Origin: Akkermansia muciniphila
GTDB taxonomy: Bacteria > Verrucomicrobiota > Verrucomicrobiia > Limisphaerales > BJHT01
DNA: 48,762 nt
NCBI GenBank assembly: GCA_945861535.1
Contig: CAMAUZ010000062.1
Location: 1-48,762 of the forward strand
Direction of reading: 5' to 3'
In this document: in pieces, positions 1-48,762 of the stretch
How positions within the stretch are numbered: the first letter of the stretch is position 1
Layout of the letters: every line of letters starts with the position of its first letter
Program-made: the position numbers and the translations under genes
Notes under the pieces: generated by a model
What the model saw: only the letters and a program-made list of their open reading frames with translations
The model's database searches: none
What the model was told of the DNA's origin: nothing

Positions 1-399
1 GACCTGCGGCTTTACTACAGCACACGTTTTCCCTACGGCTTCGCCATCCTCCAGCACACTTATTGGGTTCCCCGATCCGGGCGGCCAGGCTTCCAAGTCA
101 TGCCTGGCACCTCGCAGGTGAACACCAATTCGATGGTCGCCGGATGGCCAACCCGGCTCGAAGATCCCGGTGCGGCGACGAGCCCGGTTCTCACCGATAC
201 GCTCTACCTCGGCGGTTTCTCGACCAACGTGGCGGCAGCTTTTGGCGGCCACCCGACAACCAAGGCCAATTCGGGCTTCCAGATCATCGGCGGTGGGGCG
301 ATCTCCATCAGCCGCGCCTACGCCGACGGTCACGCTGAACTCGCCCGAGTCCAAAACATCGTCTGGCGTGCGTATGGCAACTTCACGAGCTTTTACTGA
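1..399 (+). CDS. C-terminal part of a pseudopilin-like (type II secretion/prepilin) protein, 5' truncated
   Basis: The window opens inside an open frame (frame 1) that reads 132 codons to a TGA at 397-399, so the N-terminus with any prepilin signal is outside. The visible part is Gly/Ser/Asn-rich and ends with the segment AYADGHAELARVQNIVWRAY. A 'xADGHAE' motif near the C-terminus, where the product displays a short loop before the last strand, is typical of the many type II secretion/prepilin-like proteins of Verrucomicrobiota and Planctomycetota (DUF1559-like or H-X9-DG-type). The His expected nine residues before the DG is not visible, so subfamily is open. These proteins are normally envelope-exposed pilin-like subunits. 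The assignment rests only on this terminal motif and composition. Confidence 0.45.
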   Translation, partial: DLRLYYSTRFPYGFAILQHTYWVPRSGRPGFQVMPGTSQVNTNSMVAGWPTRLEDPGAATSPVLTDTLYLGGFSTNVAAAFGGHPTTKANSGFQIIGGGAISISRAYADGHAELARVQNIVWRAYGNFTSFY

Positions 400-711
400 G
401 CCGGCGATGCAGCAAGGGAGCGCGAAGCTCGGCGTTTACTGGCGGTGTGCAGTGGTAGCTGAAGCGGGTGGGTTGGTTTGGATGGTAAACGGAAATCCGG
501 GTGCGGTTTCGGACTGAGGTTTCCACTCAAGCGTTGCCGCGTGATCGGGGCCGTTCTCCCTTGCCCTCTTCCGCGGGGAAAGGGTAGGCGATTTGCGGCC
601 GCCGGTCAGAAGGAGGCGTTCCTTGCTGTCGAAACTCGACCGCAGGTCAACCCGGGGTTGGTCCAACTCGACTGCCCGGCGGGGTGGGGACCAGCTTTCC
701 CCACCGCTTGA
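400..711. other. Gene-free stretch between the pseudopilin-like gene and sufT
   Basis: These 312 bases separate two convergent genes. I see no convincing coding frame, terminator hairpin or repeat here; the small open frames have no start context and do not resemble known proteins. Confidence 0.5.
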
Positions 712-1260
712 TCAGGCGAGGCCGAGGATTTTGCGGCCGGCTTCGGTGATCATGGATTGATGCCAGGGCGGGTCCCACACGATCTCGACGCTGGCTTCTT
801 CCACGCTGGGGAGGTCGAGGAGTTTTTGCTGGGCGTCACGGGCGATGGTGGGTCCCATGCCGCAGCCGGGGGCGGTAAGGGTCATCTTCACAAAGACCTG
901 CTGATTGCCAGACGGCAACGGCGCAATGCCGAGATCGTACACGAGGCCGAGGTCCACGATGTTGACGGGGATTTCCGGATCGTAGCAGGTGCGGAGGACA
1001 TCCCAGAGATGCTTCTCTTCCAGCGGGCCGCCGGCGGCGGACGCGGGGGCGGCCGGCGGCGGGGCGGGCGCAAAACCGAGGGCGTCGGCGTTTTCGGGCG
1101 AGACGCGGTAGAGGCCGCCGCGGGCGTGCAGGGTGTAGCTGCCGCCGAGAGTTTGGGTGATGTCCACGGCGGTGCCCTTGGGCAGCACGGCGACGGTGCC
1201 GGCGGGGATTTGGATCACTTCGCAATCGCGGGTGAGTTCGATGGTGGGAACATTTGTCAT
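712..1260 (-). CDS. sufT: Fe-S cluster assembly protein SufT (DUF59/MIP18 domain)
   Basis: A 182-residue cytoplasmic protein of the usual SufT length. An N-terminal half (residues 8-55) of small beta-strand character precedes a Pro/Ala linker and a DUF59/MIP18 domain (residues 80-182). The domain shows DPEIPVNIVDLGLVYDL (94-110), the cysteine motif PGCGMGP (131-137; the Cys is the presumed cluster or metal-binding residue) and VWDPPWHQSMI (161-171). SufT proteins act as auxiliary factors in Fe-S cluster maturation. I chose the ATG at 1258-1260 because the family begins at this point; the longer open frame upstream only translates intergenic heptad repeats. No other suf genes lie in the window. 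Confidence 0.88.
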   Translation of the reverse strand: MTNVPTIELTRDCEVIQIPAGTVAVLPKGTAVDITQTLGGSYTLHARGGLYRVSPENADALGFAPAPPPAAPASAAGGPLEEKHLWDVLRTCYDPEIPVNIVDLGLVYDLGIAPLPSGNQQVFVKMTLTAPGCGMGPTIARDAQQKLLDLPSVEEASVEIVWDPPWHQSMITEAGRKILGLA

Positions 1261-1564
1261 GGGCGCGAGGGTAACGGGGACGGGGGGAATGGCAATCGCG
1301 GGGGCGGGGGGGGGACGGGACGGGTCTTGGGTCTTGGGTCTGCCGTCTGGGGTCTGGAGAATGGGGGTTGGAAAATGGGAATGCGGGTGAGCGCTGGGTG
1401 GCCTGTAGATTTGCAATTTGCGATTCGAAATTCCGGCGCGTGACTCCTGACTTCTGACTCCTGCCTCCTGTCCCCTGCCTCCTGTCCCCTGTCTCCTGCC
1501 CCCCCGAGGCCGTCAACTAAACAGTTGCGCGCAGTTTACCGTGTGGCAGCTTCGCCACACATTT
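1261..1564. other. Gap between divergent sufT and the glutaredoxin gene, mostly heptad-phased repeat
   Basis: This 304-base gap must hold promoters for both divergent genes. Positions 1322-1503 are almost entirely seven-base-phased degenerate repeats (annotated separately). No clear -35/-10 pair or sigma-54 site could be assigned. Confidence 0.5.
1322..1503. repeat. Cluster of three heptanucleotide-phased repeat tracts
   Basis: Read in steps of seven from 1322: gggtctt, gggtctt, gggtctg, ccgtctg, gggtctg, gagaatg, ggggttg, gaaaatg. From 1407: agatttg, caatttg, cgattcg, aaattcc. From 1441: tgactcc, tgacttc, tgactcc, tgcctcc, tgtcccc, tgcctcc, tgtcccc, tgtctcc, tgccccc. Three different words share the same period. 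The phase is visible directly; its function is unknown. Confidence 0.85.
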
Positions 1565-1903
1565 ATGAGCAAACCGAAAATTATCGCTTACTTGAAACCC
1601 TCGTGCGGCTGGAGCATGGGCGTGCGCGCCGTCCTCCGCAAATACGACCTGCCGTTCGAGGATCGCGACATCATCAACGACCCGGTGCAGCGCCAGGAGA
1701 TGATCGAAAAGAGCGGCCAGATGCTCAGCCCCTGCGTCGAGGTGAACGGTCACATGCTGCCGGACATCAGCGGCGAAGAGGTCGAGGCGTATCTGCTGGC
1801 CAACCAGCTCACGCAGGCCAACAGCCGCGTGCCGGAGGCGCCCATCAACCAGCCGTGCGCCCACGAAATGCCGGCCGGTGCGCCGCTGGCGTTCCGTCGC
1901 TAA
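1565..1903 (+). CDS. Glutaredoxin-family protein with a monothiol CGWS site
   Basis: A 112-residue thioredoxin-fold protein. The N-terminal strand KIIAYL is followed by the redox motif CGWS (residues 14-17), i.e. a monothiol arrangement like the CGFS glutaredoxins. The cis-proline loop reads SPCVEVNG (55-62), where classical glutaredoxins have a TVP-type sequence, and the last helix is DISGEEVEAYLL. A 30-residue tail contains one more cysteine (C98). Glutaredoxins of this size reduce glutathionylated or disulfide substrates or deliver Fe-S clusters; which applies here is open, although sufT next door is suggestive. The ATG at 1565 is chosen over one 8 codons upstream because the fold starts here. 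An intrinsic terminator follows. Confidence 0.75.
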   Translation: MSKPKIIAYLKPSCGWSMGVRAVLRKYDLPFEDRDIINDPVQRQEMIEKSGQMLSPCVEVNGHMLPDISGEEVEAYLLANQLTQANSRVPEAPINQPCAHEMPAGAPLAFRR

Positions 1904-1931
1904 AGCACGAACGCACGAACTTTTTAACGAC

Positions 1932-1965
1932 GGCCGCGAGTGAAAAGCTCGCGGCCTTTTGTTTT
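1932..1965 (+). terminator. Rho-independent terminator after the glutaredoxin gene
   Basis: Perfect 9-bp stem ggccgcgag (1932-1940) / ctcgcggcc (1948-1956), 7-base loop, then ttttgtttt. It lies 28 bases after the glutaredoxin stop and ends before panC, which separates the two transcription units. Confidence 0.85.
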
Positions 1966-2006
1966 CCGACTCGCGCAAAAGCCGACGGATGCACCATCGT
2001 TTTTCC

Positions 2007-2873
2007 ATGAAAATTGTCACCACGGCGGCAGGGATGCAGCGGTTGGCGAGGGGCTGGCAGCGGCGGGGCGTGAAGGTCGGGTTCGTGCCGACGATGGGTT
2101 ATCTGCACGCGGGACACATCAGTCTCGTGAAGCGCGCGCGGCGGCTCGTCGGGCGCGCGGGCGCGGTGGTGGTGAGCATTTACGTGAACCCCGCGCAGTT
2201 CGCGCCGCAGGAGGATTTGGCGAAGTATCCGCGCGATTTCCCACACGACCGCGCGTTGTGCCGCGCGGCGGGCGTGGACGTGATCTTCGCGCCGCCGGAC
2301 CCGGAGATGTATCCGGGCCGCGCGACGGGCGACCACAGCACGTATGTCGTCGAGGAGATGCTGGCGCAGGGCATGGAGGGCGCGGCGCGGCCGACCCATT
2401 TTCGCGGCGTCACGACGGTCGTGGCGAAGCTGTTTCATCTGGTGCTGCCGACGGTGGCGGTGTTCGGCGCGAAGGACTGGCAGCAGGCGACCGTGGTGCG
2501 GCGGATGGTGCGCGATCTGAACTTTCCGCTGCGGCTGGTGGTCGCGCCGACGCATCGCGAGCCGGACGGCCTGGCGATGAGTTCGCGCAACCAATATCTG
2601 AACGCCGAGGAACGCCCGCAGGCGACGATTCTATGGCGCGCCATGCAGCACGCGAAGGCGGCGGTGCGGGAAGCGGGCGGGGCGGTCCCGGCGGCGGCGT
2701 TAAAACAAGAGCTGGCCGCGCTCATCGCGACGCAGCCGGCGGCGCGACTGGATTACGTGGAGTTTTTCGATCCCGAATCGCTGCGGCCCGTGGCGGCAGT
2801 GCGGCGCGGCGCACAGTTGGCGCTGGCGGTGTTCGTGGGCCGGACGCGGCTGATTGATAACGGACGGGTGTGA
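2007..2873 (+). CDS. panC: Pantothenate synthetase (pantoate--beta-alanine ligase)
   Basis: A 288-residue cytoplasmic enzyme that joins pantoate and beta-alanine with ATP to make pantothenate, the last step before coenzyme A assembly. The HIGH-type nucleotide-binding motif is MGYLHAGHISLV, the pantoate/ATP loop contains KDWQQ (usually KDYQQ), GVTTVVAKLF is present, and the KMSKS-like loop is MSSRNQYLN. Length and motif order match PanC. The ATG at 2007 is chosen because MKIVTTAAGM is the normal PanC start; the open frame upstream crosses a terminator. panB and panD are not in the window. The gene converges on the PPC-domain gene with 20 bases between the stop codons. Confidence 0.96.
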   Translation: MKIVTTAAGMQRLARGWQRRGVKVGFVPTMGYLHAGHISLVKRARRLVGRAGAVVVSIYVNPAQFAPQEDLAKYPRDFPHDRALCRAAGVDVIFAPPDPEMYPGRATGDHSTYVVEEMLAQGMEGAARPTHFRGVTTVVAKLFHLVLPTVAVFGAKDWQQATVVRRMVRDLNFPLRLVVAPTHREPDGLAMSSRNQYLNAEERPQATILWRAMQHAKAAVREAGGAVPAAALKQELAALIATQPAARLDYVEFFDPESLRPVAAVRRGAQLALAVFVGRTRLIDNGRV

Positions 2874-2893
2874 ACGCGCGGGGGCGAAAGCAC

Positions 2894-4426
2894 CTACTTT
2901 TCTCCCTTCTTCCCCTCGGGCGGCAGCACGCCAAGCGCGATCACCCCATCGAGCGCCGCCGGCGGATGCAGGAGGTTCGGGAGCGCCTTGCGCAGCGCGC
3001 CGAGCGTCTGCGCCGCCACGCTCACCGTGGTGTCGCCGGACTGGGCGACGCCGTGGATTTGAAAATGCAGCAGCGTCCCCGGCGCCGCCGTCGCGGGCAC
3101 GCTGACGCGCAGCGTGGTCTCGGTTTTCTTGGCGGCGATGATGTGGTTGGTGACCGTGAACTCGCGCGCGTCGCCGGTCAGCGCCAGCGTGATGGCCGCG
3201 TCGAAATCGCGCCGCGCGCAGGAGACTTTCAGTTTCAAACTGCCGCCGGACGGAGCCTCGAATTTGTCCGCGTCCACGCTGAGCGCGAAGCCCGCGTACG
3301 GCTGGAGCGCGACCTGATACGACAGCTCCGGCCCGCCAAGGCCGCTCAATTCCTCCACGCGCAGCCGGTAGCTGCCGGCGCTGCCGAAGGCGTTTGTGAT
3401 GATGCCCTCGTCCGCCCCCGTGGGCGGCGAGGCGCCGATGGTTGCGCCCTTGCCGTCCAGCAACGTGAGCAGCAAATCGCAAGGATAACCGCGGCTGCGC
3501 GTGCGCCCGAGCACCAGCCAGCGGCCCGGTTGCGCGAGCCGGAATTGAAAAAAATCGCGGTCGCCGGGCCGTTGAAAATTTCCGCTGAGCAACACCGGGA
3601 GTTCGAGGCGCGTTGCGGTCTCCGCCGTGTCGTTGGGTTCGCTCTCACGCTGCATTTTCAGGCCGTGTTCATCGGCCGGCGGGAACCCGGCCGCGTCGTG
3701 CAGGAACGGCAGCGCCGTGAGCGGAAAATCCCCGAGCCGCAACCGGTAGCGATGCGCCTCGCCGCCCAGATGCCGCGAGTCGCGCAGTTGCACCACGTAG
3801 TCGCCATCGGCGGCGACGACGTGCGTGAGGCGCGCGTCGGCCCCGGCGCCGGGTGAATCCTCGTTGAACGCCAGCTCGCGTCCGCGCGCATCGAGCAGTC
3901 GCACCCACGGATCCAGCGCCGAGCCGAGGCGTTGCGCCACCACATCCACGCTCACGCGCTGCCCGGCGCGCGCGGCGAAAACAAAAAAATCACTGCCCCG
4001 CTCCGCGCACGCGCCATCCACCGCGACCGGCAGCTTCACGCGCTGCGCCGTGGCCAGCGTGCGATGCCCGCCCGCCGCCGCCACCGACGGCAGCACATCC
4101 ACCAGCACCAGCACCGGACCGGAAAAGCGGTTGCTCGCACCGAGCCGCACCAGCCCAATTCCCGTCGGGCAATCCTGCGGCACGGTCACGAGAAACGCCG
4201 CCCGGTCCGAACGCGACTTGGCCTGCGCATCCAGCCGTTTCTCGGCGGGGAAGGAAGTCCACAGCGTCCGCGCAAAACCAAGCCCGTCGCCGGCGAAGCC
4301 CACCGTCACCGTGCGCCCCGGCGCGGCGGCGGTGAGCGCGAGGTCCGGCTCCGTCGTCTGCGCGACCACGCGAACGGCGAGCAGCAACGTCGCCGCGCCG
4401 ATCAAAGCTGCATGGAGTCGTGTCAT
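2894..4426 (-). CDS. Secreted protein with two pre-peptidase C-terminal (PPC) domains
   Basis: A 510-residue exported protein. Residues 1-22 form a Sec signal peptide (MTRLHAALIG, hydrophobic core, then VVAQ). Two PPC-like beta-sandwich modules can be seen: about residues 125-235, ending with DGDYVVQLRD, and about 255-370, starting with ESEPNDTAETATRLELP and containing GDRDFFQF and GSYRLRVEE. A further beta-rich region to the C-terminus contains repeats of LxLxVxxxR type. PPC domains accompany secreted peptidases or stand in large envelope proteins of Verrucomicrobiota and Planctomycetota; no catalytic domain is seen. The ATG at 4426 is chosen because the signal peptide starts there. The substrate or partner is unknown. 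Confidence 0.75.
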   Translation of the reverse strand: MTRLHAALIGAATLLLAVRVVAQTTEPDLALTAAAPGRTVTVGFAGDGLGFARTLWTSFPAEKRLDAQAKSRSDRAAFLVTVPQDCPTGIGLVRLGASNRFSGPVLVLVDVLPSVAAAGGHRTLATAQRVKLPVAVDGACAERGSDFFVFAARAGQRVSVDVVAQRLGSALDPWVRLLDARGRELAFNEDSPGAGADARLTHVVAADGDYVVQLRDSRHLGGEAHRYRLRLGDFPLTALPFLHDAAGFPPADEHGLKMQRESEPNDTAETATRLELPVLLSGNFQRPGDRDFFQFRLAQPGRWLVLGRTRSRGYPCDLLLTLLDGKGATIGASPPTGADEGIITNAFGSAGSYRLRVEELSGLGGPELSYQVALQPYAGFALSVDADKFEAPSGGSLKLKVSCARRDFDAAITLALTGDAREFTVTNHIIAAKKTETTLRVSVPATAAPGTLLHFQIHGVAQSGDTTVSVAAQTLGALRKALPNLLHPPAALDGVIALGVLPPEGKKGEK

Positions 4427-4976
4427 TTTCGGTGCGCGCCAATCAATCACCCGCCCCGGCGCTTGGGAAGGTGAATGATCCCGGACGCCCCCCGAACGCG
4501 GGCATTGCCATGACGAACGGCCTTGATTGGCCGACATCAATGCGACCCACGACTCGGATGGTTTCATCGGACCAAATGGGCACCTTCCCCAACACCCCGC
4601 GTTCCAAATCCTCCGGGGTGGCATGGTACTGGTTGGTGGTTTCCTAATCCCGAATCCGTCGCCAAATCGCTCCTGCGGATCAAGCTCGGGATGAGAGGGC
4701 GGAGGTAGTGCCGATGAAACCTTCGTCGGCAGGGTGCCCGAAAGCCCCGCACCCGTGGGCCTTTGTGCCAGGAGGCATTGTCCGGCCACCCCCGATTCCG
4801 CAACCCCTGCTCCTTTCGTCCCTTTCGTATCTTTCGCGGTTCCGACTGCTTTTTTCCTAGATTCATCGCCGACCGGTGGCGCGGGCGAATCGCTCGACGC
4901 CGTCCCCTCCTCGCGCCATTCGTCGCTGGAAAAATCCCTGTTCCCTCCGTCTTTCATCCGTGGCTAACTCAGCCGC
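4427..4976. other. Gap between divergent PPC gene and pyrD
   Basis: This 550-base gap lies between divergent starts and must contain both promoters. No gene is convincing. Positions 4810-4870 show a degenerate 9-base periodicity (tcctttcgt, ccctttcgt, atctttcgc). No promoter box could be assigned with confidence. Confidence 0.45.
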
Positions 4977-6098
4977 ATGAGCTGGTTTTACCGCACTTTC
5001 CTGCGCCCGTTCCTGTTCGTGCAGGAATCGGAAGGCATCCATGACCGCACCCTCGAAGTCCTCGGCCGCCTGAGTCGCAGCGAGATGCTGTGCGACCTGA
5101 CCGCCGAGGTTTACGGCGCTCCCGAACTGCCCGTCGAACTCTTCGGCCTCCGCTTTCCCAACCCCGTCGGGCTTGCGGCCGGCATGGACAAACACGCGGA
5201 CGCCGCGCCCATCTGGCCTTCCTTCGGCTTCGGCTTCAGCGAGCTCGGCGGCGTCACCTGGCACGCGCAGCCGGGCAATCCGCAACCGCGCATGTTCCGC
5301 GCCGTGGCCGACGCAGCGCTCATCAACCGCATGGGTTTCAACAATCCCGGGGCCGAGGAAATGGCCCGTCAGCTTGCCGAATGGCGCACGCTCGGCCGCT
5401 GGCCCGACCACCCCGTCGGCATCAATCTCGGCAAATCGAAAATCACCCCGCTCGACCAGGCCGCCACCGATTACGCGAACTCGTTGCGCGTCCTCTGGCG
5501 CTTCGCCGATTTTTTTGTCGTCAATGTCAGCTCGCCAAACACGCCCAACCTCCGCCAGCTTCAGGACAAGGCCGCGCTCGCCGACGTCCTCGCCGCGGTG
5601 CAGCAAGTCAACGCCGCACAGGCTCGCGCCATAGCGCCCTCGCGCGGCCCCAAGCCCATCCTGGTGAAAGTCGCGCCCGATCTTTCCTTCGACGCCCTCG
5701 ACGAAATCCTCGCCCTCACCGGCCCGTACCAACTCGCCGGCATTGTCGCCACCAACACCACCATCACGCGCCCCGCGACCACCGACAAAAAACTGCAACG
5801 CACCTACGCCGAAACCGGCGGCCTGAGCGGACGCCCCTTGCGCGCCCGCAGCACCGAAGTCATCCGCCACCTCCACCGCCAGACCCGCGGACAACTCCCC
5901 ATCATCGGCGTCGGCGGCATCTTCACCGCCGACGATGCGTGGGAAAAAATCACCGCCGGCGCGTCGCTCGTGCAGGTGTACAGCGGGATGGTCTATGAAG
6001 GGCCTGGTGTCGCCCGCGCCATCGTCTGCGGCCTGCGCGAGCGCCTTTCCACGCACGGTTTCCAACACATCGCGCAGGCCCGCGGAATTCACGCCTGA
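4977..6098 (+). CDS. pyrD: Dihydroorotate dehydrogenase (quinone), class 2
   Basis: A 373-residue FMN enzyme of class 2 length that oxidises dihydroorotate to orotate in pyrimidine synthesis and passes electrons to membrane quinones. The N-terminal amphipathic stretch MSWFYRTFLRPFLFVQ is the membrane/quinone-tunnel extension of class 2 enzymes. The FMN barrel has NPVGLAAGMDKHA, GFSELGGVTWHAQPGNPQPR, NRMGFNNPGAE, NLGKSK, the catalytic serine segment NVSSPNTPNLRQLQ, KVAPDLS, TNTTI, GGLSGRPL, and the phosphate-binding GVGGIFTADDAW and VQVYSGMVYEGP. It stands alone, with no other pyr genes in the window. Confidence 0.97.
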   Translation: MSWFYRTFLRPFLFVQESEGIHDRTLEVLGRLSRSEMLCDLTAEVYGAPELPVELFGLRFPNPVGLAAGMDKHADAAPIWPSFGFGFSELGGVTWHAQPGNPQPRMFRAVADAALINRMGFNNPGAEEMARQLAEWRTLGRWPDHPVGINLGKSKITPLDQAATDYANSLRVLWRFADFFVVNVSSPNTPNLRQLQDKAALADVLAAVQQVNAAQARAIAPSRGPKPILVKVAPDLSFDALDEILALTGPYQLAGIVATNTTITRPATTDKKLQRTYAETGGLSGRPLRARSTEVIRHLHRQTRGQLPIIGVGGIFTADDAWEKITAGASLVQVYSGMVYEGPGVARAIVCGLRERLSTHGFQHIAQARGIHA

Positions 6099-6126
6099 TC
6101 GCGCTCGGAGCGCGGCCGTCGGGGCT

Positions 6127-6261
6127 GTGGGGCAGGCATCCCTGCCTGCCAGTTCGGGCGGCATCCCTGCCGCCCGTCCCTTCAGCGGACAAGCCAAGGC
6201 GGCACTGGGAACCCGGGGCAGGGATGCCCCGTGAACTGGCAGGCAAGGATGCCTGCCCCAC
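6127..6261. repeat. Inverted repeat element with 29-base arms (gtggggcaggcat family)
   Basis: Arms 6127-6155 and 6233-6261 are reverse complements with one mismatch. Each arm is itself a hairpin (ggcaggcat / atgcctgcc), and smaller palindromes lie in between. It is a variant of the triple-hairpin family seen at 7482, 8529 and 17583. It lies between convergent pyrD and the amidohydrolase gene and could also act as a transcription barrier. Confidence 0.85.
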
Positions 6262-6284
6262 CGGCCGCCCCCCGCGCGCACCCG

Positions 6285-7295
6285 CTACACCTTCAGCCCG
6301 TAAAACTTGATCGCATTCTCCGACCACAGTTTGCGCTGCTCGGCGGCGGGGCGGGTCGCGATGATCTGGCCGAGCATTTCCACCCAGCGGCGCAGCGATG
6401 CGCCGAGGAGACACACCGGCCAGTCGCCGCCGAAGACGACGCGGTCCGGGCCGAACGAATCGAGGCAGTGATTGATGATCGGTGCGAGCTCCTCGGCCCC
6501 GCCGCCCTCGGGGAGCCGCGCGACAATGCCGGAGATTTTGCAGATGGCGTTGGGGCGTTTGCCGAAAGCCTCGACTGCGCGCCGCCAGTCGTTGGCGTCG
6601 TGCGAGGGTCGCTTCTCGCCCTCGCGCAGCGGACGAAACGCCTTCACGTCGCCGTTGCCGCAGTGGTCGAGCACGAAGCGCGTGTTGGGACAAAGCTCGG
6701 TGAGCTTGATGCCGTCGCGCAGATCGGTCGGCCTCATGCAGAGATCAAAACTCAGGCCCGCGTCGCCGAGCTGCCGGATGCCCTGCACGAACGCATCGGA
6801 TATGCAGAAGCCCGGCGGCGTCTCGGGAATGTGCAGCACGCGGCGCACGCCTTTGATGAGCGGGTTGCCCTGAAACCGCCGGATATACGCCGGAAACGTC
6901 GCGAGAAATGGGCGTCCGCCGATGACGCCGCCGAGGGTCGGACTCTGGCCGCTGCGCGCGAGGTCGATCACGTATTCGGCCTCCTGCACCAACTGGCGCT
7001 GCGCCACATCGACCTCCATGTACACGGCCTTCACGTTCAGGCCCTGCGTTGCCGCGCGATATTCTTCGGTGCGATAGCTGTGCTTCAAAATGTCGGGCAC
7101 GTCATCGAGCCAGGGCAGCTCGAATTTCGAGAGATCCCAGAGATGCTGATGCGTGTCGATGATCAGCGGACCCGCGGCCTCGGCGGCGGCGGCGGTGGTG
7201 GCGGCGCGCGGCGCGAGAACGGCGGTGCCGAGCAGGCCCGTGGCGACTGCGCCGCCCGCGGTTTGGTGGAGAAATTGACGACGGTTCAATTGCAT
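6285..7295 (-). CDS. Tat-exported amidohydrolase-2 family protein (TIM-barrel, lactonase-like)
   Basis: A 336-residue protein starting with a twin-arginine signal (MQLNRRQFLHQ, followed by a hydrophobic Ala/Gly stretch), so export folded to the periplasm is expected. The mature part has the amidohydrolase-2 metal-site motif DTHQHLWD, later FVLDHCGNGD and VVFGGDWPVC, and ends in an active-site-distal helix. The family includes L-fuconolactonase and similar sugar lactonases and decarboxylases, so hydrolysis of a sugar lactone is a reasonable guess, but the substrate cannot be read from sequence. The ATG at 7295 is set by the Tat signal. The gene is monocistronic, and composite repeats fill the upstream region. 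Confidence 0.8.
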   Translation of the reverse strand: MQLNRRQFLHQTAGGAVATGLLGTAVLAPRAATTAAAAEAAGPLIIDTHQHLWDLSKFELPWLDDVPDILKHSYRTEEYRAATQGLNVKAVYMEVDVAQRQLVQEAEYVIDLARSGQSPTLGGVIGGRPFLATFPAYIRRFQGNPLIKGVRRVLHIPETPPGFCISDAFVQGIRQLGDAGLSFDLCMRPTDLRDGIKLTELCPNTRFVLDHCGNGDVKAFRPLREGEKRPSHDANDWRRAVEAFGKRPNAICKISGIVARLPEGGGAEELAPIINHCLDSFGPDRVVFGGDWPVCLLGASLRRWVEMLGQIIATRPAAEQRKLWSENAIKFYGLKV

Positions 7296-7389
7296 AAGAA
7301 TGGCCGGGTTAAACGGTTTGGAACGCCGCGAAGATGCGACAAGCGCGGCGGCGGAAGCAAGGGGAACGGTGCGGAAGCATTGCTCTTGC

Positions 7390-7702
7390 AGGAGCCGACG
7401 TGAGGAGACTCTGACCTCCTTTTTCAAGGCCGCGTCTCGCGCCGAAAAGGTCAGAGCCTGCCAACGCACGGCCGCGCAACCGTACCGCAGGCGTCTCGCC
7501 TGCGAGTTCTCGGGGCGTCTCGCCCCGAGCCGGCACGGGCGGCGAGACGCCGCCCGAACTCGCAGGCGAGACGCCTGCGGTACCCCGGCCCCGGCCTGCC
7601 GGTTCGCCACGTCCCGCGCGGGTAAGTTAGCAGGTTCAGATCGTCTTTTTTCAAGACCGCGCCTCGCGCCGAAAAGGTCAGAGCCTCCTCACGTCGGCTC
7701 CT
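7390..7702. repeat. Composite palindromic element bounded by perfect 18-base inverted ends
   Basis: Ends aggagccgacgtgaggag (7390-7407) and its exact reverse complement (7685-7702) enclose a triple-hairpin unit (7482-7583). A segment ending ccgaaaaggtcagagcct occurs twice inside, near 7440-7470 and 7650-7690. It has the organisation of a non-autonomous mobile element, but no open frame or transposase is present. It occupies most of the gap between two minus-strand genes. Confidence 0.8.
7482..7583. repeat. Triple-hairpin repeat unit, copy 1
   Basis: Perfect 28-base inverted arms (7482-7509 and 7556-7583, beginning gtaccgcaggcgtctcgcct) surround two further hairpins, tcggggcgtctcgccccga and gggcggcgagacgccgccc. 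Copies lie at 8529-8631 and 17583-17685. Confidence 0.9.
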
Positions 7703-7726
7703 ACAAGGATTTCCATGACTCCAGAT

Positions 7727-8416
7727 TCAGCCACCGAATTTCTGCGCCAGGGCGCGGCGGGCGAGACGGGTAACGACGACCGTGACGGCGAGGGTTGCAA
7801 GCAGGCCGGTGGCGTAGAGCGCCCATTCGGCGGGCGTGCGCTGGCGGGGGCTGCCGGCGGCATCGGCGAGGGAGCCGAGGTAAACGTACAGCACCGTGCC
7901 GGGCATCATGCCGAGCCACGAGGCGAGGGCGTATTCGCGCAGGGGAACGCGGGTGAGGCCGAAGGCGTAGTTCAACAGCGTAAAGGGAAACACGGGCGAA
8001 AGGCGCGTGAGCACGACGATTTTCCAGCCTTCGTCCGCGACGGCCTGATCGAGCGCGGCGAACCGCGGGTTGGCGGCGACGCGACGCGCCACGGCGTCCC
8101 GCGCGAGATGACGGCCGACCAGGAAGGCCGCCGTCGCTCCGAGGGTCGAGGCGAGCGAGACGATCAGGGAGCCGTACCCAACGCCGTAAACGGCCCCGGC
8201 CCCGAGCGTCAGGACCGAGCCGGGAACGAGCAGCACGGTGGCAAGCACGTACACGGCGACGAACAAGACCGGTCCCCACGGACCCAGCGCCCGCATCCAG
8301 GCAAGGATCTGCCGCAGCGTGTCCTGCACCGGGAGCCACCGCGCGGCGACGAGCGCGGCGAGGACGACGGTGGCCCACAGGAGAAGCTTGGTGCGGGTGG
8401 TCGGGGCGGGGTTCAT
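7727..8416 (-). CDS. TVP38/TMEM64 (DedA/SNARE-associated) family membrane protein
   Basis: A 229-residue inner-membrane protein with about five hydrophobic segments. The family signature region is seen in VLATVLLVPGSVLTLGAGAVYG (residues about 58-80), followed by SLASTLGATAAFLVGRHLARD, then the conserved LTRLSPVFPFTLLNYAFGLT with Arg and Pro in the second re-entrant region, and SWLGMMPGTVLYVYLGS. VTT/DedA proteins are linked to lipid scrambling or undecaprenyl-phosphate recycling in other bacteria; a role here is only inferred. The start at 8416 is chosen because MNPAPTTRTK leads into the first membrane helix; the 23 codons further upstream fall in a palindromic repeat arm. Confidence 0.85.
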   Translation of the reverse strand: MNPAPTTRTKLLLWATVVLAALVAARWLPVQDTLRQILAWMRALGPWGPVLFVAVYVLATVLLVPGSVLTLGAGAVYGVGYGSLIVSLASTLGATAAFLVGRHLARDAVARRVAANPRFAALDQAVADEGWKIVVLTRLSPVFPFTLLNYAFGLTRVPLREYALASWLGMMPGTVLYVYLGSLADAAGSPRQRTPAEWALYATGLLATLAVTVVVTRLARRALAQKFGG

Positions 8417-8431
8417 CGCGCACTGCCCGTA

Positions 8432-8702
8432 GCCGCCGACGTGAGGAGAACCGCAGCGCCCAAAGTAGTCGCAGCATGTGGCCATCGTACCGGCGCGGGG
8501 CGCGGCGGGCGGGCGGGCCGAGGTCGCGGTACCGCAGGCGTCCTCGCCTGCGAGTTCGGGCGGCGTCTCGCCGCCCGTACCAACTCGGGGCGAGACGCCC
8601 CGCGAACTCGCAGGCGGGACGCCTGCGGTACCCAGACGCAGCCGTCCGGCGGCAGCCGGATGCTGTTGCCAACCGCGGGGTCCGCCTCCTCACGTCGGCG
8701 GC
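8432..8702. repeat. Second composite palindromic element with perfect 17-base inverted ends
   Basis: gccgccgacgtgaggag (8432-8448) is the exact reverse complement of 8686-8702, and the triple-hairpin unit 8529-8631 sits in the middle. It shares end sequence and core with the element at 7390-7702. It occupies nearly the whole gap between arsS and the TVP38 gene. Confidence 0.82.
8529..8631. repeat. Triple-hairpin repeat unit, copy 2
   Basis: Same arms as copy 1 (gtaccgcaggcgtc ... gacgcctgcggtac) with the two inner hairpins swapped in order, the gggcggcgtctcgccgccc hairpin now coming first. The swap suggests inversion of the core relative to copy 1. Confidence 0.88.
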
Positions 8703-8775
8703 CACGGGTCGGCAGCGCGTCCCGGCCGGGGTTTTGCGGCGTGCGGACGGCGTTGTTGCGGTGGTTCACGGCGGG

Positions 8776-9765
8776 CTATTGCAACGCGCCGGTGCAACTG
8801 CTGCCGGCCCCGGCGGTGCAGGCGAGGCAGTGGACGCCGGTGATGATTTCGCGTTCCGGCAAATCGTCGGGCGTGATGTCCCAGAGGAAACGGGGGCGCG
8901 GCGCGGCGGATGCGGCCGCGTCGTCCGCAGCGGTGGGCGCGCGGCCGAACTCCATCCGCAGATCGAGCATCTGGTTGAAGTCGCAATCATAAAGCTCGCC
9001 CTGGTAGCCGACGCTCAGCGTGCTGCGACACATGAGGCCGTCCACGGTGGCGGGATTGAAGGCGTTGGCGAGGAGTTCGAGATAGGCGTCCCACTGGCCG
9101 TGCTCGCGGAGGTCCGCGGCGAAGCGGGCGATGGGCTGGTTCGTGATGGTAAAGAGGCGGTGGAACACGATGCCGAATTGCTGCCGCAGCTCGGCGTGGT
9201 AGTCGGCCTCGAGTTCGGCCTGCGGGCCAGGGAGTTTCGGGCCGAGGGGATTGTAAACCAGATGCAGCGGCAGGCGCGTGCCGTAGCCGACGGCGTTGAG
9301 TTTTTGCAGCGCGCGGATGCTCTTGGCGAACACGCCATTACCGCGCTGCTGGTTCACATTTCCCGCCGAGTAACACGGCAGCGACGCGACGACCTCGACG
9401 GCGTGCGCGGCCAGGTAGTCGGGCAGCCAGCCGAAGTCCGGCTCCTCGATGATCGTGAGATTGTTGCGATCAATCACGCGCGCCCCGGCGGCGCGGCTGG
9501 TCTCGACAAGGAAGCGAAAGTGTTCGCTCAACTCGGGCGCGCCGCCGGTGAGGTCCACGACGGCGGGGCGATGCCGCTGAATCCAGTCGCCGATGCGGCG
9601 CGCGACCGCGGCGGTCATCATCTCGGTGCGCCACGGCGCGGCGTCCACATGGCAATGGCGGCAGGCCTGGTTGCACCGGCGGCCGACATTGATCTGCAAC
9701 GTCTCGAGGCGCGCGCGGGTGAGCGCGAGGCCGCGGGTGCGGAGCTGGGCATCGAAGCGGTTCAT
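8776..9765 (-). CDS. arsS: Arsenosugar biosynthesis radical SAM protein ArsS
   Basis: A 329-residue radical S-adenosylmethionine enzyme. The [4Fe-4S] motif CNQACRHCHVDA gives C31, C35 and C38. Family-specific blocks are LTGGAPELS, VIDRNNLTIIEEPDF, EVVASLPCYSAGNVNQQRG, HLVYNPLGP, FHRLFTITNQPI, LMCRSTLSVGYQGELYDCDF and a Cys-rich end HCLACTAGAGSSC (C313, C316, C324). In characterised members the enzyme adds the 5'-deoxyadenosyl group to dimethylarsenic, leading to arsenosugars. No arsM methyltransferase or other ars gene is in the window, so the arsenic role is by family only. The start at 9765 leads directly into the conserved N-terminus. Confidence 0.88.
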   Translation of the reverse strand: MNRFDAQLRTRGLALTRARLETLQINVGRRCNQACRHCHVDAAPWRTEMMTAAVARRIGDWIQRHRPAVVDLTGGAPELSEHFRFLVETSRAAGARVIDRNNLTIIEEPDFGWLPDYLAAHAVEVVASLPCYSAGNVNQQRGNGVFAKSIRALQKLNAVGYGTRLPLHLVYNPLGPKLPGPQAELEADYHAELRQQFGIVFHRLFTITNQPIARFAADLREHGQWDAYLELLANAFNPATVDGLMCRSTLSVGYQGELYDCDFNQMLDLRMEFGRAPTAADDAAASAAPRPRFLWDITPDDLPEREIITGVHCLACTAGAGSSCTGALQ

Positions 9766-9895
9766 GCAGGAAACACGGCGAGAGTTGGCCACAGATGGGA
9801 GCAAAAGGCACAAGAAGAATTGGGCGCAAAACAGGGCGTTGCGTTCGTCCGGCGGGCCGTGACTGCCAATCATCAACTATGCAGTGAGGGCGACG

Positions 9896-10059
9896 GGAGC
9901 GCGGCCTTTAGGCCGCAGAAACGTGCGACCTGTATAGGACGAACCAATTTTCGACCGACTTTGCTTTCGACTCACCAAATGGTGAGTGGCGATCCGCGGT
10001 CGGATTATCTGGAGCGTTCGCTACGGGCGGGCGTTTCTGCGGCCTGAAGGCCGCGCTCC
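9896..10059. repeat. Inverted-repeat element with 28-base arms (ggagcgcggcctt family)
   Basis: Arm 9896-9923 (ggagcgcggcctttaggccg...) matches the reverse complement of 10032-10059 with one mismatch. Each arm contains a gcggcc hairpin, and the centre carries the palindrome ctcaccaaatggtgag near 9972-9987. No coding capacity. A related single hairpin is seen at 41148-41172. Confidence 0.85.
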
Positions 10060-10086
10060 TTCCACGCTCCGGCTGAATCGTTACGG

Positions 10087-10114
10087 GTTATTACTAATTA
10101 CTGATTACTGATTA
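10087..10114. repeat. Heptanucleotide tract
   Basis: Four units in phase: gttatta, ctaatta, ctgatta, ctgatta, upstream of nadB. Confidence 0.8.
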
Positions 10115-10192
10115 CTCCCCCTCCGGCTTCTACTCCGCCCCTCCCCCATTGCCCCTTTGCGCTCCGGAGGCTTTGGGCTAAGGCTTGCGGGC

Positions 10193-11791
10193 ATGATTCA
10201 TCAATACGATTTCCTCGTGCTCGGCAGCGGGATTGCCGGGCTGTCGTTTGCGCTGAAGGCGGCGGCGCGCGGGCGGGTGGCGATCATCACGAAGAAGCAT
10301 CGCGCGGAGTCGAACACGAACTATGCGCAGGGCGGCATCGCGGCGGTGATCGGGAAGGAGGACTCGTTCGCGTCGCATGTGGCGGACACGCTCGACGCGG
10401 GCGCGGGGTTGTGCCGCGAGACGGTGGTGCGGACGATTGTCGAGGAGGGGCCGGCGCGGATTCAGGAATTGATCGAGCTGGGGGTGAAGTTCAGCGAGAC
10501 CGAGCGGCAGGGCGCGGAGAAGGGCTTTGATCTCGGGATGGAGGGCGGGCATTCGGCGCGGCGGATATTGCACGCGAAGGATACGACGGGCCGCGAGGTC
10601 GAGCGGGCGCTGCTGGCGGCGGTGGCGAGTCACCCGAACATCCGGGTGTTCGAGAATTTTTTTGCCATCGATCTGATCACGACGCGGAAGCTGGGGCTCG
10701 CGGGCGCGAATCGCTGTGTGGGCGTGTATGTGCTGATGGATGCGGTGGGCACAGTCGGGGCGTTCTCGGCACCGGTGGTGATGCTGGCGACGGGTGGGTG
10801 CGGGAAGGTTTATCTCTACACGACCAACCCCGACATCGCGACGGGCGACGGCGTGGCGATGGCGTATCGCGCGGGCGCGGCGGTGGCGAACATGGAGTTC
10901 ATCCAGTTTCACCCGACGTGTCTGTATCATCCCAAGGCGAAGTCGTTTCTCATCAGCGAGGCGGTGCGGGGCGAGGGCGGCGTGCTGCGGAATTTTTCGG
11001 GGCAGGAGTTCATGGAGAAATATCACGCGCTCAAATCGCTGGCGCCGCGCGACATCGTGGCGCGCGCGATTGACACGGAGATGAAGCGCAGCGGGGCCGA
11101 GCATGTGTGGCTGGACATCACGCACAAGCCGGCACGCTTCGTGATGGAGCGGTTCCCGAACATTTACCAGACGTGCCTGAAGTACGGGATCGACATCACC
11201 AAGGAGCCGATCCCGGTGGTGCCGGCGGCCCATTATCAGTGCGGCGGCGTGGTGACGAATGTCGATGGCGAGACGGACATCGCGGGCTTGTACGCCGTGG
11301 GCGAGGTGGCCTGCACGGGGCTGCACGGCGCGAACCGGCTGGCGAGCAATTCATTGCTCGAGGCCGTGGTCTGCGCGCACCGGGCGGCGCAGCGCATTCT
11401 CGCCGCGCCGCCGGAGCGCGCGACGGTGGCCGTGCCGGCGTGGGAGTCCCGTAACGCGCACAACACGGACGAGCTGGTCGTGGTGTCGCACAACTGGGAT
11501 GAAATCCGACGGCTGATGTGGGACTACGTCGGCATCGTGCGCACCAACAAACGGCTGCAACGGGCGCAGAAGCGCATCGCGAATTTGCAGGAGGAAATCC
11601 TCGAGTATTACTGGGATTTCGTGGTGACGAGCGACCTGCTCGAGTTGCGCAACATCGCCACGGTGGCCGAGGTGATCATCGCGTGTGCGCTGCAACGGCC
11701 GGAGAGCCGGGGGCTGAATTTCAATCTGGATTATCCGCAGGCCGATCCGGCGTGGGCGCAGCGCGAGACGGTGCTGCGGCGGGTGGGGTGA
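10193..11791 (+). CDS. nadB: L-aspartate oxidase
   Basis: A 532-residue FAD enzyme that oxidises L-aspartate to iminoaspartate, the first step of de novo NAD synthesis. The Rossmann dinucleotide loop is [16 protein letters not shown] near the N-terminus, followed by [25 protein letters not shown] with the substrate-site arginine, [40 protein letters not shown] and the flavin-capping [17 protein letters not shown] helical C-terminal domain completes the usual length. The ATG at 10193 is chosen because [13 protein letters not shown] begins the fold. nadA and nadC are not adjacent. It is followed by a long gene-free region without a visible terminator. Confidence 0.96.
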
Positions 11792-11799
11792 GGCGGAGA

Positions 11800-11848
11800 A
11801 AAGCTCCAAGGGCAAAGCTCAAAGCTCAAGGGAAGGGCCAAGGTTCAA
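11800..11848. repeat. Heptanucleotide tract, aaagctc class
   Basis: Units in phase: aaagctc, caagggc, aaagctc, aaagctc, aagggaa, gggccaa, ggttcaa. It starts just after the nadB stop. The same word class returns at 12630 and 48202, and in reverse orientation (gagcttt) at 13434 and 37780. Confidence 0.85.
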
Positions 11849-12160
11849 GCTCCGAGGCGGGCTGCACCGGCGGGCGGGCGAGGGCGCAAACCGTGTCGCG
11901 GGGCGTGGGGCGGAAGCGGTCCGACGGGCTGTTTGCAGGACCGGACAGTTTCACCGCGCCACGCGTAGCCACTGGAGCTTGATGTTTCCGTTGGGCTTTG
12001 GGCGTTAGCCGTTACGACTCAAAGATCGGCGCGCGGGCGATCTGCCGGCTCACGGCGTACTGCGAGCGGAAGCAGTGGGCGAGTCTGCGGCGTCTGGCTC
12101 ACCTTTCCGCGACGGTTCGCGCGGTGGGCAGAACGCTCCGACCACATGGTTACGACTAAC

Positions 12161-12351
12161 CCGTAACCATTCAGTCGAACCGAATCTTTTGGACCACGGA
12201 GACACGATGAACACAGCGGAAAACCACGGACTCGTGGTCGTTCGTCCTTCGCTGATTGGTGATTTGCTGCCGCCGATTCCGTCCCTCGCTCTTCTCTGTG
12301 TTCATCGTGTCTCTGTGGTCGAAGAAAATCGGGCCGACTGAATCGTTACGG
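12161..12351. mobile_element. MITE-like element, copy A, with imperfect terminal inverted repeats
   Basis: The ends (ccgtaaccattcagtcg... and ...cgactgaatcgttacgg) are near-perfect inverted repeats that continue inward through accacggagacacgatgaac and its complement, giving arms of about 50 bases. No transposase is encoded. The element is repeated in reverse orientation at 20762-20949 with close similarity also through the centre. The cacagagacac...gaacacag text resembles interspersed repeats common in Verrucomicrobiota genomes. Confidence 0.8.
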
Positions 12352-12403
12352 CTAAGAACTGCCCGCACCGGCCCGCGCGCTCAGCGCCGTTCCCGATCCG
12401 GGC

Positions 12404-12431
12404 AAAAAAAAGAACCGCCTCCCAGCGGTTC
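12404..12431 (-). terminator. Intrinsic terminator of structured RNA copy 1
   Basis: On the minus strand, stem gaaccgc / gcggttc followed by tttttttt (A-run 12404-12411 on the plus strand). Confidence 0.8.
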
Positions 12432-12572
12432 CATTCTGGCTCCTTTTTCCAAGTGGGGGTTATCCCTTGCGGGCCCTACCCCCACCTCCTTGGGAGTGAG
12501 TAGAGCCGACGATCCCGCACGAAAGCAAAACGGAGAACTACCTATATCGGCTGTCGGTAAAATTACCGACAG
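12404..12572 (-). ncRNA. Candidate structured RNA, copy 1 (unrecognised family)
   Basis: Read on the minus strand from 12572: a perfect hairpin with stem ctgtcggta (12564-12572) / taccgacag (12551-12559); a stretch whose complement at 12525-12545 is base-for-base identical in copy 2 and includes the C-rich word tagttctccg; an aaggagg word; a hairpin at 12485-12453 with outer stem gtggggg/cccccac and inner ccc-gcaa-ggg, a GNRA tetraloop; then a terminator hairpin (12431-12412) and an 8-T run. Copy 2 preserves every element, and the GNRA loop changes from gcaa to gaaa while keeping its class. No promoter was identified. A small regulatory RNA is the simplest reading; an attenuator or a mobile RNA-coding repeat is possible. 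I cannot match it to a known RNA family. Confidence 0.6.
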
Positions 12573-12629
12573 CAACGGGCGCTCGAAAATGGCTGGTGAA
12601 GAGCGCGCTTGCCGCGGAACGCGCTGGGA

Positions 12630-12685
12630 AAAGCTCCAAGCCTAAAGCTCAACGCTCACGGGAAACACCAAGCGACCAAGCCCAA
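12630..12685. repeat. Heptanucleotide tract, aaagctc class
   Basis: Units in phase: aaagctc, caagcct, aaagctc, aacgctc, acgggaa, acaccaa, gcgacca, agcccaa. It lies between the two structured RNA copies. Confidence 0.75.
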
Positions 12686-12936
12686 GCGAGGCGCTGTGAG
12701 ACGGCGAGAATCTCACGGCGCGGAATGTGTGTGAGTTCTCGCCGGGCGAAATCGCGGCGGAAGGCGCGCGCGATGGGCACAACGCGGCATTCATGCCGCC
12801 TCCAGGTGGTCGGGCCAGGAGCGTCCGAATGCGCAGCGACGGATGAACGATGCAGCGGCGTAAACGCCGCTCCCCGACTGCGACGCCAGCACACCGCAGT
12901 GGCACCGGGGGCGCGGCGGATATTTTCGATGTTTGC

Positions 12937-12966
12937 AAAAAAAAGGAACCGCCTTGCGGCGGTTCC
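12937..12966 (-). terminator. Intrinsic terminator of structured RNA copy 2
   Basis: Perfect stem ggaaccgcc / ggcggttcc with a gcaa loop (12945-12966), followed on the minus strand by tttttttt. Confidence 0.88.
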
Positions 12967-13108
12967 AGACTGGCTCCTTCTTCTTCCCGTGGGGGCTGTC
13001 CCTTTCGGGGGCTACCCCCACCTCCTTGGCGATGATTTAGGGCCACGCGCGCACGAGAACGCAAAACGGAGAACTACCTATCCCGGCTGTCGGCAAAAAT
13101 ACCGACAG
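12937..13108 (-). ncRNA. Candidate structured RNA, copy 2 (unrecognised family)
   Basis: Same architecture and order as copy 1, in the same orientation 365 bases away. Minus strand from 13108: hairpin ctgtcgg/ccgacag (13087-13108); the conserved C-rich stretch (plus-strand 13061-13081, identical to 12525-12545 of copy 1); a variable segment; aaggaggtg; a hairpin 13021-12989 with inner ccc-gaaa-ggg; then ggagccag, the terminator hairpin and the 8-T run. The variable segments differ freely while stems and the C-rich stretch are kept, as expected for functional RNA rather than a recent neutral duplication. A short reading frame crossing the second hairpin is not maintained between copies (a 2-base length difference before the terminator), which argues against coding. 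Confidence 0.6.
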
Positions 13109-13433
13109 AGGCGGGCGCACCGCTGCCGACCGTGGGCCTTCAGAAAACGCGGTGGACGAGGGCGGTTTTCTTGGAACCGCTCCGACAATGCTCCCAGCGC
13201 AAAACGCAAAGTTCCTGGGAAACACCAGGCCCAATCTGCTCTGCCGTCGGCACGCGGCTTTCCTGCCGCTTTCGCGCGGTGCGCTCCGGGCGGGTGCGAA
13301 CACGGCGCCGTGTGCGAACCGTAACTGACCGTGAACGCCGCGTGCCGGCGGCCCCGCCGGGGCATACCCTCCGATCTCCGTCGCCTCCTCGCCTTCGTCC
13401 ACCGCCCCATCCCAATGCCGCAAATTGTTCCTT

Positions 13434-13461
13434 GAGCTTTGAGCTTTAATCTTTGAGCTTT
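13434..13461. repeat. Heptanucleotide tract, gagcttt class
   Basis: gagcttt, gagcttt, aatcttt, gagcttt in phase, shortly upstream of the AAA+ ATPase gene. Confidence 0.85.
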
Positions 13462-13518
13462 TTCCCGTTCTTCATTCCCATCTTGTCTCCTCCCCTGCCG
13501 CGCTTCACGCTCGACGCC

Positions 13519-15465
13519 ATGCCCACCGAATCCGAATTCCTCGCCGATCCCGCCGCGCCGCGCTGGATCCGCGACGCGCTCCGCTTTCTGCCCGTCAAAT
13601 CGCAGTTCATCCTCGCGGGCAACATTCGCGACCGCTACCCGTTCCTCCTCGAAGCCGCCCAGCCGCCCAAGCCCGCGCAGCCCGCCACCGACACCCAGCC
13701 CGAGCTGCCCGCCGTCCCCGCGCAGCCCGCCAAATACGTCCCCCTTGCCCTCACCAGCTACGCCACCGAATCGCTCAAACTCCGCGGCTACCAGTTCTTC
13801 CTCGAATACAACGCCGTCGAAGGCTTCGGCGTCGTCACCCCGCGCGGCGAATCCGCCGACACGACGCGCAAGTTTTTCAGCGACACCTTCAAACTCACCT
13901 TCGACCCCACCGGCCGTGCCAAATGCAGCCTCGCCAAAGCTCTCGAAACCCTCGACCGCCTCGTCGCGCACAAGGACCATTTCATCGCCGTCTTCCTCGA
14001 CTTCGCCTCGCGCTACGCCAAGCGCGCCGACGTGCTCGACCCCGCCGAGCACGAGTTCTTCAGCAAGGCCCTCGTGCAATGCCACGGCGCGCAACCGCAC
14101 ATCACCGCCACCCATTCCCTCGCGCAGTTCAATTCCGTCTTCTGGCTTTGCGACAAGGAAAACGACCTGCCCGACTGGCTCGTCCTCAACAACCCCCGCC
14201 TCCGCGTCGTGACCATCCCGCGCCCAGATCATCTCCTGCGCCGCGCGCTCATCACGCAGATCACGCCCAGCCTGCCGGGCTGCTTCGAGGCCACCGACCA
14301 GCGCCGCGAGGATTTGCACGACGTCTTTGTCGAGCAGACCGAGGGCATGGTGCTCACCGACGTCATCGCGATCACGCAGCTCTGCCGCCGCGAACAGCTC
14401 CGCTTCGAGGACATCGGCGAGGCCGTGCGCCGCTACAAACTCGGCGTCACCGAAGACCCGTGGAAACGGCTCGACCGCAAAAAAATTGCCAACGCCGGTG
14501 ACTTCATCCGCCGCCGCGTCAAGGGCCAGCAGGCTGCGATTACCAAGTCCCTCGACATCATCAAACGCGCCGTCACCGGACTCTCCGGCTCGCAAGGCTC
14601 GCGCGCCGGCGGCCGTCCCCGCGGCGTCATGTTCCTCGCCGGCCCGACCGGCACCGGCAAAACCGAACTCGCCAAAACGCTCACCGAACTCCTCTTCGGC
14701 GACGAGCGCGCCTACATCCGCTTCGACATGTCCGAGTTCTCCGCCGAGCACGCCGACCAGCGCCTCATCGGCGCGCCGCCCGGCTACATCGGCTCCGACA
14801 TGGGCGGCGAACTCACCAACGCCATCCGCGAGAAACCCTTCTCCGTCGTGCTCTTCGATGAGATCGAGAAAGCCCACCCGCGCATCCTCGACAAGTTCCT
14901 CCAGATTCTCGACGACGGCGTCCTCACCAGCGGCCGCGGCGAACGCGTGTACTTCAGCGAAGCCGTCATCATTTTCACCTCCAACCTCGGCATCTATAAA
15001 TACGACGACGACGGCCGCCGCGTCCTCAACGTCCAGCCCGCCGAGCCGTACGAACAGGTCGAGCAAAAGGTCCGCGCCGAGATCGCCGACTACTTCAAGC
15101 TCCAGCTCAACCGCCCCGAGATCCTCAACCGCATTGGCGAAAACATTGTCGTCTTCGACTTCATCCGCCCCGACGTCGCCGTGCAGATTTTCGACAAAAT
15201 GGTCGGCGGAATCCTTGCCCGCCTCGCCGACCAGCAGCGCATCACCGTGACCCTCACCGACCCCGTCCGCACCACCCTGCGCGACCACTGCCTGCGCGAC
15301 CTCGGCAACGGCGGCCGCGGCGTCGGCAACCACCTCGAAGCCTGGCTCATCAACCCCCTCGCCCGCGCCCTCTTCGACGCCGACATCACCGCCGGCGGCA
15401 CCGTCACCATCACCTCCCTCGAACTCACCGACGGCGTCCCCACCGTAAGGTTGCAGGCGGGGTGA
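13519..15465 (+). CDS. AAA+ ATPase: degenerate N-terminal AAA-like half fused to a ClpA/B-type D2 module
   Basis: A 648-residue cytoplasmic protein. Residues 330-648 are a Clp/Hsp100 second AAA+ module: Walker A GPTGTGKT (375-382), pore-loop region PPGYIG, Walker B VVLFDEIEKAHP (443-454), sensor-1 FTSNLG, arginine-finger region LNRPEILNRIGEN, and a D2-small domain at the C-terminus. Residues 15-320 resemble an AAA domain without a P-loop: FILAGNIRDRYPF, a Walker B-like IAVFLDFASRY (156-166), a sensor-like LRVVTIPRPD and a helical lid with AITQLCRR. ClpB N-domain, middle coiled coil and ClpP-binding loop are not seen, so this is not a general chaperone. It heads a module with a membrane coiled-coil protein and a Ser/Thr kinase. 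The ATG at 13519 is chosen because the preceding 22 codons translate a heptad tract. Confidence 0.8.
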   Translation: MPTESEFLADPAAPRWIRDALRFLPVKSQFILAGNIRDRYPFLLEAAQPPKPAQPATDTQPELPAVPAQPAKYVPLALTSYATESLKLRGYQFFLEYNAVEGFGVVTPRGESADTTRKFFSDTFKLTFDPTGRAKCSLAKALETLDRLVAHKDHFIAVFLDFASRYAKRADVLDPAEHEFFSKALVQCHGAQPHITATHSLAQFNSVFWLCDKENDLPDWLVLNNPRLRVVTIPRPDHLLRRALITQITPSLPGCFEATDQRREDLHDVFVEQTEGMVLTDVIAITQLCRREQLRFEDIGEAVRRYKLGVTEDPWKRLDRKKIANAGDFIRRRVKGQQAAITKSLDIIKRAVTGLSGSQGSRAGGRPRGVMFLAGPTGTGKTELAKTLTELLFGDERAYIRFDMSEFSAEHADQRLIGAPPGYIGSDMGGELTNAIREKPFSVVLFDEIEKAHPRILDKFLQILDDGVLTSGRGERVYFSEAVIIFTSNLGIYKYDDDGRRVLNVQPAEPYEQVEQKVRAEIADYFKLQLNRPEILNRIGENIVVFDFIRPDVAVQIFDKMVGGILARLADQQRITVTLTDPVRTTLRDHCLRDLGNGGRGVGNHLEAWLINPLARALFDADITAGGTVTITSLELTDGVPTVRLQAG

Positions 15466-15896
15466 GATCCGCCAACTCCCCCGACGCACCGCGCCCCCTA
15501 TGGAGTGCGGCGGCAAGCGGAGCGCGACGCCGCTTTCGCCAACCCGCGACGCCCTCCGAATCCCTCCGCCCTGCGCCCTTCCGATATCTGCTGTGTTCTG
15601 TGAGCGCGACCTCCAATCCGCGACCCTCCCCAAGACACCGCAGAGATCGGAAAGACGCAGAGCACCGAAGCGAATCAGGAAACCCACGGCGAATGGTAGG
15701 GCGCGTCTGTCCACAGCGCGCCGCCGCACCGTCCGAACCCCCCAGCGGCGCGCTGAGACAGACGCGCCCTACCACCCACGCCCGACGCCCCCTTGCCTTC
15801 CGCTCCATCGATTGCTCCTCAACACCTCTCCCGTCGCCCACCAATTCTGCCTCGCCTCCCCCGCCCCCTCCCGCCACATTGCCCCCCAAAAAACCT
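15466..15896. other. Gap inside the AAA/coiled-coil/kinase module
   Basis: The gap is 431 bases. It holds the palindromic pair 15694-15774 and, at 15625-15670, a degenerate accgcagag/gacgcagag repeat. The frame is open throughout but its translation is low-complexity and unlike the gene downstream, so I treat it as non-coding. Confidence 0.6.
15694..15774. repeat. Palindromic repeat, ggtagggcgcgtc family, copy 1
   Basis: tggtagggcgcgtctgtc and its exact reverse complement gacagacgcgccctacca enclose an inner gcgcgccgc/gcggcgcgc pair. Other copies lie at 17738-17817 and 21661-21739. Confidence 0.9.
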
Positions 15897-17468
15897 ATGA
15901 GTGGCCCCAAAGTCGTCGTCTTTTCCCCGCTGGCCCCCGCGCTCATCCCCGTCGCCCTGCTGATCGGTGCCGGCGCGCTCGGGGCCGTGGCCCTGGCGAA
16001 TCTCACGGCCAATTACCTTGAGCAACGCCGCCAGCTCGAACGCCTCCGCCAGCAGCGCGAACGCCTCGAAAACCTCCTCGGCCGGATGCGCTCCCTCGGC
16101 CTCACCACCGACCACCTCCAGACCAGTATCGACCGCGTCCTCAAGCGCGCCGACCAACTCGTCCTCGAAGGCAACGCCGCCGCCGCCGTCGCCCTCGTCA
16201 CCGCTGAAATCAACGGCATCGAAGACCAACGCCGCACCGCCGAGGAAATCCTCGAACGCCGCGTCACCGACCTGCAACGCCGCTTCCAGGCCCTGCCCGC
16301 CCGCGCCGCCGAAATGCAGCGCAACGCCGAGCGCCTCGAAACCTTCGCCCAGTCCGCCATCCCCGCCGGCTGGCCCGCCGCCGAACGCGAACGCCTCCTC
16401 GCCCGCGCCCGCGAAGCCCGCGCCGGCTTTGCCCCGCCGCCCGCCCTCACCGCCGATCTCAGCGAAGCGGGCGTGGAAAAACTCACCGCCGCCGAAACCC
16501 AACTCGACACCGCCGAACACACCGTCGCCATCCTGCAACACGCGCTCGAACAGGAAATCAACGCCACGCAAAAACGCCTCCTCTCCGACCGCCTCGGCGC
16601 CGCCGCTCCGCGCACCGTCTCGCTCGCTGAATTCCTTGCGCGCCAGCCCCGACCCGCCGCCGCGCCCGACCCCGCTGAAGAGCGCGCCGCCCGCAAACTC
16701 GACAGCCTGCTCGCCAAAATGGCCGTCCTCCAGGACACCGCCGGCTGGGCCGACCTCATGCGCCGCGTCGAGGGCATCCGCGCCGAGGACGACCCCGCGC
16801 GCCGCCGCTCGCTCTACGAAAATCTCGTCCTCGATGCCAGCCGCCGCCTCACCGAACTCCGCGCTGTCGAACAATGGCTCGCCGCCGTGGACTGCCTCCT
16901 CGCCGACGCCGCGCCCTACGCCGGCACCGCCGTCGATCAGGTCGTCGCCGAGTTGCGCGACATCCGCCGCGCCGGCCGCATCGTGCCGCTCGAGCCGTGG
17001 CAGCAGCGCCTCGCCGACACCCAGCAGCGCGAACTCGCGCGCCTCGAACACGAGCGCCGCCGCCGCGCGATCCTCGAGTCCCTCACCGAACTCGGCTACG
17101 AAACCAGCGTTGGCATGTCCACCGCCCTCGTGCAGGCCGGAAAGCTCGTTGTTCGCAAACCCGGCGAATCCGACTACGCCATTGAAGTCGTCGCCAACCA
17201 GGACCTCTCCCAGCTCCAGACCGCCATGGTGCGCTACTCCGACTCCCCCGAACTCACCGAGCAACAGGCGCTGCGCGATCGCGAACGCGAGGAAGAATGG
17301 TGCGCCGACCACGCGCGCATCCGCGAAAAAATCGCCCAGCACGGCCTCACCGCGAAATTCAAAATGCAACTCCCCGCCGGCGCCCACCCCGTCCGCGTCG
17401 TCCCCCGCGAAACCGCCCCACCCGCCCTCGCCCGCCCCCAGCAAAACCAAGCCAAACCCCCGGTATGA
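15897..17468 (+). CDS. Membrane-anchored coiled-coil protein of the AAA/kinase module (function unknown)
   Basis: A 523-residue protein. Residues 11-36 form one hydrophobic membrane segment (PLAPALIPVALLIGAG...); the rest is predicted cytoplasmic. Residues 40-400 are rich in Glu, Arg, Leu, Ala and Gln with heptad spacing typical of long coiled coils (LEQRRQLERLRQQRERLENL at 41-60). A smaller alpha/beta-looking domain follows at about 405-505 (LTELGYETSVGMSTAL ... LVVRKPGESDYAIEVVANQ). No catalytic motif is recognised. Its position between an AAA+ ATPase and a kinase gene, all on one strand, suggests a scaffold or adaptor. The ATG at 15897 is chosen because it begins the membrane segment. Confidence 0.7.
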   Translation: MSGPKVVVFSPLAPALIPVALLIGAGALGAVALANLTANYLEQRRQLERLRQQRERLENLLGRMRSLGLTTDHLQTSIDRVLKRADQLVLEGNAAAAVALVTAEINGIEDQRRTAEEILERRVTDLQRRFQALPARAAEMQRNAERLETFAQSAIPAGWPAAERERLLARAREARAGFAPPPALTADLSEAGVEKLTAAETQLDTAEHTVAILQHALEQEINATQKRLLSDRLGAAAPRTVSLAEFLARQPRPAAAPDPAEERAARKLDSLLAKMAVLQDTAGWADLMRRVEGIRAEDDPARRRSLYENLVLDASRRLTELRAVEQWLAAVDCLLADAAPYAGTAVDQVVAELRDIRRAGRIVPLEPWQQRLADTQQRELARLEHERRRRAILESLTELGYETSVGMSTALVQAGKLVVRKPGESDYAIEVVANQDLSQLQTAMVRYSDSPELTEQQALRDREREEEWCADHARIREKIAQHGLTAKFKMQLPAGAHPVRVVPRETAPPALARPQQNQAKPPV

Positions 17469-17582
17469 AATGCGCATCCCCTCCTTGTAGGAGACGACGT
17501 AAGGAGACTCTAACCTCCTTCCTCGCGAGCGCGCTCCTCCGATCAAAAAGTTCCGGGTCTGCCAACGAACGCTTGCGCAAGG

Positions 17583-17685
17583 GTACCGCAGGCGTCCCGC
17601 CTGCGAGTTCTCGGGGCGTCTCGCCCCGAGTCGGTACTGGCGGCGAGACGCCGCCCGAACTCGCAGGCGAGGACGCCTGCGCTAC
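17583..17685. repeat. Triple-hairpin repeat unit, copy 3
   Basis: gtaccgcaggcgtcccgcct ... gacgcctgcgctac arms with the tcggggcgtctcgccccga and ggcggcgagacgccgccc hairpins in the same order as copy 1. The upstream flank (17486-17582) is also homologous to 7388-7481. Confidence 0.88.
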
Positions 17686-17737
17686 CTGCGCCACCGCGCG
17701 TCCGAGAGCCGCAGCTCAAACCGTCCATGCCGGCGTG

Positions 17738-17817
17738 GGTAGGGCGCGTCGGTCCTCAGCGCGCCGCCGCACCGTGCGCACGTCGCATCGGCGCGCCGAG
17801 GACCGACGCGCCCTACC
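17738..17817. repeat. Palindromic repeat, ggtagggcgcgtc family, copy 2
   Basis: ggtagggcgcgtcggtcctc and its reverse complement enclose gcgcgccgc-type inner arms. It has the same organisation as 15694-15774, but with a compensating gg/cc change (gtcggtcc against ggaccgac). Confidence 0.88.
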
Positions 17818-17958
17818 AACCGCAACGCGTTCCGCCACCTCCCATCCATATCCGCCGCACGCCTCCGCGTTTGAAAAATCTCCCACAGATTCAAGCCGGC
17901 CACAGACTCCTTTCCCCATCTGCGGGTTCCCTGAATCTGCGGTATTCCTTCCTCTGCG

Positions 17959-20562
17959 GTGAACCCCTCGCCCACCATCCACGATCACGATCGCGATCCC
18001 GGCGCGCCCGCGCCCGGCCCCGCTGCGCCGACGATTCTCGAATCCCCGGACCCCGCCGCCCGCGCGTCCGCCTCCTCCGCCGCCGTCACGATCCTCGAAA
18101 GCGCACGCACTCCCACCGGCTTCCCCCGTCCCCTCACCGCCCGCGCGCAAACCACTTCCGCCACCACGGCGGAGCTCGTGCTCACGCCCGGTGCGACCTT
18201 CCGCGAATGGAAACTCACGCGCCCCATCCAGGCCGCGTCCGCCGAGGCCGATCTGTGGATTCTCGCGCACCAGCAGACTGCCGAGCCCGCCGTCCTCAAA
18301 CTCTTCCGCTACGGCATCTCGCCCAAGGCCGAGATTCAGGAAGCCGTGCGCCGCCTGAAGTTTTCCTCCGTCGTCACCGTGTTCGCGACCGGCGAGGTCG
18401 AGGGCCGCCATTTTGAAATTCAGGAATACATCCCCGGCGGCTCGCTCGCGCAGTTTTTCCCCGCCGGCCCCGCGCCCGCCGACGCCGTCCACACCGTGCT
18501 CGCCGAACTCGTCGATTCCCTCGCCGACGTCCACGCCGCCGACATCATCCACCGCGACCTCAAGCCCGCGAACATCCTCATCCGCTCGCGCGACCCGCTC
18601 GATCTCGTGCTCGCGGACTTCGGCATCTCGAGCCTCTCCGACCTCTCGCTGCACCTCAGCAACGCCAACCGCACCGCCGCCTACGCCGCGCCCGAGGCCA
18701 TGACCGGCGTCGTCGCGCGCGCCAGCGACTGGTGGAGCGTGGGCGTGATTTTGTTCGAGCTGCTCACCGGCCGCCATCCCTTCGCGGGCCTGGATGAACG
18801 CACCGTCAACTTCGTCCTCGTCACCCGCGGCATCGAAGTCCCCGCGACGCTGCCGCCCGACTGGTCGCTGCTCATCCGCGGGCTGCTCTCGCGCGATCAT
18901 CAGAAACGCTGGGGCCTCGCGCAGGTCCGCGCGTGGCTCGCGGGCGAACGCGATCTCGCGGTCTATTACGGCCTCGAAGCGGGAGTCGAGGTCACGCCGC
19001 CACGCGAGCCGTACAAATTTGCGGGCCGCGAATTCCGCGACCTGGCGGCCCTCGCCATCGCGCTCGTGGATCACTGGGACGACGCGGTCCGACGCCTCAC
19101 CCGCGGCTCGCTCACCGACTGGGCGCGGCAATCCCTGCGCGACACCACGCTCACCGCGCGCCTCGAAGCCATCACCGCCGACACCCAGCTCGACAGCGAC
19201 CAGCAGCTCGCCGCCGCGTTACTCGCCCTCGACCCCGCGCTTCCGCTCGTCCTGCGCGGCACGGTCATCACGCCCGAATGGCTCGGGGCCAACGCCACCG
19301 TGCAGCACGCGCCCGTGATTCCGCCGCCGTCCCCCGGCCCCGCCGCGCCAGCCGCGAACGCCAACGCACCCGACTTCGACATTGAATTGCTCCGCCGCGT
19401 CATCGCCGTCGCCCGCACGGAAAAGCAAACGAGCCCGACCCACCTGGAGCGGCGGCTCGGCCTCGCGCCGGAACGCGCCGAGAAAATCCTCGATGAACTC
19501 GCCCGGCGACATCTCGTCAGCCCGCGCGGCAAAGTCCTCGCGCGCGACGTCCTCATCGGCCCCGACGAGGGATTGTCCATCGCCGTCGGCGTGCTGGAGA
19601 GTTCGCTGCCGCGCTGGCTCGAGGAACTGCGCGGCGATCACTGGCTCACGCAGGCCGCCGCGCGGCATCGCGACACCTGGGCGTTTTTTTATTCCGCCCA
19701 GCTTCCGGTGAACCGCAACCTCGCCGACCAGCTCATCCTCAGCCCGCACGAAGGCGCGGTCTGGCCGCTGGTTGGCGAGCGTCGCCGCCAGTTCGCCCGC
19801 TCGCGCCACGCCGGCCTGCACGCGCTGCTCATCGGCTCCGAACCGCTCACCTGGCCCGGTGCCGTCGCGCTCGTCGCCGCCGATCCCGCCGAGTTTCAAA
19901 CCCACGACCAGGTGATGCTCGCCGACGCGCACGCCTGGCTCGAACGCCTGCCCATCCGCTACGACCGCGCCCTCGCCGAACGCCTCATGCTCGCGCGCGA
20001 CTGGAACGCGTTGCTCGCGGACTGGCGCGCGCGCCGCGAGCAATTTGTCAGCGCCACCCCGCCCGCGCTCGCCGCGATTTTGAAAAAGGATGAGCCGGAA
20101 TATCTCGAAGCCATCGCGCTCATCACCGCCGACGCCGGACACTTCGAGAGCGCGCGCCAACAATGGCTGGCCGAAGCCGCCCGCTGGTCCATCCGCCTCG
20201 CCCGGTTACGCCGCGAACTCCTCGAACCGCCCCCGCCGTGGTGTACGCTGAACCTCCCCGGTCTCAGCGCCGCACACGCCCGCGGCACCGCCCGCCTGCG
20301 CGACGTGCGCGCCGAATTCGACACCTTCATGGCCGGCGCCCACGCGCTCTTCCACCGCGCCGAACCCGACGCCGACGACCTGGCCGCCGCCCACACCGCC
20401 GATACCCGCGAGGGCGAACTGCTCGTCGCCATGCTGAAACTTGAGGAAGATTTCCCCGCCGCCTTCACCCGCACGCGCCGCCGAACGCAACTGCTGCTGG
20501 GATTGCTCCTGTTGTTGCTCGCGGTCGCCGCAGCCGTCGCGTGGCAGACGTTCGCGAATTGA
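17959..20562 (+). CDS. Ser/Thr protein kinase with winged-helix-like linker and C-terminal membrane tail
   Basis: An 867-residue Hanks-type kinase. Residues 1-75 are Pro/Ala/Thr-rich and disordered, with the word TILES twice (25-29, 44-48). Kinase domain about 78-345: Lys K114 in AVLKLF, catalytic HRDLKPANIL (D200), ADFGIS (DFG 220-222), YAAPEA (APE 244-246), DWWSVGVILFELLTGRHPF. The glycine-rich loop is not recognisable (PIQAASAEADLWIL). A region near residues 475-535 reads like a winged-helix (LERRLGLAPERAEKILDELA, then RHLVSPRGKVLARD). Residues 840-862 form a hydrophobic tail (LLLGLLLLLLAVAAAVAW), so the protein is probably tail-anchored with the kinase in the cytoplasm. The GTG at 17959 opens the frame within a repeat, so the start is uncertain. 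It belongs with the AAA+ and coiled-coil genes upstream. Confidence 0.85.
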   Translation: MNPSPTIHDHDRDPGAPAPGPAAPTILESPDPAARASASSAAVTILESARTPTGFPRPLTARAQTTSATTAELVLTPGATFREWKLTRPIQAASAEADLWILAHQQTAEPAVLKLFRYGISPKAEIQEAVRRLKFSSVVTVFATGEVEGRHFEIQEYIPGGSLAQFFPAGPAPADAVHTVLAELVDSLADVHAADIIHRDLKPANILIRSRDPLDLVLADFGISSLSDLSLHLSNANRTAAYAAPEAMTGVVARASDWWSVGVILFELLTGRHPFAGLDERTVNFVLVTRGIEVPATLPPDWSLLIRGLLSRDHQKRWGLAQVRAWLAGERDLAVYYGLEAGVEVTPPREPYKFAGREFRDLAALAIALVDHWDDAVRRLTRGSLTDWARQSLRDTTLTARLEAITADTQLDSDQQLAAALLALDPALPLVLRGTVITPEWLGANATVQHAPVIPPPSPGPAAPAANANAPDFDIELLRRVIAVARTEKQTSPTHLERRLGLAPERAEKILDELARRHLVSPRGKVLARDVLIGPDEGLSIAVGVLESSLPRWLEELRGDHWLTQAAARHRDTWAFFYSAQLPVNRNLADQLILSPHEGAVWPLVGERRRQFARSRHAGLHALLIGSEPLTWPGAVALVAADPAEFQTHDQVMLADAHAWLERLPIRYDRALAERLMLARDWNALLADWRARREQFVSATPPALAAILKKDEPEYLEAIALITADAGHFESARQQWLAEAARWSIRLARLRRELLEPPPPWCTLNLPGLSAAHARGTARLRDVRAEFDTFMAGAHALFHRAEPDADDLAAAHTADTREGELLVAMLKLEEDFPAAFTRTRRRTQLLLGLLLLLLAVAAAVAWQTFAN

Positions 20563-21053
20563 ATCCTGAAGCGCTGGTGTCCGGCCCGCAGCGGCAGCAA
20601 GCCCGGGCGGATGCCACGAAATTTCCCACGCCCTTGTCCCCACGGAGCCGTTGCGGCCCGGAGAACCGCGCTCCGGCCCTCGCCTCCACTCCTCGCGCGG
20701 CGCATCGAAAGGTCGGCGCGTGCAAAGGTGTTCTTGGCTGGGTGCGTCGGCCCGCAGCCTTGACGATTCAGTCGGGCCGATTTTCTTCGACCACAGAGAC
20801 ACGATGAACACAGAGAAGAACGAGGGACGGAATCGGCTGCAGCAAATCACCAATCAGCGAAGGACGAACGACCAGCGAGTCCTTGGTTTTTCTCTGTGTT
20901 CATCGTGTCTCTGTGGTCCAAAAGACTCGGTTCGACTGCAGGGTTACGGCTCAGCGCGCCGGTTGCGCGTGCGCACGTCCGGCGGCGCACCGGGGACAGA
21001 CACGCCCTGCCAGCGACGGCGAGATCGGCTGCGCGCGGTGGCCAAGACGGCAA
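20563..21053. other. Gap between convergent kinase and Uma2 genes
   Basis: The gap is 491 bases. It contains the MITE-like copy B (20762-20949) and, at 20950-21006, a diverged ggcgcgc/ggggacagacacgccctgcc text related to the ggtagggcgcgtc family. No terminator was seen after the kinase. Confidence 0.6.
20762..20949. mobile_element. MITE-like element, copy B, inverted relative to copy A
   Basis: Its reverse complement aligns with 12161-12351 along the entire length, including the non-palindromic centre (ttcgtccttcgctgattggt on one strand in both). The terminal inverted repeats include accacagagacacgatgaac and its complement. The two copies are about 8.4 kb apart and flank the ncRNA pair plus the AAA/kinase module. 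Confidence 0.8.
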
Positions 21054-21596
21054 TCACTCTCCCAAAAGTGCGGGAAACTCCGGGCAGAGCGGCGAGGATT
21101 CACGGGGTTGCGCCGGGGTGGACTGGCTGAAGAAGGTCATCCGCCCGGTCTTGTCGCAGAGCCACACTTCGTCGGCGCCGGCTGCGAAGTAGAGCCGTTT
21201 CTTCGTTTCGATTTCATCGCGGGTGTTGCCCGGGGAGACGACCTCGACGCAAATCTCCGGCGCGCGCACGAGCACGTTGTTGCGTCGCGCCTCAGCGAGG
21301 CGCGCGGACGAAATCCACACCACGTCCACGCCCTTGACGCCGTCGGCGGTGGAGACGGGACATTCGGTGACGACCTTGCCGCCTTTGAGCAGGCGGCGGA
21401 GGTGCAGGCCGATGGCGGCTTGGCGGGCGCCGTGATCGAATCCCGCCAGAGGCAGCATAATGGGATGACCGAAGCGGTCAGTTTCAATCCGGTGATCCAG
21501 CGCGGCGAGGACGGGGTCGGCGCAAATCTCCTCCCAGCGTTCCAAGTTGAACGCGTGCTGATCGGCGACGACCGGCAAGTCGAGCGTGGTTTCCAT
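21054..21596 (-). CDS. Uma2-family (DUF820) putative PD-(D/E)XK endonuclease
   Basis: A 180-residue protein of normal Uma2 length. The restriction-endonuclease-fold residues appear in order: GVDVVWIS with D91, VEVVSPGNTRDEIETKKRLY with E118 and Lys 132/133, followed by the family-typical FAAGADEVWLCD. Uma2 proteins are abundant in cyanobacteria and PVC bacteria, often in many copies per genome; their biological role is not settled. The ATG at 21596 is chosen because upstream codons translate low-complexity DNA. It is monocistronic, convergent with the kinase gene, and divergent from the peptidase pair. Confidence 0.82.
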   Translation of the reverse strand: METTLDLPVVADQHAFNLERWEEICADPVLAALDHRIETDRFGHPIMLPLAGFDHGARQAAIGLHLRRLLKGGKVVTECPVSTADGVKGVDVVWISSARLAEARRNNVLVRAPEICVEVVSPGNTRDEIETKKRLYFAAGADEVWLCDKTGRMTFFSQSTPAQPRESSPLCPEFPALLGE

Positions 21597-21639
21597 GCTG
21601 AGGGCAAAGGTAGGGAGTGAGGGGGAGGGAATCAATAGC

Positions 21640-21660
21640 GGGGGCAGGGGGCAGGAGGCA
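21640..21660. repeat. Short heptanucleotide tract
   Basis: gggggca, gggggca, ggaggca in phase, directly abutting the palindrome at 21661. Confidence 0.6.
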
Positions 21661-21739
21661 GGTAGGGCGCGTCTGTCCTCAGCGCGCCGCGGGACGTGCG
21701 AACGCGCAGGCGGCGCGCTGGGGACAGGCGCGCCCTACC
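21661..21739. repeat. Palindromic repeat, ggtagggcgcgtc family, copy 3
   Basis: ggtagggcgcgtctgtcctc and ...ggggacaggcgcgccctacc with inner cagcgcgccgc/gcggcgcgctg. It lies between the divergent Uma2 and M16 genes. A small separate hairpin gggccgcgc/gcgcggccc follows at about 21832-21852. Confidence 0.88.
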
Positions 21740-21860
21740 AGCGTCGGCGGGACGGAAGGTGACGGCTTGCCGGAGAGCGTTGGATTCATCTCAGCGCCTC
21801 TGAGTTTCGTCCGCGGCAGGGGGAAAGGCTGGGCCGCGCGGCAGCGCGGCCCTACCGGAA

Positions 21861-23654
21861 ATGCCTCTCACGTTGACGCCTCGGGGGTTTGGTGGTGTCC
21901 TAGCCAGCGTGATCAACAAGCCTGTCCTGCACGGCGCCGCGGTGGCGCTTTTTCTTTTTGGTTGGGCCGGTTCCCTCGCCGCCCAGAAAGTCCCGGTCAT
22001 CGAGCGTTCGCTGTCCAATGGCATGCGCCTGCTCATGGTCGAGCGGCCGGATGAACCGACCATCGCGGGCGGTTGGGTGGCGCGCGTGGGTGCGAGCAAT
22101 GAGCGGCCGGGCATCACCGGCATCGCCCATTTGTTCGAGCACATGATGTTCAAGGGCACGCCCACCATCGGCACCAAGGATTACAAGAAGGACCTCGAAA
22201 TCATCACCGAACAGGAGCGCATCCGTGACCTGATGCGCGCCGAGGAGGCGAAGATGCGGGCGATGTGGCGGCGCGGGGAAATCGCTGATCTCACCAAGAT
22301 CGAAACCAAGACGCCGCGCTGGAAGGAACTGGAGAAGCAGTTCAACGAGCTGATCGTCAAGCATCGTGAAGTCCTGGTGAAGAATGAGTTCGACCGCATT
22401 TACACGACCGCGGGCGGCACGGGGATGAACGCTTTCACCAGCTCGGACATGACGGCCTATCACATCACGGTGCCGGCGAACAAACTGGAGCTGTGGATGT
22501 GGATGGAGTCGGAGCGGATTCTGCGGCCGGTGTTCCGCGAGTTCTACGCCGAGCGCGACGTGGTGTACGAGGAGCGCCGGATGCGCACGGAGTCCACGCC
22601 GCTGGGGAAATTTTCCGAGGCCTTCGAGTCGCTGTTCTGGGAATCGCATCCCTACGGCTGGCCCGTCATTGGCTGGCCCTCGGACATTCCCGCGATCTCC
22701 AAGGCGCAGGCGGATGAGTTTTACCAGACCTACTACGCGCCGCAGAACATCACGTTGATCCTCATCGGCGACTTCAAGGCGGACGCCGCCGCGCAGCAGG
22801 CGGAACGCTATTTCGGCCGCATCCCGCGCGGGAAACAGGAGGCGCCCGATGTCGTCACGCTCGAGGTGAAGCAGGTGGCTGAGAAACGTATGTTCGCCGA
22901 GGCCGACGCCAATCCGCAGGTGGACATCTATTGGCATACGGTGGCGTTCGGGCATCGCGACTCGTATCCGCTGGCGGTGCTGGCGCAGGTGCTCTCAACG
23001 CACACGGGTCGCCTCTACAAAGGGCTGGTGCTGGGCGCCAAGGTCGCGACGGAGACGTTTGCGTGGAACGCCGCGCAGAAGTGGGCGGGCGTCTTTAACG
23101 CGGGCGGCGAAGCCCGTGAGGGCAAAACGCCCGAGGAAGTCGAGAAGGGCATCTACGCCGAACTGGAGCGGCTGAAGACCGAACTCGTCCCGGCCAACGA
23201 ACTGCAAAAGGTGAAGAATAATTTCGCCGCCGGTGAGTACCGCCGCCTCTCCGCCAATCATCCGATCCTCATGCAGCTCATCCAATACGAGGGCCGCGGC
23301 GACTGGCGCGAGATCAACGAGTCCGGCCCGCGCATCCAGGCCGTGACGCCCGCGGACATCCAGCGGGTCGTGCGCGAATATTTCACCAAGGAAAACCGCG
23401 CCGTCGGCATCTACACCCGCAAGCCCGGCAAGAGCGGCGCGGACGACGACCTCGCCGGCCTGTCGCCCGAGCAGAAGCCCGTCATCCGCCAGATCACCGG
23501 CGCGCTGCAGAAGGAGACGAACGCCGAGAAGCTCGCCGAGCAGTTGAAGAAACTCGAGGAACGCATGGCCAGCGCCGACGCCAAGAACAAGCCTTTCCTC
23601 ACCATTTACCGGAAGAAACTCCAGGAACGTCTCGCCGAACTGAACAAGAAATGA
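21861..23654 (+). CDS. M16 family zinc metallopeptidase, catalytic subunit
   Basis: A 597-residue exported peptidase (pitrilysin/insulinase clan). An N-terminal hydrophobic signal (ALFLFGWAGSLAAQ, residues 30-42) precedes the first M16 domain. The inverted zinc motif HxxEH is HLFEH (90-94), and the downstream zinc-ligand region reads ERDVVYEERRMRTES. A helical insertion of about 70 residues rich in Lys and Glu separates the zinc motif from GTGMNAFTSSDMTAYH. The second M16 domain covers about 290-510, and a charged helical tail ends the protein. The stop overlaps the start of the next M16 gene (ATGA), so the two are co-translated and probably form a heterodimer in the periplasm. A GTG at about 21909 is an alternative start immediately before the signal peptide. 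Confidence 0.9.
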   Translation: MPLTLTPRGFGGVLASVINKPVLHGAAVALFLFGWAGSLAAQKVPVIERSLSNGMRLLMVERPDEPTIAGGWVARVGASNERPGITGIAHLFEHMMFKGTPTIGTKDYKKDLEIITEQERIRDLMRAEEAKMRAMWRRGEIADLTKIETKTPRWKELEKQFNELIVKHREVLVKNEFDRIYTTAGGTGMNAFTSSDMTAYHITVPANKLELWMWMESERILRPVFREFYAERDVVYEERRMRTESTPLGKFSEAFESLFWESHPYGWPVIGWPSDIPAISKAQADEFYQTYYAPQNITLILIGDFKADAAAQQAERYFGRIPRGKQEAPDVVTLEVKQVAEKRMFAEADANPQVDIYWHTVAFGHRDSYPLAVLAQVLSTHTGRLYKGLVLGAKVATETFAWNAAQKWAGVFNAGGEAREGKTPEEVEKGIYAELERLKTELVPANELQKVKNNFAAGEYRRLSANHPILMQLIQYEGRGDWREINESGPRIQAVTPADIQRVVREYFTKENRAVGIYTRKPGKSGADDDLAGLSPEQKPVIRQITGALQKETNAEKLAEQLKKLEERMASADAKNKPFLTIYRKKLQERLAELNKK

Positions 23655-25195
23655 ACCGCCGCGTGTTGTCCGTCCTCCCTGTCCGCGCGTTTGTCCGCGC
23701 CGTGACGCCCGCTCTTGCCGCCCTCGCGGTCTTTGCGTTCACCACCGTCGCCCCTGCCGCTGCGGCCGCGGACGCCATTCCCGAGCGGCCCGAGAAGCTC
23801 GCCTTCCCGCCGCTCACGTACGAGCCGCCGAATCCGGCGAGCTTCCGCGTGCCGCTGGCGAGCGGGCCGGTCGCCTATGTCGTCCCGTCGCGCGAGCTGC
23901 CGCTGGTCAACATCGTGGTGTACGTGCGCGTCGGCGATTACCTCCAACCCATCGGCAAGGAAGGCATCGCCAACCTGACCGGCTACCTGCTCGCGCGCGG
24001 CGGCATCAAGAGCCTGACCGCCGAGGCGCTGGAGGAACGCATGGCGTTTCTGGCGGCGAATCTCGGCTCCGGCGTCGCGGATTTGCAGGGCACCGTGAAC
24101 TTGAACCTGCTCTCCAAAGACCTCGACGAGGGCCTGAAAGTGCTGCGCGAAGTCCTCGCCGAGCCGGCGTTTCAAGAGGACAAAATCACGTTGCGCAAAC
24201 AGCAGATTCTCCAGGCGATGAAGCAGCGCAATGACGATTCCGCCGACATCGAAGTGCGCGAGCGTCGCTTCCTGACCTACGGCGAAAATTTCTGGGTGAA
24301 CCGCCATGCCACCGCGGCCTCCGTCGAGTCGCTCACGCGCGCGGACCTGCAGGCGTTTCACAAGAAATGGTTTCATCCCGGCAATTTCGTCGTCGCGGTG
24401 AACGGCGACTTTGACCGTGATGCGATGGTCGCGCGCTTGGAGAAACTTTTCGCCGACTGGCCGTATCAGGGAGAAAAATCCCCGCCCGTCCCCGGCGACA
24501 CGAAGTTCGCGGACCCCGGCCTCTACATCGTGGACAAGGACGTCAACCAAGGCCGCGTCTCGATGATTCTCCCCGGCATCCGCCGCGACAACCCGGACTT
24601 CCACGCGACGCAGGTGATGAACGACATTCTCGGCGGCGGCGGTTTCACCTCGCGCATCATGAACCGCGTGCGCTCGGACGAAGGCCTCGCTTACTCCGCG
24701 GGCTCGGGGTTTCCGGGCGGCGTTTATTATCCGCTGATCTTCATCGCGGCCTTTCAATCCAAATCCCGCACGGTCGCCTACGCCACGTCCATCGTGCTCG
24801 AGGAACTGAAACGCATCGCGAAGGAACCCGTGACCGACGAGGAAATCCAGACCACGGTGAAGTCGATGGTCGAGAGCTTCCCGCGTGCGTTTTCGACCAA
24901 GGGCCAGGTGGCCGCGACCTTCGCGCAGGACGAGCTGACCGGACGTTTCGCGACGGAACCCGACTACTGGAAAAACTACCGCAGCAAGATCGCCGGCGTG
25001 ACCAAGGCCGACATTCAGCGCGTCGCGCAAAAATATCTGCTCCCGGAAAAACTCGTCATCTGCGTCGTCGGCCAGAAAAAAGACATCCTCCTCGGCCATC
25101 CCGATCATCCGGTGAAAGTGGACTCACTCGCCGGCAACCGCATCGTCGATGTTCCCCTGCGCGACCCGCTGACGATGAAGCCAGTCACGCCGTGA
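23651..25195 (+). CDS. M16 family protein, probably non-catalytic partner subunit
   Basis: A 514-residue exported protein (signal: VRAVTPALAALAVFAFTTVAPAA within residues 16-38). It has the M16 fold, but the HxxEH position reads GIANLTGYLLARGG, so the zinc ligands and catalytic Glu are missing. The second domain keeps the substrate-binding Arg/Tyr pair region FTSRIMNRVRSDEGLAYSAGS. In many bacteria an active and an inactive M16 protein are encoded side by side and form one peptidase, with the inactive partner supplying the Arg/Tyr pair; the four-base overlap with the upstream gene supports this here. Substrates are presumably peptides in the periplasm. Confidence 0.9.
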   Translation: MNRRVLSVLPVRAFVRAVTPALAALAVFAFTTVAPAAAAADAIPERPEKLAFPPLTYEPPNPASFRVPLASGPVAYVVPSRELPLVNIVVYVRVGDYLQPIGKEGIANLTGYLLARGGIKSLTAEALEERMAFLAANLGSGVADLQGTVNLNLLSKDLDEGLKVLREVLAEPAFQEDKITLRKQQILQAMKQRNDDSADIEVRERRFLTYGENFWVNRHATAASVESLTRADLQAFHKKWFHPGNFVVAVNGDFDRDAMVARLEKLFADWPYQGEKSPPVPGDTKFADPGLYIVDKDVNQGRVSMILPGIRRDNPDFHATQVMNDILGGGGFTSRIMNRVRSDEGLAYSAGSGFPGGVYYPLIFIAAFQSKSRTVAYATSIVLEELKRIAKEPVTDEEIQTTVKSMVESFPRAFSTKGQVAATFAQDELTGRFATEPDYWKNYRSKIAGVTKADIQRVAQKYLLPEKLVICVVGQKKDILLGHPDHPVKVDSLAGNRIVDVPLRDPLTMKPVTP

Positions 25196-25632
25196 GCGTT
25201 TCCTCGTCAGCCGTTGTGAAAGTGCGTGCAGCTATCCGCCAGCCAACCCCGGCGGGGTTATCCCTGAATAGCCGGGGGTGCGCGAGGCACGAGCGCACCC
25301 CCGGAAATGGCAGGATTAATGCCCACCACCCCGGCGGGGTGGTCCCATCCCCCCGAACCGGGGATGGCCTGGGGGCGGGAGAACCCCTCCGGGGTTCCGG
25401 AGCGCTGGGGCAGGGTCCGGGGGTGTCGCTCGTTCCTCGCTCCACCCCCGGCTATTCACGGGGAACCCCGCCGGGGTTAACCCGGGAGGTGCCTGCGACA
25501 AACGGCTTAACCTATGACGCCGAGAACCGGGGTGGGCACCGTTGTTCGTTGGCAGGGAATCGGCGGCCACGGTGCGGACGGCACAATCTTTCGCCAAGAC
25601 TGACACCTTCGGATTCCACGCATTGTTAGGCC
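25196..25632. other. Repeat-filled gap before the MoxR gene
   Basis: The gap is 437 bases and is dominated by the large palindromic element 25245-25478. No terminator or promoter could be assigned in the remaining bases. Confidence 0.6.
25245..25478. repeat. Large nested palindrome (aaccccggcggggtt ... gaatagccggggg family), copy 1
   Basis: Outer arms: aaccccggcggggtt at the left and aaccccgccggggtt at the right, continuing inward through gaatagccgggggtg and its complement and through gcgaggcacgagcg. The centre has caccccggcggggtg and gaacccctccggggttc hairpins. A second copy lies at 37473-37707. It has no coding capacity. Confidence 0.88.
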
Positions 25633-26850
25633 ATGACCATCACGCTCAAATGCCCGCTCTGTGAGCAGAACCTCACGGTCGAAAACCCGATCATCGGCAC
25701 CGAGCTTCGCTGCCCGTCGTGCGGCAAACTCAACACCGTCACCGAGCGTGACCTGCCCGCCGTCCCCGTCACCGCGCAACTCCCCTTCGAGCCGGAGGTC
25801 GCCGCGCCCCCGCCGCTCGCGCCGCAGGTCGCCGTCGAGCCGCTGGCCCCCGACGACGTGAAGCTCGCCCACCGCCTCACCAGCGCGTTCGAGAAAATCA
25901 CCGCCGAAATTTCCAAGAACATCGTCGGCCAGACCGAGGTCATCGAGCAGATCATCATCGCCATCTTCGCCCGCAGCCATTGCCTCCTGGAGGGCGTCCC
26001 CGGCCTCGCCAAGACCTACATGATCAAGAGCCTCTCGGAGGCCATGCACTTCTCCTTTCACCGCGTGCAGTTCACACCCGACCTGATGCCCGCGGACATC
26101 ACCGGCACCGACGTGATCCAGGAAGACCCCACGACCGGCCGACGCCAGCTCATTTTCCTCAAAGGCCCGATCTTCGCGCAGATGATTCTCGCTGACGAAA
26201 TCAACCGCTCGCCGCCCAAGACTCAGGCCGCGCTGCTCGAAGCGATGCAGGAACACAGCGTCACCGTCGGCGGCAAAACCTTCCGGCTGGACGAGCCATT
26301 CTTCGTGCTCGCCACGCAAAACCCCGTCGAGCAGGAAGGCACCTACCCGCTGCCCGAGGCGCAGAAGGACCGCTTCATGTTTCACGTCAAGGTCGGCTAT
26401 CCGAATCGCGACGAGGAACGCGAAATCATCCGCCGCACCACCAGCGCCTACGAATCCCGCATCGACCCCGTGATCAGCGGCGAGGAAGTCATCCAGATTC
26501 AGCGCATCGTCCGCAAAGTCCCCGTGCCCGATCACGTCACCGACTTCGTGCTCGACCTCGTCCGCCGTAGCCGCCCGGAAGAACCCGACGCGCTGCCCTT
26601 CGCCAAGGAACTCATCGCGTGGGGACCCGGCCCCCGCGCGTGCCAGCAGCTCATCCTCGGCGGCAAAGTCCGCGCCATTCTCCGCGGCCGCTTCCACGTC
26701 ACCATCGACGACATCCAGGCCCTCGCGTATCCGGTCCTGCGCCACCGCATCGTCCCCACCTTCAACGCCGAGGCCGAAGGCGTGCGCGTCGATCAGATCA
26801 TCAAGCGCATCCTCGACGCCGTGCCGAAGGGGGAGGCGAAGGGGTTGTGA
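25633..26850 (+). CDS. MoxR-type AAA+ ATPase with N-terminal zinc ribbon
   Basis: A 405-residue protein. Residues 1-35 form a zinc-ribbon-like knuckle pair, CPLC (7-10) and CPSC (27-30), followed by a Pro/Ala/Glu linker. The MoxR AAA+ module starts near 80: Walker A GVPGLAKT (121-128), [16 protein letters not shown], Walker [25 protein letters not shown], sensor-1 [20 protein letters not shown], and the C-terminal lid including [15 protein letters not shown] and [12 protein letters not shown]. MoxR ATPases act as chaperone-like remodellers, usually with DUF58 and VWA genes; neither follows here. The last 43 codons are duplicated in decayed form at 27277-27411. Confidence 0.9.
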
Positions 26851-26854
26851 GGCT

Positions 26855-27232
26855 ATGAAACCAACGCCGTCGTTGAACTCGACGGTGGCGTTCGTTGTCG
26901 TCGGGCAGGCCTTCGGTGTGGCCTTCGCCTTGTTGGCGCTGCATCTCTCAGCGGATGACGTTCGGATCTACTGGAACGAAGAATGGCTGCCGTCCGAACT
27001 ATTTCCCGCTTTCTCTCTTTTGATTCTGAGTGCGGACGCTTTTCTAATCGGTCGATGGTTCCTCGTCGCCGCGATGGTGGGGCTTTCGCTTTGGCTGGAA
27101 CGGAAGCTGATGCTGGGTCTTCCGGTCCTACAAAGCTCCCGAGCGATCAAGGTTTGGACCTACAGCGTGTTGGGAGCGCTCTCCTTGTTTGCGGTGATGT
27201 GTCTGGGCTTCGGTCGGTATTCGATTTGGTGA
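26855..27232 (+). CDS. Small hypothetical membrane protein
   Basis: A 125-residue protein starting four bases after the MoxR stop. It has three to four hydrophobic segments: about residues 9-30 (VAFVVVGQAFGVAFALLALH), 46-62, 64-82 and 100-117 (TYSVLGALSLFAVMCLGFG). It is visibly lower in G+C and less biased in third codon positions than all neighbours, with TTT, TTG, CTA and GAA codons that are rare around it. No family is recognised. Together with the decayed MoxR tail behind it, this suggests the gene arrived by insertion. Expression from the MoxR transcript is likely given the spacing. Confidence 0.55.
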   Translation: MKPTPSLNSTVAFVVVGQAFGVAFALLALHLSADDVRIYWNEEWLPSELFPAFSLLILSADAFLIGRWFLVAAMVGLSLWLERKLMLGLPVLQSSRAIKVWTYSVLGALSLFAVMCLGFGRYSIW

Positions 27233-27592
27233 TGGGAACAACCCATTGGCGACTGACCTGAGAGCAGCAGATTTCAGCCCTCGCCAATCCGCTCCCGCAC
27301 CACCGCAGCGTCCCCGCCTTCCACGCCGAGACCGGAGGTGTCCGTGTCGATCAGGGCATCAAGCACATCCTCGACCCAGTGCCGACAGCCGGGGCGAGGG
27401 CGGGGCTGAGCGAACCCGAACATCCCAGGTTCTCCGCATGGACTCGGGTTCTGGCCGTCCGCGTTCTGGCCGCGTGCGAGTTGGCGCCGCCATTTTCGGA
27501 ACGTTCCATCCCTCTTTCCCGTTCATCCGCCCCCGTTCCCACCGCGGGATTTAGCCTCAAGTGCCGGCCGATTCTGCCGAAGTTACTGGCTA
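27233..27592. other. Gap between small membrane protein gene and cheX-like gene
   Basis: The gap is 360 bases. It contains the MoxR tail remnant (27271-27411), then a weak hairpin gaacccga/tcgggttc (27413-27420 with 27446-27453). The promoter of the signalling run downstream probably lies in 27460-27590, but no clear box was found. Confidence 0.5.
27271..27411 (+). pseudogene. Decayed duplicate of the MoxR 3' end
   Basis: The stretch translates (frame starting 27277) as ALANPLPHHRSVPAF, HAETGGVRVDQGIKHIL, DPVP. This aligns without gaps to the MoxR terminus [36 protein letters not shown]. Similarity at DNA level runs from about 27271 to 27411, corresponding to 26714-26850. There is no start codon, Walker motif or upstream MoxR sequence, so only the tail is present. 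It is either the displaced original end of moxR after an insertion or the residue of a second moxR copy. Confidence 0.75.
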
Positions 27593-28054
27593 ATGATTGA
27601 CCTGCTCGCCGAGCTTACGACCGTGGCGGCCACGAGCGCTTTCAGCACCATGGCCGATTGCGCGCTGACCGCGCAGCCCGCCGCCGCCGTCGCCCTCAAT
27701 GGGGAACGGTGCGTCACCAGTTCGGTGCGCTACAGCGGCCCGGTCTCCGGCGTGCTGCATCTGCACGCGCCCGGCGGCCTCGCCCGCCAGATCAGTGCCA
27801 CGCTGCTGCACCAATCCAGCACGGACGACGTGCCGGATGAACTGGTCGCCGACACGATGGGTGAGTTCACGAACATGGTGATCGCCAAAATCCAATCGCG
27901 CCTGACCGACCGCGGCACGCCGTGTGTCATTACGCCGCCGGACCTCGAGTGGCACCCGCACTTCACCCCGCGCGGCACGCCGGGGCCGCGGTGTCGCACG
28001 CTGCCGTTCGCCTGTAAACACGGGCAGTTGGTCATCGAACTCCTGCTCACCTGA
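27593..28054 (+). CDS. CheX-like chemotaxis phosphatase domain protein
   Basis: A 153-residue cytoplasmic single-domain protein. The segment DTMGEFTNMVIAKIQSRL (residues 88-105) matches the CheC/CheX active-site helix, with the phosphatase pair Glu (E91) and Asn (N94). SGPVSGVLHLHAPGGLARQI fits the preceding strand-turn-helix, and the C-terminal strand is GQLVIELLLT. CheX removes phosphate from response-regulator receivers such as CheY. The next gene, 22 bases on, encodes a receiver protein and is the obvious candidate partner; this pairing is inferred from position. Fold assignment is by motif, overall similarity is modest. Confidence 0.7.
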   Translation: MIDLLAELTTVAATSAFSTMADCALTAQPAAAVALNGERCVTSSVRYSGPVSGVLHLHAPGGLARQISATLLHQSSTDDVPDELVADTMGEFTNMVIAKIQSRLTDRGTPCVITPPDLEWHPHFTPRGTPGPRCRTLPFACKHGQLVIELLLT

Positions 28055-28076
28055 ACGCCGAAACTCCCTCCCCTTT

Positions 28077-29306
28077 ATGCCGCCCAAAATTCTCACCGTA
28101 GATGACAGCAAGACGATCCGCATGATCGTCACCAAGGCCTTCAAGCCCTACGATTGCGCCGTGCTCGAAGCCGGCAACGGCCTCGAGGGCTACGCGCTGG
28201 CCGCCAAGGAAAAACCGGACCTCATCATTCTCGACATCACCATGCCCGTGCTGGACGGCTACGGGATGCTCAACCGCCTCCGCGCCGACCGCGAGCTGAA
28301 GCAGATCCCCGTCATCATGCTCACCGCCGAGGTCGGCCGCGACAACGTGATCAAGGTCGCCAAGCAGGGCGTGCGGGATTACGTGGTGAAGCCGTTCAAG
28401 GAAGACCTGATCGTCGAGCGCGTCGGCCGGGTGATCGAACTCAAGCTCCGCAGCGCCGCCACCGCCCGCGCCCGCAACTACGATGCACCGCTCAAGCTGG
28501 TCGTACTCGACGACAAGCCCGCCATCGCCGAGCAAATCCGCGCCGGCGTGGCCGACGCGGGCTGGGAGATTCTCCCCAAGGCCGTGCCCGCCGAGGTGCT
28601 GGAACTCTGCCAGCAGCAGCCTGTCGATGCCGTGCTGGTGAGCCTCGCCCTGCCCGAAGACGCCGCGTTCACCACCTTCGAAGCACTGCGCGGCAACCCG
28701 CAGACCCGCGCGCTGCCCGTCTTCGGATTGAGCGTGAAAACCGCCGCGGACGAGCAGGCCCGCGCGGCGCATCTGGGCTTCACCGCGGTGATCAACAAGC
28801 CGATCGACCTGGATGATTTGAAGTTCAAAATCGCGCGCGCCCTCAACCTCGACACGTCGCCCAAATTCTTCCGCGAGCAAAAGGACGCACTCATCCTCAC
28901 GATCCCCGCCGGCTTCAACGCCAGCATCGCCAACGAAATCTCCTGCCTGCTCAAGACCAAGGTCGCCGCTTCGGTGGACGCCGGGATCAACAAGCTGGTG
29001 CTGGACCTCAGTCAGGCCCGCGCCGTTGATGTCACGCTCATCCGGCTGGCCATCGAGGCGGCCCAGTGGTGCGTCCGCCTCTCCCTCAAACAACGCGTTG
29101 TCGGCTCTGCCAACCTCATCAAGGACTGCAAGAATTATGAAGAAGCCAAGGACTGGCGGTTTGTCGCTTCTCTCGACGAGGCCCTCACCGCCGCTGACGG
29201 CAAGGAGCCGGCACCCGCCGCCGCCGCCCCCGCCCCTGCCCCTGCCGGCACCGCCCCCGTTCCCGAGTCTGCGCCGGCACCCGCGCCGGAGGCCATCGCC
29301 GCCTGA
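28077..29306 (+). CDS. Response regulator: receiver, receiver-like and STAS-like domains
   Basis: A 409-residue protein. Residues 1-125 are a CheY-like receiver: acidic pair D9-D10, phospho-acceptor D53 (LIILDITMP), T83 (VIMLTAE) and K105 (VVKPFKED). Residues 140-265 repeat the receiver fold (LKLVVLDDKPAIAEQI ... VDAVLVSLALPED ... VFGLSV ... AVINKPIDL), but the phospho-acceptor position is not Asp, so it is probably a pseudo-receiver. Residues 280-370 look like a STAS/anti-anti-sigma domain (ALILTIPAGFNASIANEI, KLVLDLSQARAVDVTLIRLA). A Pro/Ala tail of about 40 residues ends the protein. The ATG at 28077 is chosen because MPPKILTVDDS begins the receiver. The output may be protein-protein signalling rather than DNA binding. 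Confidence 0.8.
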   Translation: MPPKILTVDDSKTIRMIVTKAFKPYDCAVLEAGNGLEGYALAAKEKPDLIILDITMPVLDGYGMLNRLRADRELKQIPVIMLTAEVGRDNVIKVAKQGVRDYVVKPFKEDLIVERVGRVIELKLRSAATARARNYDAPLKLVVLDDKPAIAEQIRAGVADAGWEILPKAVPAEVLELCQQQPVDAVLVSLALPEDAAFTTFEALRGNPQTRALPVFGLSVKTAADEQARAAHLGFTAVINKPIDLDDLKFKIARALNLDTSPKFFREQKDALILTIPAGFNASIANEISCLLKTKVAASVDAGINKLVLDLSQARAVDVTLIRLAIEAAQWCVRLSLKQRVVGSANLIKDCKNYEEAKDWRFVASLDEALTAADGKEPAPAAAAPAPAPAGTAPVPESAPAPAPEAIAA

Positions 29307-29310
29307 AGTC

Positions 29311-29769
29311 GTGCTGCGATTCGTCGCCACGCTTGCGCTTGCGCTCGCGCCCGCCGCCCACGGTGCGCCGGACTATCTGCCGCGCCTCGGCCCGGCCCCG
29401 CTCCGCCTCGCCATCGCTGCGCCCGCTCCTGCGGTCGTCGCCGCGTTGCCCCCGCTGCCGCCGCCGCCGGTCGAACCCGACATCCCGATCCAACCGCCGC
29501 CGCCGCTGACCAGCACCCGCGTGGACAGCGCGAATCCGCCGGTCTCGTTCGGCCCGCTCGAGGAATTCGGCCCGCCCGCGCCGACCGCCACGCCCGCGCG
29601 GCCGACCCCCGCTGCCGCGCGGCCGGACATGTCCCAGATGCTGCTGCAATTTTTCGCCAACCCCGCCACCAACGCGGCTCCCAACGCGATCGTGACGCCG
29701 CTCGGCTTCACGCCGCCGGTGTCCGCCGCGCCGGCTTCGAGTCGCGCCGTCTTCGAGCGCACGCCGTAA
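29311..29769 (+). CDS. Small secreted proline-rich protein (unknown function)
   Basis: A 152-residue product starting at GTG four bases after the previous stop. The start is a signal peptide (VLRFVATLALALAPAAHGA), followed by a Pro-rich stretch with PPLPPPPVEP and QPPPPLTSTRV and a C-terminal Ala/Thr/Asn-rich part. No domain is recognised. The tight spacing and shared composition with the next gene suggest both are co-expressed envelope proteins. Coding status is supported by frame-specific third-position GC bias and operon spacing, not by homology. Confidence 0.6.
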   Translation: MLRFVATLALALAPAAHGAPDYLPRLGPAPLRLAIAAPAPAVVAALPPLPPPPVEPDIPIQPPPPLTSTRVDSANPPVSFGPLEEFGPPAPTATPARPTPAAARPDMSQMLLQFFANPATNAAPNAIVTPLGFTPPVSAAPASSRAVFERTP

Positions 29770-29793
29770 CGCTGCCACCATTTCACCACGATC

Positions 29794-32250
29794 ATGCACT
29801 CCCACCTTTCACCGCCACGACCGTCGTTCCGCCACCGCCCGGGTGCTCATTTCGTCGGCCGCTTCCTCGTCGCCACGGGCGTCCTCGCGCTCGCGCTGCT
29901 GCCGCCGGTGGCCCGCAGCGCCGACTCGCCTCGCATTCCGAAACGCTCGCTCTTCGCTCCGCCACCCAAACCGCCGATCCCGGAAGACACCCCCGCACCC
30001 GCGCCGGCTGAAATCGCCAATCCCGCTCCTCCGCCAAAAGCAGAGATTCCGCTTTCAGCGCCGCCCGCGGTCCCGCTGAAAGCTCCAATCGCAAATCCCC
30101 CGGCACCCGGCGCCGCGTCTCCCGCCCCGCTCGCACCGCCGCCCGCGCCGGTGCCCGCGCCCGCGGTCACAGCCAAGCCCGCCCCGCTGCCGCCGCTTGA
30201 CTCGATCCCGACCCTCTCTACCGCGCCGCCGATCTCGACCGCACCCGCCGGGGCCCGGCAGTCGCTCCCGCCTCCGCCACCGGAGCCAGTCGCGCCGCTG
30301 CCTGCCACCTTCGCGCCGTTGCCCGCGCTGACGCCGCTGCCCACGTCGAACGAACCCATCCTCCCGGAAAAAGTCGTCCCCGTTCCGCAAGCAGCCGCGC
30401 CTGCCATCGCCCCCTCCCCGGCAGTTCGGCAGGCCCCGTCGGTCCCCTCCGCTCCGCTCACCGTCGCCGCGCTCGCCGCTCCCCCGTCCGCAGCGCCCGC
30501 GTCCGCGCCATCCGCACGTCCATCGGCCCCGCCCGCCGCCGCGTCTGCCGCTCCCGTCGCCGCAATCCCGCGCGGCGGCCTCGCACCGGTGCCCAACGAC
30601 CACGCCAGCACCGCCGCCCCGCCCGTCTTACCTGCTCCAAAAATCCCCGCACCGAGCACCGCCGCCGCGCCCCTCACGGCAACGCCCGCCGTCATTGATC
30701 ACGCCACTTCGGCCGCCGCTCCTCCCCTCGTCGCCAAGGCCGACACCCACGGCAAACCGGCCGCCCCCAGCGCGCCTTCCGCTCCGCCAACCGCCGCCCC
30801 CACCAGCCCCTTCGCCCAATCCCCCGGCCATCTGACCTCCACCGTGCCCGACGATTACGATTTCAAAATCAGAGCTGCGACCGACAGCAACAACGTCCCC
30901 TTTCACCTCGAAGCCCTCGTCAAATCCTCGACCAACCTCGTCTCGAAAGCCGACCCGCTGCGGCAATCGCTCAAACAGCGACAACTCGCCGAATATCAGA
31001 CCCAGCTCGATCTCGCCCGGCAGTGCCGCCGCGAAAAAAACCTTTCCCGCGCCATCACCCTCCTCATCGAACTGGTCGAGGGCGACGCCCCCGCCGGCTT
31101 CAAACGCCCCGCCCTTTACGAGCTGGCCCTCGCCCATCACGAGGACCGCCACCTCGTCCGCGCCCAGCAGATTCTCGCCCAGTATCTCAAGCTCTACGAC
31201 GACGATCCGATGACGCCGGAAATCTTCCTGCGCCAGGGCCTGATCTTTCGCGAGATGGGGGTCGCGACGCTCGCCATCGGCAAGTTTTACGCGGTGATGA
31301 CCAGCGCGCTGAACCTCCAGCAGGACAAGATCGACTACTACAAAACGCTCGTCCTCCACGCGCAGACCGAGATCGCCGACACCTATTTTCAGCAGGCCAG
31401 CTTCACCCAGGCCGCCGACTTTTATCAGCGCCTGCTCAAGCTCTCCGGCACCGAACTCAACCGTCCGCAGATTCAGTTCAAACTCATCCGCTGCCTCGCG
31501 CAGCTCGACCGCCATCTCGAGGCCATCGGCCAGGGCAAAGCCCTGGTCAACCGCCATCCCGACGCGCCCGAAGTGCCCGAGACCCGCTACCAGATTGCGA
31601 TGTCGCTCAAGGCCCTCAACCGCAACAGCGAGGCCCTCCAGGAAGTGCTCGCCCTGCTGCAAACCCAGCAGTCCGTCGCCGCCAAAGATCCCGCCAACTG
31701 GGCCTACTGGCAGCAGCGCACGGGCAACGAAATCGCCAACCATTTCTACAAGGAAAACGACAACCTCAACGCCCTCGTCATCTACCAGAACCTCGCGCAG
31801 ATTTCCCCCGCCGCCGCCTGGCAACTGCCCGCGTGGTACCAGACCGCCCTCGTGTACGAACGGCTCCGCCAACCGCAGCAGGCCCTCGAGACCTACGCCC
31901 GCATTCTCGCGCGCACCGCCGAGGCCAACCCGAAGACCAACCCCGGCCTCGCCGCCGTCGTGGACATGGCCCGCTGGCGCAAAGATTACCTCACCTGGCA
32001 CGGCGTGGCCGACACTCGCAGCGCCAGTCTGCGCGCCCCGGCGATCGTCGTCCGCCCCTTGCCGACCGAGCCGATCTCCGTCGCGACGATCGCACCCGCC
32101 GACCCGCTGGCGCCCCTGACCGCGCCCACGTTCACGCCCATCGGCTCCCCGGGGACCGCCCCCGCTCCCGCTCCCGCCCCCGCCCCCAGCCCCAGCCCCA
32201 GCCCCGCTCCCGCACCCAAAAACAACCCACCTCCCGCCGTCCAAAAATGA
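29794..32250 (+). CDS. Exported TPR-repeat protein with long Pro/Ala-rich N-terminal half
   Basis: An 818-residue protein. A signal or anchor segment covers residues 20-43 (VGRFLVATGVLALALLPPVARSA). Residues 45-350 are low-complexity Pro/Ala/Ser, probably an extended periplasmic spacer. From about 365 to 715 there are helical pairs of TPR type: AEYQTQLDLARQCRREKNLSRA..., ALYELALAHHEDRHLVRAQQIL, QTEIADTYFQQASFTQAADFY, and TALVYERLRQPQQALETYARIL. The end is again a Pro/Ala tail. TPR proteins of this kind assemble envelope complexes; the partner is unknown. The stop overlaps the start of the next gene (ATGA), so the two are translationally coupled. Its placement among signalling and flagellar-type genes hints at a motility link, which is inference. 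Confidence 0.75.
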   Translation: MHSHLSPPRPSFRHRPGAHFVGRFLVATGVLALALLPPVARSADSPRIPKRSLFAPPPKPPIPEDTPAPAPAEIANPAPPPKAEIPLSAPPAVPLKAPIANPPAPGAASPAPLAPPPAPVPAPAVTAKPAPLPPLDSIPTLSTAPPISTAPAGARQSLPPPPPEPVAPLPATFAPLPALTPLPTSNEPILPEKVVPVPQAAAPAIAPSPAVRQAPSVPSAPLTVAALAAPPSAAPASAPSARPSAPPAAASAAPVAAIPRGGLAPVPNDHASTAAPPVLPAPKIPAPSTAAAPLTATPAVIDHATSAAAPPLVAKADTHGKPAAPSAPSAPPTAAPTSPFAQSPGHLTSTVPDDYDFKIRAATDSNNVPFHLEALVKSSTNLVSKADPLRQSLKQRQLAEYQTQLDLARQCRREKNLSRAITLLIELVEGDAPAGFKRPALYELALAHHEDRHLVRAQQILAQYLKLYDDDPMTPEIFLRQGLIFREMGVATLAIGKFYAVMTSALNLQQDKIDYYKTLVLHAQTEIADTYFQQASFTQAADFYQRLLKLSGTELNRPQIQFKLIRCLAQLDRHLEAIGQGKALVNRHPDAPEVPETRYQIAMSLKALNRNSEALQEVLALLQTQQSVAAKDPANWAYWQQRTGNEIANHFYKENDNLNALVIYQNLAQISPAAAWQLPAWYQTALVYERLRQPQQALETYARILARTAEANPKTNPGLAAVVDMARWRKDYLTWHGVADTRSASLRAPAIVVRPLPTEPISVATIAPADPLAPLTAPTFTPIGSPGTAPAPAPAPAPSPSPSPAPAPKNNPPPAVQK

Positions 32251-32666
32251 ACCCGCCTCCCACCGACATCACCACCCTCCTCCGCCAGCATCTCGATCTC
32301 TGCCAGGAAGTCCTCCTCGTCATCGAGCAGGAAGGCCAGGCGCTGCGCCAGGACCCCGTCCCGCCGCTCGCTGCGTTGCAGAAAACCAAAAAAGACTTGC
32401 TTCCCCGGTTGAACGAATCCCTAGATGCCATCCGCCGACAACGTGTGCAATGGCAGGCCGCCAGCCCCGCCGAACGCGCCCGTCATACGGACGCTCCAGC
32501 GCTGCTGCAACGGACCCAAGACCTGGTCATGAAGATCATTGTTTTGGATCGCGGGAACGAGCAGGCCCTGCTCCGCCGCGGGATGATCCCCGTGCGCGAA
32601 CTGCCCGCCGCCAACCGCCAGCGTCCGCACTACGTCGCCGGGTTGTACCAGCGCTCCCGGGTTTGA
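32247..32666 (+). CDS. Small helical protein, FlgN/FliT-like in character
   Basis: A 139-residue, nearly all-helical, charged protein. The layout LLRQHLDLCQEVLLVIEQEG, then ALQKTKKDLLPRLNESLDAI, then a second long helix ALLQRTQDLVMKIIVLDRG resembles the helical pairs of flagellar export chaperones or of small coiled-coil adaptors. A better FlgN candidate exists at 40228-40725, so this one may be FliT-like or unrelated. It starts inside the stop of the TPR gene (ATGA overlap) and is followed by the sigma-54 regulator 48 bases on. The function is not established. Confidence 0.5.
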   Translation: MNPPPTDITTLLRQHLDLCQEVLLVIEQEGQALRQDPVPPLAALQKTKKDLLPRLNESLDAIRRQRVQWQAASPAERARHTDAPALLQRTQDLVMKIIVLDRGNEQALLRRGMIPVRELPAANRQRPHYVAGLYQRSRV

Positions 32667-32714
32667 CCCCGGCGCTCCGGAAACCGAGCCCCCCGCTCAC
32701 AGGCCCGACAACGA

Positions 32715-34190
32715 ATGCCGATTGAAAAAATCGTCGTCCTCGAGGACGACCTAATCGTACGTAAAAATCTCGAACAGCAGTTGCGCTCCCGCCGCTACGA
32801 CGTCGCGGCGGTTTCCACGATTGCCGCCGCCCAAGAGTGCCTCGACCGCGACACCTTCGACCTCATGTTCGTCGATGTCCGCCTTCCCGACGGCGAGGGC
32901 ACCGAACTCCTCCGCCAGCTTCAGCAGCGGCCCCAGCGGCCCATCGTCGTGATGATGACCGGCCACAGCTCGGTCCAGTCCGCCGTCGAGTGCATGCAGA
33001 ACGGGGCCTTTGACTACCTGATCAAGCCCTTCTCCGCGGACCAGCTCGATGTCACGCTCAAGAAGGCGGAAAGCTTCAACCAGCTCGTCAAGGTCAACCA
33101 GTTCCTCAACCGCGACGGCGGTGGCGACGACGGCCAGTCCCTGCTCGGCAACAGCCCCCCGATGAAGGAATTGCGCGAGCTGATCCGCAAAGTCGCCCGT
33201 ACCGAGGCCACCGTCCTCATCCAGGGCGAAAGCGGCACCGGCAAGGAACTCGTCGCCCGCGAAATATTCCGCAACAGCCCGCGGATCAATGCCCCCTTCA
33301 TCAAGGTCAACTGCGCCGCCGTCCCCGAGGAACTCATCGAGAGCGAATTCTTCGGCCACGAAAAAGGCTCCTTCACCGGCGCGGGGACCAAGCGCGAGGG
33401 CCGCTTCGAACTGGCCCACAGCGGCACCATTCTCCTCGACGAAATCAGCGAAATCTCCCCCAAGGTCCAGGCCAAGCTCCTGCGCGTCCTGCAGGAACGC
33501 GAACTCGAACGCGTCGGCGGCAGCCGCACCATCAAGGTCGATGTCCGCGTCGTCGCCACCACCAACCGCCACCTCGAGCTGGCCGTCGAGCGCAAGGAAT
33601 TCCGCCAGGACCTCTTCTTCCGCCTCAACGTCGTCCCCATCATCGTCGCCCCGCTGCGCGAGCGGCAGTCTGACATCCTGCTGCTGGCCGAAAAATTCCA
33701 GCAGCGCTTCTCCCGCAAACACGGCCTCCGCACCCTCGGCATCGCGCCCGAATGCCGCGACGCCCTCCAGTCCCACTCCTGGCCCGGCAACGTCCGCGAA
33801 CTCCAGAACGTCATCGAGCGCGCCGTCATTTTCTGCGGGGACGACGATTCGCTCCGCCTCGAGCACCTCGGGCTCCCCGCCGCCGCCAAAGCCGTGCCGG
33901 TCAACCTTCCCCCGCTCGCCGCCCCGCCCTCCGTTGCCGTCCCCGCCGCCCCCCCCCTCAGCGAGCCGGTCCGCACGCTCACCCTGGCCGAAATGGAGAA
34001 GCAGCAAATCCTCCACGTCCTCGCCAAAAACCAGGGCAACCGCACGCTCACCGCCAAGCTCCTCGACATCAGCGTCCGCACCCTCCGCAACAAACTCAAC
34101 GAATATGGCGTCGCCGGCAAAGACACCGACACCGACGACGGAGAAAGCCCCAAACAGCTCGACTTCGCCTCCGCCTCGGCGTCCGCGTAG
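32715..34190 (+). CDS. Sigma-54-dependent response regulator (NtrC/FlrC type)
   Basis: A 491-residue transcription activator. The receiver domain 1-120 has E10/D11/D12, phospho-acceptor D54 (LMFVDVRLPD), T82 and K104 (YLIKPF). The AAA+ sigma-54 activator domain spans about 143-385: Walker A GESGTGKE (171-178), the sigma-54 contact loop GSFTGA (218-223; the common form is GAFTGA), Walker B TILLDEISE (238-246), and WPGNVRELQNVIERA. A Fis-type helix-turn-helix ends it (EMEKQQILHVLAKNQGN ... AKLLDISVRTLRNKL). Given the flagellar operon 3.6 kb away and the CheX/receiver genes next door, a role as flagellar class activator is plausible. No partner histidine kinase is encoded in the window. Confidence 0.93.
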   Translation: MPIEKIVVLEDDLIVRKNLEQQLRSRRYDVAAVSTIAAAQECLDRDTFDLMFVDVRLPDGEGTELLRQLQQRPQRPIVVMMTGHSSVQSAVECMQNGAFDYLIKPFSADQLDVTLKKAESFNQLVKVNQFLNRDGGGDDGQSLLGNSPPMKELRELIRKVARTEATVLIQGESGTGKELVAREIFRNSPRINAPFIKVNCAAVPEELIESEFFGHEKGSFTGAGTKREGRFELAHSGTILLDEISEISPKVQAKLLRVLQERELERVGGSRTIKVDVRVVATTNRHLELAVERKEFRQDLFFRLNVVPIIVAPLRERQSDILLLAEKFQQRFSRKHGLRTLGIAPECRDALQSHSWPGNVRELQNVIERAVIFCGDDDSLRLEHLGLPAAAKAVPVNLPPLAAPPSVAVPAAPPLSEPVRTLTLAEMEKQQILHVLAKNQGNRTLTAKLLDISVRTLRNKLNEYGVAGKDTDTDDGESPKQLDFASASASA

Positions 34191-34322
34191 GAGCCGCCGG
34201 CCGGGGCGCGGACGCCGTGCCCGCGAGACCAACTCCCGCACCAGCGAAGACTCTCCCTGCACCCAACTGCAACCGCGGAGGGGGCGCTTGGCGGTCCGCT
34301 GGCACGAGCCGATAACGGGCGC

Positions 34323-34547
34323 ATGAACCGTGGATTAATTAGACAACAGTTGGTCGGGCAGGGTCCGTTCCTCATCCGCACTTCCGATGGCAAGGAGTTT
34401 CCCGTGCTCCATCCCGAGTTCGTCTTGATTGGGCGGCACAACATCGTCATCGAGGACGCCAAGGATTTGCTCGACATCATTGATCCCCTCCACGTTGTCT
34501 CCATCCAGCCCGGCACCCGCCGCAAGGCCCACAAAGTCGCCGCGTAA
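34323..34547 (+). CDS. Small conserved-looking protein of unknown function
   Basis: A 74-residue cytoplasmic protein with the sequence pattern FLIRTSDGKEFPVLHPEFV, then IGRHNIVIEDAKD and IIDPLHVVSIQPG. The pattern 'DG-(+/-)-x-[FY]-PV-x-HPEF ... idpLHVxxI' resembles small hypothetical proteins frequent in Verrucomicrobiota, predicted as a compact beta-rich domain. I know no function. Its composition is less GC-extreme than the flanking repeat DNA, which supports coding. It follows the sigma-54 regulator by 132 bases. Confidence 0.65.
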   Translation: MNRGLIRQQLVGQGPFLIRTSDGKEFPVLHPEFVLIGRHNIVIEDAKDLLDIIDPLHVVSIQPGTRRKAHKVAA

Positions 34548-34986
34548 TGCCCCTGAGGGAATGCGGCTGCGACCGCGGACGGAATGGAAGAAGGCACCGT
34601 TCTCGTCCCGCAGGGACACCGCAGGAAATTAGCCGGGGGCAAGGTCGCGCCAGCGGCCGCAGCCCCCGGTTACGTATTGCCGTCGCTCCGTGCCCCAGCG
34701 GGGCATCGAAGAATCCGGCGTGGAACCCCGAGACGTTCGCCTACGACTCCCCAAAACGCGGCCCGAAATCTTTCTCCGATGCCCCTCCGGGGCAATGCAA
34801 TCATCCCGCGATTTCCGGGGGCCGCGTCCGCTGCCGCGGCCTTGCCCCCGGCTAATTTCCGTTGGCGTCCCTCCGGGACGGACCGATTTGCCGCCGCTTC
34901 CTCGGCCATCGTGCTGCCAGACTCGGATTACACATTTTCTCCCGGCCTCCTCGGAGCATCTCCAGCTTCTCCCCGTCTAACCCCGC
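34548..34986. other. Gap upstream of the VIT/VWA gene
   Basis: The gap is 439 bases, most of it the nested palindrome 34605-34879. The region 34880-34986 should contain the promoter of the VIT/VWA gene, but no confident box was found. Confidence 0.5.
34605..34879. repeat. Nested palindrome (attagccgggggcaagg family)
   Basis: Outer arms of about 46 bases: gtcccgcagggacaccgcag followed by gaaattagccgggggcaagg on the left, and on the right the complement through ccttgcccccggctaatttc to gtccctccgggac. An inner pair gccccagcggggcatcg / cgatgcccctccggggc lies between. It is single copy in this window but built like the 25245 and 37473 elements. Confidence 0.85.
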
Positions 34987-37389
34987 ATGAAACGCTCGTT
35001 CCTCCTCGCGCTCGCCCTGCTCACGCTCCCGCTCGTCAGCTTTTCCGCCGGCATCATCATCATTCACGAAGGTCCGCACTGGGGGCCGCCGTCGCCGCCG
35101 ATCATCATTCCGCCGCACCCGCCTCGTCCACCGCGCCCGCCGTGGCCGCCCATGCCGCCGCCGCACCCGGTGTTCGCGCCGCTCGAGGTCACGTATCACA
35201 AGGTCCATGTCCGCATCACCGACCAGGTCGCGGTCACGACGGTGGATCAGGAGTTCTACAATCCCAACCCGCGCCAGCTCGAGGGCACCTTCCTCTTCCC
35301 CGTGCCCAAGGGCGCGCAGCTCGACAAGTTCACGATGGAAATCGGCGGCAAACCCGTGGCCGCCGAACTGCTCAACGCCGACAAAGCCCGCAAGATTTAC
35401 GAGGACATCGTGCGCTCGATGAAAGACCCCGCGTTGCTGGAATATTCGGGCCGCGATCTCTTCAAGGTCCGCATCTTCCCCATCGAAGCCCACGGCCGAA
35501 AACGCCTCACGCTCGCCTACACGCAGCTCCTCAAGTCCGACTCCGGCCTGCTCGGCTACACCTATCCGATGAACACCGAGAAATACTCCGCGCGCCCGAT
35601 CAAGACCGTCAGCCTCAAGGTCGAGATCGAATCTCCGCGCCCGCTCAAGACGCTCTATTCGCCAAGCCACAACGCCGAGATCCGCCGCAGCGGCGAGCGC
35701 CGCGCCGTCCTCGGCTACGAGGCCAGCGAGGTGCGCGCCGACCGCGATTTTCAGGTGCTCTTCAGCTACGGCACCGAGGATGTCGGCGCGAGCCTCCTCA
35801 CGCACCGCACTGCGGCGGGCGACGGTTTTTTCCTGCTGCTCGCCTCGCCGGGCGTGACGGCGAAGGAAGACAAGGTCGTGAAAAAAGACGTGACGTTCGT
35901 GCTCGACACCTCCGGCTCGATGGCCGGCGCGAAGCTCGAACAGGCCAAGAAGGCCCTCGCCTTCTGCGTCGAGAATCTCAACGACACGGACCGCTTCGAG
36001 ATCATCCGGTTCGCGACCGACACCGAGCCGCTCTTCGACAAGCTCACCGAGGTCACGCCCGCCACCCGCAAACGCGCGCAGGAATTTGTCCGCAACCTCA
36101 AGCCCACCGGCGGCACGGCCATTGACGACGCGTTGAAGAAAGCCCTGAGCCTGCGCCCCGACAAAGGCGACCGGCCGTTCGTCGTGATCTTCCTCACCGA
36201 CGGCCTGCCCACCGTGGGCGTGGTGGATGCGGAAATCATTCTCGCCAACGCCAAGCGCGCCAGCGGCGGCAGCACGCGCGTCTTTTGCTTCGGCATCGGC
36301 AACGACGTGAACACGCACCTCCTCGACAACCTCAGCGACGCCACGCGCGCCTTCAGCACCTACGTCCTGCCCGAGGAAGACATCGAAGTGAAAGTCTCGA
36401 ACTTCTACACCAAGATCAATGAGCCGGTGCTCTCCAGCCCGAAGCTCACGTTCCCCGCCGCCATCCGCGCCACCAAGCTCTACCCCGCGCCCGTGTCCGA
36501 TTTGTTCAAAGGCGAGCAACTCATCCTCGCCGGCCGCTACGAGGGCAAAGGCGACGGCAAACTCGTGCTCGAAGGCACTGTCAACGGCGAGACGCGCAAA
36601 TACACCTACGACGTGAAGTTTCCCGCCGACGCCGCGGACAACGATTTCATCCCGCGCCTGTGGGCCACGCGCCGCGTCGGCTATCTGCTCGATGAAATCC
36701 GCCTGCGCGGCGAGAGCAAGGAGTTGAAGGACGAAGTCACCGACCTCGCGCGGCAATACGGCATCGTCACGCCTTACACGGCCTTTCTCATTCTCGAAGA
36801 CGAAGACCGCCGCAACATCCCGCGCCACTCGCAAAGCCTGCCCACGCTCCAGCAGGACGCCCCGGGCCGCCGCGAAATGGCCAAGGCCTACGAGTCACTC
36901 CGCAAGGACAAGGACGGTGCCGCCGCCGTGGCCGGCGCACGCGCGGGCTATCAACTGAAGGCCGCGCAATCCGCCGCCGATGGCATCGCGCAAGGGCAGC
37001 TTGAAGCCAACCGCGCCCTGGCCCCGATGACCGGACCACCAAGCGCGACCTCGGCGACGCGATTCTTCTCCCAAGCCCGCCCGACGCCGAGCCTCGGCGC
37101 GCCCCCCTCCGGCGTGGTCGTGACCACCGCGCCCGTCGCCGCGCCCGTCGCCCAGCAGGCCGCGCCCCTCTCGCAATTCGTCCGCGGCAAGACCTTCTAT
37201 CAAAACGAAAATCAATGGATCGACGCCGAGGTCCAGAAGCTCACCGCACCCAAGCCCGTGCGCGTGCAATTCAACTCGACGGAATATTTCGACCTCGCGC
37301 GCCGCAGCCCCGAGACCCTCGCCTGGCTCGCGCTCGGCTCGCGCGTCCAGTTCGTCCTCGCCGGCACGCTCTACGAAATCTACGAGTGA
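34987..37389 (+). CDS. Exported VIT and von Willebrand factor A domain protein
   Basis: An 800-residue protein. Residues 1-21 are a Sec signal peptide; residues 28-62 are an unusual Pro/His-rich segment (PPHPPRPPRPPWPPMPPPHP). The VIT domain (about 65-200) shows QEFYNPNPRQLEGTFLFPVP and ADKARKIYEDIVRSMKDPAL. The VWA domain (about 300-480) has a complete MIDAS start DTSGSM (307-312), the TGGTAIDDAL threonine and FLTDGLPT. A beta-rich region follows, then LARQYGIVTPYTAFLILEDE typical of this family, and an Ala/Gln-rich end. VIT-VWA proteins are envelope-associated and bind partners through the metal site; marine proteobacterial relatives are sortase targets, but no sortase motif is seen here. 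It is monocistronic and convergent with flgL. Confidence 0.88.
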   Translation: MKRSFLLALALLTLPLVSFSAGIIIIHEGPHWGPPSPPIIIPPHPPRPPRPPWPPMPPPHPVFAPLEVTYHKVHVRITDQVAVTTVDQEFYNPNPRQLEGTFLFPVPKGAQLDKFTMEIGGKPVAAELLNADKARKIYEDIVRSMKDPALLEYSGRDLFKVRIFPIEAHGRKRLTLAYTQLLKSDSGLLGYTYPMNTEKYSARPIKTVSLKVEIESPRPLKTLYSPSHNAEIRRSGERRAVLGYEASEVRADRDFQVLFSYGTEDVGASLLTHRTAAGDGFFLLLASPGVTAKEDKVVKKDVTFVLDTSGSMAGAKLEQAKKALAFCVENLNDTDRFEIIRFATDTEPLFDKLTEVTPATRKRAQEFVRNLKPTGGTAIDDALKKALSLRPDKGDRPFVVIFLTDGLPTVGVVDAEIILANAKRASGGSTRVFCFGIGNDVNTHLLDNLSDATRAFSTYVLPEEDIEVKVSNFYTKINEPVLSSPKLTFPAAIRATKLYPAPVSDLFKGEQLILAGRYEGKGDGKLVLEGTVNGETRKYTYDVKFPADAADNDFIPRLWATRRVGYLLDEIRLRGESKELKDEVTDLARQYGIVTPYTAFLILEDEDRRNIPRHSQSLPTLQQDAPGRREMAKAYESLRKDKDGAAAVAGARAGYQLKAAQSAADGIAQGQLEANRALAPMTGPPSATSATRFFSQARPTPSLGAPPSGVVVTTAPVAAPVAQQAAPLSQFVRGKTFYQNENQWIDAEVQKLTAPKPVRVQFNSTEYFDLARRSPETLAWLALGSRVQFVLAGTLYEIYE

Positions 37390-37472
37390 TCTCGGGCGGA
37401 ACGATCACATGATCGGAAACCGCGCCGTCAGGGCTGCCGGTCAATCGAGTGTGGTGCGGGCGTCCCACAGCC

Positions 37473-37707
37473 GAACCCCGGCGGGGTTCACGGTGAATAG
37501 CCGGGGGTGGAGCGAGGCACGAGCGACACCCCCGGACCGCCGCCGTCGTGCTCCCGAACCCCGGAGGGGTTCTCCCGACCCCAGGCCGTTCACGCCTCAG
37601 TGGATGGGGCCACCCCGCCGGGGTGGCGGACATCACGACCGCCGTTTCCGGGGGTGCGCTCGTGCCTCGCGCACCCCCGGCTATTCACGGCGAACCCCTC
37701 CGGGGTT
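37473..37707. repeat. Large nested palindrome (aaccccggcggggtt family), copy 2
   Basis: Ends gaaccccggcggggtt and gaacccctccggggtt, with gaatagccgggggtg, gcgaggcacgagcg and the complementary copies inside, and inner gaaccccggaggggttc and caccccgccggggtg hairpins. The order of the inner hairpins is reversed relative to 25245-25478, so this copy lies in the opposite orientation. Confidence 0.88.
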
Positions 37708-37779
37708 GGGCCGGCGGATCCCCGCACAGAATTCCGCAACGACCGATGCCGCGGAGCTTGGTCCTTGTGCCCTTCCCTT

Positions 37780-37807
37780 GAGCTTTGAGCTTTATGCTTG
37801 GAGCTTT
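37780..37807. repeat. Heptanucleotide tract, gagcttt class
   Basis: gagcttt, gagcttt, atgcttg, gagcttt in phase, ending just before the flgL stop codon. Confidence 0.85.
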
Positions 37808-37817
37808 TCCGCGCCGC

Positions 37818-38753
37818 CTACCGCAGATAATCCATCAACGACTGCTTGAAGACGGTCGCGCCGCTCTGGAGCGCGACCTGATAGGCGTTCTGGGTCTGGT
37901 TCAATTGCACCAAGGTCGTCGCGAGGTCGGCATCGACTTCGTTGGAGGTCAGGCCGGCCACCGAGGTCTCGCGCTGCTTGAGGATCGCGCCTTCGGTCTC
38001 GAGGCGGGATTGCAGCGCGGCGTTGGTGCCGAGGTTAAAGACAAGGTTGTCCTCGTCCTTGCCGAGCGCGGCGCGGTCGGTTGCGGCCACGGCGGCGGTG
38101 TCGCCCGCGAGGAGATGATTCTGGAGCGAGATGAGGTGGTTGAACAAATCCGCGCCCATGCGCGGGTCGGCGATCAGGCCGTGCGCGCCGGTGCCGCTGC
38201 TGTTCGCGCCGGGCACCTGGGTGGATACGGTGACGCCCTCGGAGACTTCATGCTCGGCCAGCGTTTCGTTGCCCTGGTAGGTCACGCTGGTGACAACGCC
38301 GTTGGAGTCGGTGGCGAGCACGAACGGCGGCTGATCGGTCTTGGTGCCGGCGAAGAGGAAATCGCCACGGTTCTTGGTGTTGGCCACGTTCACCGCGGTC
38401 TTGAGCAACTGCGTGATCTCGTTGGCGTACACGCGCAATTCCTGCGGGGACTTCAGGCCGTCGGCGAGCGTCGCGATTTCACCGGCGCGATCGGCGATGG
38501 ACTTGAGGGAGCTGATGGCCGTGAAGGACGCGGTGCCGAGTTCCTTCTGGCGGATGATGTTCTGCTGGTATTGGCCGATTTTCTCGCTCTCGGCCTGGAG
38601 ATCGAGCGTGCGGCGGACGGCGGAGGGATCGTCCTCGGGATTCTGAATGCGCTGGCCGGTGGCGGCCTGAGTTTGCAACTGGCGCTGGCGGACGCTCAGG
38701 TTGTTGAGCTGGTCGATCAGCGAGGTGGGGAGGGAGTTGGCGGTGACGCGCAT
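37818..38753 (-). CDS. flgL: Flagellar hook-filament junction protein FlgL
   Basis: A 311-residue flagellin-like junction protein (also called HAP3). The N-terminus MRVTANSLPTSLIDQLNNLS with QLQTQAATGQRIQNPEDDPSAV is the conserved D0/D1 helix with the family signature 'SGxRixxpsDDP'. The C-terminus TSNEVDADLATTLVQLNQTQNAYQVALQSGATVFKQSLMDYLR is the matching D0 helix with the usual Leu-Arg end. It is exported through the flagellar type III system and sits between FlgK and the filament. It is the last gene of the minus-strand operon, 24 bases after flgK. No csrA or fliW follows, which is often the case in other phyla. Confidence 0.95.
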   Translation of the reverse strand: MRVTANSLPTSLIDQLNNLSVRQRQLQTQAATGQRIQNPEDDPSAVRRTLDLQAESEKIGQYQQNIIRQKELGTASFTAISSLKSIADRAGEIATLADGLKSPQELRVYANEITQLLKTAVNVANTKNRGDFLFAGTKTDQPPFVLATDSNGVVTSVTYQGNETLAEHEVSEGVTVSTQVPGANSSGTGAHGLIADPRMGADLFNHLISLQNHLLAGDTAAVAATDRAALGKDEDNLVFNLGTNAALQSRLETEGAILKQRETSVAGLTSNEVDADLATTLVQLNQTQNAYQVALQSGATVFKQSLMDYLR

Positions 38754-38777
38754 GGTTGGTTCCCGGTGGATGGGTCA

Positions 38778-40214
38778 TCAGCCGTTGCCGAGGCCGATGG
38801 CGGTTTGGAGCATGCTGTCGATGATGTTGATGATGCGCGCGGAGGCCTGGTAGGCGTGCTGGAATTTCATCATGTCGGTCATTTCCTCATCGAGGGACAC
38901 GCCGCTTACGGACTCGCGTTGCGCGCCCAGCATTTTTTGCACGACCGACTGGTTGGCGACCAGGCTGTTCACCGAGGCGAGGGCCTGGCCGAGGTCGCCG
39001 ACAGTTTTGGAGTACTGCTGGGAGACGGTCTGGTTGCCGAGGCTGGCCACTTTTTTGTCGGCGAGCTGGGCGAGGGCGAGGGCGACCCGGTTGTCGCCCG
39101 CCGCACCGGCGACCGCGGCGGCCTGGATGGACGCCGGGCTGGTTTTGACGGTGGCGGTGACGGCGAGCGTGGCGGCGGTGGTGCCGGTGAAGAAGTTTTG
39201 TCCGGTGCTGCCGTCCAGGCCGAAGCCGGTGCTGTAAATCGCGTTGACCTCGGTGGCCAGACCCGCAGCCAGGTCATCGAGTCCCGTCTGGAGCGCGGCC
39301 AGGCCGGTGTCGCGGGCGTCAATGGTGCCCTGCAGGCGGCCGCCATTCGGGGTCACGGCCACCCCGCCGGTGACGGTGCGGACGAGCCTCTGGCCGCCGC
39401 CCGCGTCGTAGGTTTCGAGCGTGTCCAAAACCGTGTCGCCGGAGACGAGCGTCACGCCGCCGACCTCGAGGTCGAGGCTGTTTCTGGCGTTGGTGCTGAT
39501 GGTGGTTTTGGTGAGCGTGGAGAGGGCTTCGATTTTCTGCTGCCGCAGGTCGCGCAGATCGTTGGCGGCGCCGGAGCTGCCAGATTCCAGATCGAGAATC
39601 CGGCCGTTGAGTCCGGCGATTTCGGCCAGGGTGGTGTTGACCTTGGCGACATCCGACTGGAGTGAGCTGTCAAGCGTTGTGCGCGTGCTGCTGAGGCGGG
39701 CGGCGGTTTGATTGAGCTGCGCGGTGAAGTCCTGCGCCTTGGCGGCGAGGACCTGGCGTTGCGACAGCGAGGTGGGATCGGTGGCCAGCCCTTGAAAGCC
39801 CTTGAACAATTCGGCGAGCCGCGTGGCGAGGCCGTTTTGTCCGGTGACGCCGCCGGCGGCCGCGGCGCCGTTGGCTCCGGCGGCCCCGGTGTTGACGTCC
39901 TGGCCGAGGCCGGCCTGGGCGTATTGCAGGCCCTGCTGTTCGGCGTCGAGCGCGCCGCGGACGCTGGTTTCAACGCGAATCTGCTCGTCGAGGAGGGTGT
40001 CGCGAATCTGCGTGATCGCGGTGACATCCGCGCCGGTGCCCTGCGCGCCGAGCCGCGAATCCTTCAGCGGCGATGAAGTTTGGAGCGTGACGCGCTGGCG
40101 GGCGTAGGCGGGGTTGTTGACGTTGGCCAGATTGTGCCCGGCGACCTCCATGCCCTGCGAATTGGCCTGGAGGGCGCGGGCCGCCATGTCGAGATTGCCG
40201 AAAAGTCCGAGCAT
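38778..40214 (-). CDS. flgK: Flagellar hook-associated protein 1 FlgK
   Basis: A 478-residue hook-filament junction protein. The N-terminal rod/hook family motif is MEVAGHNLANVNNPAYARQRV (MLGLFGNLDMAARALQANSQ precedes it), and the C-terminal helix reads VSGVSLDEEMTDMMKFQHAYQASARIINIIDSMLQ, the standard FlgK/FlgE end. The middle is Ala/Gly/Thr-rich with the paired-domain segment SGSSGAANDLRDLRQQKIEALS. It is shorter than enterobacterial FlgK (about 550), the missing part being in the variable domain. It lies 13 bases downstream of the putative flgN chaperone, its expected partner. Confidence 0.96.
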   Translation of the reverse strand: MLGLFGNLDMAARALQANSQGMEVAGHNLANVNNPAYARQRVTLQTSSPLKDSRLGAQGTGADVTAITQIRDTLLDEQIRVETSVRGALDAEQQGLQYAQAGLGQDVNTGAAGANGAAAAGGVTGQNGLATRLAELFKGFQGLATDPTSLSQRQVLAAKAQDFTAQLNQTAARLSSTRTTLDSSLQSDVAKVNTTLAEIAGLNGRILDLESGSSGAANDLRDLRQQKIEALSTLTKTTISTNARNSLDLEVGGVTLVSGDTVLDTLETYDAGGGQRLVRTVTGGVAVTPNGGRLQGTIDARDTGLAALQTGLDDLAAGLATEVNAIYSTGFGLDGSTGQNFFTGTTAATLAVTATVKTSPASIQAAAVAGAAGDNRVALALAQLADKKVASLGNQTVSQQYSKTVGDLGQALASVNSLVANQSVVQKMLGAQRESVSGVSLDEEMTDMMKFQHAYQASARIINIIDSMLQTAIGLGNG

Positions 40215-40227
40215 AAATTCGCGCGGT

Positions 40228-40725
40228 TCAGCCGACCGCTTCGTAGAGCGGCCGCGGCTGGGCGGGGGGCGGCGACTTCTTTCCGTAGCCGTTGTACACG
40301 AGCGGATCGCGGCTGGGGAAGAGCGTGTTGACGACCCGCTGCATTAGGTCCACCGAGCGGCTGAGCAGGAGATGGTTTTGGCGGACGCGCTGCTGGACGC
40401 GCGCGAGCAGGCGGTTGTTTTCCTCGACCAACGCCTGCACGAGCGGCCGGTAGTCCGGCGGCAGATCGCCGAGCAACTGGTTGAAGGTGGTCTCGGCGGG
40501 CCGCAGAAGCGCGCCGGCCAGCGTCTGCCGGCAGGTTTCGCGCGCGGCGCGTACGTCGGTGAGGACGACGCCCTGCGCCTCGATGCGCGCGACGAGCTGG
40601 TAGAGATCCTCGGCGGCGCGGGCGAGGATGAGTTCCTGCTGTTGATCGAGCAGGGCGAGCATTTCGCCGTACTGCTGCAGTTCGTGGCGCAGGGCGGCGA
40701 TGAGGGATTGGAGATGTTTAATCAT
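40228..40725 (-). CDS. flgN: FlgN-type flagellar export chaperone
   Basis: A 165-residue, nearly all-helical protein. The long N-terminal helix IKHLQSLIAALRHELQQYGEML and LLDQQQELILARAAEDL match the FlgN layout (helix with LxxxL and a conserved 'ExLxxxDxxxL' spacing); the second long helix is VQALVEENNRLLARVQQRV, QNHLLLSRSVDLMQRVV. A Pro/Tyr-rich tail ends it. FlgN holds FlgK and FlgL unassembled before secretion; the position directly before flgK and flgL supports the name more strongly than the sequence alone. The ATG at 40725 overlaps the end of flgJ by 8 bases; the 25 extra codons upstream are Pro/Arg-rich shadow of flgJ. Confidence 0.8.
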   Translation of the reverse strand: MIKHLQSLIAALRHELQQYGEMLALLDQQQELILARAAEDLYQLVARIEAQGVVLTDVRAARETCRQTLAGALLRPAETTFNQLLGDLPPDYRPLVQALVEENNRLLARVQQRVRQNHLLLSRSVDLMQRVVNTLFPSRDPLVYNGYGKKSPPPAQPRPLYEAVG

Positions 40726-41116
40726 GGAGCGCAGAGAAGGCCGGCGGGCGCAGCGCGGACGCGGCGGCGGCGGCAGTGGCAACGGAGGCTTTGAGATCAA
40801 GCTGGCGGTCGAGCTGGGTCTGGAGCGAGCTGGCCAGTCCGAACGCGCCGGTCTGACCGAGCGTGCTGGCGAGGTGGAAATTGACCATGTCCTGGTAGTT
40901 CTCCTTGCCGCTGTTGCCCGGCGTGTCCCTGGACTTGAGCAGCGGCTGCCGGGCCTGTTCGAGAATCTTACGCAGGAACATGGTCTCGAATTCGCGGCAG
41001 GCGGTGCCGAGTTTTTCCGGCGTGCTCAGGCCGGCGGGCCGGTCGAAGCCATCGCCCGGCAGGCCCATGAGACTGGGCGGGGCAAGCGTGGCGATGGGGA
41101 GGGAGTGGAGGTTCAT
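40718..41116 (-). CDS. flgJ: FlgJ-type rod-binding protein (single domain)
   Basis: A 132-residue protein that contains only the rod-binding domain: ACREFETMFLRKILEQARQPLL is the conserved 'ac.qFEsmflrqmlk.mR' helix, followed by SGKENYQDMVNFHLASTLGQTGAFGLASSLQTQL. The C-terminal glucosaminidase domain of enterobacterial FlgJ is absent, as in many phyla, so rod passage through peptidoglycan must use another enzyme. The ATG at 41116 is chosen because the upstream frame translates a GC-rich hairpin repeat. It overlaps flgN by 8 bases and is separated from flgI by an unusual 183-base gap. Confidence 0.88.
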   Translation of the reverse strand: MNLHSLPIATLAPPSLMGLPGDGFDRPAGLSTPEKLGTACREFETMFLRKILEQARQPLLKSRDTPGNSGKENYQDMVNFHLASTLGQTGAFGLASSLQTQLDRQLDLKASVATAAAAASALRPPAFSALHD

Positions 41117-41147
41117 GGCGAATTCCGGTGAAGGATTTTTCCGGGGA

Positions 41148-41260
41148 GGCGGAGCGCGGCCTTCCGGCCGCTTCCGCGTGTGACAGTCCAGGGTGGTTCG
41201 AACGCACTGTTCCCGCAGCAACCTGAAGCGGCGTAAACGCCGCGCTTCGACTGCGCACGG
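41148..41260. repeat. GC-rich hairpin repeats in the flgI-flgJ gap
   Basis: gcgcggccttccggccgc and gaagcggcgtaaacgccgcgcttc (41225-41248). A matching pair of hairpins (gcggcattcatgccgc and agcggcgtaaacgccgct) lies with similar spacing at about 12784-12868, so this is an interspersed element placed inside an otherwise compact operon. Confidence 0.7.
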
Positions 41261-41299
41261 CGGTTTGGTTGCATGGTGGCGTGGGAAAGCGGGTTCATA

Positions 41300-42412
41300 T
41301 CAACGCAGCAACAGTTCCGCGTGGAGCGCGCCGGCCTGCTTCATCGCGAGGAAAATGGACATCATGTCGCGGGGCGTGACGCCGAGGGAATTCATGGCGG
41401 CGGCGACCTTCTCGACGGTCGGCAGTTCGGGCAGGGCCACGAGCGAGGACTTTTGCTCGTTCACCTTGGTGTCGGTGCGCGGCGTGATGGCGGTGGTGCC
41501 CGAACTCAATGGCGCGGGCTGCGAGACATCGAGCGTCGAGGCGATGCTGATGGTGAGGTTGCCGTGCGAAACCGCGCAGCTCGAGATGCGCACGCGGGCC
41601 GTGGCCACGATGGTGCCGGTGCGCTCGTTGATGATGATGCGCGCCGGAATGTCGGGCTGCACCTCGATGGCCTCGATGAGCGCGATGAAGGTGACGAGAT
41701 CGTCATCGCGCCCCGCCGGGAGGGAAACGCGGACGGTGGTGGAATCAATCGACTTGGAGCTGCCGGGGAATTTTCCGTTGATCGCCTCGGCCATGCGCGC
41801 CGACGACGTGAAGTCCGGCTCGCGCAGCAGCAGTTCGAGGCGGCGCTCCTGCACGAGCTGCGTGGGGATTTCCTGCTCGACCAGCGCGCCGCCGACGATC
41901 TGGCCGACGGTCGGATGATTCTTCTGCACGGAGGCGCCGCCGCCGCCCTCGGCCCCGCCCGAGATGCCGCCGACGGTGATCGGTCCCTGCGCCACGGCGT
42001 ACACCTTGCCGTCCGCGCCCATGAGCGGGCTTTGCAGCAGGACGCCGCCTTGCAGCGATTTGGCATCGCCGAACGAGGAGACGACGACATCGATTTTCGC
42101 GCCGGATTTTTTGAACGCGGGGATTTGCGCGGTGATCATCACGGCGGCGACGTTCTTGGCGGTGAGCGCGACCGGGGGGACGTTGACGCCGTAGCGTTGC
42201 AGGAGGTTGGCCAGCGACTGAAGCGTGTAGGCAGGGTTCTTGTCACCGTCACCCGCCAGGCCGACGACCAGGCCGTAGCCGACCAACTGGTTCTCGCGGG
42301 CACCGGCGACCATCGCGATGTCCTTCACGCGCGAGCCGGCGACGCCGGGCAGGGTGCCGGCGAGCAGCAGTGCGAAAACCCAGGCCGGCGTGGAGAAAAA
42401 GCGCGCGTGCAT
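41300..42412 (-). CDS. flgI: Flagellar P-ring protein FlgI
   Basis: A 370-residue periplasmic protein forming the P ring around the rod in the peptidoglycan layer. The signal peptide is PAWVFALLLAGTLPGVAGS, and the mature N-terminus SRVKDIAMVAGARENQLVGYGLVVGLAGDGDK is highly typical. Further family blocks are VPPVALTAKNVAAVMITAQIP, DVVVSSFGDAKSLQGGVLL and the C-terminal ALNSLGVTPRDMMSIFLAMKQAGALHAELLL-like end (here AAMNSLGVTPRDMM). Length is normal. It follows flgH by three bases. Confidence 0.97.
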   Translation of the reverse strand: MHARFFSTPAWVFALLLAGTLPGVAGSRVKDIAMVAGARENQLVGYGLVVGLAGDGDKNPAYTLQSLANLLQRYGVNVPPVALTAKNVAAVMITAQIPAFKKSGAKIDVVVSSFGDAKSLQGGVLLQSPLMGADGKVYAVAQGPITVGGISGGAEGGGGASVQKNHPTVGQIVGGALVEQEIPTQLVQERRLELLLREPDFTSSARMAEAINGKFPGSSKSIDSTTVRVSLPAGRDDDLVTFIALIEAIEVQPDIPARIIINERTGTIVATARVRISSCAVSHGNLTISIASTLDVSQPAPLSSGTTAITPRTDTKVNEQKSSLVALPELPTVEKVAAAMNSLGVTPRDMMSIFLAMKQAGALHAELLLR

Positions 42413-42415
42413 GAT

Positions 42416-43075
42416 TCAAAAGGGGCTGACTTTGTCCCACACGCGGGTGAACCAGCCGCGCTTCTGCGAATCGCTGACGCCGCCTTTGGAGACGAACTTG
42501 ATGGTCGCGTCGGCGATGTTGTAGCTGAGGACGGTGTTCGCCGTGGTGACATCCTCGGCGCGCACGGTGCCGCGCAGAATGGCTTCCTGGGTCTCGCCGC
42601 TGAAGGACGTCTCGCGCCGGCCTTCGATGACGAGATTGTGGTTGGGCAGCACCTCGATGACCCGCACGGCGACGCGCGTGTTGATGCTCTCCGAGTTGTT
42701 GATCGAGCCGCCGCCGTCGAAGTCCTTCGCACCCGAGAGTTTCAAGGCCGGATACTTCCCGCCCTTGGTCAGCAGGCCGCTGGCGGAGGGACCATAGAGA
42801 AAGCTGGAGATGTTGTAGTCGGCGCTGCTCTTGCGCGCGGTCTTGGTGTTGTTCTGCTTCGTCGCCGTGTTGTTCTCCTGCACGATGATCGTGATGATGT
42901 CGCCGACGCTGCGGCCGCGCCGGTCGGCGAACATCGAGTGCGGCTGGTCGGTCTTCCACAGCGATTGCGCGTGGACGTCGAGCGGGGCGGCGAGGCCGGT
43001 GAGGGCGACGGTGACGGCGACGCCGAGGACGCGCGCGAGCCCGGATTTACAGGGTGACGAGGATGGTTTGTTCAT
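42416..43075 (-). CDS. flgH: Flagellar L-ring protein FlgH, apparently without lipobox
   Basis: A 219-residue outer-membrane ring protein. The mature start AQSLWKTDQPHSMFADRRGRSVGDIITIIVQE and later VRVIEVLPNHNLVIEGRRE, EAILRGTVRAEDVTTANTVLS and the end GWFTRVWDKVSPF are typical FlgH. The signal peptide (LGVAVTVALTGLAAPLDVHA) ends in a signal-peptidase I type site, and no Cys follows it; standard FlgH is a lipoprotein with a lipobox Cys. The only Cys (C9) is before the hydrophobic core. The ATG at 43075 overlaps the end of flgA by 29 bases; the open frame further upstream is flgA shadow. Confidence 0.94.
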   Translation of the reverse strand: MNKPSSSPCKSGLARVLGVAVTVALTGLAAPLDVHAQSLWKTDQPHSMFADRRGRSVGDIITIIVQENNTATKQNNTKTARKSSADYNISSFLYGPSASGLLTKGGKYPALKLSGAKDFDGGGSINNSESINTRVAVRVIEVLPNHNLVIEGRRETSFSGETQEAILRGTVRAEDVTTANTVLSYNIADATIKFVSKGGVSDSQKRGWFTRVWDKVSPF

Positions 43076-44057
43076 TGCGGACCTTGCCGTGAAACTCACG
43101 TTTGGTTTGGAGATTGCGGATGCGGATGGTCTGCCCGGGGATGCCGTCCTCGAGCACTTCGACCTTGATCGACACGCTGAGCGCGCCGTCCTGGACGATG
43201 GCTTCGGCGACGCTGCCGCGCAGCACGACGGGGCGGACGCGCACCGAACGCACGCCGAGCGGCTGGCCCGCGGCCACGAACTCGGCGAGTTCCAGCGTGT
43301 CGTCCTCGGTGGTGATCGCGCCGAGCGGCTCGCGCAGGGCGAGGACATCGCGGCGCTCCGGCACGAGGTCGGCGTCGCGCAGCTTGGTCCCGCGCTTGAG
43401 CTGCGAGCGGGCGATGAGGACGTCCCGCATGATTTTCGCCTGCAAAAACAACTGCCAGCTCGCGACGGCTTCCTGCGTCGTGCGGAGTTCAAACCGGACG
43501 ATGAAACTGGCGCTCACGCCGCTGGTGGGCAGGTCGAGGATGCGCAGGGTGAAGGGATCGTCGGGGATGTTGACGGGCGTCCAGGGGCGGACGAAGCGGA
43601 GTTCCAGCTCGCCGCGGTCCTTCACGAATTCGCGCTGGAGCGTGTCGGTGAGGTGCTGCTTGAGTTCGGTTTCGTCGAGCGCGCGGAGGCGGCGGGTGAT
43701 GCGCACCTGCGGCGCGCCGGACCAGGAGCTGGTGGCGAGTTCGGGCGCGTTGCGGGCGAGCCACTCGGTCACCTGGGCGCGGGAGTAGGTCACGGTTTGC
43801 GCCAGCGCCGGCGCGGCGGCGAGGCGGATTTGCGGGATGAGGACCGGCGGATTGGCGGCGGGATTTCCCGCGACCAGGTGGTGCAGAAAAATGCCCGTGC
43901 CATCGACCTGGGCGACGGGCAGCAGTTCGAGCGTGGCGACGGCGACCGCGCCGGGAGTGCTTGGAGCGCGCTCCGCGGCGAGGGCGCCGGCCGCCAGCCA
44001 CAAGCAGCAAAAGCCAACGGCGCCGAGCAGTAACGCCCGACGCCAGGGAGACACCAC
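43047..44057 (-). CDS. flgA: Flagellar basal-body P-ring formation chaperone FlgA
   Basis: A 336-residue exported protein. The signal peptide is PWRRALLLGAVGFCCLWLAAGALA. The C-terminal half carries the SAF/FlgA chaperone domain: IMRDVLIARSQLKRGTKLRDADLVPERRDV, GQPLGVRSVRVRPVVLRGS and the end VLEDGIPGQTIRIRNLQTKREFHGKVRNEQTILV. The N-terminal half is longer than in enterobacterial FlgA and contains an additional beta-rich region. The frame is open to an ATG at 44255 overlapping the flgG stop, but those codons translate a perfect hairpin repeat and a Ser/Arg-rich stretch, so I prefer the GTG at 44057 (or 44054). FlgA helps P-ring assembly in the periplasm. Confidence 0.85.
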   Translation of the reverse strand: MVSPWRRALLLGAVGFCCLWLAAGALAAERAPSTPGAVAVATLELLPVAQVDGTGIFLHHLVAGNPAANPPVLIPQIRLAAAPALAQTVTYSRAQVTEWLARNAPELATSSWSGAPQVRITRRLRALDETELKQHLTDTLQREFVKDRGELELRFVRPWTPVNIPDDPFTLRILDLPTSGVSASFIVRFELRTTQEAVASWQLFLQAKIMRDVLIARSQLKRGTKLRDADLVPERRDVLALREPLGAITTEDDTLELAEFVAAGQPLGVRSVRVRPVVLRGSVAEAIVQDGALSVSIKVEVLEDGIPGQTIRIRNLQTKREFHGKVRNEQTILVTL

Positions 44058-44165
44058 CTGGAAACCCCCGAGCCGGCAGGCTGGGACGTGCGGGCTCCGC
44101 AGGTGGCAAAGGGAGGGTGAATTTTCCGAACCGAGGGGAATTCCGTTGCCGTCGTGAAACGCGGC

Positions 44166-44232
44166 GGAGCGCCGAGCATTGCTCGGCCTTGAGCGGTTTG
44201 CGTCCCTCGTGCCGAGCAATGCTCGGCGCTCC
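44166..44232. repeat. Perfect 22-base inverted repeat between flgG and flgA
   Basis: Arms ggagcgccgagcattgctcg(gc) at 44166-44187 and its exact complement at 44211-44232; each arm is also internally palindromic (cgagcattgctcg). It lies within the stretch that would encode the long N-terminus of flgA, which argues for the later start. Confidence 0.88.
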
Positions 44233-44254
44233 AGTTTATCGCAAGGCGTTTTCA

Positions 44255-45037
44255 TCAGCGGCGGAGGTTGTTGCCCTGTTGCATCATTTCATCCGCGGCC
44301 TGGACGGCCTTGGAGTTAATTTCATACGCGCGCTGGGCGACCATCATGTTCACCATTTCCTCCACGACCTTCACGTTGGAGAGTTCGAGATAGCCCTGCT
44401 GCACTTCGCCGAAACCATTCTCGCCGGGGTTGCCGTTTTCCGGCGTGCCCGACGCGGTGGTCTCGCGATAGAGATTGCGCCCGACGCTCTCGAGGCCGGA
44501 GGGATTGGCGAAGCGCACGGTCTGGATGCGGAAGTTGGTGTTGCCGTTGGCGCCCTTGAGCGTCACCTCGCCATTGGGCGCGATGGAGATTCCGGACGTG
44601 CCGGCCGGGATCGGCTGGAAGCCACCCTGCAGCACGAGGCCCTCACTGGTCGTCACGCGACCGTCGGACGCGGTTTTGAACGCGCCGTCGCGCGTGTAGG
44701 CGCGGGTGCCGTTGGGTAGCTGCACCTCGAAAAACCCGTCGCCCTGCAGCGCCAGATCGAGCCGCTCACCGGTCTGGGTGAGTTCGCCGGTGGTGAAGAT
44801 TTTGGAAGTGGAGATCGCCCGCGAGCCGTGACCGACCTGAAGCCCGGTGGGCACCTGCGTGCCGCCGCCCTGCTCGGACCCGGCGGCGCGGGCCGTCTGG
44901 TAGAGCAAATCTTGGAACTCGATCTTGCTCTTCTTGAAGCCGGTCGTGTTGACGTTGGCGAGGTTGTTCGAGATGACGTCGAGGTTGAGCTGTTGCGAAG
45001 TCATCCCGGCGGCGGCGGAGTAGAGGGCGCGGATCAT
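44255..45037 (-). CDS. flgG: Flagellar distal rod protein FlgG
   Basis: A 260-residue distal-rod subunit of normal length. The N-terminus MIRALYSAAAGMTSQQLNLD with VISNNLANVNTTGFKKSKIEFQDLLYQ and the C-terminus QGYLELSNVKVVEEMVNMMVAQRAYEINSKAVQAADEMMQ are the conserved rod-family helices. The middle holds LALQGDGFFEVQLPNGTRAYTRDGAF and LVLQGGFQPIP. It is exported by the flagellar type III system. It lies 43 bases downstream of flgF. Confidence 0.97.
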   Translation of the reverse strand: MIRALYSAAAGMTSQQLNLDVISNNLANVNTTGFKKSKIEFQDLLYQTARAAGSEQGGGTQVPTGLQVGHGSRAISTSKIFTTGELTQTGERLDLALQGDGFFEVQLPNGTRAYTRDGAFKTASDGRVTTSEGLVLQGGFQPIPAGTSGISIAPNGEVTLKGANGNTNFRIQTVRFANPSGLESVGRNLYRETTASGTPENGNPGENGFGEVQQGYLELSNVKVVEEMVNMMVAQRAYEINSKAVQAADEMMQQGNNLRR

Positions 45038-45080
45038 GGTAAAAAATCAGGGGTGAAAAATCAGCGGGGGCGGAATCCGT

Positions 45081-45833
45081 TCAGGTGGTGCTGCCGAGTT
45101 CGTTGATGGCCTTGTTCAGGCGGTCGTCGTGCAACTGGATCATGCGCTGGTTGGTCTCGAACGTGCGCATGGCCGACATCATGTGCGCCATCTCGGCGAG
45201 GGGCGTGGTGTTGGAAGCTTCCACATAGCCCTGCCGCACGACGGCGTTGGTCTCGTCATTTTTTTGAATCTCCGGATGCGTCGCGAGGTACATGCCGCCG
45301 CCGGCCTGCGTAAGCTTTTGCGGATCGTCGAAGCTGACCACCTTCAGGCTGCCTTTCACCTCGATCCCCTGGCTGATCTCGCCTTTGGCGGAAATGCTGA
45401 TCGTCGTCGGGTTGCGCGGATCGAGCTGGATCGGGCCGTTGCTGCCCAGCACCGGAAAGCCCTGCTTGGTCACAAGCTGCCCATCGACCGAGACCTTGAA
45501 TTCACCATCCCGCGTGTAGCCCGTGTTCCCGTCGGGAAGTTGCACCGTGAAAAAACCGCCGCCTTCGAGGGCGACATCCGTCTTCGCGCCAGAGTAGCGC
45601 AGTTCGCCGGGCGAAAAGTTCGTGCTCGCGCTGGCCCGCGGAATGGCAAACGGCTGGGGTCGCGACCCGGCCTGCGCGCCCGGCTGCATCAGGCCGGCCT
45701 GGATGGCGGCAAAGCTGAGGTCCTGGCGTTTGAATCCCGGGATGGAACTGCCGGCCATGTTTTCCCCGATGACTTCCTGCCAACGGTCAGAAGCCGTGAG
45801 TCCGGCGGCGGCGTGGTACAAGCTGACATTCAT
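45081..45833 (-). CDS. flgF: Flagellar proximal rod protein FlgF
   Basis: A 250-residue rod-family protein: N-terminus MNVSLYHAAAGLTASDRWQE with VIGENMAGSSIPGFKRQDLSF (a variant of the usual 'iaNNlANvnTtGFK'), GGGFFTVQLPDGNTGYTRDGEF in the centre, and the C-terminus RQGYVEASNTTPLAEMAHMMSAMRTFETNQRMIQLHDDRLNKAINELG. It is the first gene of the nine-gene flagellar operon in this window. FlgF rather than FlgG is chosen because of the divergent N-terminal signature, its shorter length and its position before flgG. Confidence 0.88.
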   Translation of the reverse strand: MNVSLYHAAAGLTASDRWQEVIGENMAGSSIPGFKRQDLSFAAIQAGLMQPGAQAGSRPQPFAIPRASASTNFSPGELRYSGAKTDVALEGGGFFTVQLPDGNTGYTRDGEFKVSVDGQLVTKQGFPVLGSNGPIQLDPRNPTTISISAKGEISQGIEVKGSLKVVSFDDPQKLTQAGGGMYLATHPEIQKNDETNAVVRQGYVEASNTTPLAEMAHMMSAMRTFETNQRMIQLHDDRLNKAINELGSTT

Positions 45834-46211
45834 AACGCGTCAGCGAAGCACCGGTTATGCCAGCACCGGCGGGCGGGCTTTTCACTGGGGTTTTGCGGAA
45901 TCGCCCGGGCGGCAGCGGCACAAGCTGCCGCTGCGGTGGGGGAGTTTTTGCCGCCGGGAGGGGTGCCGGGTGCCGGGTGCCGGGTGACGGGTGACGGAGT
46001 GACGGAGTGACGGGTGACGGGGTGACGAGCGCTGCGGGCGGGAGCGGGCGGGAGCGGGCGGCGATTTGGGGGCGAAGTGGAGTGAAAACGGGGCGGCGGG
46101 GCGGCGGGTGGCGCAGGTCCGCCGCGCCCGGCGCGCGCGTGGGCTGCCTCCTCCTCGTCGCGGCGGCGGCTGCGTTTTCAGATTGCCGCCGAAGACCGCA
46201 CGCCCGCCGGC
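45834..46211. other. Upstream region of the flagellar operon
   Basis: The gap is 378 bases between the flgF start and the serine hydrolase stop (both minus strand), so it holds the operon promoter. A GG-N10-GC match for sigma-54 (45848-45862, minus) lies too close to the ATG to be convincing. A heptad-type tract is at 45962-46027 and GC-rich low-complexity DNA follows. Confidence 0.5.
45962..46027. repeat. Heptanucleotide/octanucleotide tract, ggtgacg class
   Basis: Units: ggtgccg three times, ggtgacg twice, then gagtgacg twice, ggtgacg and gggtgacg; the period moves from 7 to 8 bases by single insertions. Confidence 0.85.
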
Positions 46212-47432
46212 TTAGTTTTTCAACGCGGCCACGGCGGCTTCCTGGAAGGCGCGGCGGATTTCGGCACCATCGGAGTTGGGGAGTTTGGCGCGCTGGATCA
46301 GGAGGACGAAAATCATTTCCTTGGTGGGATCGATCCAGCCCTGGGTCGCGTAGGCACCGCCGTGGCCGTAGGTGCCGGGGGCGAGCATCGCGGTGACGCC
46401 GACGGGCTGGCGCACAACCTGCCAGCCGAGACCGAGGCTCATGCCTTCGGTGAAGCCGGCTTTCAGATCGCCGGTGTGCGGGCTGGTCATGAGCTTCACG
46501 CTGGCGGCAGTGACGTAGCGGCGGCCGTCGAGCGTGCCGCCGTTGAGAACCATCTGGTAGAGGCGAGAGAGATCGGCGGCGGTGGAATAAAGCCCGCCCG
46601 CCGGGATCGCCGTGCGGGCGCGCGAGGTGAGCGGGCCTTTGAGGAAAAAGACGGGCGTCTCGGCGAGGCCCTGGCCGTCGGGCGTGGGCGCGTAGGCCTT
46701 GGCGACGCGGCGGGCCTGCTCTTCGGTGGGCCAGAACGTGGTGTCTTTCATGCCGAGCGGAACGAAGAGACGGCGGTCGAGGAAGTCGGAGAATTTTTCA
46801 CCGGAGACGACTTCGACGATGCGGCCGAGCGTGTTAATGCCGGGATTGCAGTACGACCATTTGCTGCCCGGCTCGAACTGGAGCGGTTGCAACGCGTAGC
46901 TGAGCGTAAGTTCAGCAAGCGTGAGATCGCGACCGGCCTCGGGGGCATTGCCGGTGAGGCCGGAGGTGTGGGTGAGGAGATCGCGCAACGTGATCTTGCG
47001 CGCGGGGCGCTGGAGGACGAGGCGGTCCTTGGATTTTTCCGCGGTGAGCCATTGGTCCTTGAACTCGGGGAGATATTTTTCCACGGGGTCTGCGACGGAA
47101 AGTTTGCCCTCGTCCTGAAGCATCAGGATCGCGGTGGCGGTGATGGGCTTGGTCATCGAGGCGATCCAGAAGAGGTGATCGGCGCGCATCGGCTCGCGCT
47201 TTTCCAGATCGGCGTAGCCCACGGCCGCGAGGCTGACGATCTCACCTTTGCGCGCGACGAGCGTGACCGCGCCGGACACGACGCGGTTGCTGACGAATGT
47301 TTGCATCGTCGCGGGGATGGCCGGGAGCTTGGCGGCGTCGATGCCGACGGCGGCGGGATCGGCGAGGGCCAGGCGCGCGGTGAACAGCAGCAGGGCGGAC
47401 GCGAGGGCACGGGGGTGGGCGATGGTTTTCAT
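46212..47432 (-). CDS. Exported serine hydrolase, beta-lactamase class C/esterase family
   Basis: A 406-residue protein with a signal peptide (ALASALLLFTARLALA). The penicillin-binding-type active site is complete: SMTK gives Ser 92 and Lys 95, YCN (194-196) supplies the second motif, and GHGGAYAT near residue 365 replaces KTG, as is usual in EstB-like esterases and many peptidase-like members of PF00144. Such enzymes hydrolyse esters, D-peptides or beta-lactams; the HGG form favours esterase or peptidase over true beta-lactamase. It is periplasmic. It is followed on the same strand by nothing for 378 bases, and a secreted hypothetical protein lies upstream. Confidence 0.88.
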   Translation of the reverse strand: MKTIAHPRALASALLLFTARLALADPAAVGIDAAKLPAIPATMQTFVSNRVVSGAVTLVARKGEIVSLAAVGYADLEKREPMRADHLFWIASMTKPITATAILMLQDEGKLSVADPVEKYLPEFKDQWLTAEKSKDRLVLQRPARKITLRDLLTHTSGLTGNAPEAGRDLTLAELTLSYALQPLQFEPGSKWSYCNPGINTLGRIVEVVSGEKFSDFLDRRLFVPLGMKDTTFWPTEEQARRVAKAYAPTPDGQGLAETPVFFLKGPLTSRARTAIPAGGLYSTAADLSRLYQMVLNGGTLDGRRYVTAASVKLMTSPHTGDLKAGFTEGMSLGLGWQVVRQPVGVTAMLAPGTYGHGGAYATQGWIDPTKEMIFVLLIQRAKLPNSDGAEIRRAFQEAAVAALKN

Positions 47433-47489
47433 GGTGGAATTGGGGCGAGGGAGCGTTGTGGGGCGAGGGTGTGTGAGCCGGGGAAAAAG

Positions 47490-48107
47490 TTATTCGGCGG
47501 GTTTGCCGAGCGTGAGTTCGGCTTGGTGCTGACCGAAGAAGATGAGCGTGAGGACGCCGGAATGTTCGCCGGATTTGCGGCCCTGGATTTGAATCGGCGC
47601 GTCGCCGGACACGGTGGATTTTTCGAGCGGTAGGGTGAGGACGGGTTCCTTGGTTTTGCCGAAGACGACGAGTTCGAGCTTGTCGGCGGCGTTGCGACGG
47701 ACGGCGAGCACGAAGAGTTGCGCCTCGGCGGTGGAGTCGCCGGAGGTGATTCTGACGGTGCGCTGGACCGCGTTGGGCACCGGGTTGCCGTCTTTCAACG
47801 GGGCGACGTTGCGCAACCAGAGATGCGCGAGCGGCACGGCGTCCTTGCCGGCCTTGGCGAGTTTATCGGCGGTGACGCGTTTGTCGGGGATGACGAGGGC
47901 GCCGGCTTCGCCCGCGCGGATGGCGGCGGGTTTGTCGAGATCGAGTTCGCAGACGAGCGGGAGATCGGCGAGGGCCTTGGCGGATTCGGCGAGGATTTGC
48001 GCGTATTTCCGGGCGTCGGCGAGCGGGACAATTTGCGGGCCGCCTTCCTGGGCGGGCGACAGCGAGGCGGTGAGGAGAAGAGCGAGGAGCGGGGCGAAGT
48101 TTTTCAT
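47490..48107 (-). CDS. Secreted hypothetical protein
   Basis: A 205-residue exported protein with a signal peptide (MKNFAPLLALLLTASLSPAQ). The mature part alternates strands and short helices: PQIVPLADARKYAQILAES, ELDLDKPAAIRAGEAGALVIPD, LFVLAVRRNAADKLELVVFG, GVLTLIFFGQHQAELTLGKP. No family or catalytic motif is recognised. It lies 57 bases upstream of the serine hydrolase on the same strand, so the two may be co-transcribed and act in the same envelope compartment. Confidence 0.7.
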   Translation of the reverse strand: MKNFAPLLALLLTASLSPAQEGGPQIVPLADARKYAQILAESAKALADLPLVCELDLDKPAAIRAGEAGALVIPDKRVTADKLAKAGKDAVPLAHLWLRNVAPLKDGNPVPNAVQRTVRITSGDSTAEAQLFVLAVRRNAADKLELVVFGKTKEPVLTLPLEKSTVSGDAPIQIQGRKSGEHSGVLTLIFFGQHQAELTLGKPAE

Positions 48108-48201
48108 AATGGGTGCGTGCGGACGATGATTTGGGCGGCGGATTTGTCGGCCAGCGAGCGGGGCGGAGCAACTTTATTCGGGGGCGGAAGGAGGTGGGGG
48201 G

Positions 48202-48250
48202 AAAGCTCAAAGCTTAAAGCTCAAAGCTTAAGGGAAGGTTCAAGGAAACT
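48202..48250. repeat. Heptanucleotide tract, aaagctc class
   Basis: aaagctc, aaagctt, aaagctc, aaagctt, aagggaa, ggttcaa, ggaaact in phase; the last units match those at 11828-11848 in order. Confidence 0.88.
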
Positions 48251-48340
48251 GCCGGTTCAAGAACCAAGTCAGCCTGAGCGATGGGGCGGGTGGGGTCGCG
48301 TAGGGCGACGGCCGGGCAGTACGGCACACGATGCACGGCG

Positions 48341-48396
48341 TGCTTCTTGGTTCTTGGCGTTTGGGGTTTCCCATGAACTTTGAACTTTGAGCTTTG
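48341..48396. repeat. Heptanucleotide tract, mixed words
   Basis: tgcttct, tggttct, tggcgtt, tggggtt, tcccatg, aactttg, aactttg, agctttg in phase: two word classes in one frame. Confidence 0.82.
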
Positions 48397-48515
48397 CGCT
48401 TCACCCTCTGAAGTCCGGGCTTTGCATTCCTCAAAATCCCACGCTCGCCCACGAAGTCGGCCGGCTCGGAAAATCTTGTCGCGTCGCGAGGGGCGGAGGG
48501 CTTTTATTGCCCGCC

Positions 48516-48762
48516 ATGTCAGATTCCTACACGAGCTTGCTGGATGCGGTGATCGCCCACCTGGAGGAGTTGAAGGCGGACGGCAGCAAGTTCGTGAGCG
48601 TGGGTCCGGAAGTGCTCGCAGCGCTGGCCGCGCCGGTGTCGAAGACGCCGACGGCCGCCGCGCCAGCAGCGGCTTCGGTCACCGCGACCGGGCGAACGGC
48701 GGTCGCGCTCGGTGCGGAGCGCGTGACGCCGCGGCCGCAGCCGACGCCACCACCGGCAGCGC
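48516..48762 (+). CDS. N-terminal part of an unidentified protein, possibly a uracil-DNA glycosylase, 3' truncated
   Basis: The frame opens with MSDSYTSLLDAVIAHLEELK and continues through FVSVGPEVLAALAAP into a Pro/Ala/Thr-rich linker where the window ends after 82 codons. A short N-terminal helix with 'LKADGxxxVxVxPExLAALA', followed by a Pro/Ala linker, is found in front of the catalytic domain in some Verrucomicrobiota uracil-DNA glycosylases of family 4/5, but no catalytic motif is in view. The assignment is therefore only a suggestion; the coding status is fairly secure from composition and frame. Confidence 0.4.
   Translation, partial: MSDSYTSLLDAVIAHLEELKADGSKFVSVGPEVLAALAAPVSKTPTAAAPAAASVTATGRTAVALGAERVTPRPQPTPPPAA

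Follow-up and report, generated by a model that had tools for sequence, protein, structure and literature searches.

In Pseudomonas aeruginosa, PrrF1 and PrrF2 are tandem sibling small RNA (sRNA) genes, each of which was discovered by its repressor site together with its intrinsic terminator; the siblings are 95% identical and controlled by Fur (PMC4211561). Palindromes have been described at other siblings. At csrB and csrC, an 18-nt palindrome is bound by UvrY (PMC4682653), and a palindromic sequence upstream of rsmX, rsmY and rsmZ is given as a potential GacA site (PMC2375449). In Csr sRNAs, the GGA motifs are located in loops or unstructured stretches (PMC4211561). For the Planctomycetes-Verrucomicrobia-Chlamydiae group, few sRNA families are on record: an Rfam-based count of 2022 listed 8 (PMC9029176).

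The window analysed here, 48,762 nucleotides long, is contig C62 of genome G000 (7.9 Mb, 169 contigs). A tandem pair of unrecognised structured RNAs had been reported on its minus strand in an earlier note, and the pair was present there as described (copy 1 or w1, 12404-12573; copy 2 or w2, 12937-13109). The two copies were identical in 135 of 173 aligned columns, and a blastn search with copy 1 against the whole G000 genome returned only the places of the two copies. Like PrrF1/PrrF2, the copies are tandem siblings with their own terminators; unlike that pair, they are 78% identical, lie 364 nt apart and carry an unrelated palindrome, and Hfq was not found in G000 or in its congener G001 (control positive in 5/14). 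The locus is best explained as a pair of sibling sRNAs, each about 130 nt long and under the control of an operator, that would work in trans by way of their invariant 5' ends, a reading in which our confidence is evenly balanced.

The tandem units and their counterparts in a congener

Each copy consists, in this order, of a 22-bp palindrome, the block ATAGGTAGTTCTCCGTTTTGC, a variable linker, an AAGGAGG/GTGGGGG hairpin, a purine-rich GGAG link and a terminator. The middle region of both copies reads CCAAGGAGGTGGGGGTAG..CCCG(C/A)AAGGGA..CCCCCAC. The parts named before were all found, namely the arms ctgtcgg/ccgacag, an identical 21-mer, AAGGAGG, a gtggggg/cccccac hairpin with a GNRA loop (GCAA in copy 1, GAAA in copy 2) and terminators with eight T; the 21-base stretch that had been called C-rich is T-rich instead (4 C and 9 T of 21). 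The features are as follows.

12404-12573, minus strand: copy 1, the downstream unit, from palindrome to T-run; covariance model R1 matched 12405-12573 with 196.8 bits (copy in the model by construction)
12551-12572, minus strand: palindrome of copy 1, CTGTCGGTA-ATTT-TACCGACAG, putative DNA operator; core 12552-12571, 0 mismatches
12525-12545, minus strand: invariant block ATAGGTAGTTCTCCGTTTTGC of copy 1, putative promoter core and RNA 5' end
12485-12491, minus strand: AAGGAGG of copy 1; alignment columns 83-89, the same in all 4 copies
12452-12486, minus strand: GTGGGGG/CCCCCAC hairpin of copy 1, inner CCC-GCAA-GGG
12404-12432, minus strand: intrinsic terminator of copy 1, with a 9-bp stem closed by a GGGA loop and a run of 8 T
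12937-13109, minus strand: copy 2, the upstream unit, from palindrome to T-run; model R1 matched 12939-13109 with 194 bits (copy in the model by construction)
13087-13108, minus strand: palindrome of copy 2, CTGTCGGTA-TTTT-TGCCGACAG, putative DNA operator; core 13088-13107, 1 mismatch
13061-13081, minus strand: invariant block of copy 2
13021-13027, minus strand: AAGGAGG of copy 2
12988-13022, minus strand: GTGGGGG/CCCCCAC hairpin of copy 2, inner CCC-GAAA-GGG
12937-12966, minus strand: intrinsic terminator of copy 2, with a 9-bp stem closed by a GCAA loop and a run of 8 T
12584-12622, minus strand: conserved element upstream of copy 1, GTTCC..CTC.TC, possibly an extra regulator site
13138-13178, minus strand: conserved upstream element before copy 2, GGTTCCAAGAAAACCGCCCTCGTC, with the same possible role

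The sole congener of G000 among the 97 genomes searched, Verrucomicrobiota bacterium LBMAG_Verrucomicrobia_hypo.bin2 (G001; BJHT01), carries the pair in the same order (C298:1398-1565 and 1920-2090), as found by blastn and by model R1. Thirteen alignment columns grouped copy 1 with the first G001 copy (g1_1) and copy 2 with the second (g1_2), one column grouped the copies by genome, and none grouped them crosswise. Because the columns group by position and not by genome, the duplication predates the split of the two species. On this comparison of sequences, the event is the duplication of a free-standing RNA gene, both copies of which are old, retained and not homogenised. The columns invariant across the copies were 24 of 25 in the block and 9 of 9 in the AAGGAGG segment, against 7 of 27 in the linker.

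In G000, the pair lies on the minus strand between a gene with a Pfam FAD_binding_2 domain (10157-11791, plus strand), which we take to be nadB-like, and an AAA-ATPase gene (13453-15465, plus strand), whereas the G001 pair has a different neighbour, an ilvD-like gene upstream. The units were kept while the neighbouring genes changed, as expected of a free-standing sRNA. When the two loci were compared with MAFFT, alignment was good across the units and over some 100-130 nt ahead of each palindrome, and the spacer between the units (12933-12702) showed just 13-22 identical columns of 40 per block. The upstream conservation between G000 and G001 is partly a dispersed intergenic repeat.

Repeats of this type, CCTTGAGCTTTGAGCTTT, were located in the window at 11806, 12629, 13186 and 48208 on the minus strand and at 13430, 37776 and 48371 on the plus strand; these 7 matches compare with 3 in the 8.9-kb G001 contig L005 and 0 in five shuffled windows, and in both genomes every sRNA unit is preceded by one repeat. 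Directly beyond the 3' end of copy 1, at about 12190-12352, inspection by eye showed an imperfect inverted repeat, each arm about 55 bases long (cagtcgg..accacagagacacgatgaacacag / ctgtgttcatcgtgtctccgtggtcc..cgactg), which may be the remnant of a small mobile element.

It is very improbable that the locus is a mobile or selfish element, a phage part or a small protein gene and not an RNA gene. A mobile element would fit the different neighbourhoods of the pair in the two species and the dispersed repeat before each copy, but there are two copies per genome, blastn against plasmid and phage records gave no match, and the exact half-operator-plus-block pattern was absent from the viral contigs. 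Against a small protein gene, no frame with a common start and stop was seen by eye across the four copies.

Terminators and predicted folds

Folding was compared with dinucleotide shuffles and gave z values of -3.99 for copy 1 (0 of 200 shuffles as good), -3.16 for copy 2 (1 of 200), and -3.19 and -4.51 for the two G001 copies. Terminators with 9-bp stems, GNRA loops and T-runs were found in 4 of 4 copies, each copy thus having its own, as a free-standing sRNA should. The terminator loops of the four copies (GGGA, GCAA, GCGA, and GAAA) are four different GNRA loops. A generic terminator scan of 11700-13700 returned 3 sites against a shuffle mean of 2.6, so the scan alone gives the terminators no significance; their conservation does.

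Preservation of the loop class had been taken as a sign of selection on RNA. In the middle hairpin, the loop is GCAA in both copies of the first type and GAAA in both of the second, and the change counts as one event because the difference is one between copy types; the terminator loops with their four GNRA variants are the better evidence. The parallel appeal to stem maintenance found no backing in covariation. Among the four sequences, 0 of 30 pairs were changed on both sides, no measure rose above the shuffle control, and most pairs never vary; maintenance of the stems is not demonstrable by covariation because they hardly vary. RNAalifold, with an extra weak helix, counted 1 such pair of 38. 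The terminators are well supported and the middle hairpin is plausible, while covariation is absent and not contrary.

The palindrome as a candidate operator

The palindrome had been read as the 5' hairpin of a 170-nt RNA, which would start just before it and of which a third match in G001 (C185) would be a decayed or truncated copy. We regard this RNA as unlikely, even though the palindrome of copy 1 folds as a perfect hairpin of 9-10 bp and pairing was kept in 93.3% of cells among five sequences. One of its 9 pairs, the outer pair at C185, was changed on both sides, which is not above the shuffle control (179 of 500 shuffles scored as high), and such a change would fit RNA or DNA. The C185 match (31.2 bits with model R1) covers the palindrome and the block, and the sequence after it is unrelated to the rest of the RNA. 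It leads into a short gene with an AraC-type helix-turn-helix (HTH), with hisG on the other side, and the short AraC-type protein has no close counterpart in G000 (best identity 32% or less). By eye, the upstream TTCC..AAACCGC element may be present at C185 too; the alignment did not place it there.

The palindrome-plus-block pattern was found at five places only, two in G000 and three in G001, and the reversed control gave 0. With up to 3 mismatches, the bare palindrome had 19 sites in G000 and 15 in G001, and these loose matches are uninformative because the control counts were alike (18 and 12). With at most 1 mismatch, there were 2 sites in G000, which are the pair and leave none elsewhere in that genome, and 5 in G001 (the pair, C185, C30, and C289), where composition predicts 0.042 per genome of 7.9 Mb. 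The C30 site lies between the later possible starts of two genes, one for a ThuA-domain protein and the other for a HisKA_3 sensor kinase; a receiver-domain protein follows the kinase. At C289, a receiver protein has its possible starts 87-150 nt downstream of the site, and a PAS sensor kinase comes next. No block follows the palindrome at either site.

Both one-mismatch sites are overlapped by open frames of coding-like composition, so their intergenic status rests on the later start codons. A frame test, in which stop-to-stop frames of at least 150 aa with coding-like composition were sought and the four sRNA sites were set apart, placed 3 two-mismatch G000 sites and 17 of the 23 three-mismatch sites examined (of 24) under such frames; C30 and C289 were under them as well, and C185 alone was free. 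The test fails to separate real from chance palindromes because C30 and C289 also overlap frames. Since two-component genes are common, the company of C30 and C289 could be chance. By Pfam, the receiver proteins at both sites have no output domain, and no DNA-binding regulator for the palindrome was found. The receiver protein after the HisKA_3 kinase (L065, G001:C30:8000-27000, at 11374-11904, plus strand) has a receiver domain only and may be either truncated or short by nature. Because the palindrome is reminiscent of a lux box, LuxI (PF00765) was searched for; it matched in 0 of 2 genomes, but the control also matched nowhere, so that this result carries no weight. The palindrome is presumably unlike a Fur box.

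The occurrences of the palindrome outside the RNA, with the block at C185 and beside two-component genes at C30 and C289, are the reason for reading it as DNA: more probably it is an operator than an RNA hairpin, and the regulator of that operator is probably of the two-component type. With an operator, the transcript would be about 130 and not 170 nt long. The same occurrences, in which the palindrome stands beside other G001 genes without the rest of the RNA, speak against the 170-nt form, as does a 21-column length difference directly before the palindrome, where no promoter-like sequence was seen. Of the earlier proposal, the comparison with sibling sRNAs was sound, and the 170-nt RNA with its first hairpin as an RNA element became the less likely part.

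A consensus scan of 11700-13700 gave no sigma-70-type promoter. Immediately ahead of each palindrome the DNA is rich in GC, shows little conservation and does not look like a -10 region, and right after the palindrome comes the invariant block; on these grounds, transcription appears more likely to start within the block than before the palindrome. Reading the block as a sigma-54 or sigma-28 promoter was set aside on visual inspection, since the spacing was wrong or the match was limited to copy 1. A second conserved element, GTTCC..AAAACCGC.CTC.TC, is located upstream, with the gap of 21 columns between the copies and a larger distance from the palindrome in copy 2; this difference would correspond to about two helical turns. 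By eye only, the core of the block, GGTAGTTCT-CCG, looks similar to GGTAGTTCTTCCG, the operator core at C30.

As two operator-controlled siblings, each copy would be a gene in its own right, encoding a small RNA that acts in trans. Its promoter would carry a palindromic operator of 20-22 bp, TGTCGGTA-N4-TACCGACA, for a dimeric regulator, and the invariant block after the operator would hold the promoter core and the RNA 5' end. Transcription would run for about 130 nt through the variable linker and the AAGGAGG/GTGGGGG hairpin to the intrinsic terminator. The regulator would most likely be a two-component response regulator, of the NarL/FixJ type at a guess, and its action on both operators would let one signal switch both siblings. 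What the sequences show directly is the presence of two orthologous copies in two species amid different neighbours, together with the terminators, the invariant block, and the palindromes with their further sites; we infer the start site, the role of the operator, the kind of regulator and the pairing with targets discussed below. The layout differs from that of csrB: the palindrome here stands directly before the block, whereas E. coli csrB has TGTAAGN6CTTACA centred at about -183 (PMC4682653), and comparison with this quoted GacA/UvrY consensus gave no agreement.

Two further signalling proteins were noticed elsewhere in the window (27924-29306 and 32715-34190, both plus strand), one with two receiver stretches and one with a receiver, a sigma-54 activation domain and a Fis-type HTH.

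Possible modes of action and distribution

If the siblings act in trans, the invariant 5' UUCUCCGUUUUGC would pair with purine-rich ribosome-binding sites on mRNAs without Hfq. The earlier suggestion that the supposed C-rich word pairs with such sites is possible for TTCTCC, but an exact search with the 10-mer complement AACGGAGAAC, which has low power, gave no common target: apart from the pair itself, the word occurs at 5 places in G000 and at 8 in G001, and inspection of the 13 contexts by eye showed no common gene start.

Alternatively, the pair may be a CsrA decoy, like RsmY/RsmZ or CsrB/CsrC, whose GGA motifs would bind CsrA and free mRNA targets, for example flagellin; our analysis makes this rather doubtful. 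Like CsrB/CsrC and RsmX/Y/Z, the copies are sibling sRNAs with several GGA, and CsrA was present in 2 of 2 genomes (G000 and G001), neither of which gave Hfq. The operator-driven sibling layout also resembles csrB/csrC under UvrY (PMC4682653). From TTCTCC on, the four copies contained 7, 5, 5, and 6 GGA against 2.5, 2.6, 1.8, and 2.5 expected (p 0.003, 0.097, 0.019, and 0.018) and 4, 3, 3, and 2 ANGGA (p 0.001, 0.011, 0.002, and 0.085), all by mononucleotide shuffles. With 5-7 GGA per copy, the several motifs of Csr/Rsm sRNAs are there, but the enrichment is modest, significant in some copies only, and the copies are not independent. Unlike the loop positions cited above for Csr sRNAs, the GGA here are mostly paired: when folding was started from TTCTCC, all three bases were at least 50% unpaired in no more than 3 of the 23 motifs, and the other 20 were at least partly paired. 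Moreover, csrA of G000 adjoins fliW, and FliW is already described as a protein antagonist of CsrA (PMC7652899). Base pairing by the invariant 5' end is ranked before the decoy because the GGA are mostly paired and FliW is described as such an antagonist.

The fliW and csrA genes of G000 stand together with cheD and flagellin (L018, G000:C3, 33-2643), csrA being between fliW and flagellin, and the flagellin leader CTAAGGAAAGGAATCCCTATG has two GGA by the start codon. A flagellar cluster was also seen on the contig of the pair (window 37818-45833, minus strand), with a flagellin N domain (37818-38753), a FlgK domain (38778-40214) and, by eye, more flagellar-looking genes.

The claim that no named RNA family fits the locus was borne out by Rfam 15, which gave 0 matches in the window at the gathering threshold and 6 sub-threshold matches in 12300-13200 at E up to 10; the lack of an Rfam match likewise sets the pair apart from CsrB/C and RsmX/Y/Z. 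One resemblance was to CcsR1 (RF02791), the RNA with a conserved CCUCCUCCC motif, at 16.6 bits against a gathering threshold of 65.3 and on the opposite (plus) strand at 12962-13024; the two have no more in common than this low score and the notion of a C-rich word.

Among 97 genomes, blastn matched 2, G000 and G001. Model R1 matched 3 of 293 genomes of the order (G000, G001, and weakly G066) and 2 of 384 of the class (G000 and weakly G390); the matches in G066 (27.1 bits) and G390 (27.4 bits) were dropped, as they resembled the model mainly at the terminator-like end. The block pattern with up to 2 mismatches was found in 4 of the 384 class genomes, that is, G000 and three with single two-mismatch sites, where the reversed control gave about 10 matches by our own count. 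The exact half-operator-plus-block pattern was found in two stretches of the genome contig collection, both BJHT01. These sets are samples of the larger order and class, the model searches had stricter filters, the patterns in the collection were exact, and G001 lies outside the list of 384. The check that had been proposed, a covariance model run on related genomes, found the G001 pair and the third match at C185, with no full copy elsewhere in the sets searched. No description of this RNA was found in the open-access literature on verrucomicrobial small RNAs, in the parts consulted, a scope that mostly leaves subscription journals aside. Judged by these searches, the pair is apparently a new, lineage-restricted sRNA family.

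A genus-specific, two-component-controlled sRNA pair may even do the work of RsmY/RsmZ with unrelated sequence and operator, as a convergent pathway from kinase to sRNA to CsrA (or to ribosome-binding sites) in a lineage whose two genomes yielded no Hfq; this is a speculative and quite unlikely extension. The interest of the pair lies mostly in the possible operator and the two-component link. The candidate operator attached to the pair offers a way to look for its regulator, in genomes that gave no Hfq. Should control by a two-component system be shown, along with CsrA or ribosome-binding sites as the target, a familiar signalling layout would have been invented here a separate time.
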